Source of the DNA: a virus
Virus record (IMG/VR): IMGVR_UViG_3300025543_000033
Coordinates: 1-54,635 of that record
Direction: 5' to 3' (one strand)
DNA: 54,635 nt
The translations under genes were made by a program, and so were the position numbers. The notes below the pieces were generated by a model, which had not been told where the DNA came from, did not search any database, and was given only the letters and a program-made list of their open reading frames with translations. Each line of letters opens with the position of its first letter. The first letter of the stretch is position 1. Positions 1 to 54,635 of this stretch are shown here, one piece after another.

Positions 1-27
1 AACCGACTGTGTCGGAAGGAGACTATT

Positions 28-312
28 GTGAAATATGATTCTCAATGTTGTGGTGTTGAAGCATCCGGCAGTATGACACGACAACCTAATGGTTATTATA
101 AAGGTGTTTGTTCAAGATGTTTAATCATTACGGAATTTAATGAACGACCAGAACAAAAGTATTTACCACCCGAACATCTATTACAACGACGATTAGACGA
201 TATCGACGACAAACTCGACAGAATAGAACAATTGGTTATGAAGTTTTGGGATGCCCCAGAGTTCGGGTTTGATGAAGTTCAAACCGATACCACTCATTCG
301 ATAGAAAAATAA
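28..312 (+). CDS. Small zinc-ribbon-like protein with C-terminal helix
   Basis: Not recognised. The 94-residue product has paired cysteines near the N-terminus (CC at 7-8 and CSRC around residue 30), which could bind a metal. A charged, leucine/isoleucine-rich stretch around residues 50-70 is probably a coiled coil. The start is GTG, chosen because AAGGA lies 7 bases upstream. It is the first complete gene in the window, and the tRNA-Gly gene follows 36 bases after its stop. Confidence 0.6.
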   Translation: MKYDSQCCGVEASGSMTRQPNGYYKGVCSRCLIITEFNERPEQKYLPPEHLLQRRLDDIDDKLDRIEQLVMKFWDAPEFGFDEVQTDTTHSIEK

Positions 313-348
313 TTTACATTTTCAGATTTTTACTTTATACTTATTATT

Positions 349-419
349 GCGGTTATAGAATAATGTTAGTTCGGTTGACTTCCAGTCAATAGGTTCAAGT
401 TCGATTCTTGATAACCGCT
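349..419 (+). tRNA. tRNA-Gly (anticodon TCC)
   Basis: A cloverleaf can be drawn. The acceptor GCGGTTA (349-355) pairs with TAACCGC (412-418). The D stem is GAAT/GTTC. The anticodon stem GTTGA/TCAAT holds the loop CTTCCAG with anticodon TCC at 381-383. The T stem TCAAG/CTTGA holds loop TTCGATT. No CCA is encoded. It reads GGA, one of the two common glycine codons in this AT-rich genome. Confidence 0.9.
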
Positions 420-448
420 CTAACAATTAAAACGAAAGTGGGTTACAA

Positions 449-697
449 ATGGCAAGACCAAAATACAGAAACAGATTATTAACTATTCCAAGTATGAGAA
501 AGAAATGTAATACTTGTGGTAGTATCAAAGAAGTTCAACACAGACTAATCGTCGTTCCTAAAGATGTTCCAAAAACCAAGAAGTTCAAAGATTATCTTGA
601 TATACCGAATGTAGTGATTGAAAACTATTGTTCCGTAGAATGTTCAGGCGATGAGTTTATTAATAACTATTCACCAGAGGACTTCTACCAAGAATAA
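449..697 (+). CDS. Small zinc-finger-like protein
   Basis: Function not recognised. The 82-residue basic protein has CNTCG near residue 20 and CSVEC near residue 60, a C-x2-C ... C-x3-C arrangement typical of small zinc-binding phage proteins. It begins with MARPKYR, and its stop overlaps the start of the adenine methylase gene by one base (TAATG), so the two are probably translated together. Confidence 0.55.
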   Translation: MARPKYRNRLLTIPSMRKKCNTCGSIKEVQHRLIVVPKDVPKTKKFKDYLDIPNVVIENYCSVECSGDEFINNYSPEDFYQE

Positions 698-1590
698 TGA
701 GAACACCAATCAGATACGCCGGTGGGAAGTCAAGAGCGTATGATTTCATTAGTAGTTATATTCCGTTCTGGCCAAGACCTAAAACTATCGTTAGTCCTTT
801 TATCGGTGGTGGTAGTTTGGAAGTTCGTTGGGCACACGAAATGGGAATTAATGTTGTGGGTTATGATGTGTTCAATGTATTGGTGAATTATTGGCAACAT
901 CAGTTATCTAATCCAAAAGGATTGTATGATATACTGAAAGGATTAGAACCTACGAAAGAACAATATGATGAGATTAAAGATATCTTATTACATTGGGATA
1001 AGGTTCAAGAGTTATTTAAAAATTGGAAGACCGACCATTACGACAGAGAGTCAAGAGAATTAGATGACTTGTTGGGTGCAGCATATTATTGGTTTAATCA
1101 TAACTTGTCATATGGCCCAATGTTCTTAGGTTGGTTTAGTTCTATCTTTATGAAGAAAGAATCATTGTATCAGAATAGTATAGAACGAGTAAGAGATTTT
1201 AATGTACCGAACTTAGAAGTAAATTGCGGGTCATTTGATGAAACGATTGTAGCCCACACAAATGACTTTCTCTATTGTGACCCGCCTTACTTTATGGAGA
1301 AGTCCGAAGACAATAAAATGTTTAAGGCCATTTATCCTAATAGCAACTTTGCGGTACATCACAATCATTTTGACCACGAGAAACTAAGAGACTTACTACA
1401 TAGTCATAAAGGTCAATTTATTCTCAGCTATAATGATTGTGAGTGGGTTAGAGAAAATTATAAAGGCTTCGAGTTTAAAACACCAGAGTGGAATTATAGT
1501 TTCCAAGCAGGTGAAACAAGAATTGGAAAGAATAGACAAGACGGGAATCTAAAAAAAGATTCGCATGAAATACTTATAATAAAGTTATGA
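697..1590 (+). CDS. D12-class DNA adenine N6-methyltransferase (Dam-like)
   Basis: Transfers a methyl group from S-adenosylmethionine to adenine N6 in DNA. Family signs are the N-terminal RYAGGKSR (residues 5-12), the SAM-binding FIGGGS (around 35-40) and the catalytic DPPYF (around 199-203), in the order expected for MboI/Dam-type D12 enzymes. The length of 297 residues is normal. It overlaps the carbamoyltransferase gene by four bases (ATGA). The window itself seems to lack GATC, the usual Dam site, so the target may differ or the enzyme may serve as protection; this is inference. Confidence 0.9.
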   Translation: MRTPIRYAGGKSRAYDFISSYIPFWPRPKTIVSPFIGGGSLEVRWAHEMGINVVGYDVFNVLVNYWQHQLSNPKGLYDILKGLEPTKEQYDEIKDILLHWDKVQELFKNWKTDHYDRESRELDDLLGAAYYWFNHNLSYGPMFLGWFSSIFMKKESLYQNSIERVRDFNVPNLEVNCGSFDETIVAHTNDFLYCDPPYFMEKSEDNKMFKAIYPNSNFAVHHNHFDHEKLRDLLHSHKGQFILSYNDCEWVRENYKGFEFKTPEWNYSFQAGETRIGKNRQDGNLKKDSHEILIIKL

Positions 1591-3059
1591 AAATATTAGG
1601 AATAAACGCACTTAACCACGACGCAGCAATAACACTTATTGAAGATAATAAGATATTGTTTGCTGGTCACGCTGAACGATATAGTGGTATCAAGAACGAC
1701 CCCAACTTAAACTTGGATATGTTTTGTGATATGTGGGACTTTGGAGTACCTAAGCGTGTAGTTTGGTTTGAACGACCAATGATTAAGAAACTCAGACAAC
1801 TACGAGCAGGACAATACTCAGAAGTGTTTAGTCGTCAGAACTCACCACAACGACACTTAAACGAAATAGTCAAACCAGTATTGACCAAAGGATTACAGAT
1901 TGATGAATATGTAGACCATCACTTGTCACACGCAAGTTCTACATACTTTACTTCACCTTATGATGAAAGTGCCGTTGTAGTGATTGATGCCATTGGTGAG
2001 TTCGATACAATATCTATATGGTATGCTAATGGTGGTAAACTAACTAAACGATATAGTCAAACTTATCCGAATAGTATTGGATTGTGGTATAGTGCGATTA
2101 CACAACGACTTGGACTAAAACCACAAGAGGACGAATACATACTTATGGGTATGGCAGCTTGGGGACAAGAGAACAAAGAACTACAATCAGAACTAAGAGA
2201 GTTGTTAAAACAAAATCTACATAGGGGTTGTTTAGATTGGGATTCAGAAGTATATCCAGACGACAATACTGAACAATGGAAGTTTGATGTAGCACACAAT
2301 ACACAAGTAGTATGTGAAGAACTGATATTAGATATATTTAGTAAACTACCTTTGTTGGTTCCAGAAACCACTAATGTTTGTTATAGTGGTGGTGTCGCAT
2401 TGAATTGTGTAGCCAATAGTTTGGTTGTTGAGAAGTATCCTAATTTATGGATACTACCTAATCCAGGTGACGCTGGTTCATCATTAGGTTGTGCAGCATA
2501 TATCAACAAACAACACTTAGACTTTGATACACCTTTTTTGGGATACAACATCAAAGGTGAGTATCCGGTTAAACCAGTATTGAAAGAATTATTAAGTGGT
2601 AACATAGTTGGTGTTGCCAATGGTAGAGCAGAATATGGGCCTCGTGCATTAGGTAATCGTTCATTGTTAGCAGACCCACGAGGTAACTTTGTAAAAGACA
2701 AGATGAACGAGATTAAGAATAGACAAAAGTTCAGACCTTTCGCACCATCAGTATTGGAAGAACACGCACACGAGATATTTGATATGCCTACCAAGAAGTC
2801 TCAGTTTATGCAATATGTAGCACCTTGTAAGTATCCAGATAAGTATCCAGCGATATGTCATATCGATAATACATCACGAGTTCAAACTGTGAGTGAGAAA
2901 GATAATCCAGGTTATTACAAATTGATTAAAGAGTTTTACAAGAAGACAGGTTGTCCAATGGTATTGAATACAAGTCTTAACATCAAAGGTCAACCAATCG
3001 TCAATGATGAAAATGACGCAAAAGAATTTACAAACAAATATGGAGTTAAAGTATTTTGA
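1587..3059 (+). CDS. Carbamoyltransferase (NodU/CmcH/TobZ family)
   Basis: Enzymes of this family make carbamoyl-adenylate from carbamoyl phosphate and ATP in a Kae1-like domain and pass the carbamoyl group to a hydroxyl. Visible are GINALNHDAA at residues 5-14, the HHLSHA metal/ATP motif near 112, GEFDT near 137, GGVALN near 267, EYGPRALGNRS near 350 and the C-terminal LNTSLN followed by GQPIVN. At 490 residues it is somewhat shorter than nodulation-type relatives (about 550-600) but covers both domains. The acceptor is unknown; a modified nucleotide or a surface sugar are both possible. It sits between the methylase and a UDP-sugar dehydrogenase. Confidence 0.9.
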   Translation: MKILGINALNHDAAITLIEDNKILFAGHAERYSGIKNDPNLNLDMFCDMWDFGVPKRVVWFERPMIKKLRQLRAGQYSEVFSRQNSPQRHLNEIVKPVLTKGLQIDEYVDHHLSHASSTYFTSPYDESAVVVIDAIGEFDTISIWYANGGKLTKRYSQTYPNSIGLWYSAITQRLGLKPQEDEYILMGMAAWGQENKELQSELRELLKQNLHRGCLDWDSEVYPDDNTEQWKFDVAHNTQVVCEELILDIFSKLPLLVPETTNVCYSGGVALNCVANSLVVEKYPNLWILPNPGDAGSSLGCAAYINKQHLDFDTPFLGYNIKGEYPVKPVLKELLSGNIVGVANGRAEYGPRALGNRSLLADPRGNFVKDKMNEIKNRQKFRPFAPSVLEEHAHEIFDMPTKKSQFMQYVAPCKYPDKYPAICHIDNTSRVQTVSEKDNPGYYKLIKEFYKKTGCPMVLNTSLNIKGQPIVNDENDAKEFTNKYGVKVF

Positions 3060-3886
3060 TGAATATAGGAATTATAGGACAAGGTTATGTCGGAACCGCA
3101 ATTAAACTTGGTTTTGAAAATCACTACAATGTATTGACTTATGATAAGTTTGATTTAGCAAAATCAACACATAGTAAGATATCAGATTTAGTAGAAGAAA
3201 CTAAAGTTATATTCGTTTGTGTTCCTACACCAATGAGAAAAGACGGAACTTGTTATACAGGTATTGTAGAAGAAGTTATCCGTGAGATTAACGAAACAGC
3301 AGATGACCACATCATTGTGATTAAGTCAACTATTCCACCAGGCACTACTGATAGAATTAACAAAGAGTATACTCACTCTACCGTGATATTCAATCCAGAG
3401 TTCTTAACGGAACAAAACTTCTTGGAAGATTTTAAAAATCAAAAAAGAATTATCTTGGGTGGTGATAGAAAAGGAACTAATCAACTTAGACAAATATATT
3501 CTAAGGTGTTTCCTAATGCTACAATCGTAAAGACAGGTGCTAAACACGCTGAAATGGTAAAGTATTTTACCAATTGTTTCTTGGCAACCAAAGTATCGTT
3601 TGCTAACGAAATGTATAATGTGTGTCAACAATTAGATTTAGATTACGACAAGGTTGTAGAGTATGCAATCTATGACGAAAGATTAGGTAAGTCCCATTGG
3701 GCAGTTCCAGGTCCCGACGGAGACTTTGGATATGGTGGACATTGTTTTCCAAAAGACTTATCAGCAATCATTAATTCATTTGAAACCTATGGATTATTAG
3801 AAGCAGTAGAAGAAGTAAATAACCAAGTTCGCAACAATAGAGATTGGGAACATATGGTTGGTAGAGCAGTATTGGAGGACGAATAA
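3059..3886 (+). CDS. UDP-glucose/GDP-mannose dehydrogenase family protein, short form
   Basis: Oxidises a nucleotide-sugar C6 hydroxyl to the acid using NAD+. The N-terminal Rossmann motif GQGYVG is at residues 7-12, KSTIPPGT lies around 95, and the central helix region EMVKYFTNCFLATK around 163 is conserved. GGHCFPKD places the catalytic cysteine near residue 229. With 275 residues it lacks the C-terminal UDP-binding domain of the usual roughly 430-residue enzymes, so it is a short phage-type variant. ATG at 3059 was chosen (TGATG overlap with the upstream stop) over TTG at 3056. Confidence 0.85.
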   Translation: MNIGIIGQGYVGTAIKLGFENHYNVLTYDKFDLAKSTHSKISDLVEETKVIFVCVPTPMRKDGTCYTGIVEEVIREINETADDHIIVIKSTIPPGTTDRINKEYTHSTVIFNPEFLTEQNFLEDFKNQKRIILGGDRKGTNQLRQIYSKVFPNATIVKTGAKHAEMVKYFTNCFLATKVSFANEMYNVCQQLDLDYDKVVEYAIYDERLGKSHWAVPGPDGDFGYGGHCFPKDLSAIINSFETYGLLEAVEEVNNQVRNNRDWEHMVGRAVLEDE

Positions 3887-4164
3887 TGGCAGAAAAGAAA
3901 AGATATTTAATCGAGATAACTTATCACGAAACAAAGAAAGTAGAAGAAGTTGTATTGGAAACTGATGACTTAGCGTGGTCAATGAAACAATATCAAAGAA
4001 ATCGTCAACCATTTCAATGGGAGATGAAAGAGGAAAACTTACCATTGTCTTTAAGTCACAAGATGGGTAAACCATTTCCAACCGAAGAATCAGATGGACA
4101 ATTAGAAATTCCATTTCCAACTGATTGTTGTGGGATGCCAGAATATTGTAGTTGTTGTGATTAA
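3886..4164 (+). CDS. Hypothetical protein with cysteine-rich tail
   Basis: Not recognised. The 92-residue product begins with a beta-like KRYLIEITYHE stretch and ends in DCCGMPEYCSCCD, with five cysteines in the last 13 residues, suggesting a metal site or disulfide cluster. It overlaps the dehydrogenase gene by one base (TAATG) and is the last gene of this block. A promoter follows within ten bases of the stop. Confidence 0.55.
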   Translation: MAEKKRYLIEITYHETKKVEEVVLETDDLAWSMKQYQRNRQPFQWEMKEENLPLSLSHKMGKPFPTEESDGQLEIPFPTDCCGMPEYCSCCD

Positions 4165-4173
4165 AAAAAGTTC

Positions 4174-4202
4174 TTGACTTTTATATTTATTTTTCGTATG
4201 TT
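4174..4202 (+). promoter_or_regulatory. Sigma70-type promoter before the tRNA cluster
   Basis: TTGACT at 4174-4179, a 17-base spacer and TATGTT at 4197-4202, with an A-tract just upstream. The spacer also holds TATATTTA (4182-4189), the motif seen before late genes, so this site may be used in both phases. It would drive tRNA-Thr and tRNA-Ala. Confidence 0.6.
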
Positions 4203-4248
4203 ATAAATCGATACCTAAAATGTATGAGAAAGGACATACGATAGGATT

Positions 4249-4321
4249 GCTTCCATAGCACAATTGGCAGTGCATTTGATTTGTAATCAAAAGGTTACTG
4301 GTTCGAGTCCAGTTGGGAGCT
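4249..4321 (+). tRNA. tRNA-Thr (anticodon TGT)
   Basis: Acceptor GCTTCCA/TGGGAGC with one T-G pair. The D arm is GCAC...GTGC. Anticodon stem TTTGA/TCAAA with loop TTTGTAA gives anticodon TGT. T stem ACTGG/CCAGT with loop TTCGAGT. Discriminator base T, no encoded CCA. Confidence 0.92.
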
Positions 4322-4334
4322 CAACTAATACTAT

Positions 4335-4405
4335 GGGGCGTTAGTTAAATGGGATAACACTGCCCTTGCACGGCGGAATCAGGAGTTCGACTCTCCTACG
4401 CTCCA
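4335..4405 (+). tRNA. tRNA-Ala (anticodon TGC)
   Basis: Acceptor GGGGCGT/ACGCTCC. Anticodon stem CTGCC/GGCGG with loop CTTGCAC gives anticodon TGC. T stem AGGAG/CTCCT with loop TTCGACT. It lies 13 bases after tRNA-Thr, so the two are probably cotranscribed. Confidence 0.92.
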
Positions 4406-4409
4406 CTAT

Positions 4410-4465
4410 GAGAGAGATGTTGTTTAGTCCAGTAATGTACACTTGGCAATATCCAACACTCTCTC
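4410..4465 (+). other. Long hairpin directly after tRNA-Ala
   Basis: GAGAGAG (4410-4416) pairs with CTCTCTC (4459-4465) and TGTTG (4418-4422) with CAACA (4454-4458), leaving a one-base bulge and a 31-base apical region. Inside, TTGG and CCAA can form a small T-arm-like hairpin. It is about tRNA-sized but has no convincing anticodon arm. It may be a tRNA remnant, a processing signal or a small RNA. Confidence 0.45.
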
Positions 4466-4477
4466 TCAAAAAAAGAC

Positions 4478-4506
4478 TTGACACAAATATAAAAAAAGTG
4501 TTAAAT
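4478..4506 (+). promoter_or_regulatory. Sigma70-type promoter
   Basis: TTGACA at 4478-4483, a 17-base spacer and TTAAAT at 4501-4506. An A7 tract precedes it. The predicted +1 is near 4513, giving a leader of about 38 bases that contains AAGGAGG before the ATG at 4551. Confidence 0.55.
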
Positions 4507-4550
4507 TCTGGTTATATTAATTGTTATACTTCTAAGGAGGTGAAAAGGAA

Positions 4551-4649
4551 ATGGAACTAATAACACCAGTAATGATATTAGGATTAGTTGTTTTACACGC
4601 TTTAATAATTGGAGTGATGAATTGGATGACTTTCTTATTTCATAATTAA
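4551..4649 (+). CDS. 32-residue single-pass membrane protein
   Basis: Function unknown. The product is almost entirely hydrophobic (VMILGLVVLHALIIGVMNWM in the middle), forming one membrane helix with very short ends. A strong ribosome site AAGGAGG at 4534-4540 and a second AAGG closer in support translation. It lies between a promoter and tRNA-Glu. Confidence 0.55.
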   Translation: MELITPVMILGLVVLHALIIGVMNWMTFLFHN

Positions 4650-4655
4650 TAATAT

Positions 4656-4727
4656 GCTCGGTTCGTCTAGCGGTCAGGACATCGCCCTTTCACGGCGGAA
4701 ACACGGGTTCAATCCCCGTACCGAGTA
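4656..4727 (+). tRNA. tRNA-Glu (anticodon TTC)
   Basis: Acceptor GCTCGGT/ACCGAGT with a G-T first pair. Anticodon stem TCGCC/GGCGG with loop CTTTCAC gives anticodon TTC. T stem ACGGG/CCCGT with loop TTCAATC. It begins seven bases after the stop of the small membrane-protein gene. Confidence 0.92.
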
Positions 4728-4748
4728 CTAACAACAAAAGGAGATGAT

Positions 4749-4874
4749 ATGTCTAAAATAGAAATAGAACACTTAAAGAAAGTGAATAGTTCTTTAGAAA
4801 GAACTGAAAATAAATTGAAAGAAATAGAAATAAAATTAAAAGAAATAACCAAAACATTGGAGAGAATATGTTAA
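4749..4874 (+). CDS. 41-residue coiled-coil peptide
   Basis: No known function. The sequence is lysine/glutamate-rich with leucine and isoleucine at heptad spacing (KLKEIEIKLKEITKTLERI), so a single coiled-coil helix is expected. A strong ribosome site (AAAGGAGAT) precedes ATG at 4749. The stop overlaps the GroES start by seven bases, so it probably couples translation of GroES. Confidence 0.5.
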   Translation: MSKIEIEHLKKVNSSLERTENKLKEIEIKLKEITKTLERIC

Positions 4875-5164
4875 AACCATTTGACGCAAGAGTAGTTGTT
4901 CAGAAACCTAAACGAGAAGAACAAACTGCAAGTGGAATTATATTACCGGATACCGTATCTGAACAAACACAAACTGCACAAGGTATTGTGATATCAGTTG
5001 GTCAAGGTTCAAGAAATATGACAACCGGTGAATATATGCCAATACCAATCAACGAAGGTGATACTATCGTGTATACGAAGTTTAGTGCAACAGAAATTAA
5101 TCACGAAGGCCAAGATTATTATGTTGTAGCTGAAAGAGATATCATCGCAGTAGTTGAGAAATAA
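4868..5164 (+). CDS. groES: GroES-like co-chaperonin
   Basis: The lid of the GroEL folding chamber. The protein is 98 residues long, as usual for GroES. It opens with LKPFDARVVV, has a mobile-loop region around ASGIILPD (22-29), the GQG segment near 47, the roof region and the conserved GDTIVYTKF near 66-74, and ends with ERDIIAVVE. T4 uses gp31 and other phages use their own lid to fold the major capsid protein in host GroEL; the same role is likely here. tRNA-Cys follows directly. Confidence 0.9.
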   Translation: MLKPFDARVVVQKPKREEQTASGIILPDTVSEQTQTAQGIVISVGQGSRNMTTGEYMPIPINEGDTIVYTKFSATEINHEGQDYYVVAERDIIAVVEK

Positions 5165-5165
5165 T

Positions 5166-5237
5166 GTGGTCGTGGCAGAAAAGTAATGCGTAGGATTGCA
5201 AATCCTATTTGTGTTGGTGCGAGTCCAACCGACCACT
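5166..5237 (+). tRNA. tRNA-Cys (anticodon GCA)
   Basis: Acceptor GTGGTCG/CGACCAC. Anticodon stem TAGGA/TCCTA with loop TTGCAAA gives anticodon GCA. T stem GTTGG/CCAAC with loop TGCGAGT. The D arm is weak (GCA/TGC). It starts one base after the groES stop. Confidence 0.88.
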
Positions 5238-5248
5238 CAAAAAATTAC

Positions 5249-5277
5249 TTGACATTAATAAATTAATTTTGTATATT
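5249..5277 (+). promoter_or_regulatory. Strong sigma70-type promoter
   Basis: TTGACA at 5249-5254 and TATATT at 5272-5277 with an ideal 17-base spacer. The predicted +1 is near 5284, 13 bases before the ATG at 5297, leaving room for the TTGGAGG ribosome site. Confidence 0.75.
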
Positions 5278-5296
5278 AAAAAAAATTGGAGGTTAT

Positions 5297-5422
5297 ATGA
5301 GTTTAAGATATAGAACAGAAAGATTCTTTGATAGATACAATCATCTAATGGAATTCATTAGAACGATACTTGCTATCATCACCGTTACATTACAACTTAT
5401 TATATTATCAAGATTAGTATGA
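5297..5422 (+). CDS. 41-residue membrane peptide
   Basis: Function unknown. A basic N-terminal part (RYRTERFFDRY) is followed by one membrane helix (IRTILAIITVTLQLIIL). TTGGAGG lies five to six bases before the start. The stop overlaps the next gene in ATGA. Confidence 0.55.
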   Translation: MSLRYRTERFFDRYNHLMEFIRTILAIITVTLQLIILSRLV

Positions 5423-5934
5423 TAGAGAATTGTATTAAGTGTGATAATCTAATACCAGATGAAAGAGTTCATCTTGGTTATCGTGAGTGTGTGGATTGTT
5501 CATCAGTTCAACCATATCAAGCACACGTCGTGTATCCACACAAGACAGGTGCTTATGTTCAACCCGTAACACAAGAACAAAAAGAAAACCTTAATCGTTT
5601 AGATAGACGAGCAGTCAAAACATCTAATCGTTTAGGAACATCTCGTTTGTCTGGTTATGATACATTGGTCAGAACTGATACCAAACCCGAACACAGAGAT
5701 TTACCACCACGACCAGCACCAAAATACAATCACACAAATTTTAATGATAGTTTCAAACCAACGATTAATACTTATAAGAAGAAAGGTTATATCGTAACAA
5801 TCAATTATTTGAAACAACTATTTAAGAAAAACAAAATCAATATGATTACCAAAAACAATTTAGTCAATACATTAACCACTATTCATATGATGGATAGAAA
5901 AACAAGAAAGAGATATTTGAATGGCATTACTTAG
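5419..5934 (+). CDS. Hypothetical protein with N-terminal zinc ribbon
   Basis: The family is not recognised with certainty. The first 30 residues carry CIKC and CVDC, a four-cysteine ribbon like those of DksA-type fingers. A proline-rich basic middle and a lysine-rich tail follow (around 115-171), as in a nucleic-acid-binding protein. It overlaps its neighbours on both sides, within a tightly packed run of genes from 5297 to 8681. Confidence 0.55.
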   Translation: MIENCIKCDNLIPDERVHLGYRECVDCSSVQPYQAHVVYPHKTGAYVQPVTQEQKENLNRLDRRAVKTSNRLGTSRLSGYDTLVRTDTKPEHRDLPPRPAPKYNHTNFNDSFKPTINTYKKKGYIVTINYLKQLFKKNKINMITKNNLVNTLTTIHMMDRKTRKRYLNGIT

Positions 5935-6067
5935 CACAGGAACTTTCCGAAACGGAGCAAAGAGAACTCGTCAAGGTAAAGGAAGAAGTACAAAGTTCGG
6001 AACAAAACCACAAACACATTTAGGGTCAGTTCCAAAGAAATCATTACAACGATATAAAAAGAAATGA
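5921..6067 (+). CDS. 48-residue strongly basic protein
   Basis: Function unknown. The product is rich in lysine and arginine with many glycine, serine and threonine residues, and is probably nucleic-acid-binding or unstructured. Support comes from overlap with both neighbours: its start lies inside the previous gene and it ends in ATGA with the next start at 6064. No strong ribosome site is visible, so translational coupling is likely. Confidence 0.5.
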   Translation: MALLSTGTFRNGAKRTRQGKGRSTKFGTKPQTHLGSVPKKSLQRYKKK

Positions 6068-6537
6068 AACCAAGTTATGTAGACTTTGATGAAAGCCGGT
6101 ATCATTGGAAATCTGATGTCGACTATCGTAAAAACCCACATCTATATAAAGTAGGTCGTGGACAACAAGGTGTATTGGTTTGTGAACCATACAAATCAGA
6201 ACTTCATATTCATTGGAGATTTAAAACACCAGAGATTGCTATGGAATCAGCCAGAACTATTTACAATATGTTTTTGGATTATTTAGAACAACAAGATTTT
6301 GTCGGAGCAGATATGGCTAAGAAATATCTACATATGGGATTTACGAGAGCCAGAAGATATTGGAATCATAGTAGTGGAAAGAAATGGACAAGAGAAAATG
6401 GTAAGTGGGAAGTATTACCGAAAGACCAATCGGTAGAAAGATTTAAATCAAGTTCTGATATATTTCAGAAGTATTGGAAGTTAGCACGAGAGAACGAACA
6501 ATATCGTGAAATGAAAAAGGAGTTTATGTGCCGTTAA
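6064..6537 (+). CDS. DUF4385 family protein
   Basis: The function of this family is unknown to me, but the pattern is typical: an opening of M-x-P-S-Y-x-D-F, then VDYRKNPHLYKVG, GVLVCEPYKSE, HWRFKTPEIA and VGADMAKKYLHMGFTRARRY. At 157 residues the protein is full length. The gene lies between the small basic protein and an HNH endonuclease, with which it overlaps by ten bases. Confidence 0.75.
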   Translation: MKPSYVDFDESRYHWKSDVDYRKNPHLYKVGRGQQGVLVCEPYKSELHIHWRFKTPEIAMESARTIYNMFLDYLEQQDFVGADMAKKYLHMGFTRARRYWNHSSGKKWTRENGKWEVLPKDQSVERFKSSSDIFQKYWKLARENEQYREMKKEFMCR

Positions 6538-7013
6538 GTAGGTGGTCATCACGACACAAGAAAACATTTGCCGAAAAGAAAAAGAAAGAGTGGGACGGAA
6601 ACTTTCGTTATCCACCTAAACCAGATAGTTATTATACTAAGACCAAAGGACATTGTCGTTGGTGTAGTAAAGTGATTACTAATGAAGACGGAACTATCAA
6701 TGAAAGAAAAAGTTGGCACGAAGATTGTGCTACCGACTATTTATTGATATATCACAGTGGAGAACAACGAGCCCAATTATGGAATCGTGATAAAGGACTT
6801 TGTAATCATTGTGGTAAGTTTAGTCTTAGTTGGCAAGCAGACCACATCAAACCTTTGGTAGAACAAAAGGGAGTTAAAGAAGAAGACTTAGATTGGGATT
6901 ATTATAAATTAGAAAATTTACAAACACTATGTAAGAAGTGTCATAGGAAAAAGACAAACGAAGAAGTAGTGTTAAAAGGTAAGGGTAAGATTAATTATAA
7001 AAAATGGAGATAA
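6528..7013 (+). CDS. HNH endonuclease
   Basis: Metal-dependent DNA endonuclease of 161 residues. Cysteine pairs CRWC (near 42) and CNHC (near 94) frame the core. The HNH motif reads ADHIKPL, then ...LENLQTLCKKCHRKK, with the catalytic DH near 105 and the zinc CxxC near 137. The start is GTG at 6528, after AAGGAG at 6517-6522; the ATG two bases earlier belongs to the end of the DUF4385 frame. It could be a free-standing homing endonuclease or a packaging/replication nuclease. Confidence 0.85.
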   Translation: MPLSRWSSRHKKTFAEKKKKEWDGNFRYPPKPDSYYTKTKGHCRWCSKVITNEDGTINERKSWHEDCATDYLLIYHSGEQRAQLWNRDKGLCNHCGKFSLSWQADHIKPLVEQKGVKEEDLDWDYYKLENLQTLCKKCHRKKTNEEVVLKGKGKINYKKWR

Positions 7014-7249
7014 TGATGAGAGATGAAATAATAAAAGCATCCAGACTACACTTTCAAGCTCACATTGAGAAACACAGAATCAATGTTGAGAACTTAATGA
7101 GAAATAGTCAAGGTGTTGCCGACCATCCAGATATTATGGAAACTATTGAAAAAGAAATGGTTGAAATTGAAAAGTATCATAGTTTGTTAGAAGTTCTGAA
7201 TATATACTTTGGTGGTGGTAACAAGGAGTTGTTAAATGAAAGAACTTAA
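7013..7249 (+). CDS. Small helical hypothetical protein
   Basis: Not recognised. About 78 residues, mostly helix, with many histidines and glutamates (HFQAHIEKHR). The start at 7013 (TAATG overlap with the HNH stop) or 7016 is preferred because GGAGA at 7006-7010 precedes both; ATG at 7004 is in the same frame but has no ribosome site. Confidence 0.5.
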   Translation: MMRDEIIKASRLHFQAHIEKHRINVENLMRNSQGVADHPDIMETIEKEMVEIEKYHSLLEVLNIYFGGGNKELLNERT

Positions 7250-7466
7250 AGCAACCAGGGTAGTTCCAGGTGATAGGTGGCAAATCTTAGATGACCCAGA
7301 CAATAGAATTTATACTTCGTTGACTGAGTGTTTAAATGCTATCTTCCAACAAACCGGTATGACACAATTCTATATGGACGCAAGAGCAGGAGAAGTTCAC
7401 ATAGAAGACGGAGTTCAACCAAAACCAGAAATTAAAAAATTCTCTTTATACGGAGAGGAGATATAA
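7236..7466 (+). CDS. Hypothetical protein, 76 residues
   Basis: Not recognised. It is a mixed alpha/beta sequence without clear motifs (VVPGDRWQILDD, then a helix around ECLNAIFQQ). A good ribosome site (AAGGAG) stands 8 bases before the ATG, inside the previous gene, with 14 bases of overlap. Confidence 0.5.
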   Translation: MKELKATRVVPGDRWQILDDPDNRIYTSLTECLNAIFQQTGMTQFYMDARAGEVHIEDGVQPKPEIKKFSLYGEEI

Positions 7467-7814
7467 TTGTATTTAGTATATAGTATTATACTATTGGTTA
7501 TAGCGAACTTTATTGCATACTTCCAACTCAATGGACAATTCTTTTTAAAAGGTTGGTATTGGAATAATGCTTGGACAACATCAATAATTGGTTTTCCAGT
7601 TGGTATGTTGTTCTTTTGGGCAACCAAGTATTCATATATGCATTATGGATTTACTTGGAATATGCGTATGATAGGATTTGGAGTAGGAACTATTATGTTT
7701 GGTATTATGAGTTGGTTAACTTTGAAAGAAGTTCCAACACTTAAAACCATTATATGTATATTGTTGGCATTAGCAATTATTTTAATTCAATTCACAAATG
7801 TAACAGACAAATGA
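7467..7814 (+). CDS. Four-helix membrane protein (DMT/DUF486-like)
   Basis: A 115-residue product with four hydrophobic segments (about residues 2-18, 35-52, 65-82 and 92-110), the size and layout of small DMT-superfamily proteins such as DUF486. This family call is tentative. The start is TTG directly after the previous stop, supported by GGAGAGGAGAT just upstream. It overlaps the PC4-like gene in ATGA. Confidence 0.55.
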   Translation: MYLVYSIILLVIANFIAYFQLNGQFFLKGWYWNNAWTTSIIGFPVGMLFFWATKYSYMHYGFTWNMRMIGFGVGTIMFGIMSWLTLKEVPTLKTIICILLALAIILIQFTNVTDK

Positions 7815-8056
7815 ACAAAGAAAACATAATCACACAAATCAAAAAGAACTCAAACGAAGTTTATCGTATATCAGAAAAAGAATACGAAGGGTATCGTTTC
7901 ATTGATGTTCGTATCTATTATCAAGATAGACAAACACAAGAGTGGAAACCCACAACCAAAGGTATCAGTATTATGCCGAACAACGCAGAAGAAATCATCA
8001 ATGGTATTTTAAAAGCAATGGAAGTAATGGGTTTTACAAAAGATAAAGATGTTTAA
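7811..8056 (+). CDS. PC4-like single-strand DNA-binding protein
   Basis: Resembles the transcriptional coactivator p15/PC4 domain. The visible pattern is YRISEKEYEGYRFIDVRIYY, then WKPTTKGISI and a C-terminal helix starting at NNAEEII, which matches the beta-sheet-plus-helix fold that binds single-stranded DNA. The protein is 81 residues from ATG at 7811, chosen because it overlaps the upstream stop (ATGA); an upstream in-frame ATG at 7754 would lie far inside the membrane-protein gene. The role could be replication or transcription. Confidence 0.7.
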   Translation: MNKENIITQIKKNSNEVYRISEKEYEGYRFIDVRIYYQDRQTQEWKPTTKGISIMPNNAEEIINGILKAMEVMGFTKDKDV

Positions 8057-8681
8057 TTATTCCAAAGAACATAATATATTATTCGTTCACATTCCAAAGA
8101 ATGCTGGTTCAACCATTAGAGATGAACTTGGTATTACTAAATCAGCACATTATCCTTTATCAGTTTTACAATCTTTTATGGACAAAGATACATTTGATAA
8201 TGCTATAAAGATAGCAGTGTTTAGGAATCCTTGGGAAAGAATGGTAAGTTGGTACCGTTATAGACAACAAAAGAATCAAGACCCTAAAGGTGTTAGTTTT
8301 TCTTATTGGTTAAGAAACGGAATAGCTCAATATAATATGGAGGCGTTCGACTTCTTACCACAAATAAAATGGGGTTGTAAATTAGATAGTTTTAAAATTT
8401 CTGAAGGATTAGATTACATTATTAATTTTGAACATCTTGATGAACAATGGAAAGAGTTATGTGATATAGAAAAAATTAATATTAAGAAACTTCCTAAAAC
8501 AAATAGTACAGGCACATATGATTATATAGAACAATACAATATATTGGAAGATGTTGTATTAGTGAGAAATATATTTAGGTCAGATGTCCATATGTTAAAT
8601 TATCATTTTGGTGAACCAAATGACTTTCCATTACTAAAAGGTAGTGAAGAAATTCTTACTTATATACATAATAATAGTTAA
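8049..8681 (+). CDS. Sulfotransferase family protein
   Basis: Would transfer sulfate from PAPS to a sugar or other acceptor. The 5'-phosphosulfate loop reads HIPKNAGST (residues 12-20), and the 3'-phosphate site FRNPWERMVSWY lies near residues 58-69, both typical of carbohydrate-type sulfotransferases. Length is 210 residues, on the short side. The acceptor is unknown. It is the last gene before a promoter with an A-tract at 8680. Confidence 0.8.
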   Translation: MFNYSKEHNILFVHIPKNAGSTIRDELGITKSAHYPLSVLQSFMDKDTFDNAIKIAVFRNPWERMVSWYRYRQQKNQDPKGVSFSYWLRNGIAQYNMEAFDFLPQIKWGCKLDSFKISEGLDYIINFEHLDEQWKELCDIEKINIKKLPKTNSTGTYDYIEQYNILEDVVLVRNIFRSDVHMLNYHFGEPNDFPLLKGSEEILTYIHNNS

Positions 8682-8689
8682 AAAAAAGC

Positions 8690-8718
8690 TTGACATTGTC
8701 ATTTTTTATTCGTAAGTT
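8690..8718 (+). promoter_or_regulatory. Sigma70-type promoter placing +1 on the start codon
   Basis: TTGACA at 8690-8695, a 17-base spacer and TAAGTT at 8713-8718, preceded by an A8 tract. Counting from the -10 box, +1 falls at about 8725, while the ATG is at 8724. No ribosome site lies before the gene, so a leaderless message is likely. Confidence 0.7.
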
Positions 8719-8723
8719 AATAT

Positions 8724-8963
8724 ATGAAAAGAAATGAAACAGAAAATGTTATGAACTGGGAATTAGAATTAATTGGTATGAAAAGAAATGTAAGTGGTGG
8801 TCTTTGTAATAATGGAGAAGACGCCAATCTAAACTTCTTTAAAAATGAAGATGAGTTTGATGAAACTATTTATAAGTTCTTAGATGGAACTCGTGGTGAA
8901 TACAATTATAAAATCGGTCGTAAAAAAATTAACTATTTAAAAGAACAAGGAAAAATATTATAA
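8724..8963 (+). CDS. Hypothetical protein, probably leaderless
   Basis: Not recognised. A 79-residue acidic/mixed protein (MNWELELIGMKRNVSGG, then a glutamate/aspartate-rich stretch, then a lysine-rich tail). It stands alone between two nearly identical promoters, each giving a start codon about 11 bases after the start of the -10 box. Confidence 0.5.
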   Translation: MKRNETENVMNWELELIGMKRNVSGGLCNNGEDANLNFFKNEDEFDETIYKFLDGTRGEYNYKIGRKKINYLKEQGKIL

Positions 8964-8971
8964 AAAAAAAC

Positions 8972-9000
8972 TTGACATTGTCATTTTTTATTTATAACTT
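8972..9000 (+). promoter_or_regulatory. Sigma70-type promoter placing +1 on the start codon
   Basis: TTGACA at 8972-8977, a 17-base spacer and TAACTT at 8995-9000. The -35 and spacer start are the same as in the 8690 promoter (TTGACATTGTCATTTTTTAT). Predicted +1 is about 9007 and the ATG is at 9006, with no ribosome site. Confidence 0.72.
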
Positions 9001-9005
9001 GCAAT

Positions 9006-11078
9006 ATGATTAAAAATAATTATACTGACTTTTGGAACGATATTCAAGTCAACACTAATGTTGATATTGACAATAAACCAAAAGTTGACCATATCGCATT
9101 AGCAGGTTATCGTAGAGCTATTGCAAACTTTGTCAACATTGTAACTAATCGTTCTGATATCAATGTTCGTTATCAAACCAATGGTGATTCTTACACCGAC
9201 GGAAAGACCGTAACAATTGGTTCTAAGATTGACGAGAAAAGTTTTGACCACGTTGTTGGTCTGGCATTACACGAAGGTTCACACATCTTATTATCTGACT
9301 TTCGTTTCCTTAGAGAACTTAATCATCACACACCGGAAGAATTAATTATGACCGGTGAAGATTTAGGTTTCACTAAAGCTCAAACACTTAATCATCTTAA
9401 AAATATGTTGAACTATGTTGAAGATAGACGAATTGACTATTATGTCTTTACTACTTCGCCTGGTTACAAAGGTTATTACCACGCTATGTATGACAAGTAT
9501 TTCCACTCTAATGCAATTACCAAAGCATTAAAAGATAATACTTTCGGTAATGACTTAACATTAGATAATTATATGAATCGTATTATCAACTTCACTAATA
9601 AAGAATCTGACTTAGATGCTTTACCAGAGTTGAGAAATATATACAGAAAGATTTTCAGTTCAGTCAAAACTATGACTACTATGGAAGAAGCATTCGGTGT
9701 AGCACTTGGGTGTATGACTATTGTTTACAACAACATCAAACCTTTACCAAAGTCAACTGATATGAAACCAGTTGGACAAGGTGGTCAAGGTGCTGGTCAA
9801 GGTGGTGGTCAATCTAAATCAGATATGTTAAATGAAGCAGCTGACAAACTGGCTCACGGCGACTACAATGGATACCAAGAGATTATGGATAAGATTTCAG
9901 AAACTGATTGGACAAAACTCAAAGAACAAGTTTCTGATTCTACTGAAGTCAATGATACCAAGTTTCCTAACTTGACACCAAACCAAGTCAAGACTTTAGA
10001 AAACGCTTTGTCAAGACAAAAAGAATTTATGCAAGGTCGTCCACAAAAAGTCGGTAGACTTACTAAGAAAGATTCTTCTATGGTAAAGTCTATGGAAGAC
10101 TCTGGTGTGACTATAAAAGAAGTCGGTAAAGACATTGAACAAAATAGTTGGAGAAGTAATCGTAAAGATTTCACCGGTTCTACACAAGTATTGTTTGTTA
10201 AAAAAATTACTCAACAAATGATTGACGACAGAGTATTTCCAAATCTATTTTATTATGGTTATCGTTCTATTGGTTATACCGCCGACTCAATTATCGCTGG
10301 TAAAAAACTTGGAACTCTATTAGGTAAAAAATTACAAGTTCGTTCTGAATCAAGAACACTAAAAAATTCAAGATTAGATTCTGGTCGTATTGACAAAAGA
10401 TTAATCGCTGAACTTGGGTTCGGTAATTCAAAAGTTTTCTCTACGACTTTCGTAGAAAATTATAATGACGCTGTTATTCACATCTCGGTTGATGCAAGTG
10501 GTTCAATGGGTGGTGAGAAATGGAAAAACACTATGACCGCAGTTGTTGCGATTTGTAAAGCAGCTTCAATGATTAGTGGATTAGATGTAGTGGTGTCTTT
10601 CAGAACTACTCACTCTGATAGTGGTTCTATGGGTCAAAGACCATTAGTTGCTATCGGTTACGATAGTCGTGTTGATAAGTTCAGAAAGATTGAGATGTTA
10701 TGGCCAAGTATTTTTCCAGGTGGAACTACACCAGAGGGATTATGTTACGAAGCCATTATGGACGACTTTGTTCCAAGTGCTTCTAATCGTGATAGTTATT
10801 TCTTAAACTTCTCTGACGGAATGCCAATGTTCGGAAGTAGTGATTATGACTACTACGGAGAACAAGCATTACAACACACTAAAAAACAAGTCAATGAGAT
10901 TATCAAGAAAGGTATTCAAGTGTTATCTTACTTTGTCGGAGATGATGATAGAAACAACGATAACAATATGAGAGATTTTAAAAAGATGTATGGTAATGAC
11001 GCTGAGTTTGTTGATGTTACCAAAGTATCATCATTAGCAAAAACTATGAACTCATTATTCCTGGAGAAAAAAAATTAA
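9006..11078 (+). CDS. CobT-like VWA protein with putative metallopeptidase motif
   Basis: A 690-residue protein. The N-terminal third has HEGSH at residues 89-93, an HExxH zinc-protease signature, followed by VEDRRID near 138-144 that could supply the third ligand. A Gly/Gln-rich linker lies near 255-270. The C-terminal third is a von Willebrand factor A domain with the MIDAS motif DASGS at 496-500 and a TTPEG segment. This matches VWA-like CobT/predicted-metallopeptidase proteins that work with MoxR-type AAA+ ATPases, and such an ATPase is the next gene. Role in phage unknown; remodelling of a host complex is an inference. The message appears leaderless. Confidence 0.75.
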   Translation: MIKNNYTDFWNDIQVNTNVDIDNKPKVDHIALAGYRRAIANFVNIVTNRSDINVRYQTNGDSYTDGKTVTIGSKIDEKSFDHVVGLALHEGSHILLSDFRFLRELNHHTPEELIMTGEDLGFTKAQTLNHLKNMLNYVEDRRIDYYVFTTSPGYKGYYHAMYDKYFHSNAITKALKDNTFGNDLTLDNYMNRIINFTNKESDLDALPELRNIYRKIFSSVKTMTTMEEAFGVALGCMTIVYNNIKPLPKSTDMKPVGQGGQGAGQGGGQSKSDMLNEAADKLAHGDYNGYQEIMDKISETDWTKLKEQVSDSTEVNDTKFPNLTPNQVKTLENALSRQKEFMQGRPQKVGRLTKKDSSMVKSMEDSGVTIKEVGKDIEQNSWRSNRKDFTGSTQVLFVKKITQQMIDDRVFPNLFYYGYRSIGYTADSIIAGKKLGTLLGKKLQVRSESRTLKNSRLDSGRIDKRLIAELGFGNSKVFSTTFVENYNDAVIHISVDASGSMGGEKWKNTMTAVVAICKAASMISGLDVVVSFRTTHSDSGSMGQRPLVAIGYDSRVDKFRKIEMLWPSIFPGGTTPEGLCYEAIMDDFVPSASNRDSYFLNFSDGMPMFGSSDYDYYGEQALQHTKKQVNEIIKKGIQVLSYFVGDDDRNNDNNMRDFKKMYGNDAEFVDVTKVSSLAKTMNSLFLEKKN

Positions 11079-11086
11079 AATAATAC

Positions 11087-11115
11087 TTGACATTGTCAAA
11101 AATTATTCGTAATAT
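11087..11115 (+). promoter_or_regulatory. Sigma70-type promoter before the AAA+ gene
   Basis: TTGACA at 11087-11092, a 17-base spacer and TAATAT at 11110-11115. Predicted +1 is 11122, exactly an in-frame ATG. A second in-frame ATG at 11152 has a proper ribosome site, so this promoter may yield either a leaderless or a 30-base-leader message. Confidence 0.7.
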
Positions 11116-11151
11116 AGTGGTATGAAAGATAAATTAATGAAAGGAAAAAAT

Positions 11152-12321
11152 ATGAACATTGTTGTGAGAGTTGAGAAGTCTGGTAACAGATACAATGCTT
11201 TTGACGCTAATGGTCAGAAGTATACTTCTCATATTACAACCGGTGCTCGTAAATCTGCTTATGACAAAGGTATGGCTTTAGAACAGCGTGTCAATAAATC
11301 TGGTAAGACTTATTGGTGGGCAGTTCCTATGTCTGAGTTCGAAGCAACTACTAAACCGGTTGTTCCAACATCTTCAGTTGATGTTCCTAATGGACATCAA
11401 GAAGTTGTAAACTTTATCCACTCATCTTATGATTTAAAACCTAAGGGTTTAATGATGACTGAGTTGAAGTGGAAATACTTAATTCGTTCTGCCGTTCGTG
11501 GTAAGAACATTTTGATGACAGGCCCTGCTGGGTGTGGTAAGACTATGGCTGCTAAGTCATTGGTCAATGCACTTGACAGACCTGACTTCTATTTCAATAT
11601 GGGTTCTACTCAAGACCCAAGAGCGACCTTGATTGGTAATGTTCACTTTGAGAAATCAAAAGGTACTTACTTCTCTGAGTCGTTATTCGTAAAAGCTATT
11701 CAGACACCAAACGCGGTAATTCTCTTGGACGAGTTATCAAGAGCACATCCTGACGCTTGGAATATTCTGATGACCGTTTTAGACCAAGGTCAGAGATATT
11801 TGAGACTTGATGAACAAGATGGTCAAGCTACTATCAATGTGGCTGAAGGTGTGACTTTTGTCGCCACCGCAAACATTGGTAATGAGTATACTTCTACTCG
11901 TGTTATGGATAAGGCGTTAATGGACAGATTCACTATTGTGGAAATGGATGTTCTTGATAACCAACAAGAGTTTGAACTTCTACAATATATGTTTCCAAAT
12001 GTTAATCCTAACAATCTATCAGCTATCGCTGAGATTGCCAACACTACTCGTGTTGAGTCTTCTTCTGAAACCGGTAAGATTGATACCGCAATTTCAACAA
12101 GAACTTCAGTTGAGATGGCTGGTCTGATGTTTGACGGATTCGGACTTGACGAAGCGGCTCAAGTTAGTGTTTATCCGCAGTTCAGTAATGACGGCGGTGT
12201 TGATAGTGAAAGAACTTTTGTAAAACAATTAGTTCAGAAATACATCAACGACGGCTCTACTGACGACTTGTTCAACGAGGACGAACTCGAAGATGAGTAT
12301 GATGAGGACTATGATTATTAG
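11152..12321 (+). CDS. MoxR/CobS-like AAA+ ATPase
   Basis: A ring ATPase of the MoxR/CobS group. After a roughly 60-residue N-terminal beta domain come Walker A GPAGCGKT (124-131), Walker B VILLDE (about 189-194), sensor 1 in VATANIG and an arginine-finger region (MDKALMDRF). The acidic tail (EDELEDEYDEDYDY) is unusual. The start at 11152 is preferred because AAGGA lies six bases upstream; 11122 would add ten residues. It pairs with the VWA/metallopeptidase gene, as MoxR and VWA proteins commonly do. CobS-like genes are known in marine T4-like phages; a cobalt-chelation role is not shown here. Confidence 0.85.
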   Translation: MNIVVRVEKSGNRYNAFDANGQKYTSHITTGARKSAYDKGMALEQRVNKSGKTYWWAVPMSEFEATTKPVVPTSSVDVPNGHQEVVNFIHSSYDLKPKGLMMTELKWKYLIRSAVRGKNILMTGPAGCGKTMAAKSLVNALDRPDFYFNMGSTQDPRATLIGNVHFEKSKGTYFSESLFVKAIQTPNAVILLDELSRAHPDAWNILMTVLDQGQRYLRLDEQDGQATINVAEGVTFVATANIGNEYTSTRVMDKALMDRFTIVEMDVLDNQQEFELLQYMFPNVNPNNLSAIAEIANTTRVESSSETGKIDTAISTRTSVEMAGLMFDGFGLDEAAQVSVYPQFSNDGGVDSERTFVKQLVQKYINDGSTDDLFNEDELEDEYDEDYDY

Positions 12322-12372
12322 ACACTAATGTGTCAGGTGGTGGGGAATTTTATTTCCTTTCGCCCCACCACC
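12321..12372 (+). terminator. Tandem hairpins after the AAA+ gene
   Basis: GACAC/GTGTC (12321-12334, loop TAAT) is followed by a perfect 10-base-pair GC-rich stem GGTGGTGGGG/CCCCACCACC (12336-12345 with 12363-12372) around a 17-base loop. There is no T-run, so this may be an mRNA-end stabiliser or processing structure rather than a simple intrinsic terminator. Confidence 0.5.
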
Positions 12373-12405
12373 ACTAATTAACCAAAGGAATATGGAGAAA
12401 CGACT

Positions 12406-13143
12406 ATGGACGATATATTCGTGCAAGGTGTAGTTGGTGGAGTGTTGAATAGACACAAAGGCAAAACACTTGACAGAGATAGAATAGCAACATTATCAGT
12501 TGAGATTGCCGCTATGTTGGATAGAGCAACTCAATTCACTAATGTTAAAGAACTAAACATTGACGAACAGAATAGAAATTATAATTTTATTATGGACGAA
12601 ATGTCACAAGGTGAAAGAGAACATTTATTCAATTGGCAACAAGAGGATAACAAATACATCTACGAATCACCAGACGGAAAATATGTTTTCAGAAGAAAGT
12701 TCGGAGAAGAATACTCACCGGAAACAAAAGAAGAAATCAACTTAAAGACAGGTGAACCAACAGGTAGAACTTTTGCCGATTATCCATTTAATAAAGCAAA
12801 AGATAATCCATTGTCTATTGAGATGTGGAAAGGTTATGTTCCACCAACTGGTTATGGTTTCAAATCTAAAAAAGACGAAGAAGAATATCTGAAGTATTGG
12901 ACTTGTGATATTTGTAATGAACATACTCACGAGGTTGATTATGATTATCTTGGTAATGGAACTAATCACTTGGGTTGTGAATTAAAACAAGAAGAACTAC
13001 AAGCAAAGTCTGATAAGATTATGAAACAAATTGAAGAAGATATGAAAGACTTTGAATTATATAATTCAGTATCAAATGAAAATTCATATGATTATGTAGA
13101 TATGAAAGAAGCAAAAAGAAAATCACAGGAGGACAAAGAGTAA
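12406..13143 (+). CDS. Hypothetical protein with central zinc-like motif
   Basis: Not recognised. The 245-residue product has a helical N-terminus, a tyrosine/acidic middle and a CDIC...HTH...LGC cluster around residues 166-190 that could bind zinc, then a glutamate/lysine-rich helical tail. GGAGAAACGACT precedes the ATG. It overlaps the next gene by one base. Confidence 0.5.
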   Translation: MDDIFVQGVVGGVLNRHKGKTLDRDRIATLSVEIAAMLDRATQFTNVKELNIDEQNRNYNFIMDEMSQGEREHLFNWQQEDNKYIYESPDGKYVFRRKFGEEYSPETKEEINLKTGEPTGRTFADYPFNKAKDNPLSIEMWKGYVPPTGYGFKSKKDEEEYLKYWTCDICNEHTHEVDYDYLGNGTNHLGCELKQEELQAKSDKIMKQIEEDMKDFELYNSVSNENSYDYVDMKEAKRKSQEDKE

Positions 13144-13433
13144 TGGCAAGTTATCGTAGTGAGTATGAAAATTACATTGTTGTTTCAGATAGTTGTAAAT
13201 ACCTTAGTGGAACTTATCCAGGTTTCCTTAGATTAAAAGAAATGATGTCTACATTAAATTCTATGGTATCAAAACAGACCAATACTTATACTTATAATGG
13301 AGAGGTCTATGTAAGTAAATTGACGAACGGCGAAATCAACAACATACAAAAGAGTTTAGATTATGGAACTTTTTCACCACAACTAAACAAACTAAAATAT
13401 GTTTGTGTTGATATCGGAGTTCGTGCATTCTAA
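13143..13433 (+). CDS. Hypothetical protein, 96 residues
   Basis: Not recognised. A small soluble protein with no clear motif; it opens with ASYRSEYENYIVVSD. AGGAGG inside the end of the upstream gene serves as ribosome site. The nuclease gene follows after ten bases. Confidence 0.5.
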   Translation: MASYRSEYENYIVVSDSCKYLSGTYPGFLRLKEMMSTLNSMVSKQTNTYTYNGEVYVSKLTNGEINNIQKSLDYGTFSPQLNKLKYVCVDIGVRAF

Positions 13434-13443
13434 GGAGAATAAA

Positions 13444-14079
13444 ATGAAAAAGTTAATATCAGTTTGGTTGGGATTATTCCTAATCACTTGTTCACCAGAT
13501 TCAGTTGTATCAAGTCTTAATGCTCAGGAACTAAGAGATGAAGTATACATTGAAAATCAAGTGTTCAAGGTTTGGTATTCAGAAGTAAAAGAACAACCAC
13601 TAAAGTTAATCTATACTTCTACCAATAGAGTTAAAAATGTCGATAGAGGTTCTATGAATTTCTATACAGAAGATGATGTCCATACTTCTGATAATAAAGA
13701 TTACTATCGTAATGTTTGGGACAAAGGACACTTAGCACCAGCAGCTACTTATTCGGATTCTTATGAAAATTTAAAACAAACTTTTTCATATCTGAATTGT
13801 GCTTTACAAAACCAATATCTAAATCGTGGTGAGTGGAGATTACTTGAAGAACAAGAACGAGAGTGGGACGACGAACAAAATCTAATCGTTACCGTAGAAT
13901 TAATATGGGACGAGGATTTTGAAATCTTATCCACAGGTGGGCATGTTCCAACAGATATGATTAAACATATTTATTTTGAAGAAGACGGAGCGTGGAAATG
14001 CTACGCATTTGAAAATGTAAAACCAACAAAAGGTTGGGAAGAACACGAAGTTCAACACAACCATAACGAACAGGAGTAA
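13444..14079 (+). CDS. NUC1-type DNA/RNA non-specific endonuclease, lipoprotein
   Basis: Metal-dependent nuclease of the EndoG/Serratia nuclease (beta-beta-alpha metal) family. DKGHLAP at residues 93-99 corresponds to the catalytic DRGH motif, and TFSYLN...LNRGEWRLLEE matches the downstream metal-binding asparagine helix. The N-terminus (MKKLISVWLGLFLITCS) is a signal peptide with a lipobox-like LITC, so the enzyme should be exported and lipid-anchored. The start at 13444 is chosen because TAAGGAG lies just upstream and it gives the signal peptide directly; an in-frame start exists at 13399. At about 211 residues it is compact. An outside-facing nuclease could degrade incoming or released DNA. 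Confidence 0.8.
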   Translation: MKKLISVWLGLFLITCSPDSVVSSLNAQELRDEVYIENQVFKVWYSEVKEQPLKLIYTSTNRVKNVDRGSMNFYTEDDVHTSDNKDYYRNVWDKGHLAPAATYSDSYENLKQTFSYLNCALQNQYLNRGEWRLLEEQEREWDDEQNLIVTVELIWDEDFEILSTGGHVPTDMIKHIYFEEDGAWKCYAFENVKPTKGWEEHEVQHNHNEQE

Positions 14080-14081
14080 AA

Positions 14082-14285
14082 ATGTATTTTGAAGTACAAG
14101 TTATATTCACGGAAGAAATCCAAACTAAAAGTGGTATTCGTGAGAAACAAAGAAGAAAACACTTATTAGTTGAGTGTGATTCAGTAACGGTAGCTGAGGC
14201 TACGGTCAATAGTTACTTAAAGGATGCACCATATCCTTTTGAAGTAGTGGTAGTTAAACAATCAAAAATATCGGGAGTGATTTAA
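14082..14285 (+). CDS. DUF4494-like small protein
   Basis: A 67-residue product opening with FEVQVIFTEE and continuing with HLLVECDSVTVAEATVNSYL, resembling the DUF4494 pattern seen mainly in Bacteroidota and their phages. It is shorter than the proteins I remember, so this is tentative. Function unknown. It has AGGAG in good position and lies between the nuclease and thioredoxin genes. Confidence 0.5.
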   Translation: MYFEVQVIFTEEIQTKSGIREKQRRKHLLVECDSVTVAEATVNSYLKDAPYPFEVVVVKQSKISGVI

Positions 14286-14286
14286 A

Positions 14287-14547
14287 ATGGTAGAAGTTAA
14301 ATTCTTTAATGCAGCTTGGTGTGGCCCTTGTCAACAAATGAAACCAGGAATTGATAAACTTGTAAAAGAAGGTTATCCAATTCAAATGGTTGATGTTGAT
14401 GAGAATCCAACATTAGCTGAATCAGCAGAAGTTCGTGGGGTTCCAACCACAGCAATTTATGAAAATGGAAATCTTGTTGAGAGAATCGTCGGTTATAATG
14501 ATGCTGATTTAATCAAACGCAAGATTGATGTTTATTATAAAAAGTAG
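14287..14547 (+). CDS. Thioredoxin-like protein
   Basis: Thiol-disulfide oxidoreductase of 86 residues. The active site is WCGPC (residues 11-15), with the cis-proline in RGVPTTAIY near residue 57, then the usual NGNLVERIVGY. It lacks the first beta strand and helix of longer thioredoxins, as do other short phage forms. Likely roles are reducing ribonucleotide reductase or other phage enzymes; no such partner is in this window. Confidence 0.9.
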   Translation: MVEVKFFNAAWCGPCQQMKPGIDKLVKEGYPIQMVDVDENPTLAESAEVRGVPTTAIYENGNLVERIVGYNDADLIKRKIDVYYKK

Positions 14548-14555
14548 GAGTAGTT

Positions 14556-14723
14556 ATGGAAAAATATAAGGTTGTAGAGAACTACTCATCAACGGAAGGC
14601 ACACTTTATCAAGGTGATATCTTGAGAGAAGATAAGAACAATGTAATTGAAGGTCATATCAGATTAAAAGATGCTATGGGTAAAGTGTGGTTCGTTCCGA
14701 AAAAATATATTAAAAAAATATAG
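14556..14723 (+). CDS. 55-residue hypothetical protein
   Basis: Not recognised. A small beta-rich, charged protein (EKYKVVENYSSTEGTLYQGD, then KVWFVPKKYIKKI), suggestive of a little SH3-like barrel. AGGAG stands seven bases before the ATG. Confidence 0.5.
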   Translation: MEKYKVVENYSSTEGTLYQGDILREDKNNVIEGHIRLKDAMGKVWFVPKKYIKKI

Positions 14724-14741
14724 TGTTTTTGTTAGAAACAT

Positions 14742-14749
14742 TATATTTA
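14742..14749 (+). promoter_or_regulatory. Late-type promoter motif TATATTTA
   Basis: TATATTTATATAT without a -35 box, 68 bases before the Hsp20 start. It shares the octamer with the other late-gene upstream regions in this window. Confidence 0.5.
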
Positions 14750-14752
14750 TAT

Positions 14753-14779
14753 ATGATAACGCTCAAGTGAGGTTATCAT
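14753..14779 (+). promoter_or_regulatory. Hairpin in the hsp20 leader
   Basis: ATGATAAC (14753-14760) pairs with GTTATCAT (14772-14779), extended by CTC/GAG around an AAGT loop. It would lie at the very 5' end of the hsp20 message, where it could protect or regulate it. It does not mask the AGGAG ribosome site, so a simple RNA thermometer is not evident. Confidence 0.5.
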
Positions 14780-14816
14780 TAGTTAGACTAAATAGTTAAC
14801 AAACAGGAGAAAAATA

Positions 14817-15290
14817 ATGACTAAAATAATATACAATCGTGCAATCCCTGCAATCGATAGGGATTCTTTTCTAACACCCTTTGACAGAATGTTTGACCAA
14901 ATCGTAGAAGCATCTTTTCCAGATGTTACTAAGGCGGTTGGAGTTAAACCATTTCAAGGAACAGCATATCCAAAAGTAAATGTTTACGAGTGGGACACCA
15001 AGGTTGGTGTGATTGCTGAGATTCCAGGATTGTCAAAGAAAGACTTGTCAGTAGAAGTTACAGACGGAGTCCTTACAATTAGTGGAGATAAACAAAGTAC
15101 TTTTGATGTCAAGGATGCTAAAGTTGTCAGACGAGAACTTAAACAATCATCTTTCAAAAGACAATTTGAGTTAGGTGAAGAACTTGACGGAGAAAGTATC
15201 TCAGCTAAATTTGAGGACGGAATACTATCTATTGAGATTCCAAAGAAGACACCAGAGAAACCAAAGACTAACAAAGTTAAAATATCCTAA
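14817..15290 (+). CDS. Small heat-shock protein (Hsp20/alpha-crystallin)
   Basis: ATP-independent holdase. The N-terminal NRAIPAIDRDSFLTPFDRMF is the usual variable arm. The alpha-crystallin domain spans about residues 55-145 with VNVYEWDTKVGVIAEIPGL, LTISG and GILSIEIPK, and the IEI motif near the C-terminus is the oligomer contact. At 157 residues it is typical. AGGAG precedes the start. Hsp20 is common in marine T4-like phages; together with GroES and the J-domain protein it makes a chaperone set. Confidence 0.9.
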   Translation: MTKIIYNRAIPAIDRDSFLTPFDRMFDQIVEASFPDVTKAVGVKPFQGTAYPKVNVYEWDTKVGVIAEIPGLSKKDLSVEVTDGVLTISGDKQSTFDVKDAKVVRRELKQSSFKRQFELGEELDGESISAKFEDGILSIEIPKKTPEKPKTNKVKIS

Positions 15291-15321
15291 TTAAATAAAG
15301 GTTATCTCTATTTATAGTCAC

Positions 15322-15359
15322 GGGGTCTTGATAGTATAGAAAGAGGCTTATAAGGCCCC
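15322..15359 (+). other. Hairpin between hsp20 and the J-domain gene
   Basis: GGGGTCTT (15322-15329) pairs with AAGGCCCC (15352-15359), eight pairs including one G-T, with a further short pairing (ATAG with CTTAT) inside. It lies 11 bases before the J-domain start and has no T-run. It could be a message-processing or translation-control element. Confidence 0.5.
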
Positions 15360-15370
15360 TGCTATAAATT

Positions 15371-15928
15371 ATGGAAGATTTAAAAAAGTTACGACAACAA
15401 AAAGTTAGACAAAAATTACGATACCTTCAATTAGAATTATTGGAAACTAAAATTATTTACAAAAATTCATTGGAGCGTTTTCGTATCGACTTTTCACAAG
15501 AAGTCAACCCCGAAGAAGTAAAGAAACAGGCGGTTGAATCCAAAGACCCATATGAAGAAATCCAAACAGATGTATCGGAAGATTCATTTAAAAAAGTATA
15601 TCGTAAAGTAGCAAACAAACTTCACCCAGATAAGAAAGGTGGAGACTTGGAAAAGTTCAAACTTGCCAATCAAGCAAACAAGAACAAAGACTTTGGTGCT
15701 TTATTAGAAATGGCAGATGAATTAGAAATAGACTTTGAGTTATCCAATGAATTGATTGACGAGATGACTAAACAATGTAAAGCAGTAATTGATAATATTA
15801 CACAAATGAAAACCACAACTGCTTGGACTTGGGCACATTCCAAAGAAAGTGAACGAGAAGGTTTACGACAATATATAATGTCAACTATTATGCCTAAAAA
15901 AGATTTAACAGATAAAGAAAATGAATAA
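15371..15928 (+). CDS. J-domain (DnaJ-like) protein
   Basis: A co-chaperone that would stimulate host DnaK. The J-domain core is central: SFKKVYRKVANKLHPDKKGG, with the HPD motif near residue 87, then a helix with QANKNKDFGAL. The N-terminal 60 residues are a charged coiled coil and the C-terminal part is helical, without the zinc or substrate domains of full DnaJ. Length 185. No clear ribosome site is visible just upstream. Confidence 0.8.
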   Translation: MEDLKKLRQQKVRQKLRYLQLELLETKIIYKNSLERFRIDFSQEVNPEEVKKQAVESKDPYEEIQTDVSEDSFKKVYRKVANKLHPDKKGGDLEKFKLANQANKNKDFGALLEMADELEIDFELSNELIDEMTKQCKAVIDNITQMKTTTAWTWAHSKESEREGLRQYIMSTIMPKKDLTDKENE

Positions 15929-16160
15929 AAGTCGCAGGTTCATTTTTCCAAAACTACTTGGTTTTTTAAGTTAGTCGTAAAGGGATGAGAGGTTTGGATA
16001 GAGCGACCAAACGAAAGTCCTAACACAAGACAGATATTACGCTATAAGTTAGGCTGGGTTGTAGACCAAAGAGTAGTGTAATACCACAAGATAGTGGATT
16101 GAGATTTGATGATATAGCATCAAGTCGGAAGAAAGTGAAATAAAAGACGGATAAGTCCGC
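15929..16160 (+). ncRNA. Possible structured RNA in a gene-free stretch
   Basis: The 270 bases between the J-domain gene and the next start hold no gene but several stems: GTTTGG/CCAAAC (15992-16012), CCTAAC/GTTAGG (16019-16024 with 16048-16053), CCAC/GTGG (16084-16097), a nine-pair hairpin (16103-16111 with 16118-16126, loop ATATAG) and CGGA/TCCG (16148-16159). TATTAC (16035-16040) could pair with GTAATA (16078-16083), which would make a pseudoknot. Purine-rich, GC-richer than its surroundings. No known class could be assigned. Confidence 0.45.
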
Positions 16161-16166
16161 GTGTTT

Positions 16167-16174
16167 TATATTTA
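16167..16174 (+). promoter_or_regulatory. Late-type promoter motif TATATTTA
   Basis: TTTTATATTTATATTAA, no -35 box, 24 bases before the ribosome-site region of the membrane protein at 16198. AAAGGTGGAG follows it. Confidence 0.5.
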
Positions 16175-16197
16175 TATTAAAGGTGGAGAAAAGAATT

Positions 16198-17154
16198 ATG
16201 GAAAACTCAAAATATTTTTATATATGGATTGGATTGTCAGCCCTACTTATCGCAGGTAGTGCTGCAGCATTTTCAGTCTATGGTCTTGCTAAATTATTTA
16301 GTGGAGCATTTATATCGGTTGTGATTATGGCAAGTTCTTTGGAACTTGGTAAATTAGTTACAGCATCTTTCTTGTATCGTTATTGGAAAGTCATTAGTTG
16401 GTTTCAAAAAGTCTATATGACTTTCGCAACATTAGTTTTGATTGGGATTACATCAGCAGGTATCTTTGGATATTTGTCAAATGCATATCAAGGAGCAACA
16501 TTAGAATTTGAAAAACAATCCACAGAACTTATCGCAGTTGAAGAACGAATAGAACAATTAGAAGAAGACAAGGTATTTCTAAAAGGTGAATTAGAAGAAC
16601 AAGTTAATTCATTACCAGAAAATTATATCACGGCAAAAAGAAAACTAAGAGAAGATTATAATCCAAGAATACTTGCAATCAATGACGAGATATTGGAATA
16701 CAAAAAGACCAGAGCAGATTTAGAAATACAATTGGTATCTACGGGTGTTGATGTTGGGCCAGCAATTTATCTGGCAAGAACTTTTGGAACCGACATAGAT
16801 ACCGTGGTAAAGTTCTTTATCTTTATTTTGATATTTGTGTTTGACCCATTGGCAGTTATGTTGGTCGTGGCATACAACCAAGCACTTATATTGAGAGAAA
16901 AACAATTACCAGAAAAAAAGAAATCTTGGTGGTCAAGAATTTGGGAAATGTATGATGATAAGCATGAAGTAGACTTATCACAAGGTGCACACGAAAGTCG
17001 TGGATTTTATGCACTTCAAGAATTAGAAGAACTTGATGAAATAGCAGAACAAGAACTACCAGAACCACGAGAAGAAAACGACCCAACACCAATTGTAGAA
17101 AAAGTAGAAATAAATCCACAACCAACTGCTCGTGGTGGAGTTAGAGTAAAATGA
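16198..17154 (+). CDS. Membrane protein with periplasmic or cytoplasmic coiled coil
   Basis: Function unknown. A 318-residue protein with four hydrophobic segments (about residues 7-27, 33-54, 70-95 and 208-228), a coiled coil between the third and fourth (about 100-185, EERIEQLEEDKVFLKGELEE) and an acidic, proline-rich tail. ATG at 16198 is used because GGTGGAG stands upstream; a GTG at 16183 is in frame but overlaps that ribosome site. Marine T4-like phages carry proteins of similar build, without a known role. Confidence 0.6.
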   Translation: MENSKYFYIWIGLSALLIAGSAAAFSVYGLAKLFSGAFISVVIMASSLELGKLVTASFLYRYWKVISWFQKVYMTFATLVLIGITSAGIFGYLSNAYQGATLEFEKQSTELIAVEERIEQLEEDKVFLKGELEEQVNSLPENYITAKRKLREDYNPRILAINDEILEYKKTRADLEIQLVSTGVDVGPAIYLARTFGTDIDTVVKFFIFILIFVFDPLAVMLVVAYNQALILREKQLPEKKKSWWSRIWEMYDDKHEVDLSQGAHESRGFYALQELEELDEIAEQELPEPREENDPTPIVEKVEINPQPTARGGVRVK

Positions 17155-17180
17155 TATTAACAATACAACAGGAGAATGTT

Positions 17181-17342
17181 ATGAGTAAGAAGTTTGCGTA
17201 CAAAGGAAAACTATGGAAAAAGGTTCACCAATTACAGAAACGGCTTACGAGGTCGGAACAAAATCCTGGACATTCAGAAGAAAAAGTAGAAAGAAGAAAC
17301 AGAATAATACACAAACTTTTAAATAAAATTAGAGAGAAATAA
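17181..17342 (+). CDS. 53-residue strongly basic protein
   Basis: Function unknown. Very lysine/arginine-rich (KGKLWKKVHQLQKRLTR, then KVERRNRIIHKLLNKIREK), helical, probably nucleic-acid-binding. ATG at 17181 is preferred over 17151 because AGGAG lies 6 bases before it. The stop runs straight into the A-tract of the next promoter. Confidence 0.5.
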   Translation: MSKKFAYKGKLWKKVHQLQKRLTRSEQNPGHSEEKVERRNRIIHKLLNKIREK

Positions 17343-17350
17343 AAAAAAAC

Positions 17351-17379
17351 TTGACTTTTTGAAAAAGGTGTATTATATT
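17351..17379 (+). promoter_or_regulatory. Sigma70-type promoter
   Basis: TTGACT at 17351-17356, a 17-base spacer and TATATT at 17374-17379, after an A9 tract. Predicted +1 about 17386 leaves a leader of only about nine bases before the ATG at 17395, too short for a normal ribosome site. Confidence 0.7.
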
Positions 17380-17394
17380 TAGGGTAAATAGATT

Positions 17395-17625
17395 ATGGAT
17401 ATTAGAGACATTATACAACGATTAGAAACAATAGAAGCTGAAGCACGAGATAAGAAACAATTCGAGTTAGAAGATTCTATTGGTATTCTGATTGAAGATA
17501 TCATTGAAGATGATTTAGAATTGAACAGACAAATGGCTCAAGATATTCGTAGATATGTTGATGATAAAATTGAAAACGAAATAATTAAACGAGCAATTAA
17601 AAACGGAACAATTGCTAAAGGATAA
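17395..17625 (+). CDS. Acidic helical protein, 76 residues
   Basis: Not recognised. Rich in Asp, Glu and Ile (IGILIEDIIEDDLELNRQM), probably all helix and possibly an inhibitor-like or DNA-mimic protein, but this is only a guess from charge. First gene of a run 17395-18274 from the promoter at 17351. Confidence 0.5.
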   Translation: MDIRDIIQRLETIEAEARDKKQFELEDSIGILIEDIIEDDLELNRQMAQDIRRYVDDKIENEIIKRAIKNGTIAKG

Positions 17626-17630
17626 AGGTT

Positions 17631-18080
17631 ATGGATAAGTTCGAAAAAAATGGTGGTTACTACATTGACGGAGTTCGTTATATGGATTGTAAGATTACCG
17701 GAGTTCCCGTTCGTAATGTAGGTGAGAACGCCACATATGTTATTAGTGATAGAGCACTAATGTCTAAAATGTATAAGATGTTTCCAGACACTTATGAAAA
17801 TAAATCTACACAAAGAGTATCTACTGGTCGTCCGGCTGGTTGGCACTTTATGGCTGAGTTTGTTGATAAAGACGGAAAGGTATATCATAAAGGTGTTGAA
17901 CAACCAAAGTTGTTTGGAACACTCAAACCAACTAAGGTTAAACCTAAAAAGAAAGTTAAACGAAAAACCAAAGATGAAATCTTGGTTGCTCGTCATAAAG
18001 CAAAACTTAAAGCTCAAAAACAATTAAATAAAGATTTAGAAAAACAAAAGAAATTCTTAATGGGAGAAGTAGATAAATGA
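17631..18080 (+). CDS. Hypothetical protein with basic C-terminal tail
   Basis: Not recognised. Residues 1-90 look like a compact beta-rich domain (YYIDGVRYMDC, then GWHFMAEFVDKDGKVYHKG). Residues 95-149 are very basic (KPKKKVKRKTKDE, then a lysine-rich helix). AAAGG in the spacer serves as ribosome site. It overlaps the next gene by four bases. Confidence 0.5.
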   Translation: MDKFEKNGGYYIDGVRYMDCKITGVPVRNVGENATYVISDRALMSKMYKMFPDTYENKSTQRVSTGRPAGWHFMAEFVDKDGKVYHKGVEQPKLFGTLKPTKVKPKKKVKRKTKDEILVARHKAKLKAQKQLNKDLEKQKKFLMGEVDK

Positions 18081-18274
18081 TGCGTAAAAGATTAGAAATC
18101 GGTAAACTACTCAAGGGAGATAAAAGACTTGAGGGAGAAACATTTCAAGAATATAAAGACAGATTAAAATTAGAGAAGTCTTTATTGAATGATTACGGAC
18201 ACGGAGTATTTGTTACGACTGATGAATATCGTCAAAACAAAATAAATCCGTTCAGACGAAATAAAAACGCTTGA
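18077..18274 (+). CDS. 65-residue basic hypothetical protein
   Basis: Not recognised. Basic, with a central TFQEYKDRLKLEKSL helix. Two consecutive ATG codons begin it. Its stop codon TGA lies inside the -35 box of the UV endonuclease promoter. Confidence 0.45.
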   Translation: MMRKRLEIGKLLKGDKRLEGETFQEYKDRLKLEKSLLNDYGHGVFVTTDEYRQNKINPFRRNKNA

Positions 18275-18299
18275 CAAACGAAATAAAATAGGTTATATT
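18271..18299 (+). promoter_or_regulatory. Sigma70-type promoter placing +1 on the uvdE start codon
   Basis: TTGACA at 18271-18276, a 17-base spacer and TATATT at 18294-18299. The predicted +1 is 18306, the A of the ATG. No ribosome site is present. Confidence 0.72.
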
Positions 18300-18305
18300 T
18301 AAATT

Positions 18306-19229
18306 ATGAAATTAGGTTATGCTTGTATCAATATGCAACTTAGTTATCCGACTAAGTATGGTAAACCAAAAGGAACACAACCAATCACTACTGGTCGTAG
18401 TATGATTAGACGAACCTTTGACGAGAAAGGTGTGGACTATGCGTCCGACATCACACTTGCAAACGCAAAAGACTTGAAAGAGATTATGGTTTGGAATTCT
18501 CTTAATGGGTTTAACTTCTATCGTATGACAAGTGGGTTAGCACCTTGGAAAACTGAATACGAGTGGAACGACTTAAAAGACATTGATGAGATTAAATTTT
18601 ATCTAAGGTCTGCTGGTAAGATTGCTGACAAATATGGAATTCGTGTTACATCTCACCCCGGCCCTTTCAATGTATTGGTATCACCAAACGAAAATGTAGT
18701 TCAGAATACATTTGATGATTTAATTATGCACGGAGAAATATTTGACTTTATGGGTTTATCAAGAACACCATACAACAAAATCAACATACATTGTAATGGT
18801 GTGTACGGAGATAAGATTTCAGCTATGGATAGGTTTTGTAAAAACTTTGAACGACTACCAGAGTCAGTTCAGACAAGACTTACCGTAGAGAACGACGACA
18901 AGGCAACTATGTATTCAGTAAAAGATTTAATGTATATTCACGAACGAATTGGTATACCGATTGTGTTTGATTATCATCATCACAAATTCTGCACAGGTGA
19001 TTTATCTGAACAAGAAGCATTAGAGTTGGCTATGTCTACTTGGCCAGACGATATAGTTCCGGTGGTTCATTATTCCGAATCCAAATCAGAACACGAACTC
19101 AACGAGTCAATCAAACCACAAGCACATTCAGACTTAATTAAAGAATTACCAAACACTTATGGTAATGTGGTGGACATTATGGTTGAGGCAAAACATAAAG
19201 AATTAGCTATACAGGAGTTTATAAAATGA
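18306..19229 (+). CDS. uvsE: UV damage endonuclease (UvdE/UvsE)
   Basis: Cuts DNA 5' of UV photoproducts. The 307-residue TIM-barrel protein opens with KLGYACINM and shows the family motifs FYRMTSGLAPW, VTSHPGPFNVL, NIHCNGVYGDK, LTVENDDK, IVFDYHHHKF and VVHYSES, containing the metal-binding His, Glu and Asp residues in the usual order. Useful for a sunlit-water phage. The message is probably leaderless. It overlaps the ATP-grasp gene by four bases. Confidence 0.9.
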   Translation: MKLGYACINMQLSYPTKYGKPKGTQPITTGRSMIRRTFDEKGVDYASDITLANAKDLKEIMVWNSLNGFNFYRMTSGLAPWKTEYEWNDLKDIDEIKFYLRSAGKIADKYGIRVTSHPGPFNVLVSPNENVVQNTFDDLIMHGEIFDFMGLSRTPYNKINIHCNGVYGDKISAMDRFCKNFERLPESVQTRLTVENDDKATMYSVKDLMYIHERIGIPIVFDYHHHKFCTGDLSEQEALELAMSTWPDDIVPVVHYSESKSEHELNESIKPQAHSDLIKELPNTYGNVVDIMVEAKHKELAIQEFIK

Positions 19230-20125
19230 GTATCAATGGTTGGATAATCCATAAAAAAGAATTAGGAGAAAACCACGAAGTCGAACGATTGGTTGAAGAA
19301 TTTCACAAACAACATATTAAGATTCGTATAGTGAATCCACAAGATGTAGATATATTTGTAAATCGTGATGATAGAAAATCTATCATTGTCGAGGGGAAAC
19401 AAGTTCCATTACCAGATTTCGTTTTACCGAGAACCGGTAGTGGAACGACTTATTTTATCAAAGCAATCATCAGACACTTAGAACGATTGGGTGTTGTTCT
19501 GATTAACGGAAGTGATGCGATTGATAATGTTAAAGACAAATTATATTCACAACAAATCTTGGGTGGTTCTAATTTACCAGTTCCAAATACAATGTTGGTT
19601 AAACATCCGATTGATGTGGACTTGGTAGAAAAGAATATGCAATATCCTTTGGTTGTGAAAACTTTAAGTGGTAGTTATGGTAGTGGAGTATTTTTAGTTC
19701 AAGACAGAAAACAATTTGTGGACTTGGTTAAAATGGCAGAACTATCTAATTCTTATTACAATATTATTATACAAGAATTTATAAAAGATTCTTATGGAAA
19801 AGATTTAAGAGTATTTGTTATCAATGGTAAAGTCGCTGGGTGTATGATGAGACAATCTACCGACGGAGACTTTCGTGCCAACTTAACTCGTGGTGGAGAA
19901 GCAATCCCTTATCAGATTGACGAAGACATTGAGTGGATTGGTGGTGAGTGTGCCAGACTTTTAGACTTGGATATAGCAGGTGTAGACTTGTTGTTCCACG
20001 AAGGTAAGTATATGATTTGTGAGGTAAATTCTGCACCAGGTTTTGAAGGTATGGAAAAATATACCAAGATAAACATCGCAGAACAAATCGTTCACTTCAT
20101 ACAGAAAAAAGTAGGTGACAAATAA
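19226..20125 (+). CDS. RimK-like ATP-grasp ligase
   Basis: An ATP-grasp enzyme of the RimK/glutathione synthase type that joins an amino acid to a carboxyl group. Visible are RTGSGTTYF near 68, the ATP-binding PLVVKTLSGSYGSGV (about 147-161), IIQEFIKDSYGKDLRVFVI, and the metal-binding end AGVDLLFHEGKYMICEVNSAPGF with the Glu/Asn pair. 299 residues is the normal size. In E. coli RimK adds glutamates to ribosomal protein S6; the phage substrate is unknown. Confidence 0.85.
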   Translation: MSINGWIIHKKELGENHEVERLVEEFHKQHIKIRIVNPQDVDIFVNRDDRKSIIVEGKQVPLPDFVLPRTGSGTTYFIKAIIRHLERLGVVLINGSDAIDNVKDKLYSQQILGGSNLPVPNTMLVKHPIDVDLVEKNMQYPLVVKTLSGSYGSGVFLVQDRKQFVDLVKMAELSNSYYNIIIQEFIKDSYGKDLRVFVINGKVAGCMMRQSTDGDFRANLTRGGEAIPYQIDEDIEWIGGECARLLDLDIAGVDLLFHEGKYMICEVNSAPGFEGMEKYTKINIAEQIVHFIQKKVGDK

Positions 20126-20129
20126 TTAT

Positions 20130-20137
20130 TATAAATA
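20130..20137 (+). promoter_or_regulatory. Perfect T4-late octamer TATAAATA
   Basis: TATAAATA five bases after the ATP-grasp stop, directly before AAAGGACGG and the ATG at 20152. If used as in T4, +1 would fall near 20143, leaving about nine leader bases. Single site, so uncertain. Confidence 0.4.
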
Positions 20138-20151
20138 AAAGGACGGAAACT

Positions 20152-20691
20152 ATGAAAAAATACTTCATTATATTTTTAACATTTTTCACTATCTTTAATG
20201 GATACATTTGGATAAACTTATTCAAAGAATACCAAACATATTATATGGGTATCATTGATTCATTAGAAGATGATAGAGTTAGATTACAATTAATGATTGA
20301 TGAACACGAACACGGAGTATCTTTAGCAGGACTTGATGTTACGGTCACAATGTATCACCCAGTCAGACAACAAACCGACAGAACACCAAACATATTAGCA
20401 GACGGAACTAAGATTACCGTTCACAAAGCATCAGAATATAGATATGTTGCCGTTAGTCGTAATTTATTAAAACGCTGGGGTGGTTGGTTAGACTATGGAG
20501 ATTTTATCGTATTGACCGGAACTGACGGAAAGGACGGAGTGTATCAAGTTAAAGATACAATGAACCAAAGATTTGTAAATCGTATTGATATCTTGGAATC
20601 ACCAGGCACGAAACCATATATGTTTTCGAGTGCTAAGATTAAGAAAGCAAATTTAAACGAGGATATAAAATTTGTTACAGAAAAAAAATAA
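20152..20691 (+). CDS. 3D-domain (double-psi barrel) protein with N-terminal anchor
   Basis: Residues 5-25 form a membrane anchor or signal segment. The rest resembles the 3D domain shared by MltA-type lytic transglycosylases and RlpA-like proteins: VTVTMYHPV near 63, ILADGTKI, YRYVAVSRNLL, YGDFIVLTG and the closing VNRIDIL with the conserved aspartate near 157. 179 residues. Peptidoglycan cleavage would fit a lysis or entry role, but catalytic activity is not proven by sequence alone. Confidence 0.65.
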   Translation: MKKYFIIFLTFFTIFNGYIWINLFKEYQTYYMGIIDSLEDDRVRLQLMIDEHEHGVSLAGLDVTVTMYHPVRQQTDRTPNILADGTKITVHKASEYRYVAVSRNLLKRWGGWLDYGDFIVLTGTDGKDGVYQVKDTMNQRFVNRIDILESPGTKPYMFSSAKIKKANLNEDIKFVTEKK

Positions 20692-20699
20692 AAAAATAC

Positions 20700-20728
20700 T
20701 TGACAAACGCTAAAAAGTTTTGTATATT
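20700..20728 (+). promoter_or_regulatory. Sigma70-type promoter
   Basis: TTGACA at 20700-20705, a 17-base spacer and TATATT at 20723-20728. +1 is about 20735 and the leader about 20 bases with AAAAAGG. TATAAATA at 20731-20738 overlaps, so a late start is also possible. Confidence 0.7.
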
Positions 20729-20754
20729 AGTATAAATAAATTAAAAAGGTTATT

Positions 20755-21909
20755 ATGAGTTTTGAGAAATTTACAGGTGTTACAGAATTTGACTTTGAAC
20801 TAAATAAACAAAAGTTCATTGAGAATTTGGATTACCTAAAAACTATGTCGGTTGAAGAATCCACTCTTTATAAGAAGTGGCAAGAGTTCAACAAAGATGT
20901 AGAAAAATCAAGACAGTGGGCAACTCAAATAGATGCCATCAGAAATAAGTTATGGACACCAACAGACATTTATAACAAAGAATTAACTATTCAAGAAATT
21001 CAAAACTTAGACCCGATTATAGAATTTACCAAAGATGCATCAGAGTGGACATTAGTTAGAAAGCTAATTCACACAATGGATTGGAATGCTAATCCAGGTC
21101 GTAATCAAAAGTATTATGTTAAAGACAGAACAACAGATAAAATACTTGGGTTAGTGTCATTAGGTAGTGATGTCACAAGTATCAAAGTTCGTGATGATTT
21201 CTTAGGTTGGAAAAAAGACGACAAGTTTAAAAATCATAAACTAAACAATACAGCTATTGCATCAACGATTGTTTGTGTTCAACCACTTGGGTTTAATATG
21301 TTGGGTGGTAAATTAATTGCATCAATGGCAACATCTTCTAATGTAAGAGAACAATGGAAAAAAGATTATGATGATTTATTAGTTGGATTAACCACAACAT
21401 CTTTGTATGGTGTTCACTCACAATACAACGGAATACCTTTGTGGAAAACATTAGGAGAATCCAATGGAAAGATTTTAATCAAACCAGATGATAGTGTTTA
21501 CTTGGTTTGGAATCAATGGTTAAAAGAAAACCATTATGAAGAACACTTGAAGGCTGTATCCAATACAGGCCCAAAACAAAATGTTATTAATAGAATTTTT
21601 AAACACTTGGAAATTAAACCAAAAGAATATGAACACGGATTTAAACGAGGTGTTTACTTTGCAGATATGTATGAAAACGGAAAAGAATTTCTAAGAAGTG
21701 AAATCGAAGAAAAAGATTTAGTTATGAAACAAAAGTATCAACAAGACACAGATTATATAAATAATTGGTGGAAACCAAAAGCAATCAAACGATATACAAA
21801 TCTATTGGAACAAAATAGAATCAAACCAGAATCATTATTTTATTCCAATATAATCGGTATGACTTGGGAAGAAGCCAAAGAAACTTATTTAAAAGAAGTC
21901 GGTAGATAA
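20755..21909 (+). CDS. DruA/DUF4338-like protein
   Basis: The middle of this 384-residue protein (about 115-225) follows the DUF4338 pattern: KYYVKDRTTDKILGLVSLG, RDDFLGW, a run of Asn, then a hydrophobic strand and GGKLIASMA, with SLYG...GIPLWKTLGE after it. DUF4338 is the domain of DruA from the Druantia defence system; its biochemical role is not known to me. The N-terminal 110 and C-terminal 150 residues are helical and charged. It stands at the head of a DNA-modification-like cluster. The assignment is moderate. Confidence 0.5.
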   Translation: MSFEKFTGVTEFDFELNKQKFIENLDYLKTMSVEESTLYKKWQEFNKDVEKSRQWATQIDAIRNKLWTPTDIYNKELTIQEIQNLDPIIEFTKDASEWTLVRKLIHTMDWNANPGRNQKYYVKDRTTDKILGLVSLGSDVTSIKVRDDFLGWKKDDKFKNHKLNNTAIASTIVCVQPLGFNMLGGKLIASMATSSNVREQWKKDYDDLLVGLTTTSLYGVHSQYNGIPLWKTLGESNGKILIKPDDSVYLVWNQWLKENHYEEHLKAVSNTGPKQNVINRIFKHLEIKPKEYEHGFKRGVYFADMYENGKEFLRSEIEEKDLVMKQKYQQDTDYINNWWKPKAIKRYTNLLEQNRIKPESLFYSNIIGMTWEEAKETYLKEVGR

Positions 21910-21923
21910 TGTTAAAAAAATAC

Positions 21924-21952
21924 TTGACTTTTACAAATTTTATTATTAAATT
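21924..21952 (+). promoter_or_regulatory. Sigma70-type promoter
   Basis: TTGACT at 21924-21929, a 17-base spacer and TAAATT at 21947-21952, after an A7 tract. The leader of about 36 bases contains AAAAAGGAGAC before the GTG start at 21995. Confidence 0.65.
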
Positions 21953-21994
21953 ATTAGACAATAAAATATTGAATATTAAAAAGGAGACTAAATA

Positions 21995-23518
21995 GTGAAA
22001 AAAACTAAATTTAAAGTAGAAGAAATTCCTAATGTAAAGGAAACTTCTAATTTAATGCCACCCGAGTGGTATAATGAAAAAGAAGGTGGTTATGTCTACC
22101 TTTGGACAAATTTAACAAATTTAAAATTAAATGAAGGCGTTACAGATGAATCTGAATTAAAGCCAGTTTACTATCTTGGTTTAGGAAGTAAAGGAAAACT
22201 TGGATACAAGGACGGAACTTATTATAGTTCTTGTAACGAGAAACAATACAAATTAGACCAGAGTAATCCTAATGTCGAATGGAGATTTGAAATTTTAGAT
22301 TTTTATGAAGAATATGAAATGGCTGAATATACAGAATCTTTTAAATTAGTGAATGTAAAAGCAGCTCAATCCCCACTTTATTACAATGGTAATAATGGAT
22401 TTGTAGAAATTAAAGAAAGTCTCACTAAAGATGTCATTCAACTAAATACAGACATTGAAGAAGCATCAAACTATTTTATGAGTTTACCGATTGACAAACG
22501 AGAAGGCTCTTACAAGGGATTTAGATTTAAAGTTGAACCTTGGTCAGTTGTTGAAAGCTTTATCCCTTATCAGTTACCAGAGCGTGAGGAAGACACTACG
22601 GTTATTGACAGCGTCGCGACAAAAGTTAGAGCGAAACGTGGAGACACAAGTTCTATCCCACCAATCTTAGTTATGAATTTAAGAGACGGTATTCAATTAG
22701 ATGACAATGGAAAGTATTTACAAGGAAATTTAAATTTTGCTGGTAATCACCGAAAAAAAGGTTGTCAAAACGAAGGAGCAACACACGCTAATGTTTTGTA
22801 TGTTCCAGATTATAGAACAGCTAACTATGGAAACATTCAAATTCAACAATTAGCTGCAGCTGACAACCCATTACCCAAAGAACCAAAAAATCCAACTGGA
22901 CAAAATGAACTTGTTAACATTGTAGTTGGAATGTGTCAAGAAAACAACATTCCAGTTTCTCACGAAGACATTGAAGATTATTTGGTATCACTTAATGTAG
23001 ACCCAAAACAACGAACAAAAGTTAAAGATTTAGCAAAAGACAAACAAAAACATCAGACAAACAACACCGTTCCAATCAAATGGAATGCAAAAGGTTGGTC
23101 AGCAGAAGCAAAACGAATCGTTGAGGCTTTAGAAACTGACACTTCAAAAGCAGTTGTTTGTTCGGTTGAAACTTTTAACATTGAGATGTTAATGAGAGTT
23201 TGGCATGAAGCTAATGAAAATCATACACCAATTACAGACTTTACTTATTTGATGTATGGTAGTAATGGCCCTGCTTGGACAATGTGGGACAATGAACCAA
23301 AAGGTAGAGCAAACGCTGACAAGTTGATTGATGCGACAAGAAATGAAGTTTATGACAAAGAAGGAAACTTGATTTCAGAAATCAAGGTACACTTTAGGAG
23401 ACTACCTGGAGAACATGCAAATGTTGGTGTTGATTACCACAACTTTTGGGACTCTTCGCGAAGAGGAAAAACTTGGTTAAAAGACGAAGGTATTACTTTA
23501 CCTAAAAAGGACAAATAA
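21995..23518 (+). CDS. GIY-YIG-like / ParB-N-like fusion protein
   Basis: A 507-residue protein. Residues 30-135 look like a degenerate GIY-YIG nuclease domain: GGYVYLWTN, YYLGLGSKGKL, GTYYSSC and FEILDFYEEYEMAEYTE. Residues about 190-270 resemble a ParB/Srx-type domain with PPILVMNLRDG and the motif AGNHRKKG. The rest contains a helical part and a C-terminal GSNGPAWTMW...HFRRLPGEHANVG region of unknown type. Start is GTG with a strong AAGGAGAC site. It overlaps the glycosyltransferase gene by one base. ParB-like domains in phages are often nucleases or nucleotide-binding regulators. Confidence 0.55.
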   Translation: MKKTKFKVEEIPNVKETSNLMPPEWYNEKEGGYVYLWTNLTNLKLNEGVTDESELKPVYYLGLGSKGKLGYKDGTYYSSCNEKQYKLDQSNPNVEWRFEILDFYEEYEMAEYTESFKLVNVKAAQSPLYYNGNNGFVEIKESLTKDVIQLNTDIEEASNYFMSLPIDKREGSYKGFRFKVEPWSVVESFIPYQLPEREEDTTVIDSVATKVRAKRGDTSSIPPILVMNLRDGIQLDDNGKYLQGNLNFAGNHRKKGCQNEGATHANVLYVPDYRTANYGNIQIQQLAAADNPLPKEPKNPTGQNELVNIVVGMCQENNIPVSHEDIEDYLVSLNVDPKQRTKVKDLAKDKQKHQTNNTVPIKWNAKGWSAEAKRIVEALETDTSKAVVCSVETFNIEMLMRVWHEANENHTPITDFTYLMYGSNGPAWTMWDNEPKGRANADKLIDATRNEVYDKEGNLISEIKVHFRRLPGEHANVGVDYHNFWDSSRRGKTWLKDEGITLPKKDK

Positions 23519-24852
23519 TGTCATTAAGTAGATTCTTATCAGATGACAAAGAATACAAGTATAAAATACTTGTCTATCCAAATATAACTTTCCAAAAAGA
23601 TTTGGAGAAAGATAGTTATGTAGTTGTGTTGGGTAATATAATTAAAGAAATGAATAAACTCAGAAATGATTTACATTGGACAATTATATCGCCGAAGTTA
23701 ATATCAAGTTTACAATTTGACAATACAGAACAATTAATTGTTCCACAACTTACATATCCTAATTCAATGCGAATGTCTTTTCCATTTAAAGAAGTTATGA
23801 CAGCGATTGATTGGACTCGTAATGATTATGATATCGTGTATAGTCATTTACCAGAACACACCGGTCAGTTAAAGAATTTACTTTACAACACAACTAATAT
23901 TTCACCAACGATAATCGGTTATACTCATTGGACTGAGTTCAAGGAAATAACAAATTACGAATATCAAGTTGGTTTAGCATTTAACATTATTGGTTTATTA
24001 CAACAAGAAAAATGTGGTATCAATACAGAAGCACAAAAACAACTCGTATTGAAAAATGCAAGGGAACATTTTAATGATGATGTCATTAAACAATTAGATG
24101 AAATTCTTGAACCACATTATCTCGGTTGGGAAACACCAAACTATGAAAAACAAACAACAGATAAAAATATAATTGTTTACAATCATAGACCACACACATA
24201 CAAAAACTATCCTTGGTTCTTACAACAAATGGATAAACTTTGGGAACAAAGACAAGACTTTGAAGTTTGGGTTCCATTAGCAGACTCAAAAGAAAAACAA
24301 TATATGACAATTGACAAGTATGATAGGTTTGGATATTTTTCTAAATTATCTTCTTGTAAAGTAGGTGTTTGTTGTAAACAAAAATATGAAGGTTGGGCAG
24401 TCTCTGCTACGGACGGAATGTCAGTTGGAGTTCCTTATATGTTTTCAGATGACGGAAGTTATCACGAGTTAGCAGATGATGCCGGAATATATTATAAAGA
24501 TTCAGATGAGTTTTTAACACTAATGAATAAAGTATTAGATGACGAAAACTTTAGAAATGAATATTCTGAAAAATCATTACAACGATTTGAGAATAGTAAA
24601 TGGGATAAACAGATTTTAAAAATTAACGATATGTTTCAAACTGCTATTGACAATTTACAAGAAAGTAAAGAAACTGATTCATACAAACAAATATTAAAAA
24701 TTATCAAAGATAAAAAGTCAGTTACCAAACGAGACATTACTGATGAACTTGGTTGGGGTATACGAATAGCATTTAATTCATATCGAAATAGATTACGAAA
24801 TGAAAAAGATATAAGATTAACAAAAAATAGATACGAGGTTATTGAACAATGA
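23518..24852 (+). CDS. Glycosyltransferase (GT-B) with C-terminal helix-turn-helix tail
   Basis: Residues 1-370 look like a GT-B fold glycosyltransferase: IIVYNHRPHTYKNYPWFL starts the second Rossmann half, and KYEGWAVSATDGMSVGVPYMF followed by GSYHELADDAGIYY is the nucleotide-sugar-binding block with its conserved glutamate. The last 70 residues (SYKQILKIIKDKKSVTKRDI, then ELGWG and a basic stretch) resemble a winged helix-turn-helix. A DNA-binding tail on a sugar transferase suggests DNA as the acceptor, as with T4 glucosyltransferases; this is inference. Confidence 0.7.
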   Translation: MSLSRFLSDDKEYKYKILVYPNITFQKDLEKDSYVVVLGNIIKEMNKLRNDLHWTIISPKLISSLQFDNTEQLIVPQLTYPNSMRMSFPFKEVMTAIDWTRNDYDIVYSHLPEHTGQLKNLLYNTTNISPTIIGYTHWTEFKEITNYEYQVGLAFNIIGLLQQEKCGINTEAQKQLVLKNAREHFNDDVIKQLDEILEPHYLGWETPNYEKQTTDKNIIVYNHRPHTYKNYPWFLQQMDKLWEQRQDFEVWVPLADSKEKQYMTIDKYDRFGYFSKLSSCKVGVCCKQKYEGWAVSATDGMSVGVPYMFSDDGSYHELADDAGIYYKDSDEFLTLMNKVLDDENFRNEYSEKSLQRFENSKWDKQILKINDMFQTAIDNLQESKETDSYKQILKIIKDKKSVTKRDITDELGWGIRIAFNSYRNRLRNEKDIRLTKNRYEVIEQ

Positions 24853-25658
24853 AGCAATTAACAGAAAAACAAATTACAGATAATTGGAACGAACTTAGAA
24901 CCATTATCAACAATACATTTAGTGGTGAAAGATTAGAACGACTAAATAAAATGTATGATGACTTAGAAGACAGAATGGTCGTAGCACCAGCAAGTGCTAA
25001 GAAAGCATTTCACAATGCAATGGTTGGTGGTTATGTAGAACATATTTTGCATGTTATCAAGATGTCATTACAATTAAAGAAAGTTTGGGAATCAAACGAG
25101 GCAATGATAAACTTTACAGACGAAGAACTAATCTTTGCAGCTATGCACCACGACTTAGGAAAGATTGGAGACTTAGAAGGTAATGATTATTATATCATTC
25201 AAGAGAACGATTGGAGAGTAAAGAATATGGGAGAAATCTATACTCACAATGAAGACCTTTCATCTTATATGAATGTTACGGATAGGGCAATGTTTATTCT
25301 ACAACATTATGGAATCACTATGTCTGAATTTGAATATCTTGGATTAAAATTAGCAGACGGATTATATGAAGATGCTAATGAAAAATATCTAAAAGGTTAC
25401 AATCCGGCTTGGAGATTAAAAAGTAATATTGCTTACATTGTTCACCAAGCTGATATGATGGCTACTCATACCGAGTATGATGTTTGGCATCGTGACGATA
25501 AAAAAGAATCTGAAAAAGTAGCAATGTCAGTAAATAAAATTAAAAGTGCTGTAGATACTCAGATTGATAAAAACAACGAAGTTAAAGAAAAGTTCAATAC
25601 CAAAACCACAGATGCGAAAGATATCTTTAACGAACTATTTGGGGAGGCTAAAAAATGA
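24849..25658 (+). CDS. HD-domain phosphohydrolase
   Basis: Metal-dependent phosphohydrolase, 269 residues. The metal ligands are visible as GGYVEHILHVI (first His near 63), AAMHHDLGKIGD (HD near 99-100) and a later aspartate in VHQADMMATHTEYD. The substrate is unknown; nucleotide or cyclic-nucleotide hydrolysis is typical. It overlaps both neighbours by four bases. Confidence 0.8.
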   Translation: MKQLTEKQITDNWNELRTIINNTFSGERLERLNKMYDDLEDRMVVAPASAKKAFHNAMVGGYVEHILHVIKMSLQLKKVWESNEAMINFTDEELIFAAMHHDLGKIGDLEGNDYYIIQENDWRVKNMGEIYTHNEDLSSYMNVTDRAMFILQHYGITMSEFEYLGLKLADGLYEDANEKYLKGYNPAWRLKSNIAYIVHQADMMATHTEYDVWHRDDKKESEKVAMSVNKIKSAVDTQIDKNNEVKEKFNTKTTDAKDIFNELFGEAKK

Positions 25659-25903
25659 TATATGCATTATTAACAATTATTTGCTTGACTTTAAGTTATG
25701 TTGTGTTTAACTTAACGAGAAAAGTAGAAAGACTTGAAACTTGGGTTGAGGATTACGCACAACGAATCCAAAATACACAAGATATATTAAAAGAGATTGA
25801 CCAAAAAGGAACATTTGAAGCTGATGATGAAATCGGTGTAGTGTTTCAATCAATCAAAGAAACCGTAGACGAGTTAAACGAAATAACAGAACAGGAGATA
25901 TAA
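25655..25903 (+). CDS. Membrane-anchored coiled-coil protein, 82 residues
   Basis: Function unknown. An N-terminal membrane helix (ALLTIICLTLSYVVFNL) is followed by a heptad-rich acidic coiled coil. It is in the same overlapping operon as the HD hydrolase and the late sigma factor. Confidence 0.55.
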   Translation: MIYALLTIICLTLSYVVFNLTRKVERLETWVEDYAQRIQNTQDILKEIDQKGTFEADDEIGVVFQSIKETVDELNEITEQEI

Positions 25904-26136
25904 TGAATATTGAACGAAAGTATGATGAAAAGCATCCATTAAAAATTGCATTAGAAAACTATCTTGATAACAAGATAAGTTATAAATCATTTAAAAATAT
26001 AATGCCAAAGGTAGAACATAAGATGAACCATAATTGGATAACTTCCGGTAAGAGTTCTTTATATGATTATTTATTTTTCTCAGATGAAGGTTTGAGATTC
26101 GTCGCTGAAACTTCTAAAGAAGTGGGGGTCAACTAA
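25903..26136 (+). CDS. Hypothetical protein, 77 residues
   Basis: Not recognised. A small soluble helical protein (NIERKYDEKHPLKIALENYL). It overlaps its neighbours by one base on each side, directly upstream of the late sigma factor gene. Confidence 0.5.
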   Translation: MNIERKYDEKHPLKIALENYLDNKISYKSFKNIMPKVEHKMNHNWITSGKSSLYDYLFFSDEGLRFVAETSKEVGVN

Positions 26137-26861
26137 TGCCAAGAGTAGCAAAAAAAGGTTCAACAAGATATTACTTTAATCAAGACACAGAAGATGCAAT
26201 CATCAGACATAATAAAGAAACTCGTCCACATATGAGAGAGAGAATTTATAATGAACACATTAGAGTTCCGTTTGAGAAGTTGGCAGAAAACATTATTCAT
26301 ACATTTAAGTTTTATTACTTTGATGTTCCGAGTAATGATGTTAAACACGAGGTTGTAAGTTTTCTATATATGAATATGCATAAGTTTACCGAAGGTAAAG
26401 GTAAGGCATTTAGTTATTTCAGTATTGTTGCTAAGAACTATTTGATTCTACACAACAACAACAATTACAAAAAACTCAAACAAACACAAGATGAAGAAGT
26501 ATCTGATTACAAACGAAATGTTCAATACGAAGAAGGAAGAATAGATTTCCTTGACGGACAACGAGAGTATATGGATTTATTCGTAGAGTATTGGACTAAC
26601 AATCTAACTACCGTCTTCAAACGAAAACAAGATATTGATGTAGCTAATTCAGTATTGTATTTAATTGAACAAAGACAAAACATTGAAAACTTTAATAAGA
26701 AGGCTTTGTATATTATGATTAGAGAAATGACTAATTCCAATACACAACACATCACCAGAGTAATTAATGTTTTGAAAAAACACCATATGAATTTATATAA
26801 AAATTATTTGACTACTGGCTCAATAGAAACCAAATGGACAGGTAGTTGGGATATATTGTAG
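26136..26861 (+). CDS. 55: Late sigma factor, T4 gp55-like
   Basis: Directs host RNA polymerase to phage late promoters. The 241-residue protein shows the sigma-2-like core of gp55: AENIIHTFKFYY, then HEVVSFLYMNMHKFTEGKGKAFSYFSIVAKNYLI, which corresponds to the region that binds the polymerase beta' coiled coil and the -10 DNA. A helical C-terminal part follows. It is the last gene before a terminator and the large late cluster, and the TATATTTA octamers ahead of late genes are its likely targets. Confidence 0.75.
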   Translation: MPRVAKKGSTRYYFNQDTEDAIIRHNKETRPHMRERIYNEHIRVPFEKLAENIIHTFKFYYFDVPSNDVKHEVVSFLYMNMHKFTEGKGKAFSYFSIVAKNYLILHNNNNYKKLKQTQDEEVSDYKRNVQYEEGRIDFLDGQREYMDLFVEYWTNNLTTVFKRKQDIDVANSVLYLIEQRQNIENFNKKALYIMIREMTNSNTQHITRVINVLKKHHMNLYKNYLTTGSIETKWTGSWDIL

Positions 26862-26864
26862 ATG

Positions 26865-26892
26865 AAAAGGCCGATATTTCTACCGGCCTTTT
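26865..26892. terminator. Bidirectional intrinsic terminator
   Basis: AAAAGGCCG (26865-26873) pairs with CGGCCTTTT (26884-26892) around a ten-base loop. A-runs on one side and T-runs on the other let it work in both directions, as expected between the convergent sigma gene and the minus-strand membrane gene. Confidence 0.85.
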
Positions 26893-26903
26893 GTAATCCA
26901 CCT

Positions 26904-27125
26904 TTATTTGTTGAGTAATCCGAATATCACGATAAATGATAGAAATCCAGCAAATCCTGCGTCACCGAAAGAATTTACTAAACTAATCAAATTACCAACA
27001 ATGTCTATTCCTAAGAATCCCCCTACAAATACTAATTGTACGAGAACACCTAAGCCGATAATGTGATACAATAAGTCTTTAATTCCGACTATTGAATCCA
27101 ATATCAATTTCATTGCGTCTTTCAT
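26904..27125 (-). CDS. Small minus-strand membrane protein (holin candidate)
   Basis: The only minus-strand gene I accept. 73 residues with two hydrophobic segments (IIGLGVLVQLVFVGGFLGI and GFAGFLSFIVIFGLL) joined by a short polar turn, and a lysine at each end. Two helices of this size fit a small holin or other membrane effector, but no family is recognised. The start at 27125 is supported by AAAGGGGGA upstream; the reading frame extends further to 27242 but without a ribosome site. A late-type octamer on the minus strand lies at 27225-27218. Confidence 0.65.
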   Translation of the reverse strand: MKDAMKLILDSIVGIKDLLYHIIGLGVLVQLVFVGGFLGIDIVGNLISLVNSFGDAGFAGFLSFIVIFGLLNK

Positions 27126-27151
27126 TTTAGTTTCCCCCTTTAAATGAATAA

Positions 27152-27173
27152 AAGTCGGTGTAATAACCGACTT
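27152..27173 (-). promoter_or_regulatory. Hairpin with T-run in the leader of the minus-strand gene
   Basis: On the minus strand AAGTCGG and CCGACTT form a seven-pair stem with an eight-base loop, followed by TTATTC. It looks like a weak terminator placed about 27 bases before the start, so it could act as an attenuator or as a 5' protective hairpin. Confidence 0.5.
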
Positions 27174-27217
27174 CGTATAATAACTATATAGTATTTTTAA
27201 AAAAATAAACCGATATA

Positions 27218-27225
27218 TAAATATA
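27218..27225 (-). promoter_or_regulatory. Late-type promoter motif, minus strand
   Basis: TATATTTATATAT on the minus strand, about 93 bases before the minus-strand start codon. It is divergent from the plus-strand octamer at 27248. Confidence 0.45.
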
Positions 27226-27247
27226 TATTCCCTTTTTTCCACAATCT

Positions 27248-27255
27248 TATATTTA
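27248..27255 (+). promoter_or_regulatory. Late promoter for the baseplate cluster
   Basis: TCTTATATTTATTG without a -35 box, 24 bases before the ATG at 27272, with AGGA between. Same core as the sites at 38450 and 41267, where CTTATATTTATT is identical. Confidence 0.6.
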
Positions 27256-27271
27256 TTGATAGGAAAATACT

Positions 27272-27661
27272 ATGGCACACGATTACGAAATATTTGAAGG
27301 CAAAACCTTATCTGATGTGTTCAAAGACATCTATGATAATTCCAAAACCAATAAGAAACAATTAGAAGTCTTGATGAAAGAAGTGGTAGGGTTTATTAAA
27401 GACGGAGATACAGCCGTTCAGATTATTCCTATGCTCAAAGAGTATTTAGAAATCAATGTGAAGAACGACGAACAATTAGTCAAATTAGCCACAGTCGTTC
27501 AAAGAATTATGGCAGCAGAAAAAAGAGTGTCGGATAGTGGAGATGAATATGGTTTGACCGATTCAGAAAAACAGCAACTTATGGATGCTATCGAACACGA
27601 CGTTCAAGAGTTACAAATCAAAAAAGACGAAATAGACAATTCTATCAGCAGGGAAAATTAA
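27272..27661 (+). CDS. Hypothetical late protein, 129 residues
   Basis: Not recognised. Acidic and mostly helical (TNKKQLEVLMKEVVGFIKDG, then KQQLMDAIEHDVQELQIKKDE). As the first gene of the tail cluster it may be a baseplate assembly or virion protein. It abuts the baseplate hub gene. Confidence 0.5.
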   Translation: MAHDYEIFEGKTLSDVFKDIYDNSKTNKKQLEVLMKEVVGFIKDGDTAVQIIPMLKEYLEINVKNDEQLVKLATVVQRIMAAEKRVSDSGDEYGLTDSEKQQLMDAIEHDVQELQIKKDEIDNSISREN

Positions 27662-29212
27662 ATGGCACAAAAAGTAGATAAGTCATTATCTAATGCACAT
27701 ATTATTTCAGGACAAGGCTATGTAACGAAAGATGAACTTAGAAAAATACTTTTAAATTTAAAAGTTAAAATGACTGAATTTGAATTAGAAGTATTTGAAG
27801 TAATGGACATTTATCGTGTTGGTAGTAGTGTTACTAAACAAGGAGCAGTCTTAGGTAGATATGTTTATTCAGAAAATGGTAAACCTACTGTTTCACAATA
27901 TTATCCACTAAATTCTAATATCATACAATATCCTTTGGTTGGTGAATTGTGGATTGGTTTTAATTATGACGGAAAACGATATTACTTATCAAGAATAAGT
28001 GATGATAATATTAATATAAATTATACAGAATTTAACAAAAGTGCTGCAACAGCAAATGATTTAAAATCTAATACTTTGTTAAATATATTAAATCCATATG
28101 ATGTCCGAGATAATGATGATTATCGACAAGGAGCTCGTTTTGTAGATATTGAACCCGATAGGGCAGAGATTAGTGAAGGAGATACTTTAGTTCAAGGAAG
28201 ATTTGGAAACTTTATTAAATTGGGTAGTAATCAAATTGGTGGAGAAGATGATTCACCTAATATACAAATCAAAAATGGTTCTTCAAATATTTTTATGACA
28301 TCTAATCAATCGATTGATTATCCAGAACCAATGTCAAAATTTCTTCCTTCTGATTTTACAGATTCACAATTTGTAGTTGATTCTGATAGATTAGTTTTAA
28401 ATGCAAAAACAGACAACATCGCGATAACTGCGATGAAAAATATTACTATCGATAGTGAAGAAGGTAATGTTTTGATTCAAGGAAAAGATGTTATTGAATT
28501 GAAACCAAAAGGTAGTCAAATCATTAACAACATAAAGTCCGGTGGAACTATATTGAATGCAACAAAAGAAGGAATACCATTTCCAGAATTAGATATGGCA
28601 GGATTTTTAAAACAAGTAATGGGAATACAACAATTTTTAAATGCAATGACTATTGGAGTTCCTAAATTATCTAATCCCTTTACATTACCTTCTGGTGTAA
28701 AAGATATCGTTAAAGGATTACGAGGTGCGAAAAATTTTATAGATGCTACAATTAACTTAGAATTTTTAAGTCAATACTTATTAGAAACAAAAACAATTCA
28801 AGAAATTAAAGATGCACTTCCGATACCGGCTGGACTTGGTGATATCATAGATGATGTTTCCAATATTACACCAGAACAAATAAAACAATTGGAAGATAAA
28901 GTTAAAGATGCAAAAGATAAACTTGACACCGCAAAAAATTTACAAAGTCAATTGTCCCAAGTTACAAATGGACAACAAGCTTTAATTGTAATTAATAATG
29001 CAGGAGATAGTGCAAAAAATATTCCTGGTGTTCAAACTATAATTGATAGAGCTCAAGCAGCTGGGGATAATGCAACAGCTTGGGAAAATACTAAAACCCA
29101 AGGTGGATTTGACCAATTTGAAGATGCCATTAGTGAGTATGAATCAACGGAATCAAATGTAAACCAAGTTAAATCTTATAAAAAATTATTTGATAAATAT
29201 AAAGAGGAGTAG
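27662..29212 (+). CDS. 5: Baseplate hub/spike protein, gp5-like
   Basis: The N-terminal half has the OB-fold pattern of T4-like hub proteins: GAVLGRYVYSENGKP, YYPLNSNIIQYPLVGELW, then DTLVQGRFGNFIKLGSN and a strand-rich IAITAMKNITIDSEEGNVLI segment as in the beta-helical part. The C-terminal part from about 400 is helical. 516 residues. Its place before gp25 and gp6 fits. No lysozyme domain is visible, unlike T4 gp5. Confidence 0.65.
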   Translation: MAQKVDKSLSNAHIISGQGYVTKDELRKILLNLKVKMTEFELEVFEVMDIYRVGSSVTKQGAVLGRYVYSENGKPTVSQYYPLNSNIIQYPLVGELWIGFNYDGKRYYLSRISDDNININYTEFNKSAATANDLKSNTLLNILNPYDVRDNDDYRQGARFVDIEPDRAEISEGDTLVQGRFGNFIKLGSNQIGGEDDSPNIQIKNGSSNIFMTSNQSIDYPEPMSKFLPSDFTDSQFVVDSDRLVLNAKTDNIAITAMKNITIDSEEGNVLIQGKDVIELKPKGSQIINNIKSGGTILNATKEGIPFPELDMAGFLKQVMGIQQFLNAMTIGVPKLSNPFTLPSGVKDIVKGLRGAKNFIDATINLEFLSQYLLETKTIQEIKDALPIPAGLGDIIDDVSNITPEQIKQLEDKVKDAKDKLDTAKNLQSQLSQVTNGQQALIVINNAGDSAKNIPGVQTIIDRAQAAGDNATAWENTKTQGGFDQFEDAISEYESTESNVNQVKSYKKLFDKYKEE

Positions 29213-29214
29213 TA

Positions 29215-29700
29215 ATGAAGAAAAACGAATTAGTAAAAATAATCGAATTAGTTGTTCGTAAAGAAATCAAAAAACAACTTAGTGAGATATTTATTAATGA
29301 CGAAAAAGAAATTAGTTTATCAGAAACAATTTCTAAACCAAAACCTAAACCGGTTGTAAAACAAAAACCATATAAACAATATTCAAAGAACCAAGTGTTA
29401 AATGAAGTATTGAACAACACCAAACCATTAGGTTCATCAAGAGATGAAGATTGGCCTACATTGGGTGGTGGTATATTAGGTAGTGATAATATGGCCGAAG
29501 TATTAGGTTATGGAGATTTAGGTAGAGGTCAAAATAAAGAAAAGGCACGAGAAGTCGGTGCAGTTGAAACTATTAAGAAAGCAGGAGTATCAGTAGATTC
29601 AGTTCCTGAAGATGTAGTGAATGCATTAACTCGTGATTATTCTGGATTGATGAAAGCAATCAATAACAAGAAAAAAGGTGAAGGCAATTATAGACCATAA
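29215..29700 (+). CDS. Hypothetical tail-cluster protein
   Basis: Not recognised. 161 residues: a charged N-terminal helix (LVKIIELVVRKEIKKQL), a Lys/Pro-rich linker near 40-60 and a glycine-rich middle (LGGGILGSDN). A start two bases after the hub gene and a one-base overlap with gp25 suggest a virion or assembly protein. Confidence 0.5.
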   Translation: MKKNELVKIIELVVRKEIKKQLSEIFINDEKEISLSETISKPKPKPVVKQKPYKQYSKNQVLNEVLNNTKPLGSSRDEDWPTLGGGILGSDNMAEVLGYGDLGRGQNKEKAREVGAVETIKKAGVSVDSVPEDVVNALTRDYSGLMKAINNKKKGEGNYRP

Positions 29701-30110
29701 TGGCACGCAGTGTAAGAGAAATAGATAGAAATGAAGACAAGTATGTTGGAGTTGGTTTTCCATTAGACTATACTTTATCTGAAGGTTTTTTTAGAAAGAC
29801 CACAAAGATATTGGAACAATCAAAACATAACTTGAGAAATCTTTTATTAACCACACCAGGTGAAAGAGTATTTCAACCAGAGTTTGGTTCTCAATTAAAA
29901 TATATTGTCTTTGAACAAGGTGATGATTTATCAAACAGAGTTGAAGAAGCCATTCGTTCAGCAGTAGATAGGTTTTTACCTTATATCAATATTAATAATA
30001 TTTTTACAAATCAACTTGACAACGAAGTCAATGTTTCAATAGAATATTCAGTTCCTTTGAATCCAGAAGATATTGAAACATTAGAGTTTGATTTTAGAAT
30101 CGGAGAATAA
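29700..30110 (+). CDS. 25: Baseplate wedge protein gp25
   Basis: 136 residues of the gp25/TssE family, part of the wedge core in all contractile baseplates. Visible are GFPLDYTLSEGFF, the basic helix KHNLRNLLLTTPGERVFQPE with the conserved PGER, FGSQLKY and the C-terminal strands NVSIEYSVPLN. It binds gp6 and gp7-like proteins, both encoded just downstream. Confidence 0.92.
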   Translation: MARSVREIDRNEDKYVGVGFPLDYTLSEGFFRKTTKILEQSKHNLRNLLLTTPGERVFQPEFGSQLKYIVFEQGDDLSNRVEEAIRSAVDRFLPYININNIFTNQLDNEVNVSIEYSVPLNPEDIETLEFDFRIGE

Positions 30111-30112
30111 TA

Positions 30113-32083
30113 ATGGCAGATTTTGCAACAAATAAAAAAACAATAAAAAAAGAAGTAAATTATCTCGGTAGAGATTTTTCTGACATTAGAGAAAATCTAA
30201 TAGAGTTTGCAAAAAACTATTTTCCAAACACCTACAATGATTTCAATGAAGCATCACCAGGTATGATGTTTGTAGAAATGGCATCTTATGTGGGTGATAT
30301 TTTAAATTATTATATTGATAATCAATTTAGAGAAACATTAATTCAATATGCAGAAGAAAGAAAAAATGTTTTAGCTATCGCACAATCTTACGGATATAAA
30401 CCAAAATTGGCAACACCAGCTACGGTTGAATTAACATTTACCGTAGATGTTCCGGCAAAAGTAGTTGGTTCAGATTATCAACCTAATTTAGATTATGCCG
30501 GTAAGTTAGAAGCTAACTCTACATTTGTTTCTAACAACGGAACAGAGTTTACATTATTAGATGATGTTAATTTTAAAGTATCGAGTTCATTAGACAGAAT
30601 GGATGTTGAACTATTAGAACCTACATCTGGAAATGTTCCTACTGATTTTAGATTAACTAAAAAAGGATTAGCAATTTCTGGTATTAGAGAATCAGAAACA
30701 TTTAGTTTTACCACAGCAAAAGAATTTGATAAATTGGTTTTATCTAATGATAAAGTTACTGAAATTGTTTCAGTTGTGGATTCTAATCAAAATACTTGGT
30801 ATCAAGTTCCTTTCTTGGCACAAGACACCGTATTTGATTCCATAGAGAACACTTCATTAAATGACCCGACTTATTCTGAATATCAAAATGATACACCTTA
30901 TATGTTGAGATTAATTAAAACACCAAGAAGATTTACAACATATGTTCGTGATGATAATAAAATGGAATTAAGATTTGGTTCAGGTATTAGTGATAATGCA
31001 GATGAAGAAATTATTCCAAATCCAGATAATGTTGGTTCAAGATTAGGTGTAGGTATTTCACGATTAGACGAATCATTTGACCCAAGTAATTTTTTGAAAA
31101 CAAGAACATTCGGATTAGCACCAAGTAATACGACACTTACCGTGACTTATAATTATGGTGGAGCTATTTCACATAATGTTCCAAGTAATACAATTACATC
31201 ATTCAGTAGAAAAACTTACACTATCAACACCACAGGATTAAACTCAACTTTACAAACTGCTTCAGAAGCAAGTTTAACCGTAACTAATGAAAGACCTGCA
31301 TCAGGTGGTTCATCAACAGAAACACTTGACCAAATAAAACAGAACGCTGTAGCTTACTTTAATGCACAGAACCGAGCAGTAACCAGACAAGATTATATTA
31401 CAAGAGTTTATTCTTTACCACAAAAGTATGGAAACATTGCAAAAGCATTTATTGTTCAAGACGAACAATTAGAAACCACCGGACAATTACAAGTTATCAA
31501 TGGTGAAATCATAGATACAAGATATGCAAATTCAAATACAATTCCAAATCCTTTGGCAATGAATATGTATGTGTTGGGTTATGATGTTGATAAAAAATTA
31601 GTTCAATTAAATCAAGCAGTAAAACAAAACTTAAAAACTTATTTATCACAATACAGAATTTTAACAGATGCAATTAACATCAAAGACGGATACATTATTA
31701 ATATTGGTGTTAAGTTTAATATTATTGTTAAACGAGGATTTAATAAAAATGATGTATTGTTTAGAGCAATACAAAAAGTAAAACAATTCTTTGCACCAGA
31801 TAAATGGCAAATCAATCAACCAATTGTATTGAGTGATTTAGCATATCAAATATCATTAGTTGAAGGTGTGGTATCATTGGTTCCACCACAAACTAATAAT
31901 CCAAACAAAGATTTAATTTTAATTGAAAACAAACACAGAACTTCAGACGGATATAGTGGTAATGTTTATGATATCGGAAGTGCGTCTAAAGACGGAGTTA
32001 TCTATCCATCATTAGACCCAAGTATCTTTGAACTAAAATACCCAAACACAGATATTGAAGGTTTGGTAGTAGGAGATAGATAA
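30113..32083 (+). CDS. 6: Baseplate wedge protein gp6-like
   Basis: 656 residues, same size as T4 gp6 (gpJ/TssF family). The N-terminal pattern LGRDFSDIRENLIEFAKNYF, then EASPGMMFVEMASYVGDILNYY and RETLIQYAEERKN is diagnostic. A later PASGGSSTETLDQIKQNA and VTRQDYITRVY match the J-protein core. It dimerises to link wedges. TAATG overlap with the next gene. Confidence 0.9.
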   Translation: MADFATNKKTIKKEVNYLGRDFSDIRENLIEFAKNYFPNTYNDFNEASPGMMFVEMASYVGDILNYYIDNQFRETLIQYAEERKNVLAIAQSYGYKPKLATPATVELTFTVDVPAKVVGSDYQPNLDYAGKLEANSTFVSNNGTEFTLLDDVNFKVSSSLDRMDVELLEPTSGNVPTDFRLTKKGLAISGIRESETFSFTTAKEFDKLVLSNDKVTEIVSVVDSNQNTWYQVPFLAQDTVFDSIENTSLNDPTYSEYQNDTPYMLRLIKTPRRFTTYVRDDNKMELRFGSGISDNADEEIIPNPDNVGSRLGVGISRLDESFDPSNFLKTRTFGLAPSNTTLTVTYNYGGAISHNVPSNTITSFSRKTYTINTTGLNSTLQTASEASLTVTNERPASGGSSTETLDQIKQNAVAYFNAQNRAVTRQDYITRVYSLPQKYGNIAKAFIVQDEQLETTGQLQVINGEIIDTRYANSNTIPNPLAMNMYVLGYDVDKKLVQLNQAVKQNLKTYLSQYRILTDAINIKDGYIINIGVKFNIIVKRGFNKNDVLFRAIQKVKQFFAPDKWQINQPIVLSDLAYQISLVEGVVSLVPPQTNNPNKDLILIENKHRTSDGYSGNVYDIGSASKDGVIYPSLDPSIFELKYPNTDIEGLVVGDR

Positions 32084-33231
32084 TGCATTATTTTGAATTT
32101 GGAAAAAGAGATGCAACAATTTATTCCGGTGGAACAACAGCTTCTATCAACACCGGTTTAGATGAAATATTGGAAATCAATAAAGTTGTAAATGAAAATG
32201 GTTCAGTTGCAAATGTATCAAGAGTATTGATAGATTTTGATTTATCATATATTTCACAATCCGTTATTGACGGAAAGATGCCTACCACTACAAAATTTTA
32301 TTTAAATTTATTTGATGCAACTTCAGAAGAAGTTGAAGCAGAACAACCACTACACGTTTATATGGTTAGTGGTAGTTGGAAACAAGGAACAGGAAAACTT
32401 GACCACGAACCAGTAACTTCTGACGGAGTAAGTTATCAATATCGTGACCACGATGCTCAAACACCTTGGGTTACGGGCTCAGTATTGACTGACGGTGGTG
32501 CTTGGTTTACAGGTAGTCAAGGTAGTCAATACGAAGTATCAACATCTTTTGATTTAACTTTTGATAAAAAAGATGTTAGAGCAGATGTAACTGATTTAGT
32601 ATGGAATTGGATTTATTCTGGTTCTACTTTTCCAAACAATGGATTTATCGTCAAAAGAGAATCATCAGGTTCTTACTCAACAACATTTGGATATGATGCA
32701 AATGGACAAGAGGGAGATAGTAGTCGTTTAGGAAATCTAAAATACTTTTCAAGAGAAACTCATACAATTTATCCACCTAAGTTGGAAGCAGTATGGGACG
32801 ATTCAAGTTGGTCAACAGGAAGTTTATCAGCATTAAGTTCAACAGATTTAGAAAATCTAAAAGTTTATTTTAAAAACATTAGACCAGAATATCAAGAAAA
32901 CTCTATTGTAAAATTTAGAGTAGTGGGTAGAGAACTTTATCCTTCATCAAGTTTCTCAACTACACCAGGAGAATTAACAATCAAATATCTACCAAGTGCT
33001 TCAGCATATTATTCAATTAAAGATGCTGAAACTGAGGAAGTAATTGTTCCATTTGGTTCAGGTTCAAGAATTAGTTGTGATACCACAGGTAACTTCTTTA
33101 GAGTTCAAATGAATGCATTTCAAGCAGAAAGAAATTATCGTTTTATCGTGAAAGTCGTTAGTGGTAGTGGAACTCTTGATGAACAAATCAATTACTATGA
33201 TGACGGATATGAATTTAGAGTAGTGAGGTAA
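32083..33231 (+). CDS. DNRLRE-like virion structural protein
   Basis: 382 residues, beta-rich and high in serine, threonine and glycine. The N-terminal half resembles DNRLRE-type domains: KRDATIYSG, NVSRVLIDFDLS, KFYLNLFDA, HVYMVSGSWKQG and DVRADVTDLVWNW. Such domains occur on fibres and surface proteins. Position after gp6 suggests a baseplate or tail-fibre component. Confidence 0.6.
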   Translation: MHYFEFGKRDATIYSGGTTASINTGLDEILEINKVVNENGSVANVSRVLIDFDLSYISQSVIDGKMPTTTKFYLNLFDATSEEVEAEQPLHVYMVSGSWKQGTGKLDHEPVTSDGVSYQYRDHDAQTPWVTGSVLTDGGAWFTGSQGSQYEVSTSFDLTFDKKDVRADVTDLVWNWIYSGSTFPNNGFIVKRESSGSYSTTFGYDANGQEGDSSRLGNLKYFSRETHTIYPPKLEAVWDDSSWSTGSLSALSSTDLENLKVYFKNIRPEYQENSIVKFRVVGRELYPSSSFSTTPGELTIKYLPSASAYYSIKDAETEEVIVPFGSGSRISCDTTGNFFRVQMNAFQAERNYRFIVKVVSGSGTLDEQINYYDDGYEFRVVR

Positions 33232-33235
33232 ACCG

Positions 33236-34000
33236 ATGCCATATCTTCCAAGTGATGCGGAAAAAAAATCACAAGTATATAACAACATAATTAATGCAAG
33301 TAGTATTGAGTATCAAAACAAAATTGATGACTTAAGAAAAAAACAACAACTATCAGGTTCAGTTGATGCAAATATACCACCACGAGATGAAGACGGAGTG
33401 TTGGTTTCTTTTGAAAGTGATGTTAAGGGTGTTGCATTGGAAGAATCATTTCAAGAAGTTCGTTTAGAAAATACACAAAGATTTTTTACAAAACAAGTTC
33501 CAAATGAATTTAGTTTTTTTATTCCACAAACACAAGTGTCTGAAAGTGGAGTAGAAATTTCAGAAACAACAGAAGAAGCAACAGAAGAACAAGTTCAATT
33601 TCAAATGAACAATAGAGATTATTTGATTCAAGTGATGAACGAATATTGGAACGAAGAATATACATCTGATATATCTACCAAATTATTACATTCTAAATTG
33701 TGGAAATTTTTTGAAACAGAAGCACCAGTAGGTAAAAGCCTAAGAGATTTCAACAAATCTAAAAAGAATGCAGAAGGTTGGGAACAATTTAGGTTAGAAA
33801 AAATCAATGTAGAAGTATTTAGAAATAAAGGAAAGAAAAATAAAATAGGTGGTAAAGGAAGACCAAGAGCAAATTACAGAGATTTAAAAAGAGATTTAAA
33901 TTGTTTTTGTTATGATGAAGTAATTAACAGACAACTCTATCATACAAGACGAGGACAAGAAATATGGTTAAAACTTGGATTTCCATATGTATATGGGTAA
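33236..34000 (+). CDS. Baseplate-cluster protein of unknown function
   Basis: Not recognised. 254 residues: an acidic helical N-terminal half and a basic C-terminal half (FRNKGKKNKIGGKGRPRANY and CFCYDEVINRQLYHTRRG). It lies between virion genes with 4- and 6-base gaps, so is probably a wedge or connector protein. Confidence 0.5.
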   Translation: MPYLPSDAEKKSQVYNNIINASSIEYQNKIDDLRKKQQLSGSVDANIPPRDEDGVLVSFESDVKGVALEESFQEVRLENTQRFFTKQVPNEFSFFIPQTQVSESGVEISETTEEATEEQVQFQMNNRDYLIQVMNEYWNEEYTSDISTKLLHSKLWKFFETEAPVGKSLRDFNKSKKNAEGWEQFRLEKINVEVFRNKGKKNKIGGKGRPRANYRDLKRDLNCFCYDEVINRQLYHTRRGQEIWLKLGFPYVYG

Positions 34001-34006
34001 CGGATA

Positions 34007-34915
34007 ATGGCTGAATTAGGATTTACAACACAAGAAATACAAAATTACGAATCACTTAAAAGAGTGTATAGTAGTTATGGTAGAGATATTGAAAACGATA
34101 TCTTAATACTTTGTGTATATTCAATTTCTGGCCAACTACTTAGTGAAACACCACTTAGTATTGATAATTTAGATTTTGAAAATGATGGAGATTTTATTGA
34201 TTTAAATATCGGACAACACCTTAGAGATTTAGGATATACTGAAGGTGAATATGATGTTGAATATAAATTTTTAAGAAGACTTGCCGGTAGAGAACAAACC
34301 GTATTAGTAGATGACAAAGGTTTGATTTGGTATGGTGGAGTTGATGAAAAGATAATCAACGGAGAAACAAGATACTTTACTAATATCGGTGATGAAAAAG
34401 ATACCAATCAAAGAAAAGAATTATTTCAAAGAGATTTAACTTATATTATTTCAGAAATCTCACCAGACAGAACAGAGTTAATTGTTGAATTGGATAAACA
34501 AATAAAAAATCCAGCGTATAAAAATAATCTAAAAGCTATGGGTGAATTATTTGAATATCGTCCACTCAAAGATGGAAATGCAGGTGCAATTAAATTTGAC
34601 TCTAAAAGTCCTTATGAATTAGAATTTGATATCAATCCAAACGATAGAGGATTCACACAAAATATGGTAGGTGGAGAAATTATTATACCAGATATGTATA
34701 AAGTGACAGGTTTTGAAGATACCACTAATGCTGACACTTATGATGATGAAAATATTGGTTCAGACTTTGTAGATGATTATGAAAATGACAATGATGTTCC
34801 AGGTTATTCAACACAAGATTTATACAATATATTGACTGATGAAGATTCATCAGACTTAGAAAAATTTTATGCAGACCAAGCTTTACAAAGTCAGGCACAA
34901 GATAGGAATTATTAA
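34007..34915 (+). CDS. Baseplate-cluster protein of unknown function
   Basis: Not recognised. 302 residues, very acidic in its last third (NADTYDDENIGSDFVDDYEN). The middle has beta-like YDVEYKFLRRLAGRE and VLVDDKGLIWYGG. One-base overlap (TAATG) with the large wedge gene suggests they act together. Confidence 0.5.
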   Translation: MAELGFTTQEIQNYESLKRVYSSYGRDIENDILILCVYSISGQLLSETPLSIDNLDFENDGDFIDLNIGQHLRDLGYTEGEYDVEYKFLRRLAGREQTVLVDDKGLIWYGGVDEKIINGETRYFTNIGDEKDTNQRKELFQRDLTYIISEISPDRTELIVELDKQIKNPAYKNNLKAMGELFEYRPLKDGNAGAIKFDSKSPYELEFDINPNDRGFTQNMVGGEIIIPDMYKVTGFEDTTNADTYDDENIGSDFVDDYENDNDVPGYSTQDLYNILTDEDSSDLEKFYADQALQSQAQDRNY

Positions 34916-37900
34916 TGGCTAAATCTTTTCCAGATTATCAATTTGAACAATTACCAATAAATGAAGACATTTATCTTCCAGGTAATGCTGCAAATGATAT
35001 TAGAGTAGGATACAATAGTCAAACACGAGCTTCTGCTGGTGGTGGTACAACACAAATAAGTCGAACCGAAACTATAACTACAACTTCAAGTGCTCAATCT
35101 AAAATATCCAAAAGAGATTATGTTGCAAAAATTGAAGAAGTGTTAGATGCTAATCGTATTAGAGTTTCTTTATCTTACAATGACGGAGCAAACAGAACAC
35201 AACACAAAGGTGAAGATGAAGTAGCAAATAAATTTATAAACTTTCGTGTTAATTATATCAAAAATAATATCAACAGATATAAAACTTATTTAAAGATTGG
35301 TAATGATTATTATTTAATCATCAATAGTAAATTAAGTGATGATGGAAACAAAAGAGTTTTTAAATTAAAACAAGCTTTATCCGATACAATCACAACCGGA
35401 AACAGAACAATCTTTGTTGAAAAAAGATTAGAGAATTATCGTGATAGAGTTCGTTTAGTTCCATATGATGAAAGACAAACAGACGGAATATTTTTAAGAT
35501 TACCAAACTTTAATTCAGTTGATAATCCAATTAATTTTCAAGGAACAAATTATCAAAGTCAAACAGGATTACTAAGTAGTGATACTCAAGATTCAAATGA
35601 TATCGAAAGATTATTAACATCAGGTAGTTTACTAAATGTCAAACCAAATATTGATTACCAAAAAACTACAACAGATTTAACTATCGAAGATGATGATTAT
35701 GGTTTTGGAAACTTTATTAATTTCTCAAATGCAGAAACAAGAATTCGTAATTTTAAAAAGAAATTAGAATTAATTGAAGGATATAGTGCAACAAGTTCAT
35801 CATTATTAAGTGTTTCAAGCTCTGCTACAAGAATCAGTAAATTAGAAAAACAAAGACAAAGAGTTGTTAATTCTTTTGACCCGTTTGAACACTTTATGTA
35901 TTTTGAAAGTTCATCTTATGTGAGTTCATCAGCGGGACAATTCCACGATAATGATTGGCCTAAACAAACAAGTTCTAAACCATATGTACTGGCACCGACC
36001 ACAAGTTCAGAAGCATCTACTTGGTTCACTCGTCAAATTGCGAGAGCAAAAGGATACGACCAAGACAATATGAATAGTTTAAGAAATTCATTACCAGAAC
36101 ACGTTTATGCAGATACTCAAAATAATACTTTCTTAGAATTTATGGATATGGTTGGACAACAATTTGATGAAATATGGAGTTATACAAGACACTTTACTGA
36201 TGTCAATCAAAGATTTGAAAAAGCATCAGAGGGTATATCAAAAGATGTTGCAAGAGAATATGCAAAGGCTCTCGGATTAGATTTATATAGTGGAAATGAT
36301 TTATTAGTTTTACCAACATATTTGTTAGGAAAAAATACCGACGGAACAACTTTATATGAATCACCACAAGAAGAAGTTACTGAAAAGATTTGGAAACGAA
36401 TACTTGCTAACTTACCATTCTTTATTAAATCAAAAGGAACAGAAAGAGCACTTAAAGGATTATTAAATTGTTACGGAATACCAAGTTCAGTATTGAGAGT
36501 TAGAGAATATGGTGGGCCTGATAAAGGAACAAGAGTAAGTTATGAAATTAAAAGAAAGTTTACCAGAGCAACAGATTTTAAATCATCACAATATATAAAA
36601 TCAAATTGGACAACTTACAATTCATTATATCCAAACACAACAGAATTTAGATTTAGAACACCATATAGTGCCGGAACATCTGGTTCAATGGTATTGTTAC
36701 AAAAAAATAATGATTGGGCAATTCATCTACAAGACAACGGAACAACAGATGATTATGGATACTTAAGATTTAGTATTAGTGGTTCAGACGGACGAGTAAA
36801 TTATATTACTTCTTCGTTGTTACCATTTTACAATGATGATATGTGGTCAGTTATGTTGACAAGAAAATCATCAAGTGACGGAAGTGAGTTTACTGCAGAA
36901 AGTATTTATGTAAGTTCATCATTTGAATTGACTACTAAACAATATGATTCAACAAGACAACGAGTTATATTTGCAGATAGTCAAAGTATGGAAGTGACTT
37001 CTTCTACAATGAACGCATCATATACCGCAAGTGGATATGTTTATCTTGGTGGTAGTGGTAGTGCATTTGGAGACCAACTTAGTGGTTCATTAATGGAGTA
37101 TCGTTTATGGACAGAAGCATTATCACAAAGTGTTTTTGACAATCACACTTTATCACCTAAGTCATATAATGGAAATTATTATTCATCATCATATGATAGT
37201 TTGTTAGTTCGATATGCATTAGACAATGATAAGAATTTATCATCATCAGCATTCGTAACAAACATTGCACATTTACAATCTTATGAAACAGCATCACAAG
37301 AAGTCAATGGATTTACAGGAAACTTTTCACGAACATTAGTAGACCAAGAAAAATTGAGAATACCAAATGTCGGGCCTAATCGTAGAAACGCAACCAAGAT
37401 TAGAATTGAAGAAACTACTCGTGAAAGAGGTGAAGACGGAGAACTTTTACCATTAATGGTAGACAAAAGACGAGAAAGGTCTTCTGAGGATTTTGCTCCA
37501 GTAGATTCCAATAGATTGGGAATTTACTTTTCACCAACAGATATTATTAATGAAGATGTAGTTTATAGTATTGCTGATTTTAATTTTGATGATTTTATTG
37601 GTGACCCAAGAGACGAGTTCAAACCAACTTATAAAGATTTAAGAAATTTAAGAAATGAATATTTTAAACGATACTATATGACAAATAATTTTTGGGATTA
37701 TTTAAGAATCTTAGAATATTATGATAGTAGTATTTTTGATTCAATCAAACAATTAATACCAGCAAGAGCAAACACTAATGTTGGTGTGTTGATTGAACCA
37801 CACATCTTAGAGCGTTCAAAACAAGTTATTGGATTACAACCAGAATTTGATAATCAGTATTTTGAAAACGCTGGACACTTTGACCAAGGTGTTTTAGTCA

Positions 37901-38427
37901 CAAGATACATCACAGGTTCTAATGATAATTATTTTGAAGTTGGTGGTGAGTATACAACTTACAATGGATTAGTCAACTTAGCATATTTTGATACAGGTTC
38001 TTCATTAGGATTTTTAAATGTTCCGTCATTGGTTAAGTTAGACCAAATAGATAAACGAAGTGAGTTCGGTAGATTATATGCGACTGCAAGTGTAACACTC
38101 GGTGGAACAAATCTAATCTTTACCGAAACATTACAACCAAACATTACAGGTTCAAGATTTTCTGAACATAGTCAAGTAGCTGAATATTTTTATTCAAGTT
38201 CTTATAGTGCATCGGTTGGGCCAACATTAGCATATAGTTCATCATTCAAACCTTCAGATGTAGAAAGTATGGCATATTCAACACCACTATATAGAGTGTT
38301 TGTTCAAGGAACATTATTGACAAGAGATAACACAATTGACGGAGAAGAACCAGTAGTGGTTACAGAAGTTGCACCAACAGTATTAAAGACTCAAGAGTCA
38401 GAAACAACAAGACTTAAAGTAGAATAA
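34915..38427 (+). CDS. Large baseplate wedge protein (gp7/gpI-like) with LamG-like insert
   Basis: 1170 residues. Around 490-540, KIWKRILANLPFFIKSKGTE and RALKGLLNCYGIPSSVLRV match the P2 gpI/T4 gp7/TssG type baseplate core. Next comes a concanavalin/LamG-like domain (about 580-770: GSMVLLQKNNDWAIHLQDNG, DDMWSVMLTR, SGYVYLGGSG, GSLMEYRLWTEAL), unusual inside a wedge protein and likely surface-exposed. The C-terminal third (SIADFNFDDFIGDPRDEFKP and following) is helical. Order after gp25 and gp6 agrees with gp7. Confidence 0.65.
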   Translation: MAKSFPDYQFEQLPINEDIYLPGNAANDIRVGYNSQTRASAGGGTTQISRTETITTTSSAQSKISKRDYVAKIEEVLDANRIRVSLSYNDGANRTQHKGEDEVANKFINFRVNYIKNNINRYKTYLKIGNDYYLIINSKLSDDGNKRVFKLKQALSDTITTGNRTIFVEKRLENYRDRVRLVPYDERQTDGIFLRLPNFNSVDNPINFQGTNYQSQTGLLSSDTQDSNDIERLLTSGSLLNVKPNIDYQKTTTDLTIEDDDYGFGNFINFSNAETRIRNFKKKLELIEGYSATSSSLLSVSSSATRISKLEKQRQRVVNSFDPFEHFMYFESSSYVSSSAGQFHDNDWPKQTSSKPYVLAPTTSSEASTWFTRQIARAKGYDQDNMNSLRNSLPEHVYADTQNNTFLEFMDMVGQQFDEIWSYTRHFTDVNQRFEKASEGISKDVAREYAKALGLDLYSGNDLLVLPTYLLGKNTDGTTLYESPQEEVTEKIWKRILANLPFFIKSKGTERALKGLLNCYGIPSSVLRVREYGGPDKGTRVSYEIKRKFTRATDFKSSQYIKSNWTTYNSLYPNTTEFRFRTPYSAGTSGSMVLLQKNNDWAIHLQDNGTTDDYGYLRFSISGSDGRVNYITSSLLPFYNDDMWSVMLTRKSSSDGSEFTAESIYVSSSFELTTKQYDSTRQRVIFADSQSMEVTSSTMNASYTASGYVYLGGSGSAFGDQLSGSLMEYRLWTEALSQSVFDNHTLSPKSYNGNYYSSSYDSLLVRYALDNDKNLSSSAFVTNIAHLQSYETASQEVNGFTGNFSRTLVDQEKLRIPNVGPNRRNATKIRIEETTRERGEDGELLPLMVDKRRERSSEDFAPVDSNRLGIYFSPTDIINEDVVYSIADFNFDDFIGDPRDEFKPTYKDLRNLRNEYFKRYYMTNNFWDYLRILEYYDSSIFDSIKQLIPARANTNVGVLIEPHILERSKQVIGLQPEFDNQYFENAGHFDQGVLVTRYITGSNDNYFEVGGEYTTYNGLVNLAYFDTGSSLGFLNVPSLVKLDQIDKRSEFGRLYATASVTLGGTNLIFTETLQPNITGSRFSEHSQVAEYFYSSSYSASVGPTLAYSSSFKPSDVESMAYSTPLYRVFVQGTLLTRDNTIDGEEPVVVTEVAPTVLKTQESETTRLKVE

Positions 38428-38449
38428 CATATGGAAAATTTAACTTTCT

Positions 38450-38457
38450 TATATTTA
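38450..38457 (+). promoter_or_regulatory. Late promoter motif
   Basis: TTCTTATATTTATTATTG with no -35 box, in the 75-base gap before the structural gene at 38503. +1 would be near 38463; AGGAG precedes the ATG. Confidence 0.6.
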
Positions 38458-38502
38458 TTATTGAAAAAGAATAGTTATATTATTTCCACAGGAGTAAAAT
38501 AA

Positions 38503-39210
38503 ATGGGATTTTTAGACAATACAAGTATAACAGTAGATGCTATCTTAACAAAAAAAGGTCGTGAACTTTTGTCAAGAGGGCAAAATGAATTTAAAATTAC
38601 AAAGTTTGCATTAGCAGACGACGAAGTAGATTACAATCTATGGGATACATCACACCCAAATGGTTCAAACTATTATGGGGCAGTGATTGAAAATATGCCT
38701 TTGTTAGAGGCTTTCGTAGATGAAAATCAATTGATGAGATATAAGTTAACTACACTTCCAAAAGAAACTGTAAAACTTCCTATCTTGGAAATACCAAGTC
38801 CTTCATTAACTTTCAATGGAGCTGGTATTACACAAACCGTAACACCTAACACAAGAAATGGAGTTGATACATCATATACATTTACATTGTTTAATTCAGA
38901 TGTAGCTAACTTAACATTGACAGGTGCAGGTTCATCAACAACTTCAACAAATCCAAACAGACCAGCACCAAGAAGAAATCTTGATTTATTTGATGAAAGT
39001 GAATTAAGTGCAATTAGAGGTGCAACAACACCAGTATTTACCAATGACTCAGAACAAAAACGTTCTATTACACTCGTTGGTAGAAGTGTGAGAGTAATCT
39101 CAAGGTCATTAACAACACAAACAAATACTAACTTGTCCGTAACTGGTAATCAGTCTGGTGCACAATTCACCATATCACTTACCGTAAATGCTGACCCATC
39201 AAAAGTTTAA
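38503..39210 (+). CDS. Virion structural protein of unknown type
   Basis: 235 residues. The N-terminal GFLDNTSITVDAILTKKG, then ELLSRGQNEFKITKFALADD resembles a conserved structural protein I associate with marine myophages, but I cannot name it. The C-terminal half is Thr/Ser/Asn-rich and beta-like (TVTPNTRNGVDTSYTFTL). First of three structural genes after a late promoter. Confidence 0.55.
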   Translation: MGFLDNTSITVDAILTKKGRELLSRGQNEFKITKFALADDEVDYNLWDTSHPNGSNYYGAVIENMPLLEAFVDENQLMRYKLTTLPKETVKLPILEIPSPSLTFNGAGITQTVTPNTRNGVDTSYTFTLFNSDVANLTLTGAGSSTTSTNPNRPAPRRNLDLFDESELSAIRGATTPVFTNDSEQKRSITLVGRSVRVISRSLTTQTNTNLSVTGNQSGAQFTISLTVNADPSKV

Positions 39211-39220
39211 GGAGTAGATA

Positions 39221-40255
39221 ATGGCATTTCAAATATTTAGTCAAGACGATATCGTATCAAACCAAAAGACAACTATATCAAGTGGTTTGTGGAGTGGTGG
39301 TAGTTCTACTTTAACTTCATTTTATACTCAATCTACAAATGGAAACATAACAGGTTCATTTTTAGAACTATACAATGAAGACCCAAATCTATCAAGTTCA
39401 GCAGAAGTTCAATTTTCATTGGGATATGCTCATATTGACGGAAGTGGTTCAGCAGGAAACACCACTAAATTAACAACAGGTGGTAGACAAACTGCAGCAC
39501 TTTATAGTCAGTTTAGAAATGTTTTGTTAGCTCCTAACACAACACATTTTAATTTTACTTCTTCACCAACAGCATCAGGTGATAAAGACTTTTACTTTAT
39601 TTCGTTCCAAAGAGCAAGACAAAGAGAAAAGATTGACCCAGGTAATTGGGAATTACATTTATCAGGATTGATGCCAGCAGCTGGTAAAGATAGTAAAATA
39701 AAACTTATTGACGATAGTGGAGCAACTACAAATCCAAGTGTAAATCAAGGTGGTCGTGTCTTTAATGTTGTGAGTGGAACTATTGCAGACGGAATTGCAA
39801 CCACAGCAGCAAATGAAGTTAACGAAGGTTCATATGGATTATTTTACCCTGATTTAGGTATTATTTTATTAAACGCACCGAAGGCAGAAGTTAGTGGTGG
39901 TTTAGGAACATTTGGAAGAAGTGCAGATGCATTTGACAATAGACCACAGGCTTTCTATAACGCTATTGTTTCTGGTTCAAGTTTCCAAGCTCGTCGTGAA
40001 GAAGAAATTAGTTCAACAAATTATTTTGTTCGTGTAAATAACAAATCATTTAATTTTAGTTCTAATCCAACTTATGCAACAGCATCAGATGGTTCTTTGA
40101 CACAAGCTACTTTCTATAAAGACCCTAAAACCTTTATTACACAGGTAGGACTTTATAATGATTCAAATGAATTGTTGGCGATTGCTAAGTTATCAAAACC
40201 AATATTAAAATCATATTCAAGGGAAGCTATTATTAAAGTGAAACTTGATTTTTAG
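39221..40255 (+). CDS. Virion structural protein, paralogue A
   Basis: 344 residues, beta-rich and low in charge. The C-terminal part, FITQVGLYNDSNELLAIAKL then SKPILK and an alternating strand ending in KLDF, is clearly related to the end of the next gene product, so the two arose by duplication of a tail or fibre protein. AAGGAG precedes the start. Confidence 0.55.
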   Translation: MAFQIFSQDDIVSNQKTTISSGLWSGGSSTLTSFYTQSTNGNITGSFLELYNEDPNLSSSAEVQFSLGYAHIDGSGSAGNTTKLTTGGRQTAALYSQFRNVLLAPNTTHFNFTSSPTASGDKDFYFISFQRARQREKIDPGNWELHLSGLMPAAGKDSKIKLIDDSGATTNPSVNQGGRVFNVVSGTIADGIATTAANEVNEGSYGLFYPDLGIILLNAPKAEVSGGLGTFGRSADAFDNRPQAFYNAIVSGSSFQARREEEISSTNYFVRVNNKSFNFSSNPTYATASDGSLTQATFYKDPKTFITQVGLYNDSNELLAIAKLSKPILKSYSREAIIKVKLDF

Positions 40256-40264
40256 GACACTCTA

Positions 40265-41245
40265 ATGTTCAAAAATCTTGACCCACAAGACATATCAAAA
40301 AAGTCGTTTAGAACTTTCAAAAACTTCACTTTTGACAACAACGATAGTGGAAGTGGTGTGTTTGCCATTACTGCTCGTTCAGGTTCAAAATACAATTATG
40401 TAAGTTCATCAGATGTCGTAACGACAATCACAACCGGTTCAGTATCAACTAATTACTTTGCATATCCAACATATGCAATGTTACATAATTTATACTATTC
40501 ACAACACGGACGAGTATATGTTCGTTCCGGTTCACAAAACAGAAATCTACACGACTCAGCATCTATCGTTAGTGTTGCAAGAAATATTTACGGAGAACAA
40601 ATCAAACCAGGTTCAATTAAATTAACTGCAACAATCGGTGGTGTTGAATATGAATTAAATGATGACGGAGACGGAAATCTATATGATGAAGATTATTCAG
40701 CAAGCTTCTCAACATTTAAAACAAACTTTTTTAAAAGTGGTAGTTCAACAACTGCAGCAACTCTCGGTAGTGGTTCAGAAGTAGGTAATGTTTTTTACAA
40801 ACAAGGTTTAATCGTATTAACTGACACAGGTTCTTACACAAAAGATTTAACCAACTATACTTTAAAATATCAAGCACAACACACTCATTACGAATATGAA
40901 TATCGTGTAGTGGTAAAACCAAATGAATTTAACAAATCTACAAATATCAGTTTAACACCCGATAGAAGTGGAAGTCAAACAATTGCATTAGGTGCAGTAT
41001 CAATGTCAAGTTTCTTTCCACCAAGTCATTTACCAACAGGTCAAGGAACAGGTAGTTATGCATTATTTTACAATGCTGCAACCGAATCAGTAGCTTTTGT
41101 AACTGAATCTACTTTTAGACCTTATGTTTCTGATATAGGTTTGTATAGTGAAAATGGAGAATTATTGGCTCACGGAAAACTTGCTAAACCAATTAAATTA
41201 TCTAACGAATTATCTACAACTTTTGTCGTTAGATTTGATGTCTAA
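40265..41245 (+). CDS. Virion structural protein, paralogue B
   Basis: 326 residues. It ends with VSDIGLYSENGELLAHGKL, AKPIKL and VVRFDV, parallel to paralogue A. The N-terminal half (FKNLDPQDISKKSFRTFKNF) differs. Rich in Ser, Thr, Gly and Tyr as expected for fibre-like proteins. It is the last gene before the envelope cassette. Confidence 0.55.
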   Translation: MFKNLDPQDISKKSFRTFKNFTFDNNDSGSGVFAITARSGSKYNYVSSSDVVTTITTGSVSTNYFAYPTYAMLHNLYYSQHGRVYVRSGSQNRNLHDSASIVSVARNIYGEQIKPGSIKLTATIGGVEYELNDDGDGNLYDEDYSASFSTFKTNFFKSGSSTTAATLGSGSEVGNVFYKQGLIVLTDTGSYTKDLTNYTLKYQAQHTHYEYEYRVVVKPNEFNKSTNISLTPDRSGSQTIALGAVSMSSFFPPSHLPTGQGTGSYALFYNAATESVAFVTESTFRPYVSDIGLYSENGELLAHGKLAKPIKLSNELSTTFVVRFDV

Positions 41246-41266
41246 ACCCCACTTTTAACCCAATCT

Positions 41267-41274
41267 TATATTTA
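41267..41274 (+). promoter_or_regulatory. Late promoter of the envelope cassette
   Basis: CAATCTTATATTTATTATTG, nearly identical to the sites at 27248 and 38450, with no -35 box. +1 is about 41280; leader about 24 bases with CGGAGAACACA before ATG 41304. So the cassette is expressed late, with virion genes. Confidence 0.65.
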
Positions 41275-41303
41275 TTATTGACAAAAACTCAACGGAGAAC
41301 ACA

Positions 41304-44153
41304 ATGTTTCGTTCATTAAAAACAATGGTTATGTCATTAGTGATGTTTGGTTTTGCCTTTGGTCAAACACCAATCATTAGAGTAAAACAATTAGGTAGTT
41401 GGTCTACACCAGCAATGTGGTGGAAAGACTCAGTTACACAAAATTTAGATACATTTCTAGCACAAGATGTTAATAATCCAGCATACGATAATAATAATTT
41501 TGATATCTGGAGAGATAAAATCTTAGAAATGGAAGTCACATTAGATGATAATGGTGCAGATATTACTGCACTTAGATTTGATATTGCCTTTGATAACGAT
41601 TTAATCACTTGGGTAGAATCAGGTGAAACATCAATTAACGCTTGGTCACAAGGAGATTCCAAAGTTGTTAAAGGAGGTTACATTGATAGTTGGACAGAAG
41701 GTGATGAATCATCAGGTGCCGATTATTCTTTTGAAGTAGTTCATTATGCAAACACCGGTTATCAAGATTCATTAGCCGTTGGAACATCAGAAACTTTATA
41801 TGAAGAAAGTATTTCTGACAACAGATACGATTGGTTGAGAATCACTATGGTTTCTCACGGAGTTGATGCCGATTCCGACGGAACACCAGATTATACTTTT
41901 GGTAATGGTGATGGAACTCAAACACAAGTAATAAAATTATATTTTAAAATCAATGATGTCGTTGATGACTTCGCACCAAGAGCATTTAGAATACCAACAT
42001 TTTACAATGGTTCATCAGGTTATTACACTTACGCTTCTGATGATTATTTATTAGATTATAAAGTTTACATAGACGGAAATTGGGGAGATTCATATACAAG
42101 TGAAAGAACTTATAATGGTGGTGCAAGAGGAGATATCACACTTCACCCGAAACTTGTAGACATTGAAGGATATATGAGATACATTGGAGAATACGACGGA
42201 ACAAATGCATTCTCACGAAACAAATATCCATTTATGAAAGTTCGTTTTGAAGTAGATGAAACCAATCCAGATAACCTTTCTAATTGGAGAAACATAAGAG
42301 ATATTAATTATCCAACAAGTTTAACAGACGAATCTCTAAATGATGATGTTATGGGGACTTACGACGAATACGGAACATTTGCATTAGGGTATCAACATAT
42401 GAGATACTATGAACAAAATGCCGGAACAACCGGAGACCAAAAAATTCAAAATCAAGGGTTTAAAGATGTAAGTTATTGGTATTGGACATACACAGATGAT
42501 AAAGGATATTTTAATATATCGTTACCACGAAACAACAGATATCGTGTATCGTTCTGGCCACCAGACGACGGAGATGTCGTTGGAGACCACACAACTTATT
42601 TATTAGATAGAGGTGCAATCACTAATATCAATGACGCTATTGCATCATTTAATTTTCAATCCAACAAATACGAAAACTCAAATGATATTGATGTCGCAAC
42701 ACCAAGTGCATATTTAATCGGTGATGTAGACGGAGATGATGTATTCCAATTAAACGATACATATTTCTTATGGGCATACACATCAGGAGTGTTTGACAAT
42801 ACCTATACACACACCAATGGTGAAACTTATCAATCTTGGGCATCCATAGATAATTTAAAATCTAACGGAACATCAGAAACTTTAAATTATTATCAAGCAT
42901 ATGATGGAGTCACAAAAAACCAAAGACGAGAGTTCAGTATATTTGTTGATGATGATTTAGCACAAGAAACCACAACACTAACACAAGATGCTGGTGGTGT
43001 GATTTATTTAAATCCATTAATGGACGAAGTTCAAACAGGTTTGGATACATTGAGTATTAAGATTGGAGCAGGTAGTTCTACATTTGGAAATGATGTAAAC
43101 CCAGATTATTTATTTAAAACAACTGATGCTTCTAAACAAGTAGATATCATTGGAACTGATAATGATTCAGATATCGGATATTACTTTACAGGTGATATGA
43201 ATTTAACAGGTGTTAAAGTTGATTCAAGTGGAACAGCAATAACACCAACACTTGACGGAACAACATATTATCGTTGGGGTAATGGGACACCACCGAGTGA
43301 ATGGGCAAGAACTCAAGAAATGAAAAACTTCTTAGCCAAGACTGATGTGTTCTTAACTTTACCAGCAGATTCAACAGTAAAAGTTCAAGCAGGTAATCAA
43401 GTTGTAGTTCCACTAACCATTACACCAAGTGTTGATGAGATAAGTGGAGAACCTACAAAGATTGCAGGATTTGAGTTTGAAGTGAAATACAACACTAATG
43501 AACTACACTTTGTAGATGCTCAAACAGGACTTTTACCTGGCCCTTGGATGACTTATGTAAATGAAAGTGAAGTTGATGAACAAGGATACAAAACTTTATC
43601 ATTTGGTGGTATGGACAACTCACCAAACAATGCACCAAGAGATTATTACATCACAGAAGAAATGGTCGCATTACAATTAGTTTTCCAAGCAGACTTTCCA
43701 GATACCGAGTGGACAGAAGCAGATTTAACTTTTGTCGGTAAGGCAAACGCTGGTAATCCAAACGGAGATGATTTGGTAATGGAAAGAAATGACGGAAAGA
43801 TTTTAGTTTGGAATAAATATTGGGCATTCGGTGGTGGACAACCAACAGAAGACGAAATGACCTATGTTTATCCAAATCCATTTAAACAAAGAACAAACTT
43901 CCAATTCTTTATGGAACAAGAAGGTAATGTAAAGATTAGTATTTACAATATCGTAGGACAAAGAATTGGTGTCGTATTAGATGAAGTCGTAGGACAAGGT
44001 ATTCATACATTTGACTTCACAAATGAACCAAGTGTTTGGTTACCAGAAGTATCAGTTTATGAAGGATACGAAGTTCTTGAACCAGGTATTTATATCTTTG
44101 TTATGGAAACAGGTAGTAGAATTAAATCCAAGAAATTTACAGTATTAAAATAG
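41304..44153 (+). CDS. Secreted T9SS-type cargo with cohesin- and dockerin-like parts
   Basis: 949 residues. Residues 1-20 are a signal peptide (MVMSLVMFGFAFGQ). About 40-235 is a cohesin-like beta domain (ALRFDIAFDNDLITWV). GDVDGDDVFQLND near 473 resembles a calcium-binding dockerin loop. About 690-800 is a second cohesin-like domain (GFEFEVKYNTNELHFVDA). Residues 854-949 form a type A T9SS sorting domain: YPNPF, VKISIYNIVGQRIG, GIHTFDF, PGIYIFVMETG and KKFTVLK. In the FCB group this tail sends proteins through the outer membrane and is then cut off or attached. A phage protein with such a tail is unusual; see findings. Confidence 0.8.
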   Translation: MFRSLKTMVMSLVMFGFAFGQTPIIRVKQLGSWSTPAMWWKDSVTQNLDTFLAQDVNNPAYDNNNFDIWRDKILEMEVTLDDNGADITALRFDIAFDNDLITWVESGETSINAWSQGDSKVVKGGYIDSWTEGDESSGADYSFEVVHYANTGYQDSLAVGTSETLYEESISDNRYDWLRITMVSHGVDADSDGTPDYTFGNGDGTQTQVIKLYFKINDVVDDFAPRAFRIPTFYNGSSGYYTYASDDYLLDYKVYIDGNWGDSYTSERTYNGGARGDITLHPKLVDIEGYMRYIGEYDGTNAFSRNKYPFMKVRFEVDETNPDNLSNWRNIRDINYPTSLTDESLNDDVMGTYDEYGTFALGYQHMRYYEQNAGTTGDQKIQNQGFKDVSYWYWTYTDDKGYFNISLPRNNRYRVSFWPPDDGDVVGDHTTYLLDRGAITNINDAIASFNFQSNKYENSNDIDVATPSAYLIGDVDGDDVFQLNDTYFLWAYTSGVFDNTYTHTNGETYQSWASIDNLKSNGTSETLNYYQAYDGVTKNQRREFSIFVDDDLAQETTTLTQDAGGVIYLNPLMDEVQTGLDTLSIKIGAGSSTFGNDVNPDYLFKTTDASKQVDIIGTDNDSDIGYYFTGDMNLTGVKVDSSGTAITPTLDGTTYYRWGNGTPPSEWARTQEMKNFLAKTDVFLTLPADSTVKVQAGNQVVVPLTITPSVDEISGEPTKIAGFEFEVKYNTNELHFVDAQTGLLPGPWMTYVNESEVDEQGYKTLSFGGMDNSPNNAPRDYYITEEMVALQLVFQADFPDTEWTEADLTFVGKANAGNPNGDDLVMERNDGKILVWNKYWAFGGGQPTEDEMTYVYPNPFKQRTNFQFFMEQEGNVKISIYNIVGQRIGVVLDEVVGQGIHTFDFTNEPSVWLPEVSVYEGYEVLEPGIYIFVMETGSRIKSKKFTVLK

Positions 44154-44162
44154 GATAACATT

Positions 44163-45008
44163 ATGAAGAAATTATTAATATTATTATTAACAGGTATGTT
44201 GTTTGGACAAGCAAACAATGTCTTTACAATCAATCCAAGTATATCAAGTGCAGGACAAGGTAATACAGGTATCGGTGATTTTAATTCCGATAATCTATTT
44301 CACAATCCAGCATTTGTTGTGGATAATCAATCAGTAGATTTTTCATATGTTGCTTGGTTACCAAACTTAGTTGATGATTTAGGATACTTTAATCTACAAT
44401 ACACTTCTGGTCAATGGGGTGTAGAAGTATTTCACTTTGATTATGGTTCTCAATTAGAAGCAAATGAAGGTGGAGTAATCTTAGGTGAGTTCAATTCTAC
44501 ATCAACAAGACTTGGTGTTTCTTATGGACACGAACTTTGGAATTGGAACTTAGGATATAGATTTAATATTCTGAATCACAATTTTTATCATACCAATGGT
44601 AGTTCCAATGGATACACTTTTGATGTCGGTGCTTACAAAACATTCAACGATACAAATGTAGGTTTGGTATTGAAAAACATTGGAATACAAAAAGAATTTG
44701 AAGACGATAAAGTAACATTACCAACATCATTAGGATTAGGTGTAAAACAATCTTTTGGTGATTTTCATTTATTGTCAGACTTAACAATGTATCAAGATTA
44801 TTTAACTTATGGTTTGGGTGGTAAATATGAACTTGGATTAGCATCTTTAAAGTTCGGTATGTATTCTGAACCAGATTTTGATGTAAATTATTTTACCTTT
44901 GGGGGTGGAATCAAAACAGATTATATTAACATAGATGTAGCTTATCTATTCAACAACGATAGTGTTCACAATCAAACACTTATGTTGTCGTTTGGATTTG
45001 ACTTATAA
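44163..45008 (+). CDS. PorV/PorQ-like outer-membrane barrel protein
   Basis: 281 residues. Signal peptide MKKLLILLLTGMLFGQ. Then NPSISSAGQGNTGIGDFNSD and LFHNPAFV, the usual opening of PorV/PorQ/FadL-like barrels, followed by about a dozen amphipathic strands and a C-terminal aromatic/hydrophobic strand ending in SFGFDL. In T9SS, PorV takes cargo from the translocon to the attachment complex and PorQ is related. Nine bases separate it from the T9SS cargo gene, so the two are very probably cotranscribed. No other T9SS core gene is in the window. Confidence 0.65.
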   Translation: MKKLLILLLTGMLFGQANNVFTINPSISSAGQGNTGIGDFNSDNLFHNPAFVVDNQSVDFSYVAWLPNLVDDLGYFNLQYTSGQWGVEVFHFDYGSQLEANEGGVILGEFNSTSTRLGVSYGHELWNWNLGYRFNILNHNFYHTNGSSNGYTFDVGAYKTFNDTNVGLVLKNIGIQKEFEDDKVTLPTSLGLGVKQSFGDFHLLSDLTMYQDYLTYGLGGKYELGLASLKFGMYSEPDFDVNYFTFGGGIKTDYINIDVAYLFNNDSVHNQTLMLSFGFDL

Positions 45009-45019
45009 GGAGAAACAAA

Positions 45020-45424
45020 ATGGCAAAAAATCAAATAGATGCGGAATCATTGGTAGATAATCTACAAAACGCAAAGTTTGGATTATCAATTCAAAATATC
45101 GTTGCACTCGTAACTGTATTATCATCTTTAATCGCAGGTTGGTATACTTTTACAGGTCGTATTGATGCTTTGGAAGAAGTAGTTCAAGGATTTGCAGAAG
45201 CATCAGACATTGAATTAGTTGGACAAAAGTTAGACGGATTTGAAAAACAAATCGACTACCTTACAGAAAAGATTGATTCATATGAAGGTGTAGATTTATC
45301 AGATATCAAAGGTGATATTGCTGGATTAAAAGGTGATGTAAAATCTTTCAATAATGCTATCAAAGCACTTGATACCAAGATTGAAGAATTTCACGGAGAC
45401 CCATTAGCAAAGTTTAAAAAATAA
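45020..45424 (+). CDS. Single-pass membrane protein with long coiled coil
   Basis: 134 residues. A membrane helix lies at about 24-44 (SIQNIVALVTVLSSLIAGWY). It is followed by an acidic coiled coil to the C-terminus (VGQKLDGFEKQIDYLTEKID). It could be an inner-membrane spacer or lysis-type protein; not recognised. AAGGAG precedes the start. Confidence 0.55.
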   Translation: MAKNQIDAESLVDNLQNAKFGLSIQNIVALVTVLSSLIAGWYTFTGRIDALEEVVQGFAEASDIELVGQKLDGFEKQIDYLTEKIDSYEGVDLSDIKGDIAGLKGDVKSFNNAIKALDTKIEEFHGDPLAKFKK

Positions 45425-45561
45425 TGGACTTCTTTAAAAATAAATCAGCAAAAATTGAACTGATACAAGCAAAATTAAAACAACCAAACCTTTCATTAAA
45501 AGAAAGATTAATCTTAATGGTCAAACTAATGATGTTAGGATTTGGAAAACAAGATAGTTAG
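45424..45561 (+). CDS. 45-residue basic amphipathic peptide
   Basis: Not recognised. Lysine-rich with a hydrophobic C-terminal stretch (ERLILMVKLMMLGFG), so probably membrane-associated. Start overlaps the upstream stop (TAATG), suggesting coupling. Confidence 0.45.
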   Translation: MDFFKNKSAKIELIQAKLKQPNLSLKERLILMVKLMMLGFGKQDS

Positions 45562-45571
45562 GAGTAGAAAT

Positions 45572-46264
45572 ATGAAACATTTATTCAATGTGGTTTTATG
45601 TTTGTTTTTGTTAAATTGTGCAACAACTGCTCAAACCGCAAAAACAAAAGTACAATCTAAAATAGCATCATATGAGGCAGAAAAAACCTTAGATGATATT
45701 AAATGGTATGATGGGGAACCAGAAGGAATTCAGTTAATTCAGATTTCTATTCCACAGACTATCATTAATCAATACCCAGAACTTCGTGACAAAAGAGTAG
45801 GATTTGGTGTAACCAATCGTATCATTGAAGTCTTGGAAGAAGCAGGACGATTTTACTTTGTGGAAGAAAAAGACGAAGTGTTAAATAAAATCGTTCAAGA
45901 GTGGGAAAGAAGTGTTGATGGATTGTTAGACCAAGAATTAAATGTCGGAACATTTGCAACAACTAAATGGTTTGCTTATGCAGAAATCTATGATTTCGCA
46001 GTATCTTCATCAGAAGAAATTCAAAAGAGAAAAGCAAAATTAACCGATACCACAATGGTTGGTGTTCAAGTTCGTTTAGTTAATGTAGAAACCGGTAAGT
46101 ATATAACAGGTAGTGGATTAGGAACTTCATCAAAAGAAGGTGAAGGTTTATTGAAAAACCTTGATATGTCTTTTGACCAATCTACTGTTTCATTTGCAAC
46201 AACAGGTGCAGTCATTACAGCAGTGGCTAATGTGTTGAGAAGAATGGAAAAAAGAGGTTGGTAA
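45572..46264 (+). CDS. CsgG-family outer-membrane lipoprotein
   Basis: 230 residues. A lipoprotein signal (FNVVLCLFLLNC, cleavage before Cys16) is followed by a CsgG-like domain: VGFGVTNRIIEVLEEAGRFY, VEEKDEVLNKIVQEWERS, the strand pair VQVRLVNVETGKYITGSGLG and a C-terminal helix. CsgG forms a nonameric export pore for curli in Gram-negative bacteria. ATG 45572 is preferred (AGGAG upstream, signal peptide starts there) over an upstream in-frame TTG at 45542. CsgG-like genes in phages have no established function that I know. Confidence 0.7.
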   Translation: MKHLFNVVLCLFLLNCATTAQTAKTKVQSKIASYEAEKTLDDIKWYDGEPEGIQLIQISIPQTIINQYPELRDKRVGFGVTNRIIEVLEEAGRFYFVEEKDEVLNKIVQEWERSVDGLLDQELNVGTFATTKWFAYAEIYDFAVSSSEEIQKRKAKLTDTTMVGVQVRLVNVETGKYITGSGLGTSSKEGEGLLKNLDMSFDQSTVSFATTGAVITAVANVLRRMEKRGW

Positions 46265-46269
46265 AATGA

Positions 46270-47256
46270 ATGAAATGGTTACTCACTATATTATTATTAG
46301 GTAGTCTTTACGGACAAGGTTTTGGATATAATTACATTGACCCTTGTAATCAACAAGCAGTCAATCTAAATTACAAAACCGAGATTACTGAAAAAGGATT
46401 TTGGGTAACTTATTATAATCAAAGAAGATTTTTTACCTTTCAACAAGTTGTTGATGGAACACTACAAAATTGGACACAACAAGTTTATAGTGATTTTGAA
46501 AAACTATTTCCTTGTGCGGTCAATGTAGCAGAAGAAGCATTGGCATCTGCCACATCATTAAATGTAGCAGGTGAATTGGAAGAAGATTCCGAAGAAGATA
46601 TATCGGCATCTGAACCAAGTTTTGTCGGTGGAGATATCGTCAATACATTTTATAGTTATGGTTTAGTTACTTCGTTGAACTCAGTTTATACTGAAGAAAA
46701 CTTTGACTTAACCAAAGAAATGAACTATACAATGAATATTACTTTGGACTTGAAAAAAGTATTAGGATTGTATGGTAGAAGTAATAAGTTTAGAGATAAA
46801 AATCAGAATGCATTTTGGAATGCAGGACTTCTCTATTATAGAACTTTTGAAGGAAGTGATTGGTTAATCACAGGTAATTACGGAAAAGTAATTCGTAATG
46901 ATATCAATGAAGTTGGACTATTGAGTTCATCTTTTGGACAAATATCTAAGTTACCTTTCTTCAATGTGAATATGATGTATGGATATCGGTATCCAATCAA
47001 GTTCAATAAAAATAGTTTAAACTTACAAACTTTCGTAAGTTATACAATTTTTAGATATTATGAAGGATTAAAAACCGATACAAAATATTTATTATTAGAA
47101 AGTCCGATATTAATTTATCCAGGCCTAAATATAGATTTTAATCTTACGAGAACTTTTAAGATTAATTTAGGTTTTTACGTTGGATACAACACTTTGGTAA
47201 ATGATTTAGGAGAACGAAACATAAGTTATTCCATAGTATTTGGAACAAACTTTTAA
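46270..47256 (+). CDS. Secreted protein with probable outer-membrane barrel
   Basis: 328 residues. Signal peptide MKWLLTILLLGSLYGQ. An N-terminal domain of about 110 residues with two cysteines (DPCNQQ, FPCAV) is followed by an acidic linker and then a run of alternating strands (SVYTEENFDLTKEMNYTMN to the end), ending in YSIVFGTNF with a terminal Phe. This is typical of an outer-membrane barrel. Family unknown. Confidence 0.6.
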   Translation: MKWLLTILLLGSLYGQGFGYNYIDPCNQQAVNLNYKTEITEKGFWVTYYNQRRFFTFQQVVDGTLQNWTQQVYSDFEKLFPCAVNVAEEALASATSLNVAGELEEDSEEDISASEPSFVGGDIVNTFYSYGLVTSLNSVYTEENFDLTKEMNYTMNITLDLKKVLGLYGRSNKFRDKNQNAFWNAGLLYYRTFEGSDWLITGNYGKVIRNDINEVGLLSSSFGQISKLPFFNVNMMYGYRYPIKFNKNSLNLQTFVSYTIFRYYEGLKTDTKYLLLESPILIYPGLNIDFNLTRTFKINLGFYVGYNTLVNDLGERNISYSIVFGTNF

Positions 47257-47265
47257 GGAGTAAAA

Positions 47266-47565
47266 ATGAAACGACTATTGATATTATTATTTATGATTCC
47301 ATTAATGGCACAATCCATTAATGATACTGATGAAGCTAAACAAGAGTATAAAGAATCAGTTATGGAACAAGAACAAATGCGTCAAGAAAAATTTAATAAA
47401 CAAAAAGAATTACGCAGAAAACAACAAGTTGATGAAATGATGTTGAGAATGAAAATGAAAGAAAAGAAAAGAAATCAAATCATCAAGAAAAAAATTAGAA
47501 AAGAAAGAATTAGAACATTTATTCTCGGATTGGGAATAGGATATGCAATAGGAGACAACAAATGA
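47266..47565 (+). CDS. Small exported basic helical protein
   Basis: 99 residues. Signal peptide ending in PLMAQ, then a long charged helix very rich in Lys, Arg, Glu and Met, and a hydrophobic glycine-containing tail (FILGLGIGYAIGD) that may insert in a membrane. Not recognised. AAGGAG precedes it; four-base overlap with the next gene. Confidence 0.5.
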   Translation: MKRLLILLFMIPLMAQSINDTDEAKQEYKESVMEQEQMRQEKFNKQKELRRKQQVDEMMLRMKMKEKKRNQIIKKKIRKERIRTFILGLGIGYAIGDNK

Positions 47566-48077
47566 AAAAACTATGGTCAATCATATTACTATGTGGAGTA
47601 GTATTTGCACAATTACCACAACCAACAATGGTTGGACAAGATGATTTGAAAGTTCCTACTTTGTCAATTAACAATTTTGTTAATCAAGCAGAGATTCAAG
47701 GTTTAGAAGATAGTCGTATTTTCTTAGGGATTACCAATATACTAACTGAAAATGTAATGGATTCAAGATATGAATTAGTAGACTTTGATTCAGATTTTGA
47801 ATTGACTGCACGAGTAGTTTATTTAGGTAGACCAAGAAAGTCTGCAACTATCTTAGGATTATTTAGAACAGAATCCACTACAACAGAAGTTCGTGTTGTG
47901 GTTGAACTATTGAATAGAAAAACAGGTAAAATAGTAACTGGTAATGGTATCGGAACAATAGATAAAGTAATCAGTTCCACAGGGTTTCAAATAAATGAAG
48001 ATTTACCTTTTGATAGAAGTGAACTTGGTGGAGCACTTAAAGAGGCAATAGGTAATGCAGTTCAGGACATCTTATAA
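47562..48077 (+). CDS. Second CsgG-like secreted protein
   Basis: 171 residues with signal peptide ending in VVFAQ. Then VPTLSINNFVNQ, LEDSRIFLGITNILTENVMD, FELTARVVYLG and the strand pair VRVVVELLNRKTGKIVTGNG, which resembles the CsgG-type lipoprotein two genes upstream. No lipobox is seen. It ends in a DRSELGGALKEAIGNAVQ helix typical of CsgG-family ends. Confidence 0.6.
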   Translation: MKKLWSIILLCGVVFAQLPQPTMVGQDDLKVPTLSINNFVNQAEIQGLEDSRIFLGITNILTENVMDSRYELVDFDSDFELTARVVYLGRPRKSATILGLFRTESTTTEVRVVVELLNRKTGKIVTGNGIGTIDKVISSTGFQINEDLPFDRSELGGALKEAIGNAVQDIL

Positions 48078-48777
48078 AAATATTTTATCATTAGTAAGTG
48101 CGTTACTATTGTTAGGAACTACGATATTCATCAACAAGTATGATGTGAAACAATTGTATCGTGAGTTTGTAGGTTTGAGATTAAAGGTTCAGATTCAAGA
48201 AGACACAATCAAAAATCTTCAAGAACAATTAGATTATCACATTGAATTATCAGAAAATTTAACTCAAGAACTCGACGACCACAATGAAACTCGTGGTAAA
48301 GAAAACTTACTATTATTAGAACGATTAAAAGAATTAGAACAACAGGTTGAAATACTTTCATCTAAACAATTAACATCAATGACTAATGGTAAAGTCTTTA
48401 GTGATAGATTTGAGTTTTCAGATAAACAAGTCAATCGTGTTGGTCAATACGAAACAAAAGGTCAAGTATTGGTTGCGTGGAAAGATGATTATTTAGCAAC
48501 TAAAAAGGTTGATGTCACAACCACAGGTGAAATAGTTGTTAAACCACAAATAAAAAAGCTTGACAAAGACAAATTTTTTTCGTATATTGATGAGAGTTAT
48601 GTTGGTGGTATAACTATACGCGGACAAGGAGATGTCCAAAAAATAGAACCACCAAGAAACCAATTAAGTGTTGGGCCATTTATAGGTGTAGCGTATAACG
48701 CAACAACAGGTTTAACAGAACCAATTATAGGAATTGGTCTTAACTATAATTTAATTAAATTATGGGATTGGAGATAA
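48055..48777 (+). CDS. Membrane-anchored coiled-coil protein with beta-rich C-terminus
   Basis: 240 residues. A membrane anchor at 10-26 (ILSLVSALLLLGTTIFI), a coiled coil about 35-115 (LRLKVQIQEDTIKNLQEQL), then a beta-rich end (SVGPFIGVAYNATTGL and IIGIGLNYNLI). It overlaps the previous gene by 23 bases. Could span the periplasm. Function unknown. Confidence 0.55.
   Translation: MQFRTSYKNILSLVSALLLLGTTIFINKYDVKQLYREFVGLRLKVQIQEDTIKNLQEQLDYHIELSENLTQELDDHNETRGKENLLLLERLKELEQQVEILSSKQLTSMTNGKVFSDRFEFSDKQVNRVGQYETKGQVLVAWKDDYLATKKVDVTTTGEIVVKPQIKKLDKDKFFSYIDESYVGGITIRGQGDVQKIEPPRNQLSVGPFIGVAYNATTGLTEPIIGIGLNYNLIKLWDWR
48560..48588 (+). promoter_or_regulatory. Internal promoter-like sequence inside a gene
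   Basis: Within the coiled-coil gene, TTGACA (48560-48565), a 17-base spacer and TATATT (48583-48588), with the upstream A-tract and the TTTTTTTCG before the -10 box, match the early promoters closely. +1 about 48595; it could drive the small membrane gene, Nudix and following genes early. Confidence 0.5.
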
Positions 48778-48778
48778 A

Positions 48779-48865
48779 ATGGAATATGTAATAGCAATAA
48801 TTTGTGTAGTAATGGTAGTGGCATTTGTTCAAGTTACTATGTGGAAAGATGAAGGTAAGATGTGA
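48779..48865 (+). CDS. 28-residue membrane peptide
   Basis: One hydrophobic helix (IAIICVVMVVAFVQVTM) and a short charged tail. GGAGAT precedes the start, and the stop overlaps the Nudix GTG start. Function unknown. Confidence 0.45.
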   Translation: MEYVIAIICVVMVVAFVQVTMWKDEGKM

Positions 48866-49257
48866 TTAAATTAGAAACTTTATTAGAAAAACACCCGAAC
48901 GATATTGATTCAACATCAGGAGTGATTATTCAACATAACAATACTATCTTGATTATGAAGAAAACCGAAGGTGGATATACAATACCAAAGGGTCATATGA
49001 GAATCGGTGAAACACCAAGAGAAGCAATGCATAGAGAACTCAAAGAAGAAACACAATTAACTTTACCAGAAGAACCAAAGTTTTTATACAAAACCCCAAG
49101 ACCAGAAACCAAGGGTGGTGATTATATGTATGTGTTTCATTACGAAACAAACAAAAAGTTAATTCCTACACTTGACCACGAACATACAGACTATTCATAC
49201 ATACCGATTTCTAAAGTTCCCAATATTTATTATTTAGAGAAGTTTATCAATAATTAG
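48862..49257 (+). CDS. Nudix hydrolase
   Basis: 131 residues. Hydrolyses nucleoside diphosphates linked to another group. The Nudix box is complete: GHMRIGETPREAMHRELKEE, continuing TQL, with the metal-binding REXXEE at about 61-66. GTG start with GAAGGTAA upstream. Substrate unknown; it closes the envelope cassette. Confidence 0.88.
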   Translation: MIKLETLLEKHPNDIDSTSGVIIQHNNTILIMKKTEGGYTIPKGHMRIGETPREAMHRELKEETQLTLPEEPKFLYKTPRPETKGGDYMYVFHYETNKKLIPTLDHEHTDYSYIPISKVPNIYYLEKFINN

Positions 49258-49264
49258 GAAAACA

Positions 49265-50032
49265 ATGATTTACAAAGGATTCAGTTTAGGAGAAACGTTT
49301 GATACGGTTTTTAAATTCGGTAGAAATCGTGAAATCCAAACCACATCAGACCCAGAAGATATTTGGTCAGTTGGTGGAGTATATCCTTTTTTAACATCAA
49401 GTATTAATGTTTATGTGGCATCAACCGATACACAAGATTCAGCTGCAGGTTCTGGTTCAAAACAAATAAAAATTCAAGGTTTAGATGAAAACTATTTTCA
49501 ACAAGAAGAAACATTTACACTCAATGGACAAACACCAGTAACCGGTAGTAAAACATTTTCAAGAGTTCATAGGGCATTCATCACATATGCCGGTTCAGAA
49601 GAAGTTAATACCGGTGATATCAATATCGGTTATGGAACTTGGTCAAGTGGTGTTCCAAGTAATTACATAGCACAAATACCTGCTGGCGAAGGTCAAACTC
49701 AAATGGCAATATTCACAATACCAAATGATAAAAGAGGATACTTATTGAAATGGTCATCAAGTATATTGACTGGTGCTTCTGGTAAAGCAGCAAACATACA
49801 ATTAATATATCGTGAAAATAAAGGAGTAAATCAAACCGTTAGAAAAGTGAAAGACCAAGTAGGATTAGGAACAAACTCAATGAATACTTTTCAAAGAGTA
49901 TATGAATTTCCAGATTTTATACCACCAAAAACAGATGTATTTTTACGAGTAGAACAAGTTACAGCTACTTCCGATATCACGGGTGAGTTTTCTTTGGTAT
50001 TGGTAAATGCGGGAAACACTTATAATTATTAA
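49265..50032 (+). CDS. Virion structural protein
   Basis: 255 residues, beta-rich and without signal peptide. The pattern SINVYVASTDTQDS, IKIQGLDENYFQQEETFTLNG, FSRVHRAFI, GEGQTQMAIFTIPNDKRGYL and FSLVLVNAG resembles a structural protein family I recall from marine T4-like phages, without a known position in the particle. One-base overlap with the next gene. Confidence 0.6.
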   Translation: MIYKGFSLGETFDTVFKFGRNREIQTTSDPEDIWSVGGVYPFLTSSINVYVASTDTQDSAAGSGSKQIKIQGLDENYFQQEETFTLNGQTPVTGSKTFSRVHRAFITYAGSEEVNTGDINIGYGTWSSGVPSNYIAQIPAGEGQTQMAIFTIPNDKRGYLLKWSSSILTGASGKAANIQLIYRENKGVNQTVRKVKDQVGLGTNSMNTFQRVYEFPDFIPPKTDVFLRVEQVTATSDITGEFSLVLVNAGNTYNY

Positions 50033-50448
50033 TGAAAAAACCATTAACACATCTACACTTATTATTCGAAAGAGAAGACCTACATTTCATCGCAAGTGAA
50101 ATTGTGAAATATTATGGTTTATCATCAAGAGTAAAAATCAAAAAAGGTCGTTATAAAAAAGAAAAAGGATTCTATCATTGGAATGATGATATCATTCATA
50201 TAGACCCAAATCAAAGTTCAAAAGAATTCATCACTACAATTCTACACGAAATCAAACACGCATTAGACAGACAAAAGATGGGTGCAGCTGCATACGAAGA
50301 ACAAGCATCAAAGGAATACGAATTGGCAATGCAAGGTAAATACGGAAGTAAAGCTAAGTCCAATCCATACGATTATGTTCCTACTGAAGTAGAAGCTGAG
50401 AAGTGGGCTCAAACAGAGTATCGTAGATATTGGAAGAATAAGTTTTAG
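50032..50448 (+). CDS. Putative zinc metallopeptidase (HExxH)
   Basis: 138 residues. TTILHEIKHALDR near 70-80 contains HEIKH, the zincin signature, and EVEAEKWAQTEYR near 120-130 may give the third ligand. The basic N-terminal half (KIKKGRYKKEKGFYHW) is unusual. A virion maturation or host-directed protease are both possible. Confidence 0.6.
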   Translation: MKKPLTHLHLLFEREDLHFIASEIVKYYGLSSRVKIKKGRYKKEKGFYHWNDDIIHIDPNQSSKEFITTILHEIKHALDRQKMGAAAYEEQASKEYELAMQGKYGSKAKSNPYDYVPTEVEAEKWAQTEYRRYWKNKF

Positions 50449-50449
50449 A

Positions 50450-50511
50450 TTGGCATATATTGAATTTCGCCCTTTTCGGGTAGCTAGCTAGCAATAATAT
50501 ATATAAGCCAA
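50450..50511 (+). other. Nested palindromes after the metallopeptidase gene
   Basis: TTGGC (50450-50454) pairs with GCCAA (50507-50511). Inside, ATATATTG can pair with CAATAATATAT, and CCC/GGG form a small hairpin with TTTTC loop, followed by the palindrome GCTAGCTAGC. This lies in the 140-base gap before the late motif at 50574. It may be a terminator or recombination site; no long T-run except much further on. Confidence 0.45.
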
Positions 50512-50573
50512 GATTAAAAAAATCACAAGTTTTTTTCACAAAATAAAAAAAATCTATTTTAGAAGTTTTATCC

Positions 50574-50581
50574 TATATTTA
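50574..50581 (+). promoter_or_regulatory. Late-type motif, predicted leaderless
   Basis: TCCTATATTTATTAATG: TATATTTA at 50574-50581 with +1 expected near 50587, two bases before the ATG at 50589. No ribosome site is present. Confidence 0.5.
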
Positions 50582-50588
50582 TTAATGT

Positions 50589-50939
50589 ATGAAAACTCGT
50601 TCAGCCAAGAATAAAGGTAAAAGGTTACAAAACGACGTTCGTGATTTAATCTTAGAAACATTCAAAGAATTGGAACCAGATGATGTTCGTTCAACAACAA
50701 TGGGTGATTCCGGTGAAGATATATTGTTATCACCAGCAGCCCGTAAATTGTTTCCATTTGCAGTAGAATGTAAAAACCAAGAAAAACTAAATATATGGAG
50801 TTCCCTTCAACAAGCAGAAGATAATGCCGGCGAACACATACCATTGGTAGTGTTTAAGAGAAATCGTAGTAAAACCTATGTGGCATTTGAGCTGGACAAA
50901 TTAATGGAGATACTCAATGAAAAAAATAGTAAGTTATAA
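50589..50939 (+). CDS. Resolvase-like PD-(D/E)XK nuclease
   Basis: 116 residues. KNKGKRLQNDVRDLILETF opens it, then DSGEDILLSP with the first metal-binding Asp, FPFAVECKNQEKLNIW with the E-C-K core, and PLVVFKRNRSKTYVAFE. This is the layout of short archaeal Holliday-junction-resolvase-like nucleases. Probable role in branch or end processing next to primase and the recombination nuclease. Confidence 0.7.
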   Translation: MKTRSAKNKGKRLQNDVRDLILETFKELEPDDVRSTTMGDSGEDILLSPAARKLFPFAVECKNQEKLNIWSSLQQAEDNAGEHIPLVVFKRNRSKTYVAFELDKLMEILNEKNSKL

Positions 50940-51045
50940 ATGTAATGCGGGTGAATACATAACAGATAGTTATTTCAAGTTAGGTTGGATGATATTTAGT
51001 CATAGATGTTGGCATTTATTCAATCACGGAAAATGGATTGACTAA
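50917..51045 (+). CDS. 42-residue hypothetical protein
   Basis: Not recognised. A small protein with several aromatics, histidine and two cysteines (WMIFSHRCWHLFNHGKW). GGAGATACTC lies before its ATG, and both ends overlap neighbours, which supports translation. Confidence 0.45.
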   Translation: MKKIVSYKCNAGEYITDSYFKLGWMIFSHRCWHLFNHGKWID

Positions 51046-51194
51046 TGACAGAAAAAAATAAATCAATATATGATTCTGGAACCACAAAAGGTTCCGCACC
51101 AAGAATATCCGATAGAAAAAAATATGAAGATAATTGGGATAAAATATTTAACAAAAAGGATAAAAATGAAAAAAACAAAAACAGCAATCGTTAG
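51045..51194 (+). CDS. 49-residue charged peptide
   Basis: Not recognised. Lysine- and asparagine-rich (DKIFNKKDKNEKNKNSNR at the end). It begins in the TAATG overlap with the previous stop and overlaps the start of the nucleotidyltransferase gene by 29 bases. It may be only a translation-coupling leader. Confidence 0.4.
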   Translation: MTEKNKSIYDSGTTKGSAPRISDRKKYEDNWDKIFNKKDKNEKNKNSNR

Positions 51195-51612
51195 TGGATA
51201 CTTTGACCCACTACACGTCGGACACTTAGAATACTTTAAATTAGCCAAAGAATTAGCAGACGAACTAATCGTTATCGTGAATAATGATGTTCAATGTGCT
51301 ATAAAAAAAGGTAGACCATTTATGGACGAAAAAGATAGATTAGAAATCGTCTTTAATTTAGATATGGTTGATGAAGTAATCTTGGCAGATGATATTGATA
51401 GAAGTGTAGTTGAAACTATCAAAACAATTAAACGATTTAAAGAATTCAATCATTTGATGTTTTGTAACGGAGGAGATAGAAATTCAACTAATTCACCAGA
51501 ATATGCAGTTTGTCAAGAATTGGGTATTGAGTGGGTGGATAACTTAGGTGAAAAGATTCGTTCTTCATCAGATTTAACAGGTTTGGTTGAAAAGAATAAA
51601 TCAAATGGATAA
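51166..51612 (+). CDS. Cytidylyltransferase-like nucleotidyltransferase
   Basis: 148 residues. SGYFDPLHVGHLEYF carries the HxGH nucleotide-binding motif near 17-20, and IRSSSDLTGL is the RSSS-like closing motif, as in glycerol-3-phosphate cytidylyltransferase and RfaE-type enzymes. ATG 51166 is chosen because AAAAAGGAT precedes it. Likely makes an activated sugar or polyol; partner for surface or DNA sugar modification is possible. Confidence 0.8.
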   Translation: MKKTKTAIVSGYFDPLHVGHLEYFKLAKELADELIVIVNNDVQCAIKKGRPFMDEKDRLEIVFNLDMVDEVILADDIDRSVVETIKTIKRFKEFNHLMFCNGGDRNSTNSPEYAVCQELGIEWVDNLGEKIRSSSDLTGLVEKNKSNG

Positions 51613-51970
51613 TACAAAACAAGTCGGTGTATTTTGTAAGTGTTGTGATAAACCACCTAAACAAGGTATTATCCAATCTAATCCAAGTATAGGCGGTGAA
51701 TGGAAAACACCAAATCGTCAGTATGTTGTGGAAACTGCAGAAAATACTTTAAGAGGTATTTGTGAAACCACCGGTAAACTTACGGATTTCTTTACACGAG
51801 TTGATAAAGATATTTTTGTCAAGAGTATTGATAACATTATGATATTAAAAGCAATGATGGGTGATGAAGAAACTTTTGAAAACGGAGAAATAACAGAATA
51901 CGGCTATAATAAACTTAATGAATTGAGAAATAAATATCAATATAAAAATCAAATGGAAAATTATCAATGA
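51605..51970 (+). CDS. Hypothetical protein with N-terminal CxxC
   Basis: Not recognised. 121 residues; CKCC near 11-14 could bind metal. The rest is helical (ETAENTLRGICETTGKLTDF and SIDNIMILKAMMGDEETF). The start overlaps the upstream stop; the stop overlaps the primase start. Confidence 0.5.
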   Translation: MDNTKQVGVFCKCCDKPPKQGIIQSNPSIGGEWKTPNRQYVVETAENTLRGICETTGKLTDFFTRVDKDIFVKSIDNIMILKAMMGDEETFENGEITEYGYNKLNELRNKYQYKNQMENYQ

Positions 51971-52896
51971 CAGAATTAATACAATTATTGGATAAAGTAT
52001 TGAAATCTCGTGGACAATCTTTAAAGAAAAACAACGAGTATATGTGGTGGAGTCCATTCGTATCGCATCATAAACCTAAGTTACAAGTAAATGTACAAAC
52101 GGGTAAGTGGCATTGTTGGGTATCAAATCAAGGTGGACATAATTTATTCCAACTCTTTAAAAGAGTTGGTGCATCTAAACAAGATTATCAATCATTATCT
52201 AAGTTATTGGGGGAAACGATATTTGTCAAACAAGATGATGCGGGACAACAAGACATAAGACTACCTGATGAATTTAAATCTTTATCAGAACCACATACCA
52301 GTATCATCAGAGACCACGCAATGTTATTTCTAAAGAAAAGAGGTATTACATCAGAAGATATCAAAAGATATAATTTAGGTTATTGCACAGAAGGACAATA
52401 TCAAAATAGAATCATTATACCGAGTTATGATGAACACGGAAAATTAAATTATTTTGTCGGAAGGGATTTTTACGCATCGACATTAAAATACAAAAACCCA
52501 CCTATTTCCAAAGACATTATCGGATTTGACTTATATGTGAATTGGTCATTACCGATTATTTTGGTGGAAGGCGTATTTGACTCGATATCCGTAAAAAATA
52601 ATTCCATTCCTTTGTTTGGGAAAACTATACTTCCTAAACTTTACCAAAAAATCGTCGAAAAGAAAGTCAAAGACATATTTATTGTTTTGGATAGTGACGC
52701 GTTTGATGATGCTATACAAATGACTGAAAAGTTCGTTAACGAGGGTATCAATGTTAACTTTGTTAAGTTAAACGGAAAAGACCCTAACGACTTGGGTTAT
52801 AAGTCAATGATTACTGAACTCAACAACTCACTACCAATGGACTTTAAACAAATAATGGAAATGAAGCTATATGGAAAAAAACTATTGGCAAATTGA
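51967..52896 (+). CDS. 61: DNA primase, T4 gp61-like
   Basis: 309 residues. N-terminal zinc-type region with WWSPFVSHHKPKLQVN and GKWHCWVSNQGG, then helical linker with KRGITSEDIKRYNLGY, the RNA-polymerase core NRIIIPSYDEHGKLNYFVGR, and TOPRIM motifs ILVEGVFDSISV and IFIVLDSDAFDDA. This matches DnaG/gp61 primases. It lies next to recombination genes, as in other T4-like phages. Confidence 0.85.
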   Translation: MTELIQLLDKVLKSRGQSLKKNNEYMWWSPFVSHHKPKLQVNVQTGKWHCWVSNQGGHNLFQLFKRVGASKQDYQSLSKLLGETIFVKQDDAGQQDIRLPDEFKSLSEPHTSIIRDHAMLFLKKRGITSEDIKRYNLGYCTEGQYQNRIIIPSYDEHGKLNYFVGRDFYASTLKYKNPPISKDIIGFDLYVNWSLPIILVEGVFDSISVKNNSIPLFGKTILPKLYQKIVEKKVKDIFIVLDSDAFDDAIQMTEKFVNEGINVNFVKLNGKDPNDLGYKSMITELNNSLPMDFKQIMEMKLYGKKLLAN

Positions 52897-53074
52897 TGAT
52901 AACTTATATAAAGTCTATATAAGTGCTGATATGTTCGAGGAGTTGAAAGACGATTATAGAATTGAAGATATGGCCAAGTATATCAAAGACGGAGTAATAT
53001 ACGCATACGATATTGTGGTTGAGAAATCAAAGTTAAAAAAAGTCTTAAAACGACTTGAGGAGTTTAATTGTTAG
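52871..53074 (+). CDS. 67-residue hypothetical protein
   Basis: Not recognised. Acidic/basic mix with YRIEDMAKYIKDGVIYAY in the middle. It overlaps the primase by 26 bases and the fusion nuclease start by seven, so probably is translated. Confidence 0.5.
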   Translation: MEKNYWQIDDNLYKVYISADMFEELKDDYRIEDMAKYIKDGVIYAYDIVVEKSKLKKVLKRLEEFNC

Positions 53075-54635
53075 AACAAAAAATAAAAGTTCCGTTTAGG
53101 AAACTAAAATACATACATCACTTATCAGATATTCAAATTAGAAATCTGAAACGACACAAAGAATACGAAGAAGTATTTGAAAAGTTATACGAGGAAGTCA
53201 GAAAAAATCCCGATAATGCTATCTCATATATCGGTGGAGATATTGCTCACTCTAAGACTGAAATGTCACCAGAGTTGGTAGACCAATTATCTCGTTTATT
53301 TAAAAACTTAGCAGACATATGTCCATTAGTTATTATCGCAGGTAACCACGATGCCAACCTAAATAATAAAAATCGTATGGATGTTTTAACACCAATCGTG
53401 GAAAACCTTAATCACCCAAATTTACATTATTTAAAAAAGACAGGTGTGTATAGATGTGCCGACACCAATTTAGTTGTGTGGGATGTTTGGGATAGTGAAA
53501 AAGATTACATTAAAGCAAAAGATATTAAAAACGACGACAAGAAAATTGTATTGTTTCACGGAACCGTAGATAGAAGTGAAACCGACTTAGGATTTAAACT
53601 ACCGAGTAAAGTCAAGATGTCAATGTTTAAAGGATATGATTTAGGATTACTTGGTGATATCCATAAAAGACAATTTCTAAACAAAGAAGAAACCATAGCA
53701 TATTGTGGTTCATTAATTCAACAAAATCACGGAGAAGATATCGGTAAAGGTTATTTACTTTGGGATATAGAAACTCTCAAATCTACTTTTATTGAATTAC
53801 CAAATGATTACGGATACTACACAATAGAAATCAACGACGGAAAATTACCTGAATTACCAGACTTACCTAAAAAACCAAGAGTTCGTATTAGAGTAAGTAA
53901 TACCAAACCAGCACAATTAAAACGAGTATTGACTAAATTACAAAAGTTAGCCAATATACAAGAATCAGTCGTAACAAGAGTTGACGGACTAAACAAAGAA
54001 AAAGTTCGTGATAACAAAATCAATATCGGTGATGTCAATAATGTTGATTACCAATATAAATTAATTGAAGATTATCTAAACAACAATTATGCCGTAGATG
54101 AAGACACCTTAGTCAAAATCAAAAGTATATTGGAAGAACTTAATCAAGAAATATCAGCAGAAGATATATTACGAAACATTAATTGGAAATTAAAACGATT
54201 TGAATTTTCAAATATGTTTAGTTACGGAGAAGACAATGTTGTGGACTTTACACAACTCAATGGTATCATTGGATTATTTGCACCAAACGCATCAGGTAAA
54301 TCAGCGTTATTAGACGCATTAGCATTTTGTTTATTTGATGTATCGACAAGAGCAGTTCGTGCTAACGACATTATCAACAAATCTAAAAACAATCTACATT
54401 GTAAATTAAACTTTGAGATTGACGGAGTAGATTACTTTATTGAAAAGAAAGGTAAAAGAAATCTAAGTTCTCGTCACGTTAAAGTAGATATTGATTTCTG
54501 GATGGTTGATGAAAACGGGGAAACCACAAGTCTAAACGGAGACCAAAGAAGAACCACACAATTAAACATTAGAAAAGTCATTGGAGATTTTGAAGATTTT
54601 ATTTTAACTTCAATGTCAAGTCAAAATGATTCTAC
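53068..54635 (+). CDS. Mre11-Rad50 (gp47-gp46) fusion protein, partial
   Basis: One reading frame runs from 53068 to the window end without stop. Residues about 15-340 are an Mre11/SbcD/gp47-type phosphodiesterase: HHLSDIQIRN, GGDIAHSK, AGNHDAN (GNHD at 92-95), VLFHGTVD and LLGDIHKRQF. From about 375 the Rad50/SbcC/gp46 ATPase begins (LKRFEFSNMFSYGEDN) with Walker A APNASGKS at 405-412. Normally these are two separate proteins that form the recombination and end-resection complex. The start is TTG with GAGGAG six bases upstream. In the first motif the usual DxH reads DIQ. The C-terminal coiled coil and Walker B lie outside. Confidence 0.85.
   Translation, partial: MLEQKIKVPFRKLKYIHHLSDIQIRNLKRHKEYEEVFEKLYEEVRKNPDNAISYIGGDIAHSKTEMSPELVDQLSRLFKNLADICPLVIIAGNHDANLNNKNRMDVLTPIVENLNHPNLHYLKKTGVYRCADTNLVVWDVWDSEKDYIKAKDIKNDDKKIVLFHGTVDRSETDLGFKLPSKVKMSMFKGYDLGLLGDIHKRQFLNKEETIAYCGSLIQQNHGEDIGKGYLLWDIETLKSTFIELPNDYGYYTIEINDGKLPELPDLPKKPRVRIRVSNTKPAQLKRVLTKLQKLANIQESVVTRVDGLNKEKVRDNKINIGDVNNVDYQYKLIEDYLNNNYAVDEDTLVKIKSILEELNQEISAEDILRNINWKLKRFEFSNMFSYGEDNVVDFTQLNGIIGLFAPNASGKSALLDALAFCLFDVSTRAVRANDIINKSKNNLHCKLNFEIDGVDYFIEKKGKRNLSSRHVKVDIDFWMVDENGETTSLNGDQRRTTQLNIRKVIGDFEDFILTSMSSQNDS

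Follow-up and report, generated by a model that had tools for sequence, protein, structure and literature searches.

A conserved phage module with two predicted CsgG-fold proteins, a putative outer-membrane barrel and a secreted cohesin-like cargo

Genes of the module

The window analysed here, i.e. the whole stretch of 54,635 nt (54.6 kb), is taken from IMG/VR virus record IMGVR_UViG_3300025543_000033 and may be a fragment. Between 41304 and 48777, it carries the genes listed below, in which the neighbours of CsgG1 and CsgG2 encode secreted or membrane proteins and whose order is kept in close IMG/VR relatives.

41304..44153, + strand: 949-aa secreted cargo with a cohesin-like domain, a dockerin-like Ca-loop motif and a C-terminal T9SS type A sorting domain (TIGR04183; Pfam matches below cut-off; kept in relatives)
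44163..45008, + strand: PorV/PorQ-family outer-membrane protein, T9SS shuttle family (NF033709)
45020..45424, + strand: 134-aa protein with one apparent transmembrane stretch followed by a coiled coil (read from its sequence)
45572..46264, + strand: CsgG1, predicted CsgG-fold lipoprotein of 230 aa, lipobox LLNC (AF2 model, Foldseek)
46270..47256, + strand: 328-aa outer-membrane protein with an N-terminal DPC...PC domain, a linker and C-terminal strands ending in Phe; putative barrel (hhalign, C-terminal OMP-type signals)
47266..47565, + strand: 99-aa charged helical protein, exported (signal peptide and composition)
47562..48077, + strand: CsgG2, predicted CsgG-fold protein of 171 aa with a signal peptide and without lipobox (AF2 model, Foldseek)
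48055..48777, + strand: 240-aa coiled coil anchored in the inner membrane, with strands at the C-terminus and an architecture like that of spanins (weak Rz-like PHROG match)

The first-pass annotation had singled out the two open reading frames at 45572..46264 and 47562..48077, which are indeed present and both start with a Sec signal, as a CsgG pair enclosing a probable barrel and a small exported helix. The 328-aa protein displays barrel features and is conserved, and the 99-aa protein bears a signal peptide and is helical by composition; the gene of the latter is found among close relatives only. Two members of the same unit located just upstream, the cohesin cargo with its T9SS tag and a PorV-family protein, had been left out.

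The cargo matches the sorting domain TIGR04183 (E 6.8e-9, 35.6 bits for a cut-off of 23), and its Pfam matches to cohesin and Por_Secre_tail fall just under cut-off. A dockerin-like Ca-loop motif was read by eye (GDVDGDDVFQLNDTYFL), and the co-occurrence of cohesin-like and dockerin-like motifs in one cargo could permit head-to-tail self-association at the cell surface. The next gene product matches NF033709 (PorV_fam) with an E-value of 6e-27 and 95.1 bits (cut-off 90), the equivalog cut-offs for PorV and PorQ not being reached. This PorV-family gene, which directly follows that of the T9SS-tagged cargo, is kept in close relatives, and no counterpart was detected in the more distant loci described below. 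At the other end of the unit, the 48055..48777 protein gives a weak Rz-like match (phrog_739, E 0.0012); its homology to the spanin-like family of the relatives was not borne out by hhalign (13.9%).

Most signal peptides in the window have a Gln as next residue, a feature referred to as the Q-rule of Bacteroidota in PMC10653852. Together with the T9SS tail, it suggests a Bacteroidota-type host, and the window probably belongs to a phage of T9SS-bearing bacteria of that type. Elsewhere, the window holds a sugar-modification gene set (Nol-like carbamoyltransferase, UDP-glucose dehydrogenase-like, galactose-3-O-sulfotransferase-like and glycosyltransferase; 1587-3059, 3056-3886, 8049-8681, 23518-24852) and, at 20755-21909, a phage protein matching Druantia DruA (PF14236, E 1.5e-23).

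Kinship and predicted fold of CsgG1 and CsgG2

The Sec signal of CsgG1 (MKHLFNVVLCLFLLNC) has the lipobox LLNC, in agreement with the earlier view of a lipoprotein and in support of an outer-membrane location, while that of CsgG2 (MKKLWSIILLCGVVFAQ) is devoid of lipobox, as is the CsgG1 relative gp17 of phage immuto. The strand-turn-strand motif said to be shared by both proteins is real, with a BLASTP identity of 42% over 65 aa (E 1e-9). Profile–profile comparison of 44 CsgG1 relatives with 41 CsgG2 relatives aligned 124 columns with a probability of 97.4% (E 1.1e-11). In a joint tree including the CsgG of E. coli, HTVC008M and Melnitz, CsgG1 and CsgG2 form one clade each (support of 0.97 and 0.91), and the duplication is therefore old. 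By these sequence comparisons, CsgG1 and CsgG2 are paralogues, so that the claimed kinship of the two genes is borne out at the level of BLASTP, profiles and tree; the best explanation is that they are ancient paralogues within the CsgG/PelC/LptE lipoprotein superfamily.

Assignment to a known family was less straightforward. Pfam, PHROGs and NCBIfam provided no usable match for the pair, and the Pfam CsgG profile (PF03783), proposed beforehand as a check, gave CsgG1 only 9.9 bits (E 0.012) for a cut-off of 20.8; with a limit of E 0.1, it was matched by 3 of the 44 CsgG1 relatives, of which the best reached 0.00097. Sequence profiles run against PDB chains returned nothing real, and hhalign against the single E. 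coli CsgG sequence was insignificant. The single-chain AlphaFold models, of moderate confidence (pLDDT of 76 for CsgG1 and 74 for CsgG2), show a beta-alpha-beta core, long strands and a C-terminal helix. In Foldseek searches of the PDB, all of the top 25 matches of CsgG1 are CsgG (best E 5.8e-8), and the best match of CsgG2 is CsgG 6l7a (E 5.6e-7), followed by more CsgG, PelC, LptE, GNA1162 and FlgT. The match to CsgG has a probability of 1.00 for both models, with modest TM-scores of 0.25–0.55. The models thus argue strongly for a CsgG superfamily fold of the periplasmic domain in both proteins, and the CsgG-like layout put forward from the sequence is found in both predicted structures.

However, the features by which CsgG makes its own pore are altered. 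The region of membrane hairpin 1 spans 23 aa versus 28 in E. coli CsgG, that of membrane hairpin 2 (TM2) 27 aa versus 39, and the first hairpin contains 27–43% charged residues across the family. In a gapped alignment, both hairpins and the ARYFGIG/LRYFGIG stretch are retained in the CsgG of pelagiphages and Melnitz, whereas the stretch is lost in CsgG1 and CsgG2. The constriction loop (YPxxNF region) is replaced by a nearly invariant YPELxDKRVG. In addition, nothing in the record, possibly a fragment, matched CsgF, CsgE or curlin repeats, even with E-values as high as 1 allowed; the search for curlin-like repeats covered the whole record and agrees with the initial remark that no curlin subunit is visible. 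Because of the replaced loop, the shorter hairpin regions, the sub-cut-off Pfam score and these absences, a CsgG-type self-made barrel is unlikely. The idea that a CsgG-type ring itself makes the pore is not supported, and a separate barrel-like protein is encoded instead. For the latter (46270..47256), hhalign shows homology to a family of putative barrels present in distant loci (99.5%, E 1.8e-22), whose members have OMP-like C-termini.

Conservation and neighbourhood in other phages

By tblastn, a CsgG1 relative (35.8%) was found in the cultured Flavobacterium phage immuto (gp17), where the neighbouring gp15 (cohesin), gp18 (barrel) and gp19 (CsgG2) also match. A profile scan of viral contigs yielded 232 relatives, of which the best 80 were retrieved. 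Both paralogues are present in 63 of 73 loci (immuto and L033–L104), and the other 10 break off too near CsgG1 at the end where, judging from relatives, CsgG2 would lie. On the cellular side, the single-sequence scan of genomes returned no relative, and the profile scan of genome contigs returned two MAG contigs, both with the phage module; among 395 genomes from the phylum of the first of them, the only positive one was the seed itself. A cellular origin of the family thus found no support in these scans. Since relatives are abundant in viral contigs and nearly missing from genomes, the family is essentially phage-only, which fits the phage operon initially proposed. A distant CsgG2 used as query against phage records brought up no match, and hits to MksE and Zot-like proteins were discarded as chance or low complexity.

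In single-linkage clusters of 40 representative loci, the cargo, a tether named TM16, CsgG1 and CsgG2 occur together in 40/40; the representatives were picked largely from loci with both paralogues, so that for the pair the independent count is the 63/73 given above. A barrel-like gene is present in 38 of the 40. Pairwise distances of CsgG1, CsgG2, barrel and cargo co-vary with r of 0.79–0.92, versus 0.68–0.73 with the endolysin, a correlation that fits a physical unit but is no proof of it. TM16 has one apparent transmembrane helix and a Pro/Ala/Asn/Gln-rich tail of about 57–111 aa with a C-terminal Trp kept in all members, features that would suit a protein tethering an outer-membrane partner from the inner membrane. 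The window protein at 45020..45424 is a possible counterpart of this tether; tests did not establish its homology to the TM16 or holin-like families.

The way in which the cargo is anchored differs among the 40 loci. As counted by motif and checked with NCBIfam, 19 have a PNP-type T9SS tail and 20 an adjoining 120-aa lipoprotein, with none having both and one having neither; with an E-value limit of 0.001, NCBIfam recognised the sorting domain in 18 of the 25 cargos submitted to it. This mutual exclusivity suggests two ways to fix the same cargo at the surface. The lipoprotein (e.g. 9326-9688 of locus L034, and in 19 other loci) adjoins cargos without T9SS tail, and its reading as a detached T9SS tail was discarded (only 22%). 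The cargo cluster also includes additional secreted proteins that resemble C-type lectins and lie near the module, at 4475-6781 of locus L055 and as immuto gp13 (10527-11525 of L031, record annotation).

An endolysin (cluster identity: phrog_181, E 3e-70) lies within 10 kb of the module in 26 of the 40 loci, on the same strand in 25 of these and mostly 1–6 kb away, by raw count; in the other 14, none was found in the flanks covered. In L045, L058 and L103, the endolysin is ∼1.2 kb downstream of the CsgG1 start, and in the former two it sits between CsgG1 and the barrel gene. A holin-like cluster is represented in 34/40 loci (one member matches a holin PHROG, E 0.005) and a spanin-like cluster in 19/40. 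Among those ORFs of the window that were scanned, a subset of the total, none could be identified as an endolysin, a holin or a proven spanin, and PF01471 is absent. The lysis link therefore rests on the relatives: the suggestion that the ring could serve lysis gains from their frequent proximity to endolysin, holin-like and spanin-like genes but finds no recognised lysis gene among the window ORFs scanned.

Possible role and relation to known systems

Most likely, the lipid-anchored CsgG1 and CsgG2 would assemble into a periplasmic ring beneath the outer membrane. Instead of making a CsgG-type barrel, this ring would work with the phage's own barrel protein in a PelC–PelB-like manner. An inner-membrane protein would tether the complex across the envelope, and the complex would be linked to the surface-displayed cohesin cargo, which a T9SS sorting tail would hold outside, a partner lipoprotein taking this part in other phages. 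It would probably be a late product that acts on the outer membrane, remodelling or opening it at about the time when lysis occurs. We hold the structural claim of an assembly with moderate confidence, while the whole proposal of a late envelope complex for both cargo display and outer-membrane opening or remodelling is tentative, a little short of an even chance. Regarding the role, we lean slightly towards outer-membrane remodelling or breach over surface display because of the lysis-gene neighbourhood; on the other hand, lysis does not require a cargo at the surface. The bolder version, in which a heteromeric CsgG1/CsgG2 ring and the phage barrel, connected with both the inner membrane and the surface cohesin cargo, form an outer-membrane breaching machine doing the work of spanins in Bacteroidota-type phages, is less likely than not.

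The same genes may alternatively form a surface-display or superinfection module, whose complex would export cohesin/lectin cargo and attach it to the infected cell, where it would mask receptors or make cells stick together, without any contribution to lysis. This has a substantial, if minority, chance of being correct, as the cargo is found in 40/40 loci with a signal peptide and a T9SS tail or partner lipoprotein, some cargos have a C-type lectin domain, the clade of the window encodes a PorV-family protein, and a phage T9SS cargo was reported earlier (PMC7468147). However, it leaves aside the endolysin, holin-like and spanin-like genes frequently nearby, and the T9SS tail would already be an export route, making the CsgG pair redundant. 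An accessory module, whose proteins would modify host envelope assembly in the manner of LpoB/LptE-like lipoproteins and whose gene order would be historical, agrees with the matches to LptE, GNA1162 and an Acinetobacter lipoprotein at weaker E, but it is improbable given several components that are tightly co-retained and co-diverging. The least probable reading is an orthodox curli pore, in which a CsgG nonamer would secrete a substrate of amyloid-like nature, a function already proposed in pelagiphages. Even if CsgG is the top fold match of both proteins and phage CsgG/CsgF operons exist (PMC7029224, PMC9599517, PMC9004378), it is at odds with the shortened hairpins, the lost constriction loop, the sub-cut-off Pfam score and the lack of CsgF, CsgE and curlin repeats, and the pelagiphage and Melnitz operons have no second paralogue.

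Compared with known systems, the paralogues share with CsgG (PF03783), including that of pelagiphages and Melnitz, the core fold, the signal peptide, the lipobox in CsgG1, the TG-turn motif after the central strand and the presence on phages. They differ from it by the sub-cut-off Pfam score, shorter hairpin regions, the YPELxDKRVG loop, the existence of two paralogues without CsgE, CsgF or curlin, and the extra barrel, cargo and tether. In pelagiphages and Melnitz, phage CsgG occurs with CsgF and curlin-like genes, for which roles in sibling capture and lysis were proposed (PMC7029224, PMC9599517, PMC9004378). PelC similarly combines a CsgG-like fold lacking the CsgG membrane hairpins with a lipoprotein nature and a separate barrel protein (PelB), and its ring has twelve subunits (PMC12141448); the phage module has two paralogues and no polysaccharide genes seen, and its barrel and ring are putative ones. 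Like the lysis cassettes of phages with spanins, the module comprises an inner-membrane protein whose tail could span the periplasm and an outer-membrane lipoprotein, often by endolysin or holin-like genes, but it has many components, a CsgG fold and a secreted cargo, with no spanin sequence match beyond E about 1e-3. One survey reports Bacteroidota phages with unimolecular spanins only (PMC12596118); in a second one, phages of Bacteroides and Croceibacter appear among those without spanins (PMC6139136). Finally, the Cryophage cargo (PMC7468147) is likewise phage-encoded and bears a T9SS type A sorting tail, but the present one differs from it by its cohesin/dockerin-like nature, its fixed module with the CsgG pair and barrel, and a PorV-family protein also encoded by the phage.

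In the literature searched, mostly without subscription journals, paired hairpin-reduced CsgG-fold proteins with a barrel, a tether and a cohesin cargo are undescribed, and this paired, curlin-free phage version of the CsgG fold appears to be new. It indicates that phages make much wider use of this fold than in the curli operons of pelagiphages, and that a T9SS-sorted cargo can be phage-encoded along with a PorV-family protein. As outer-membrane breakage by Bacteroidota phages is poorly known, this widespread module, which may be a way for such phages to remodel or breach the bacterial outer membrane, offers concrete genes for study, including those of the cultured phage immuto (Flavobacterium sp. 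LMO8).
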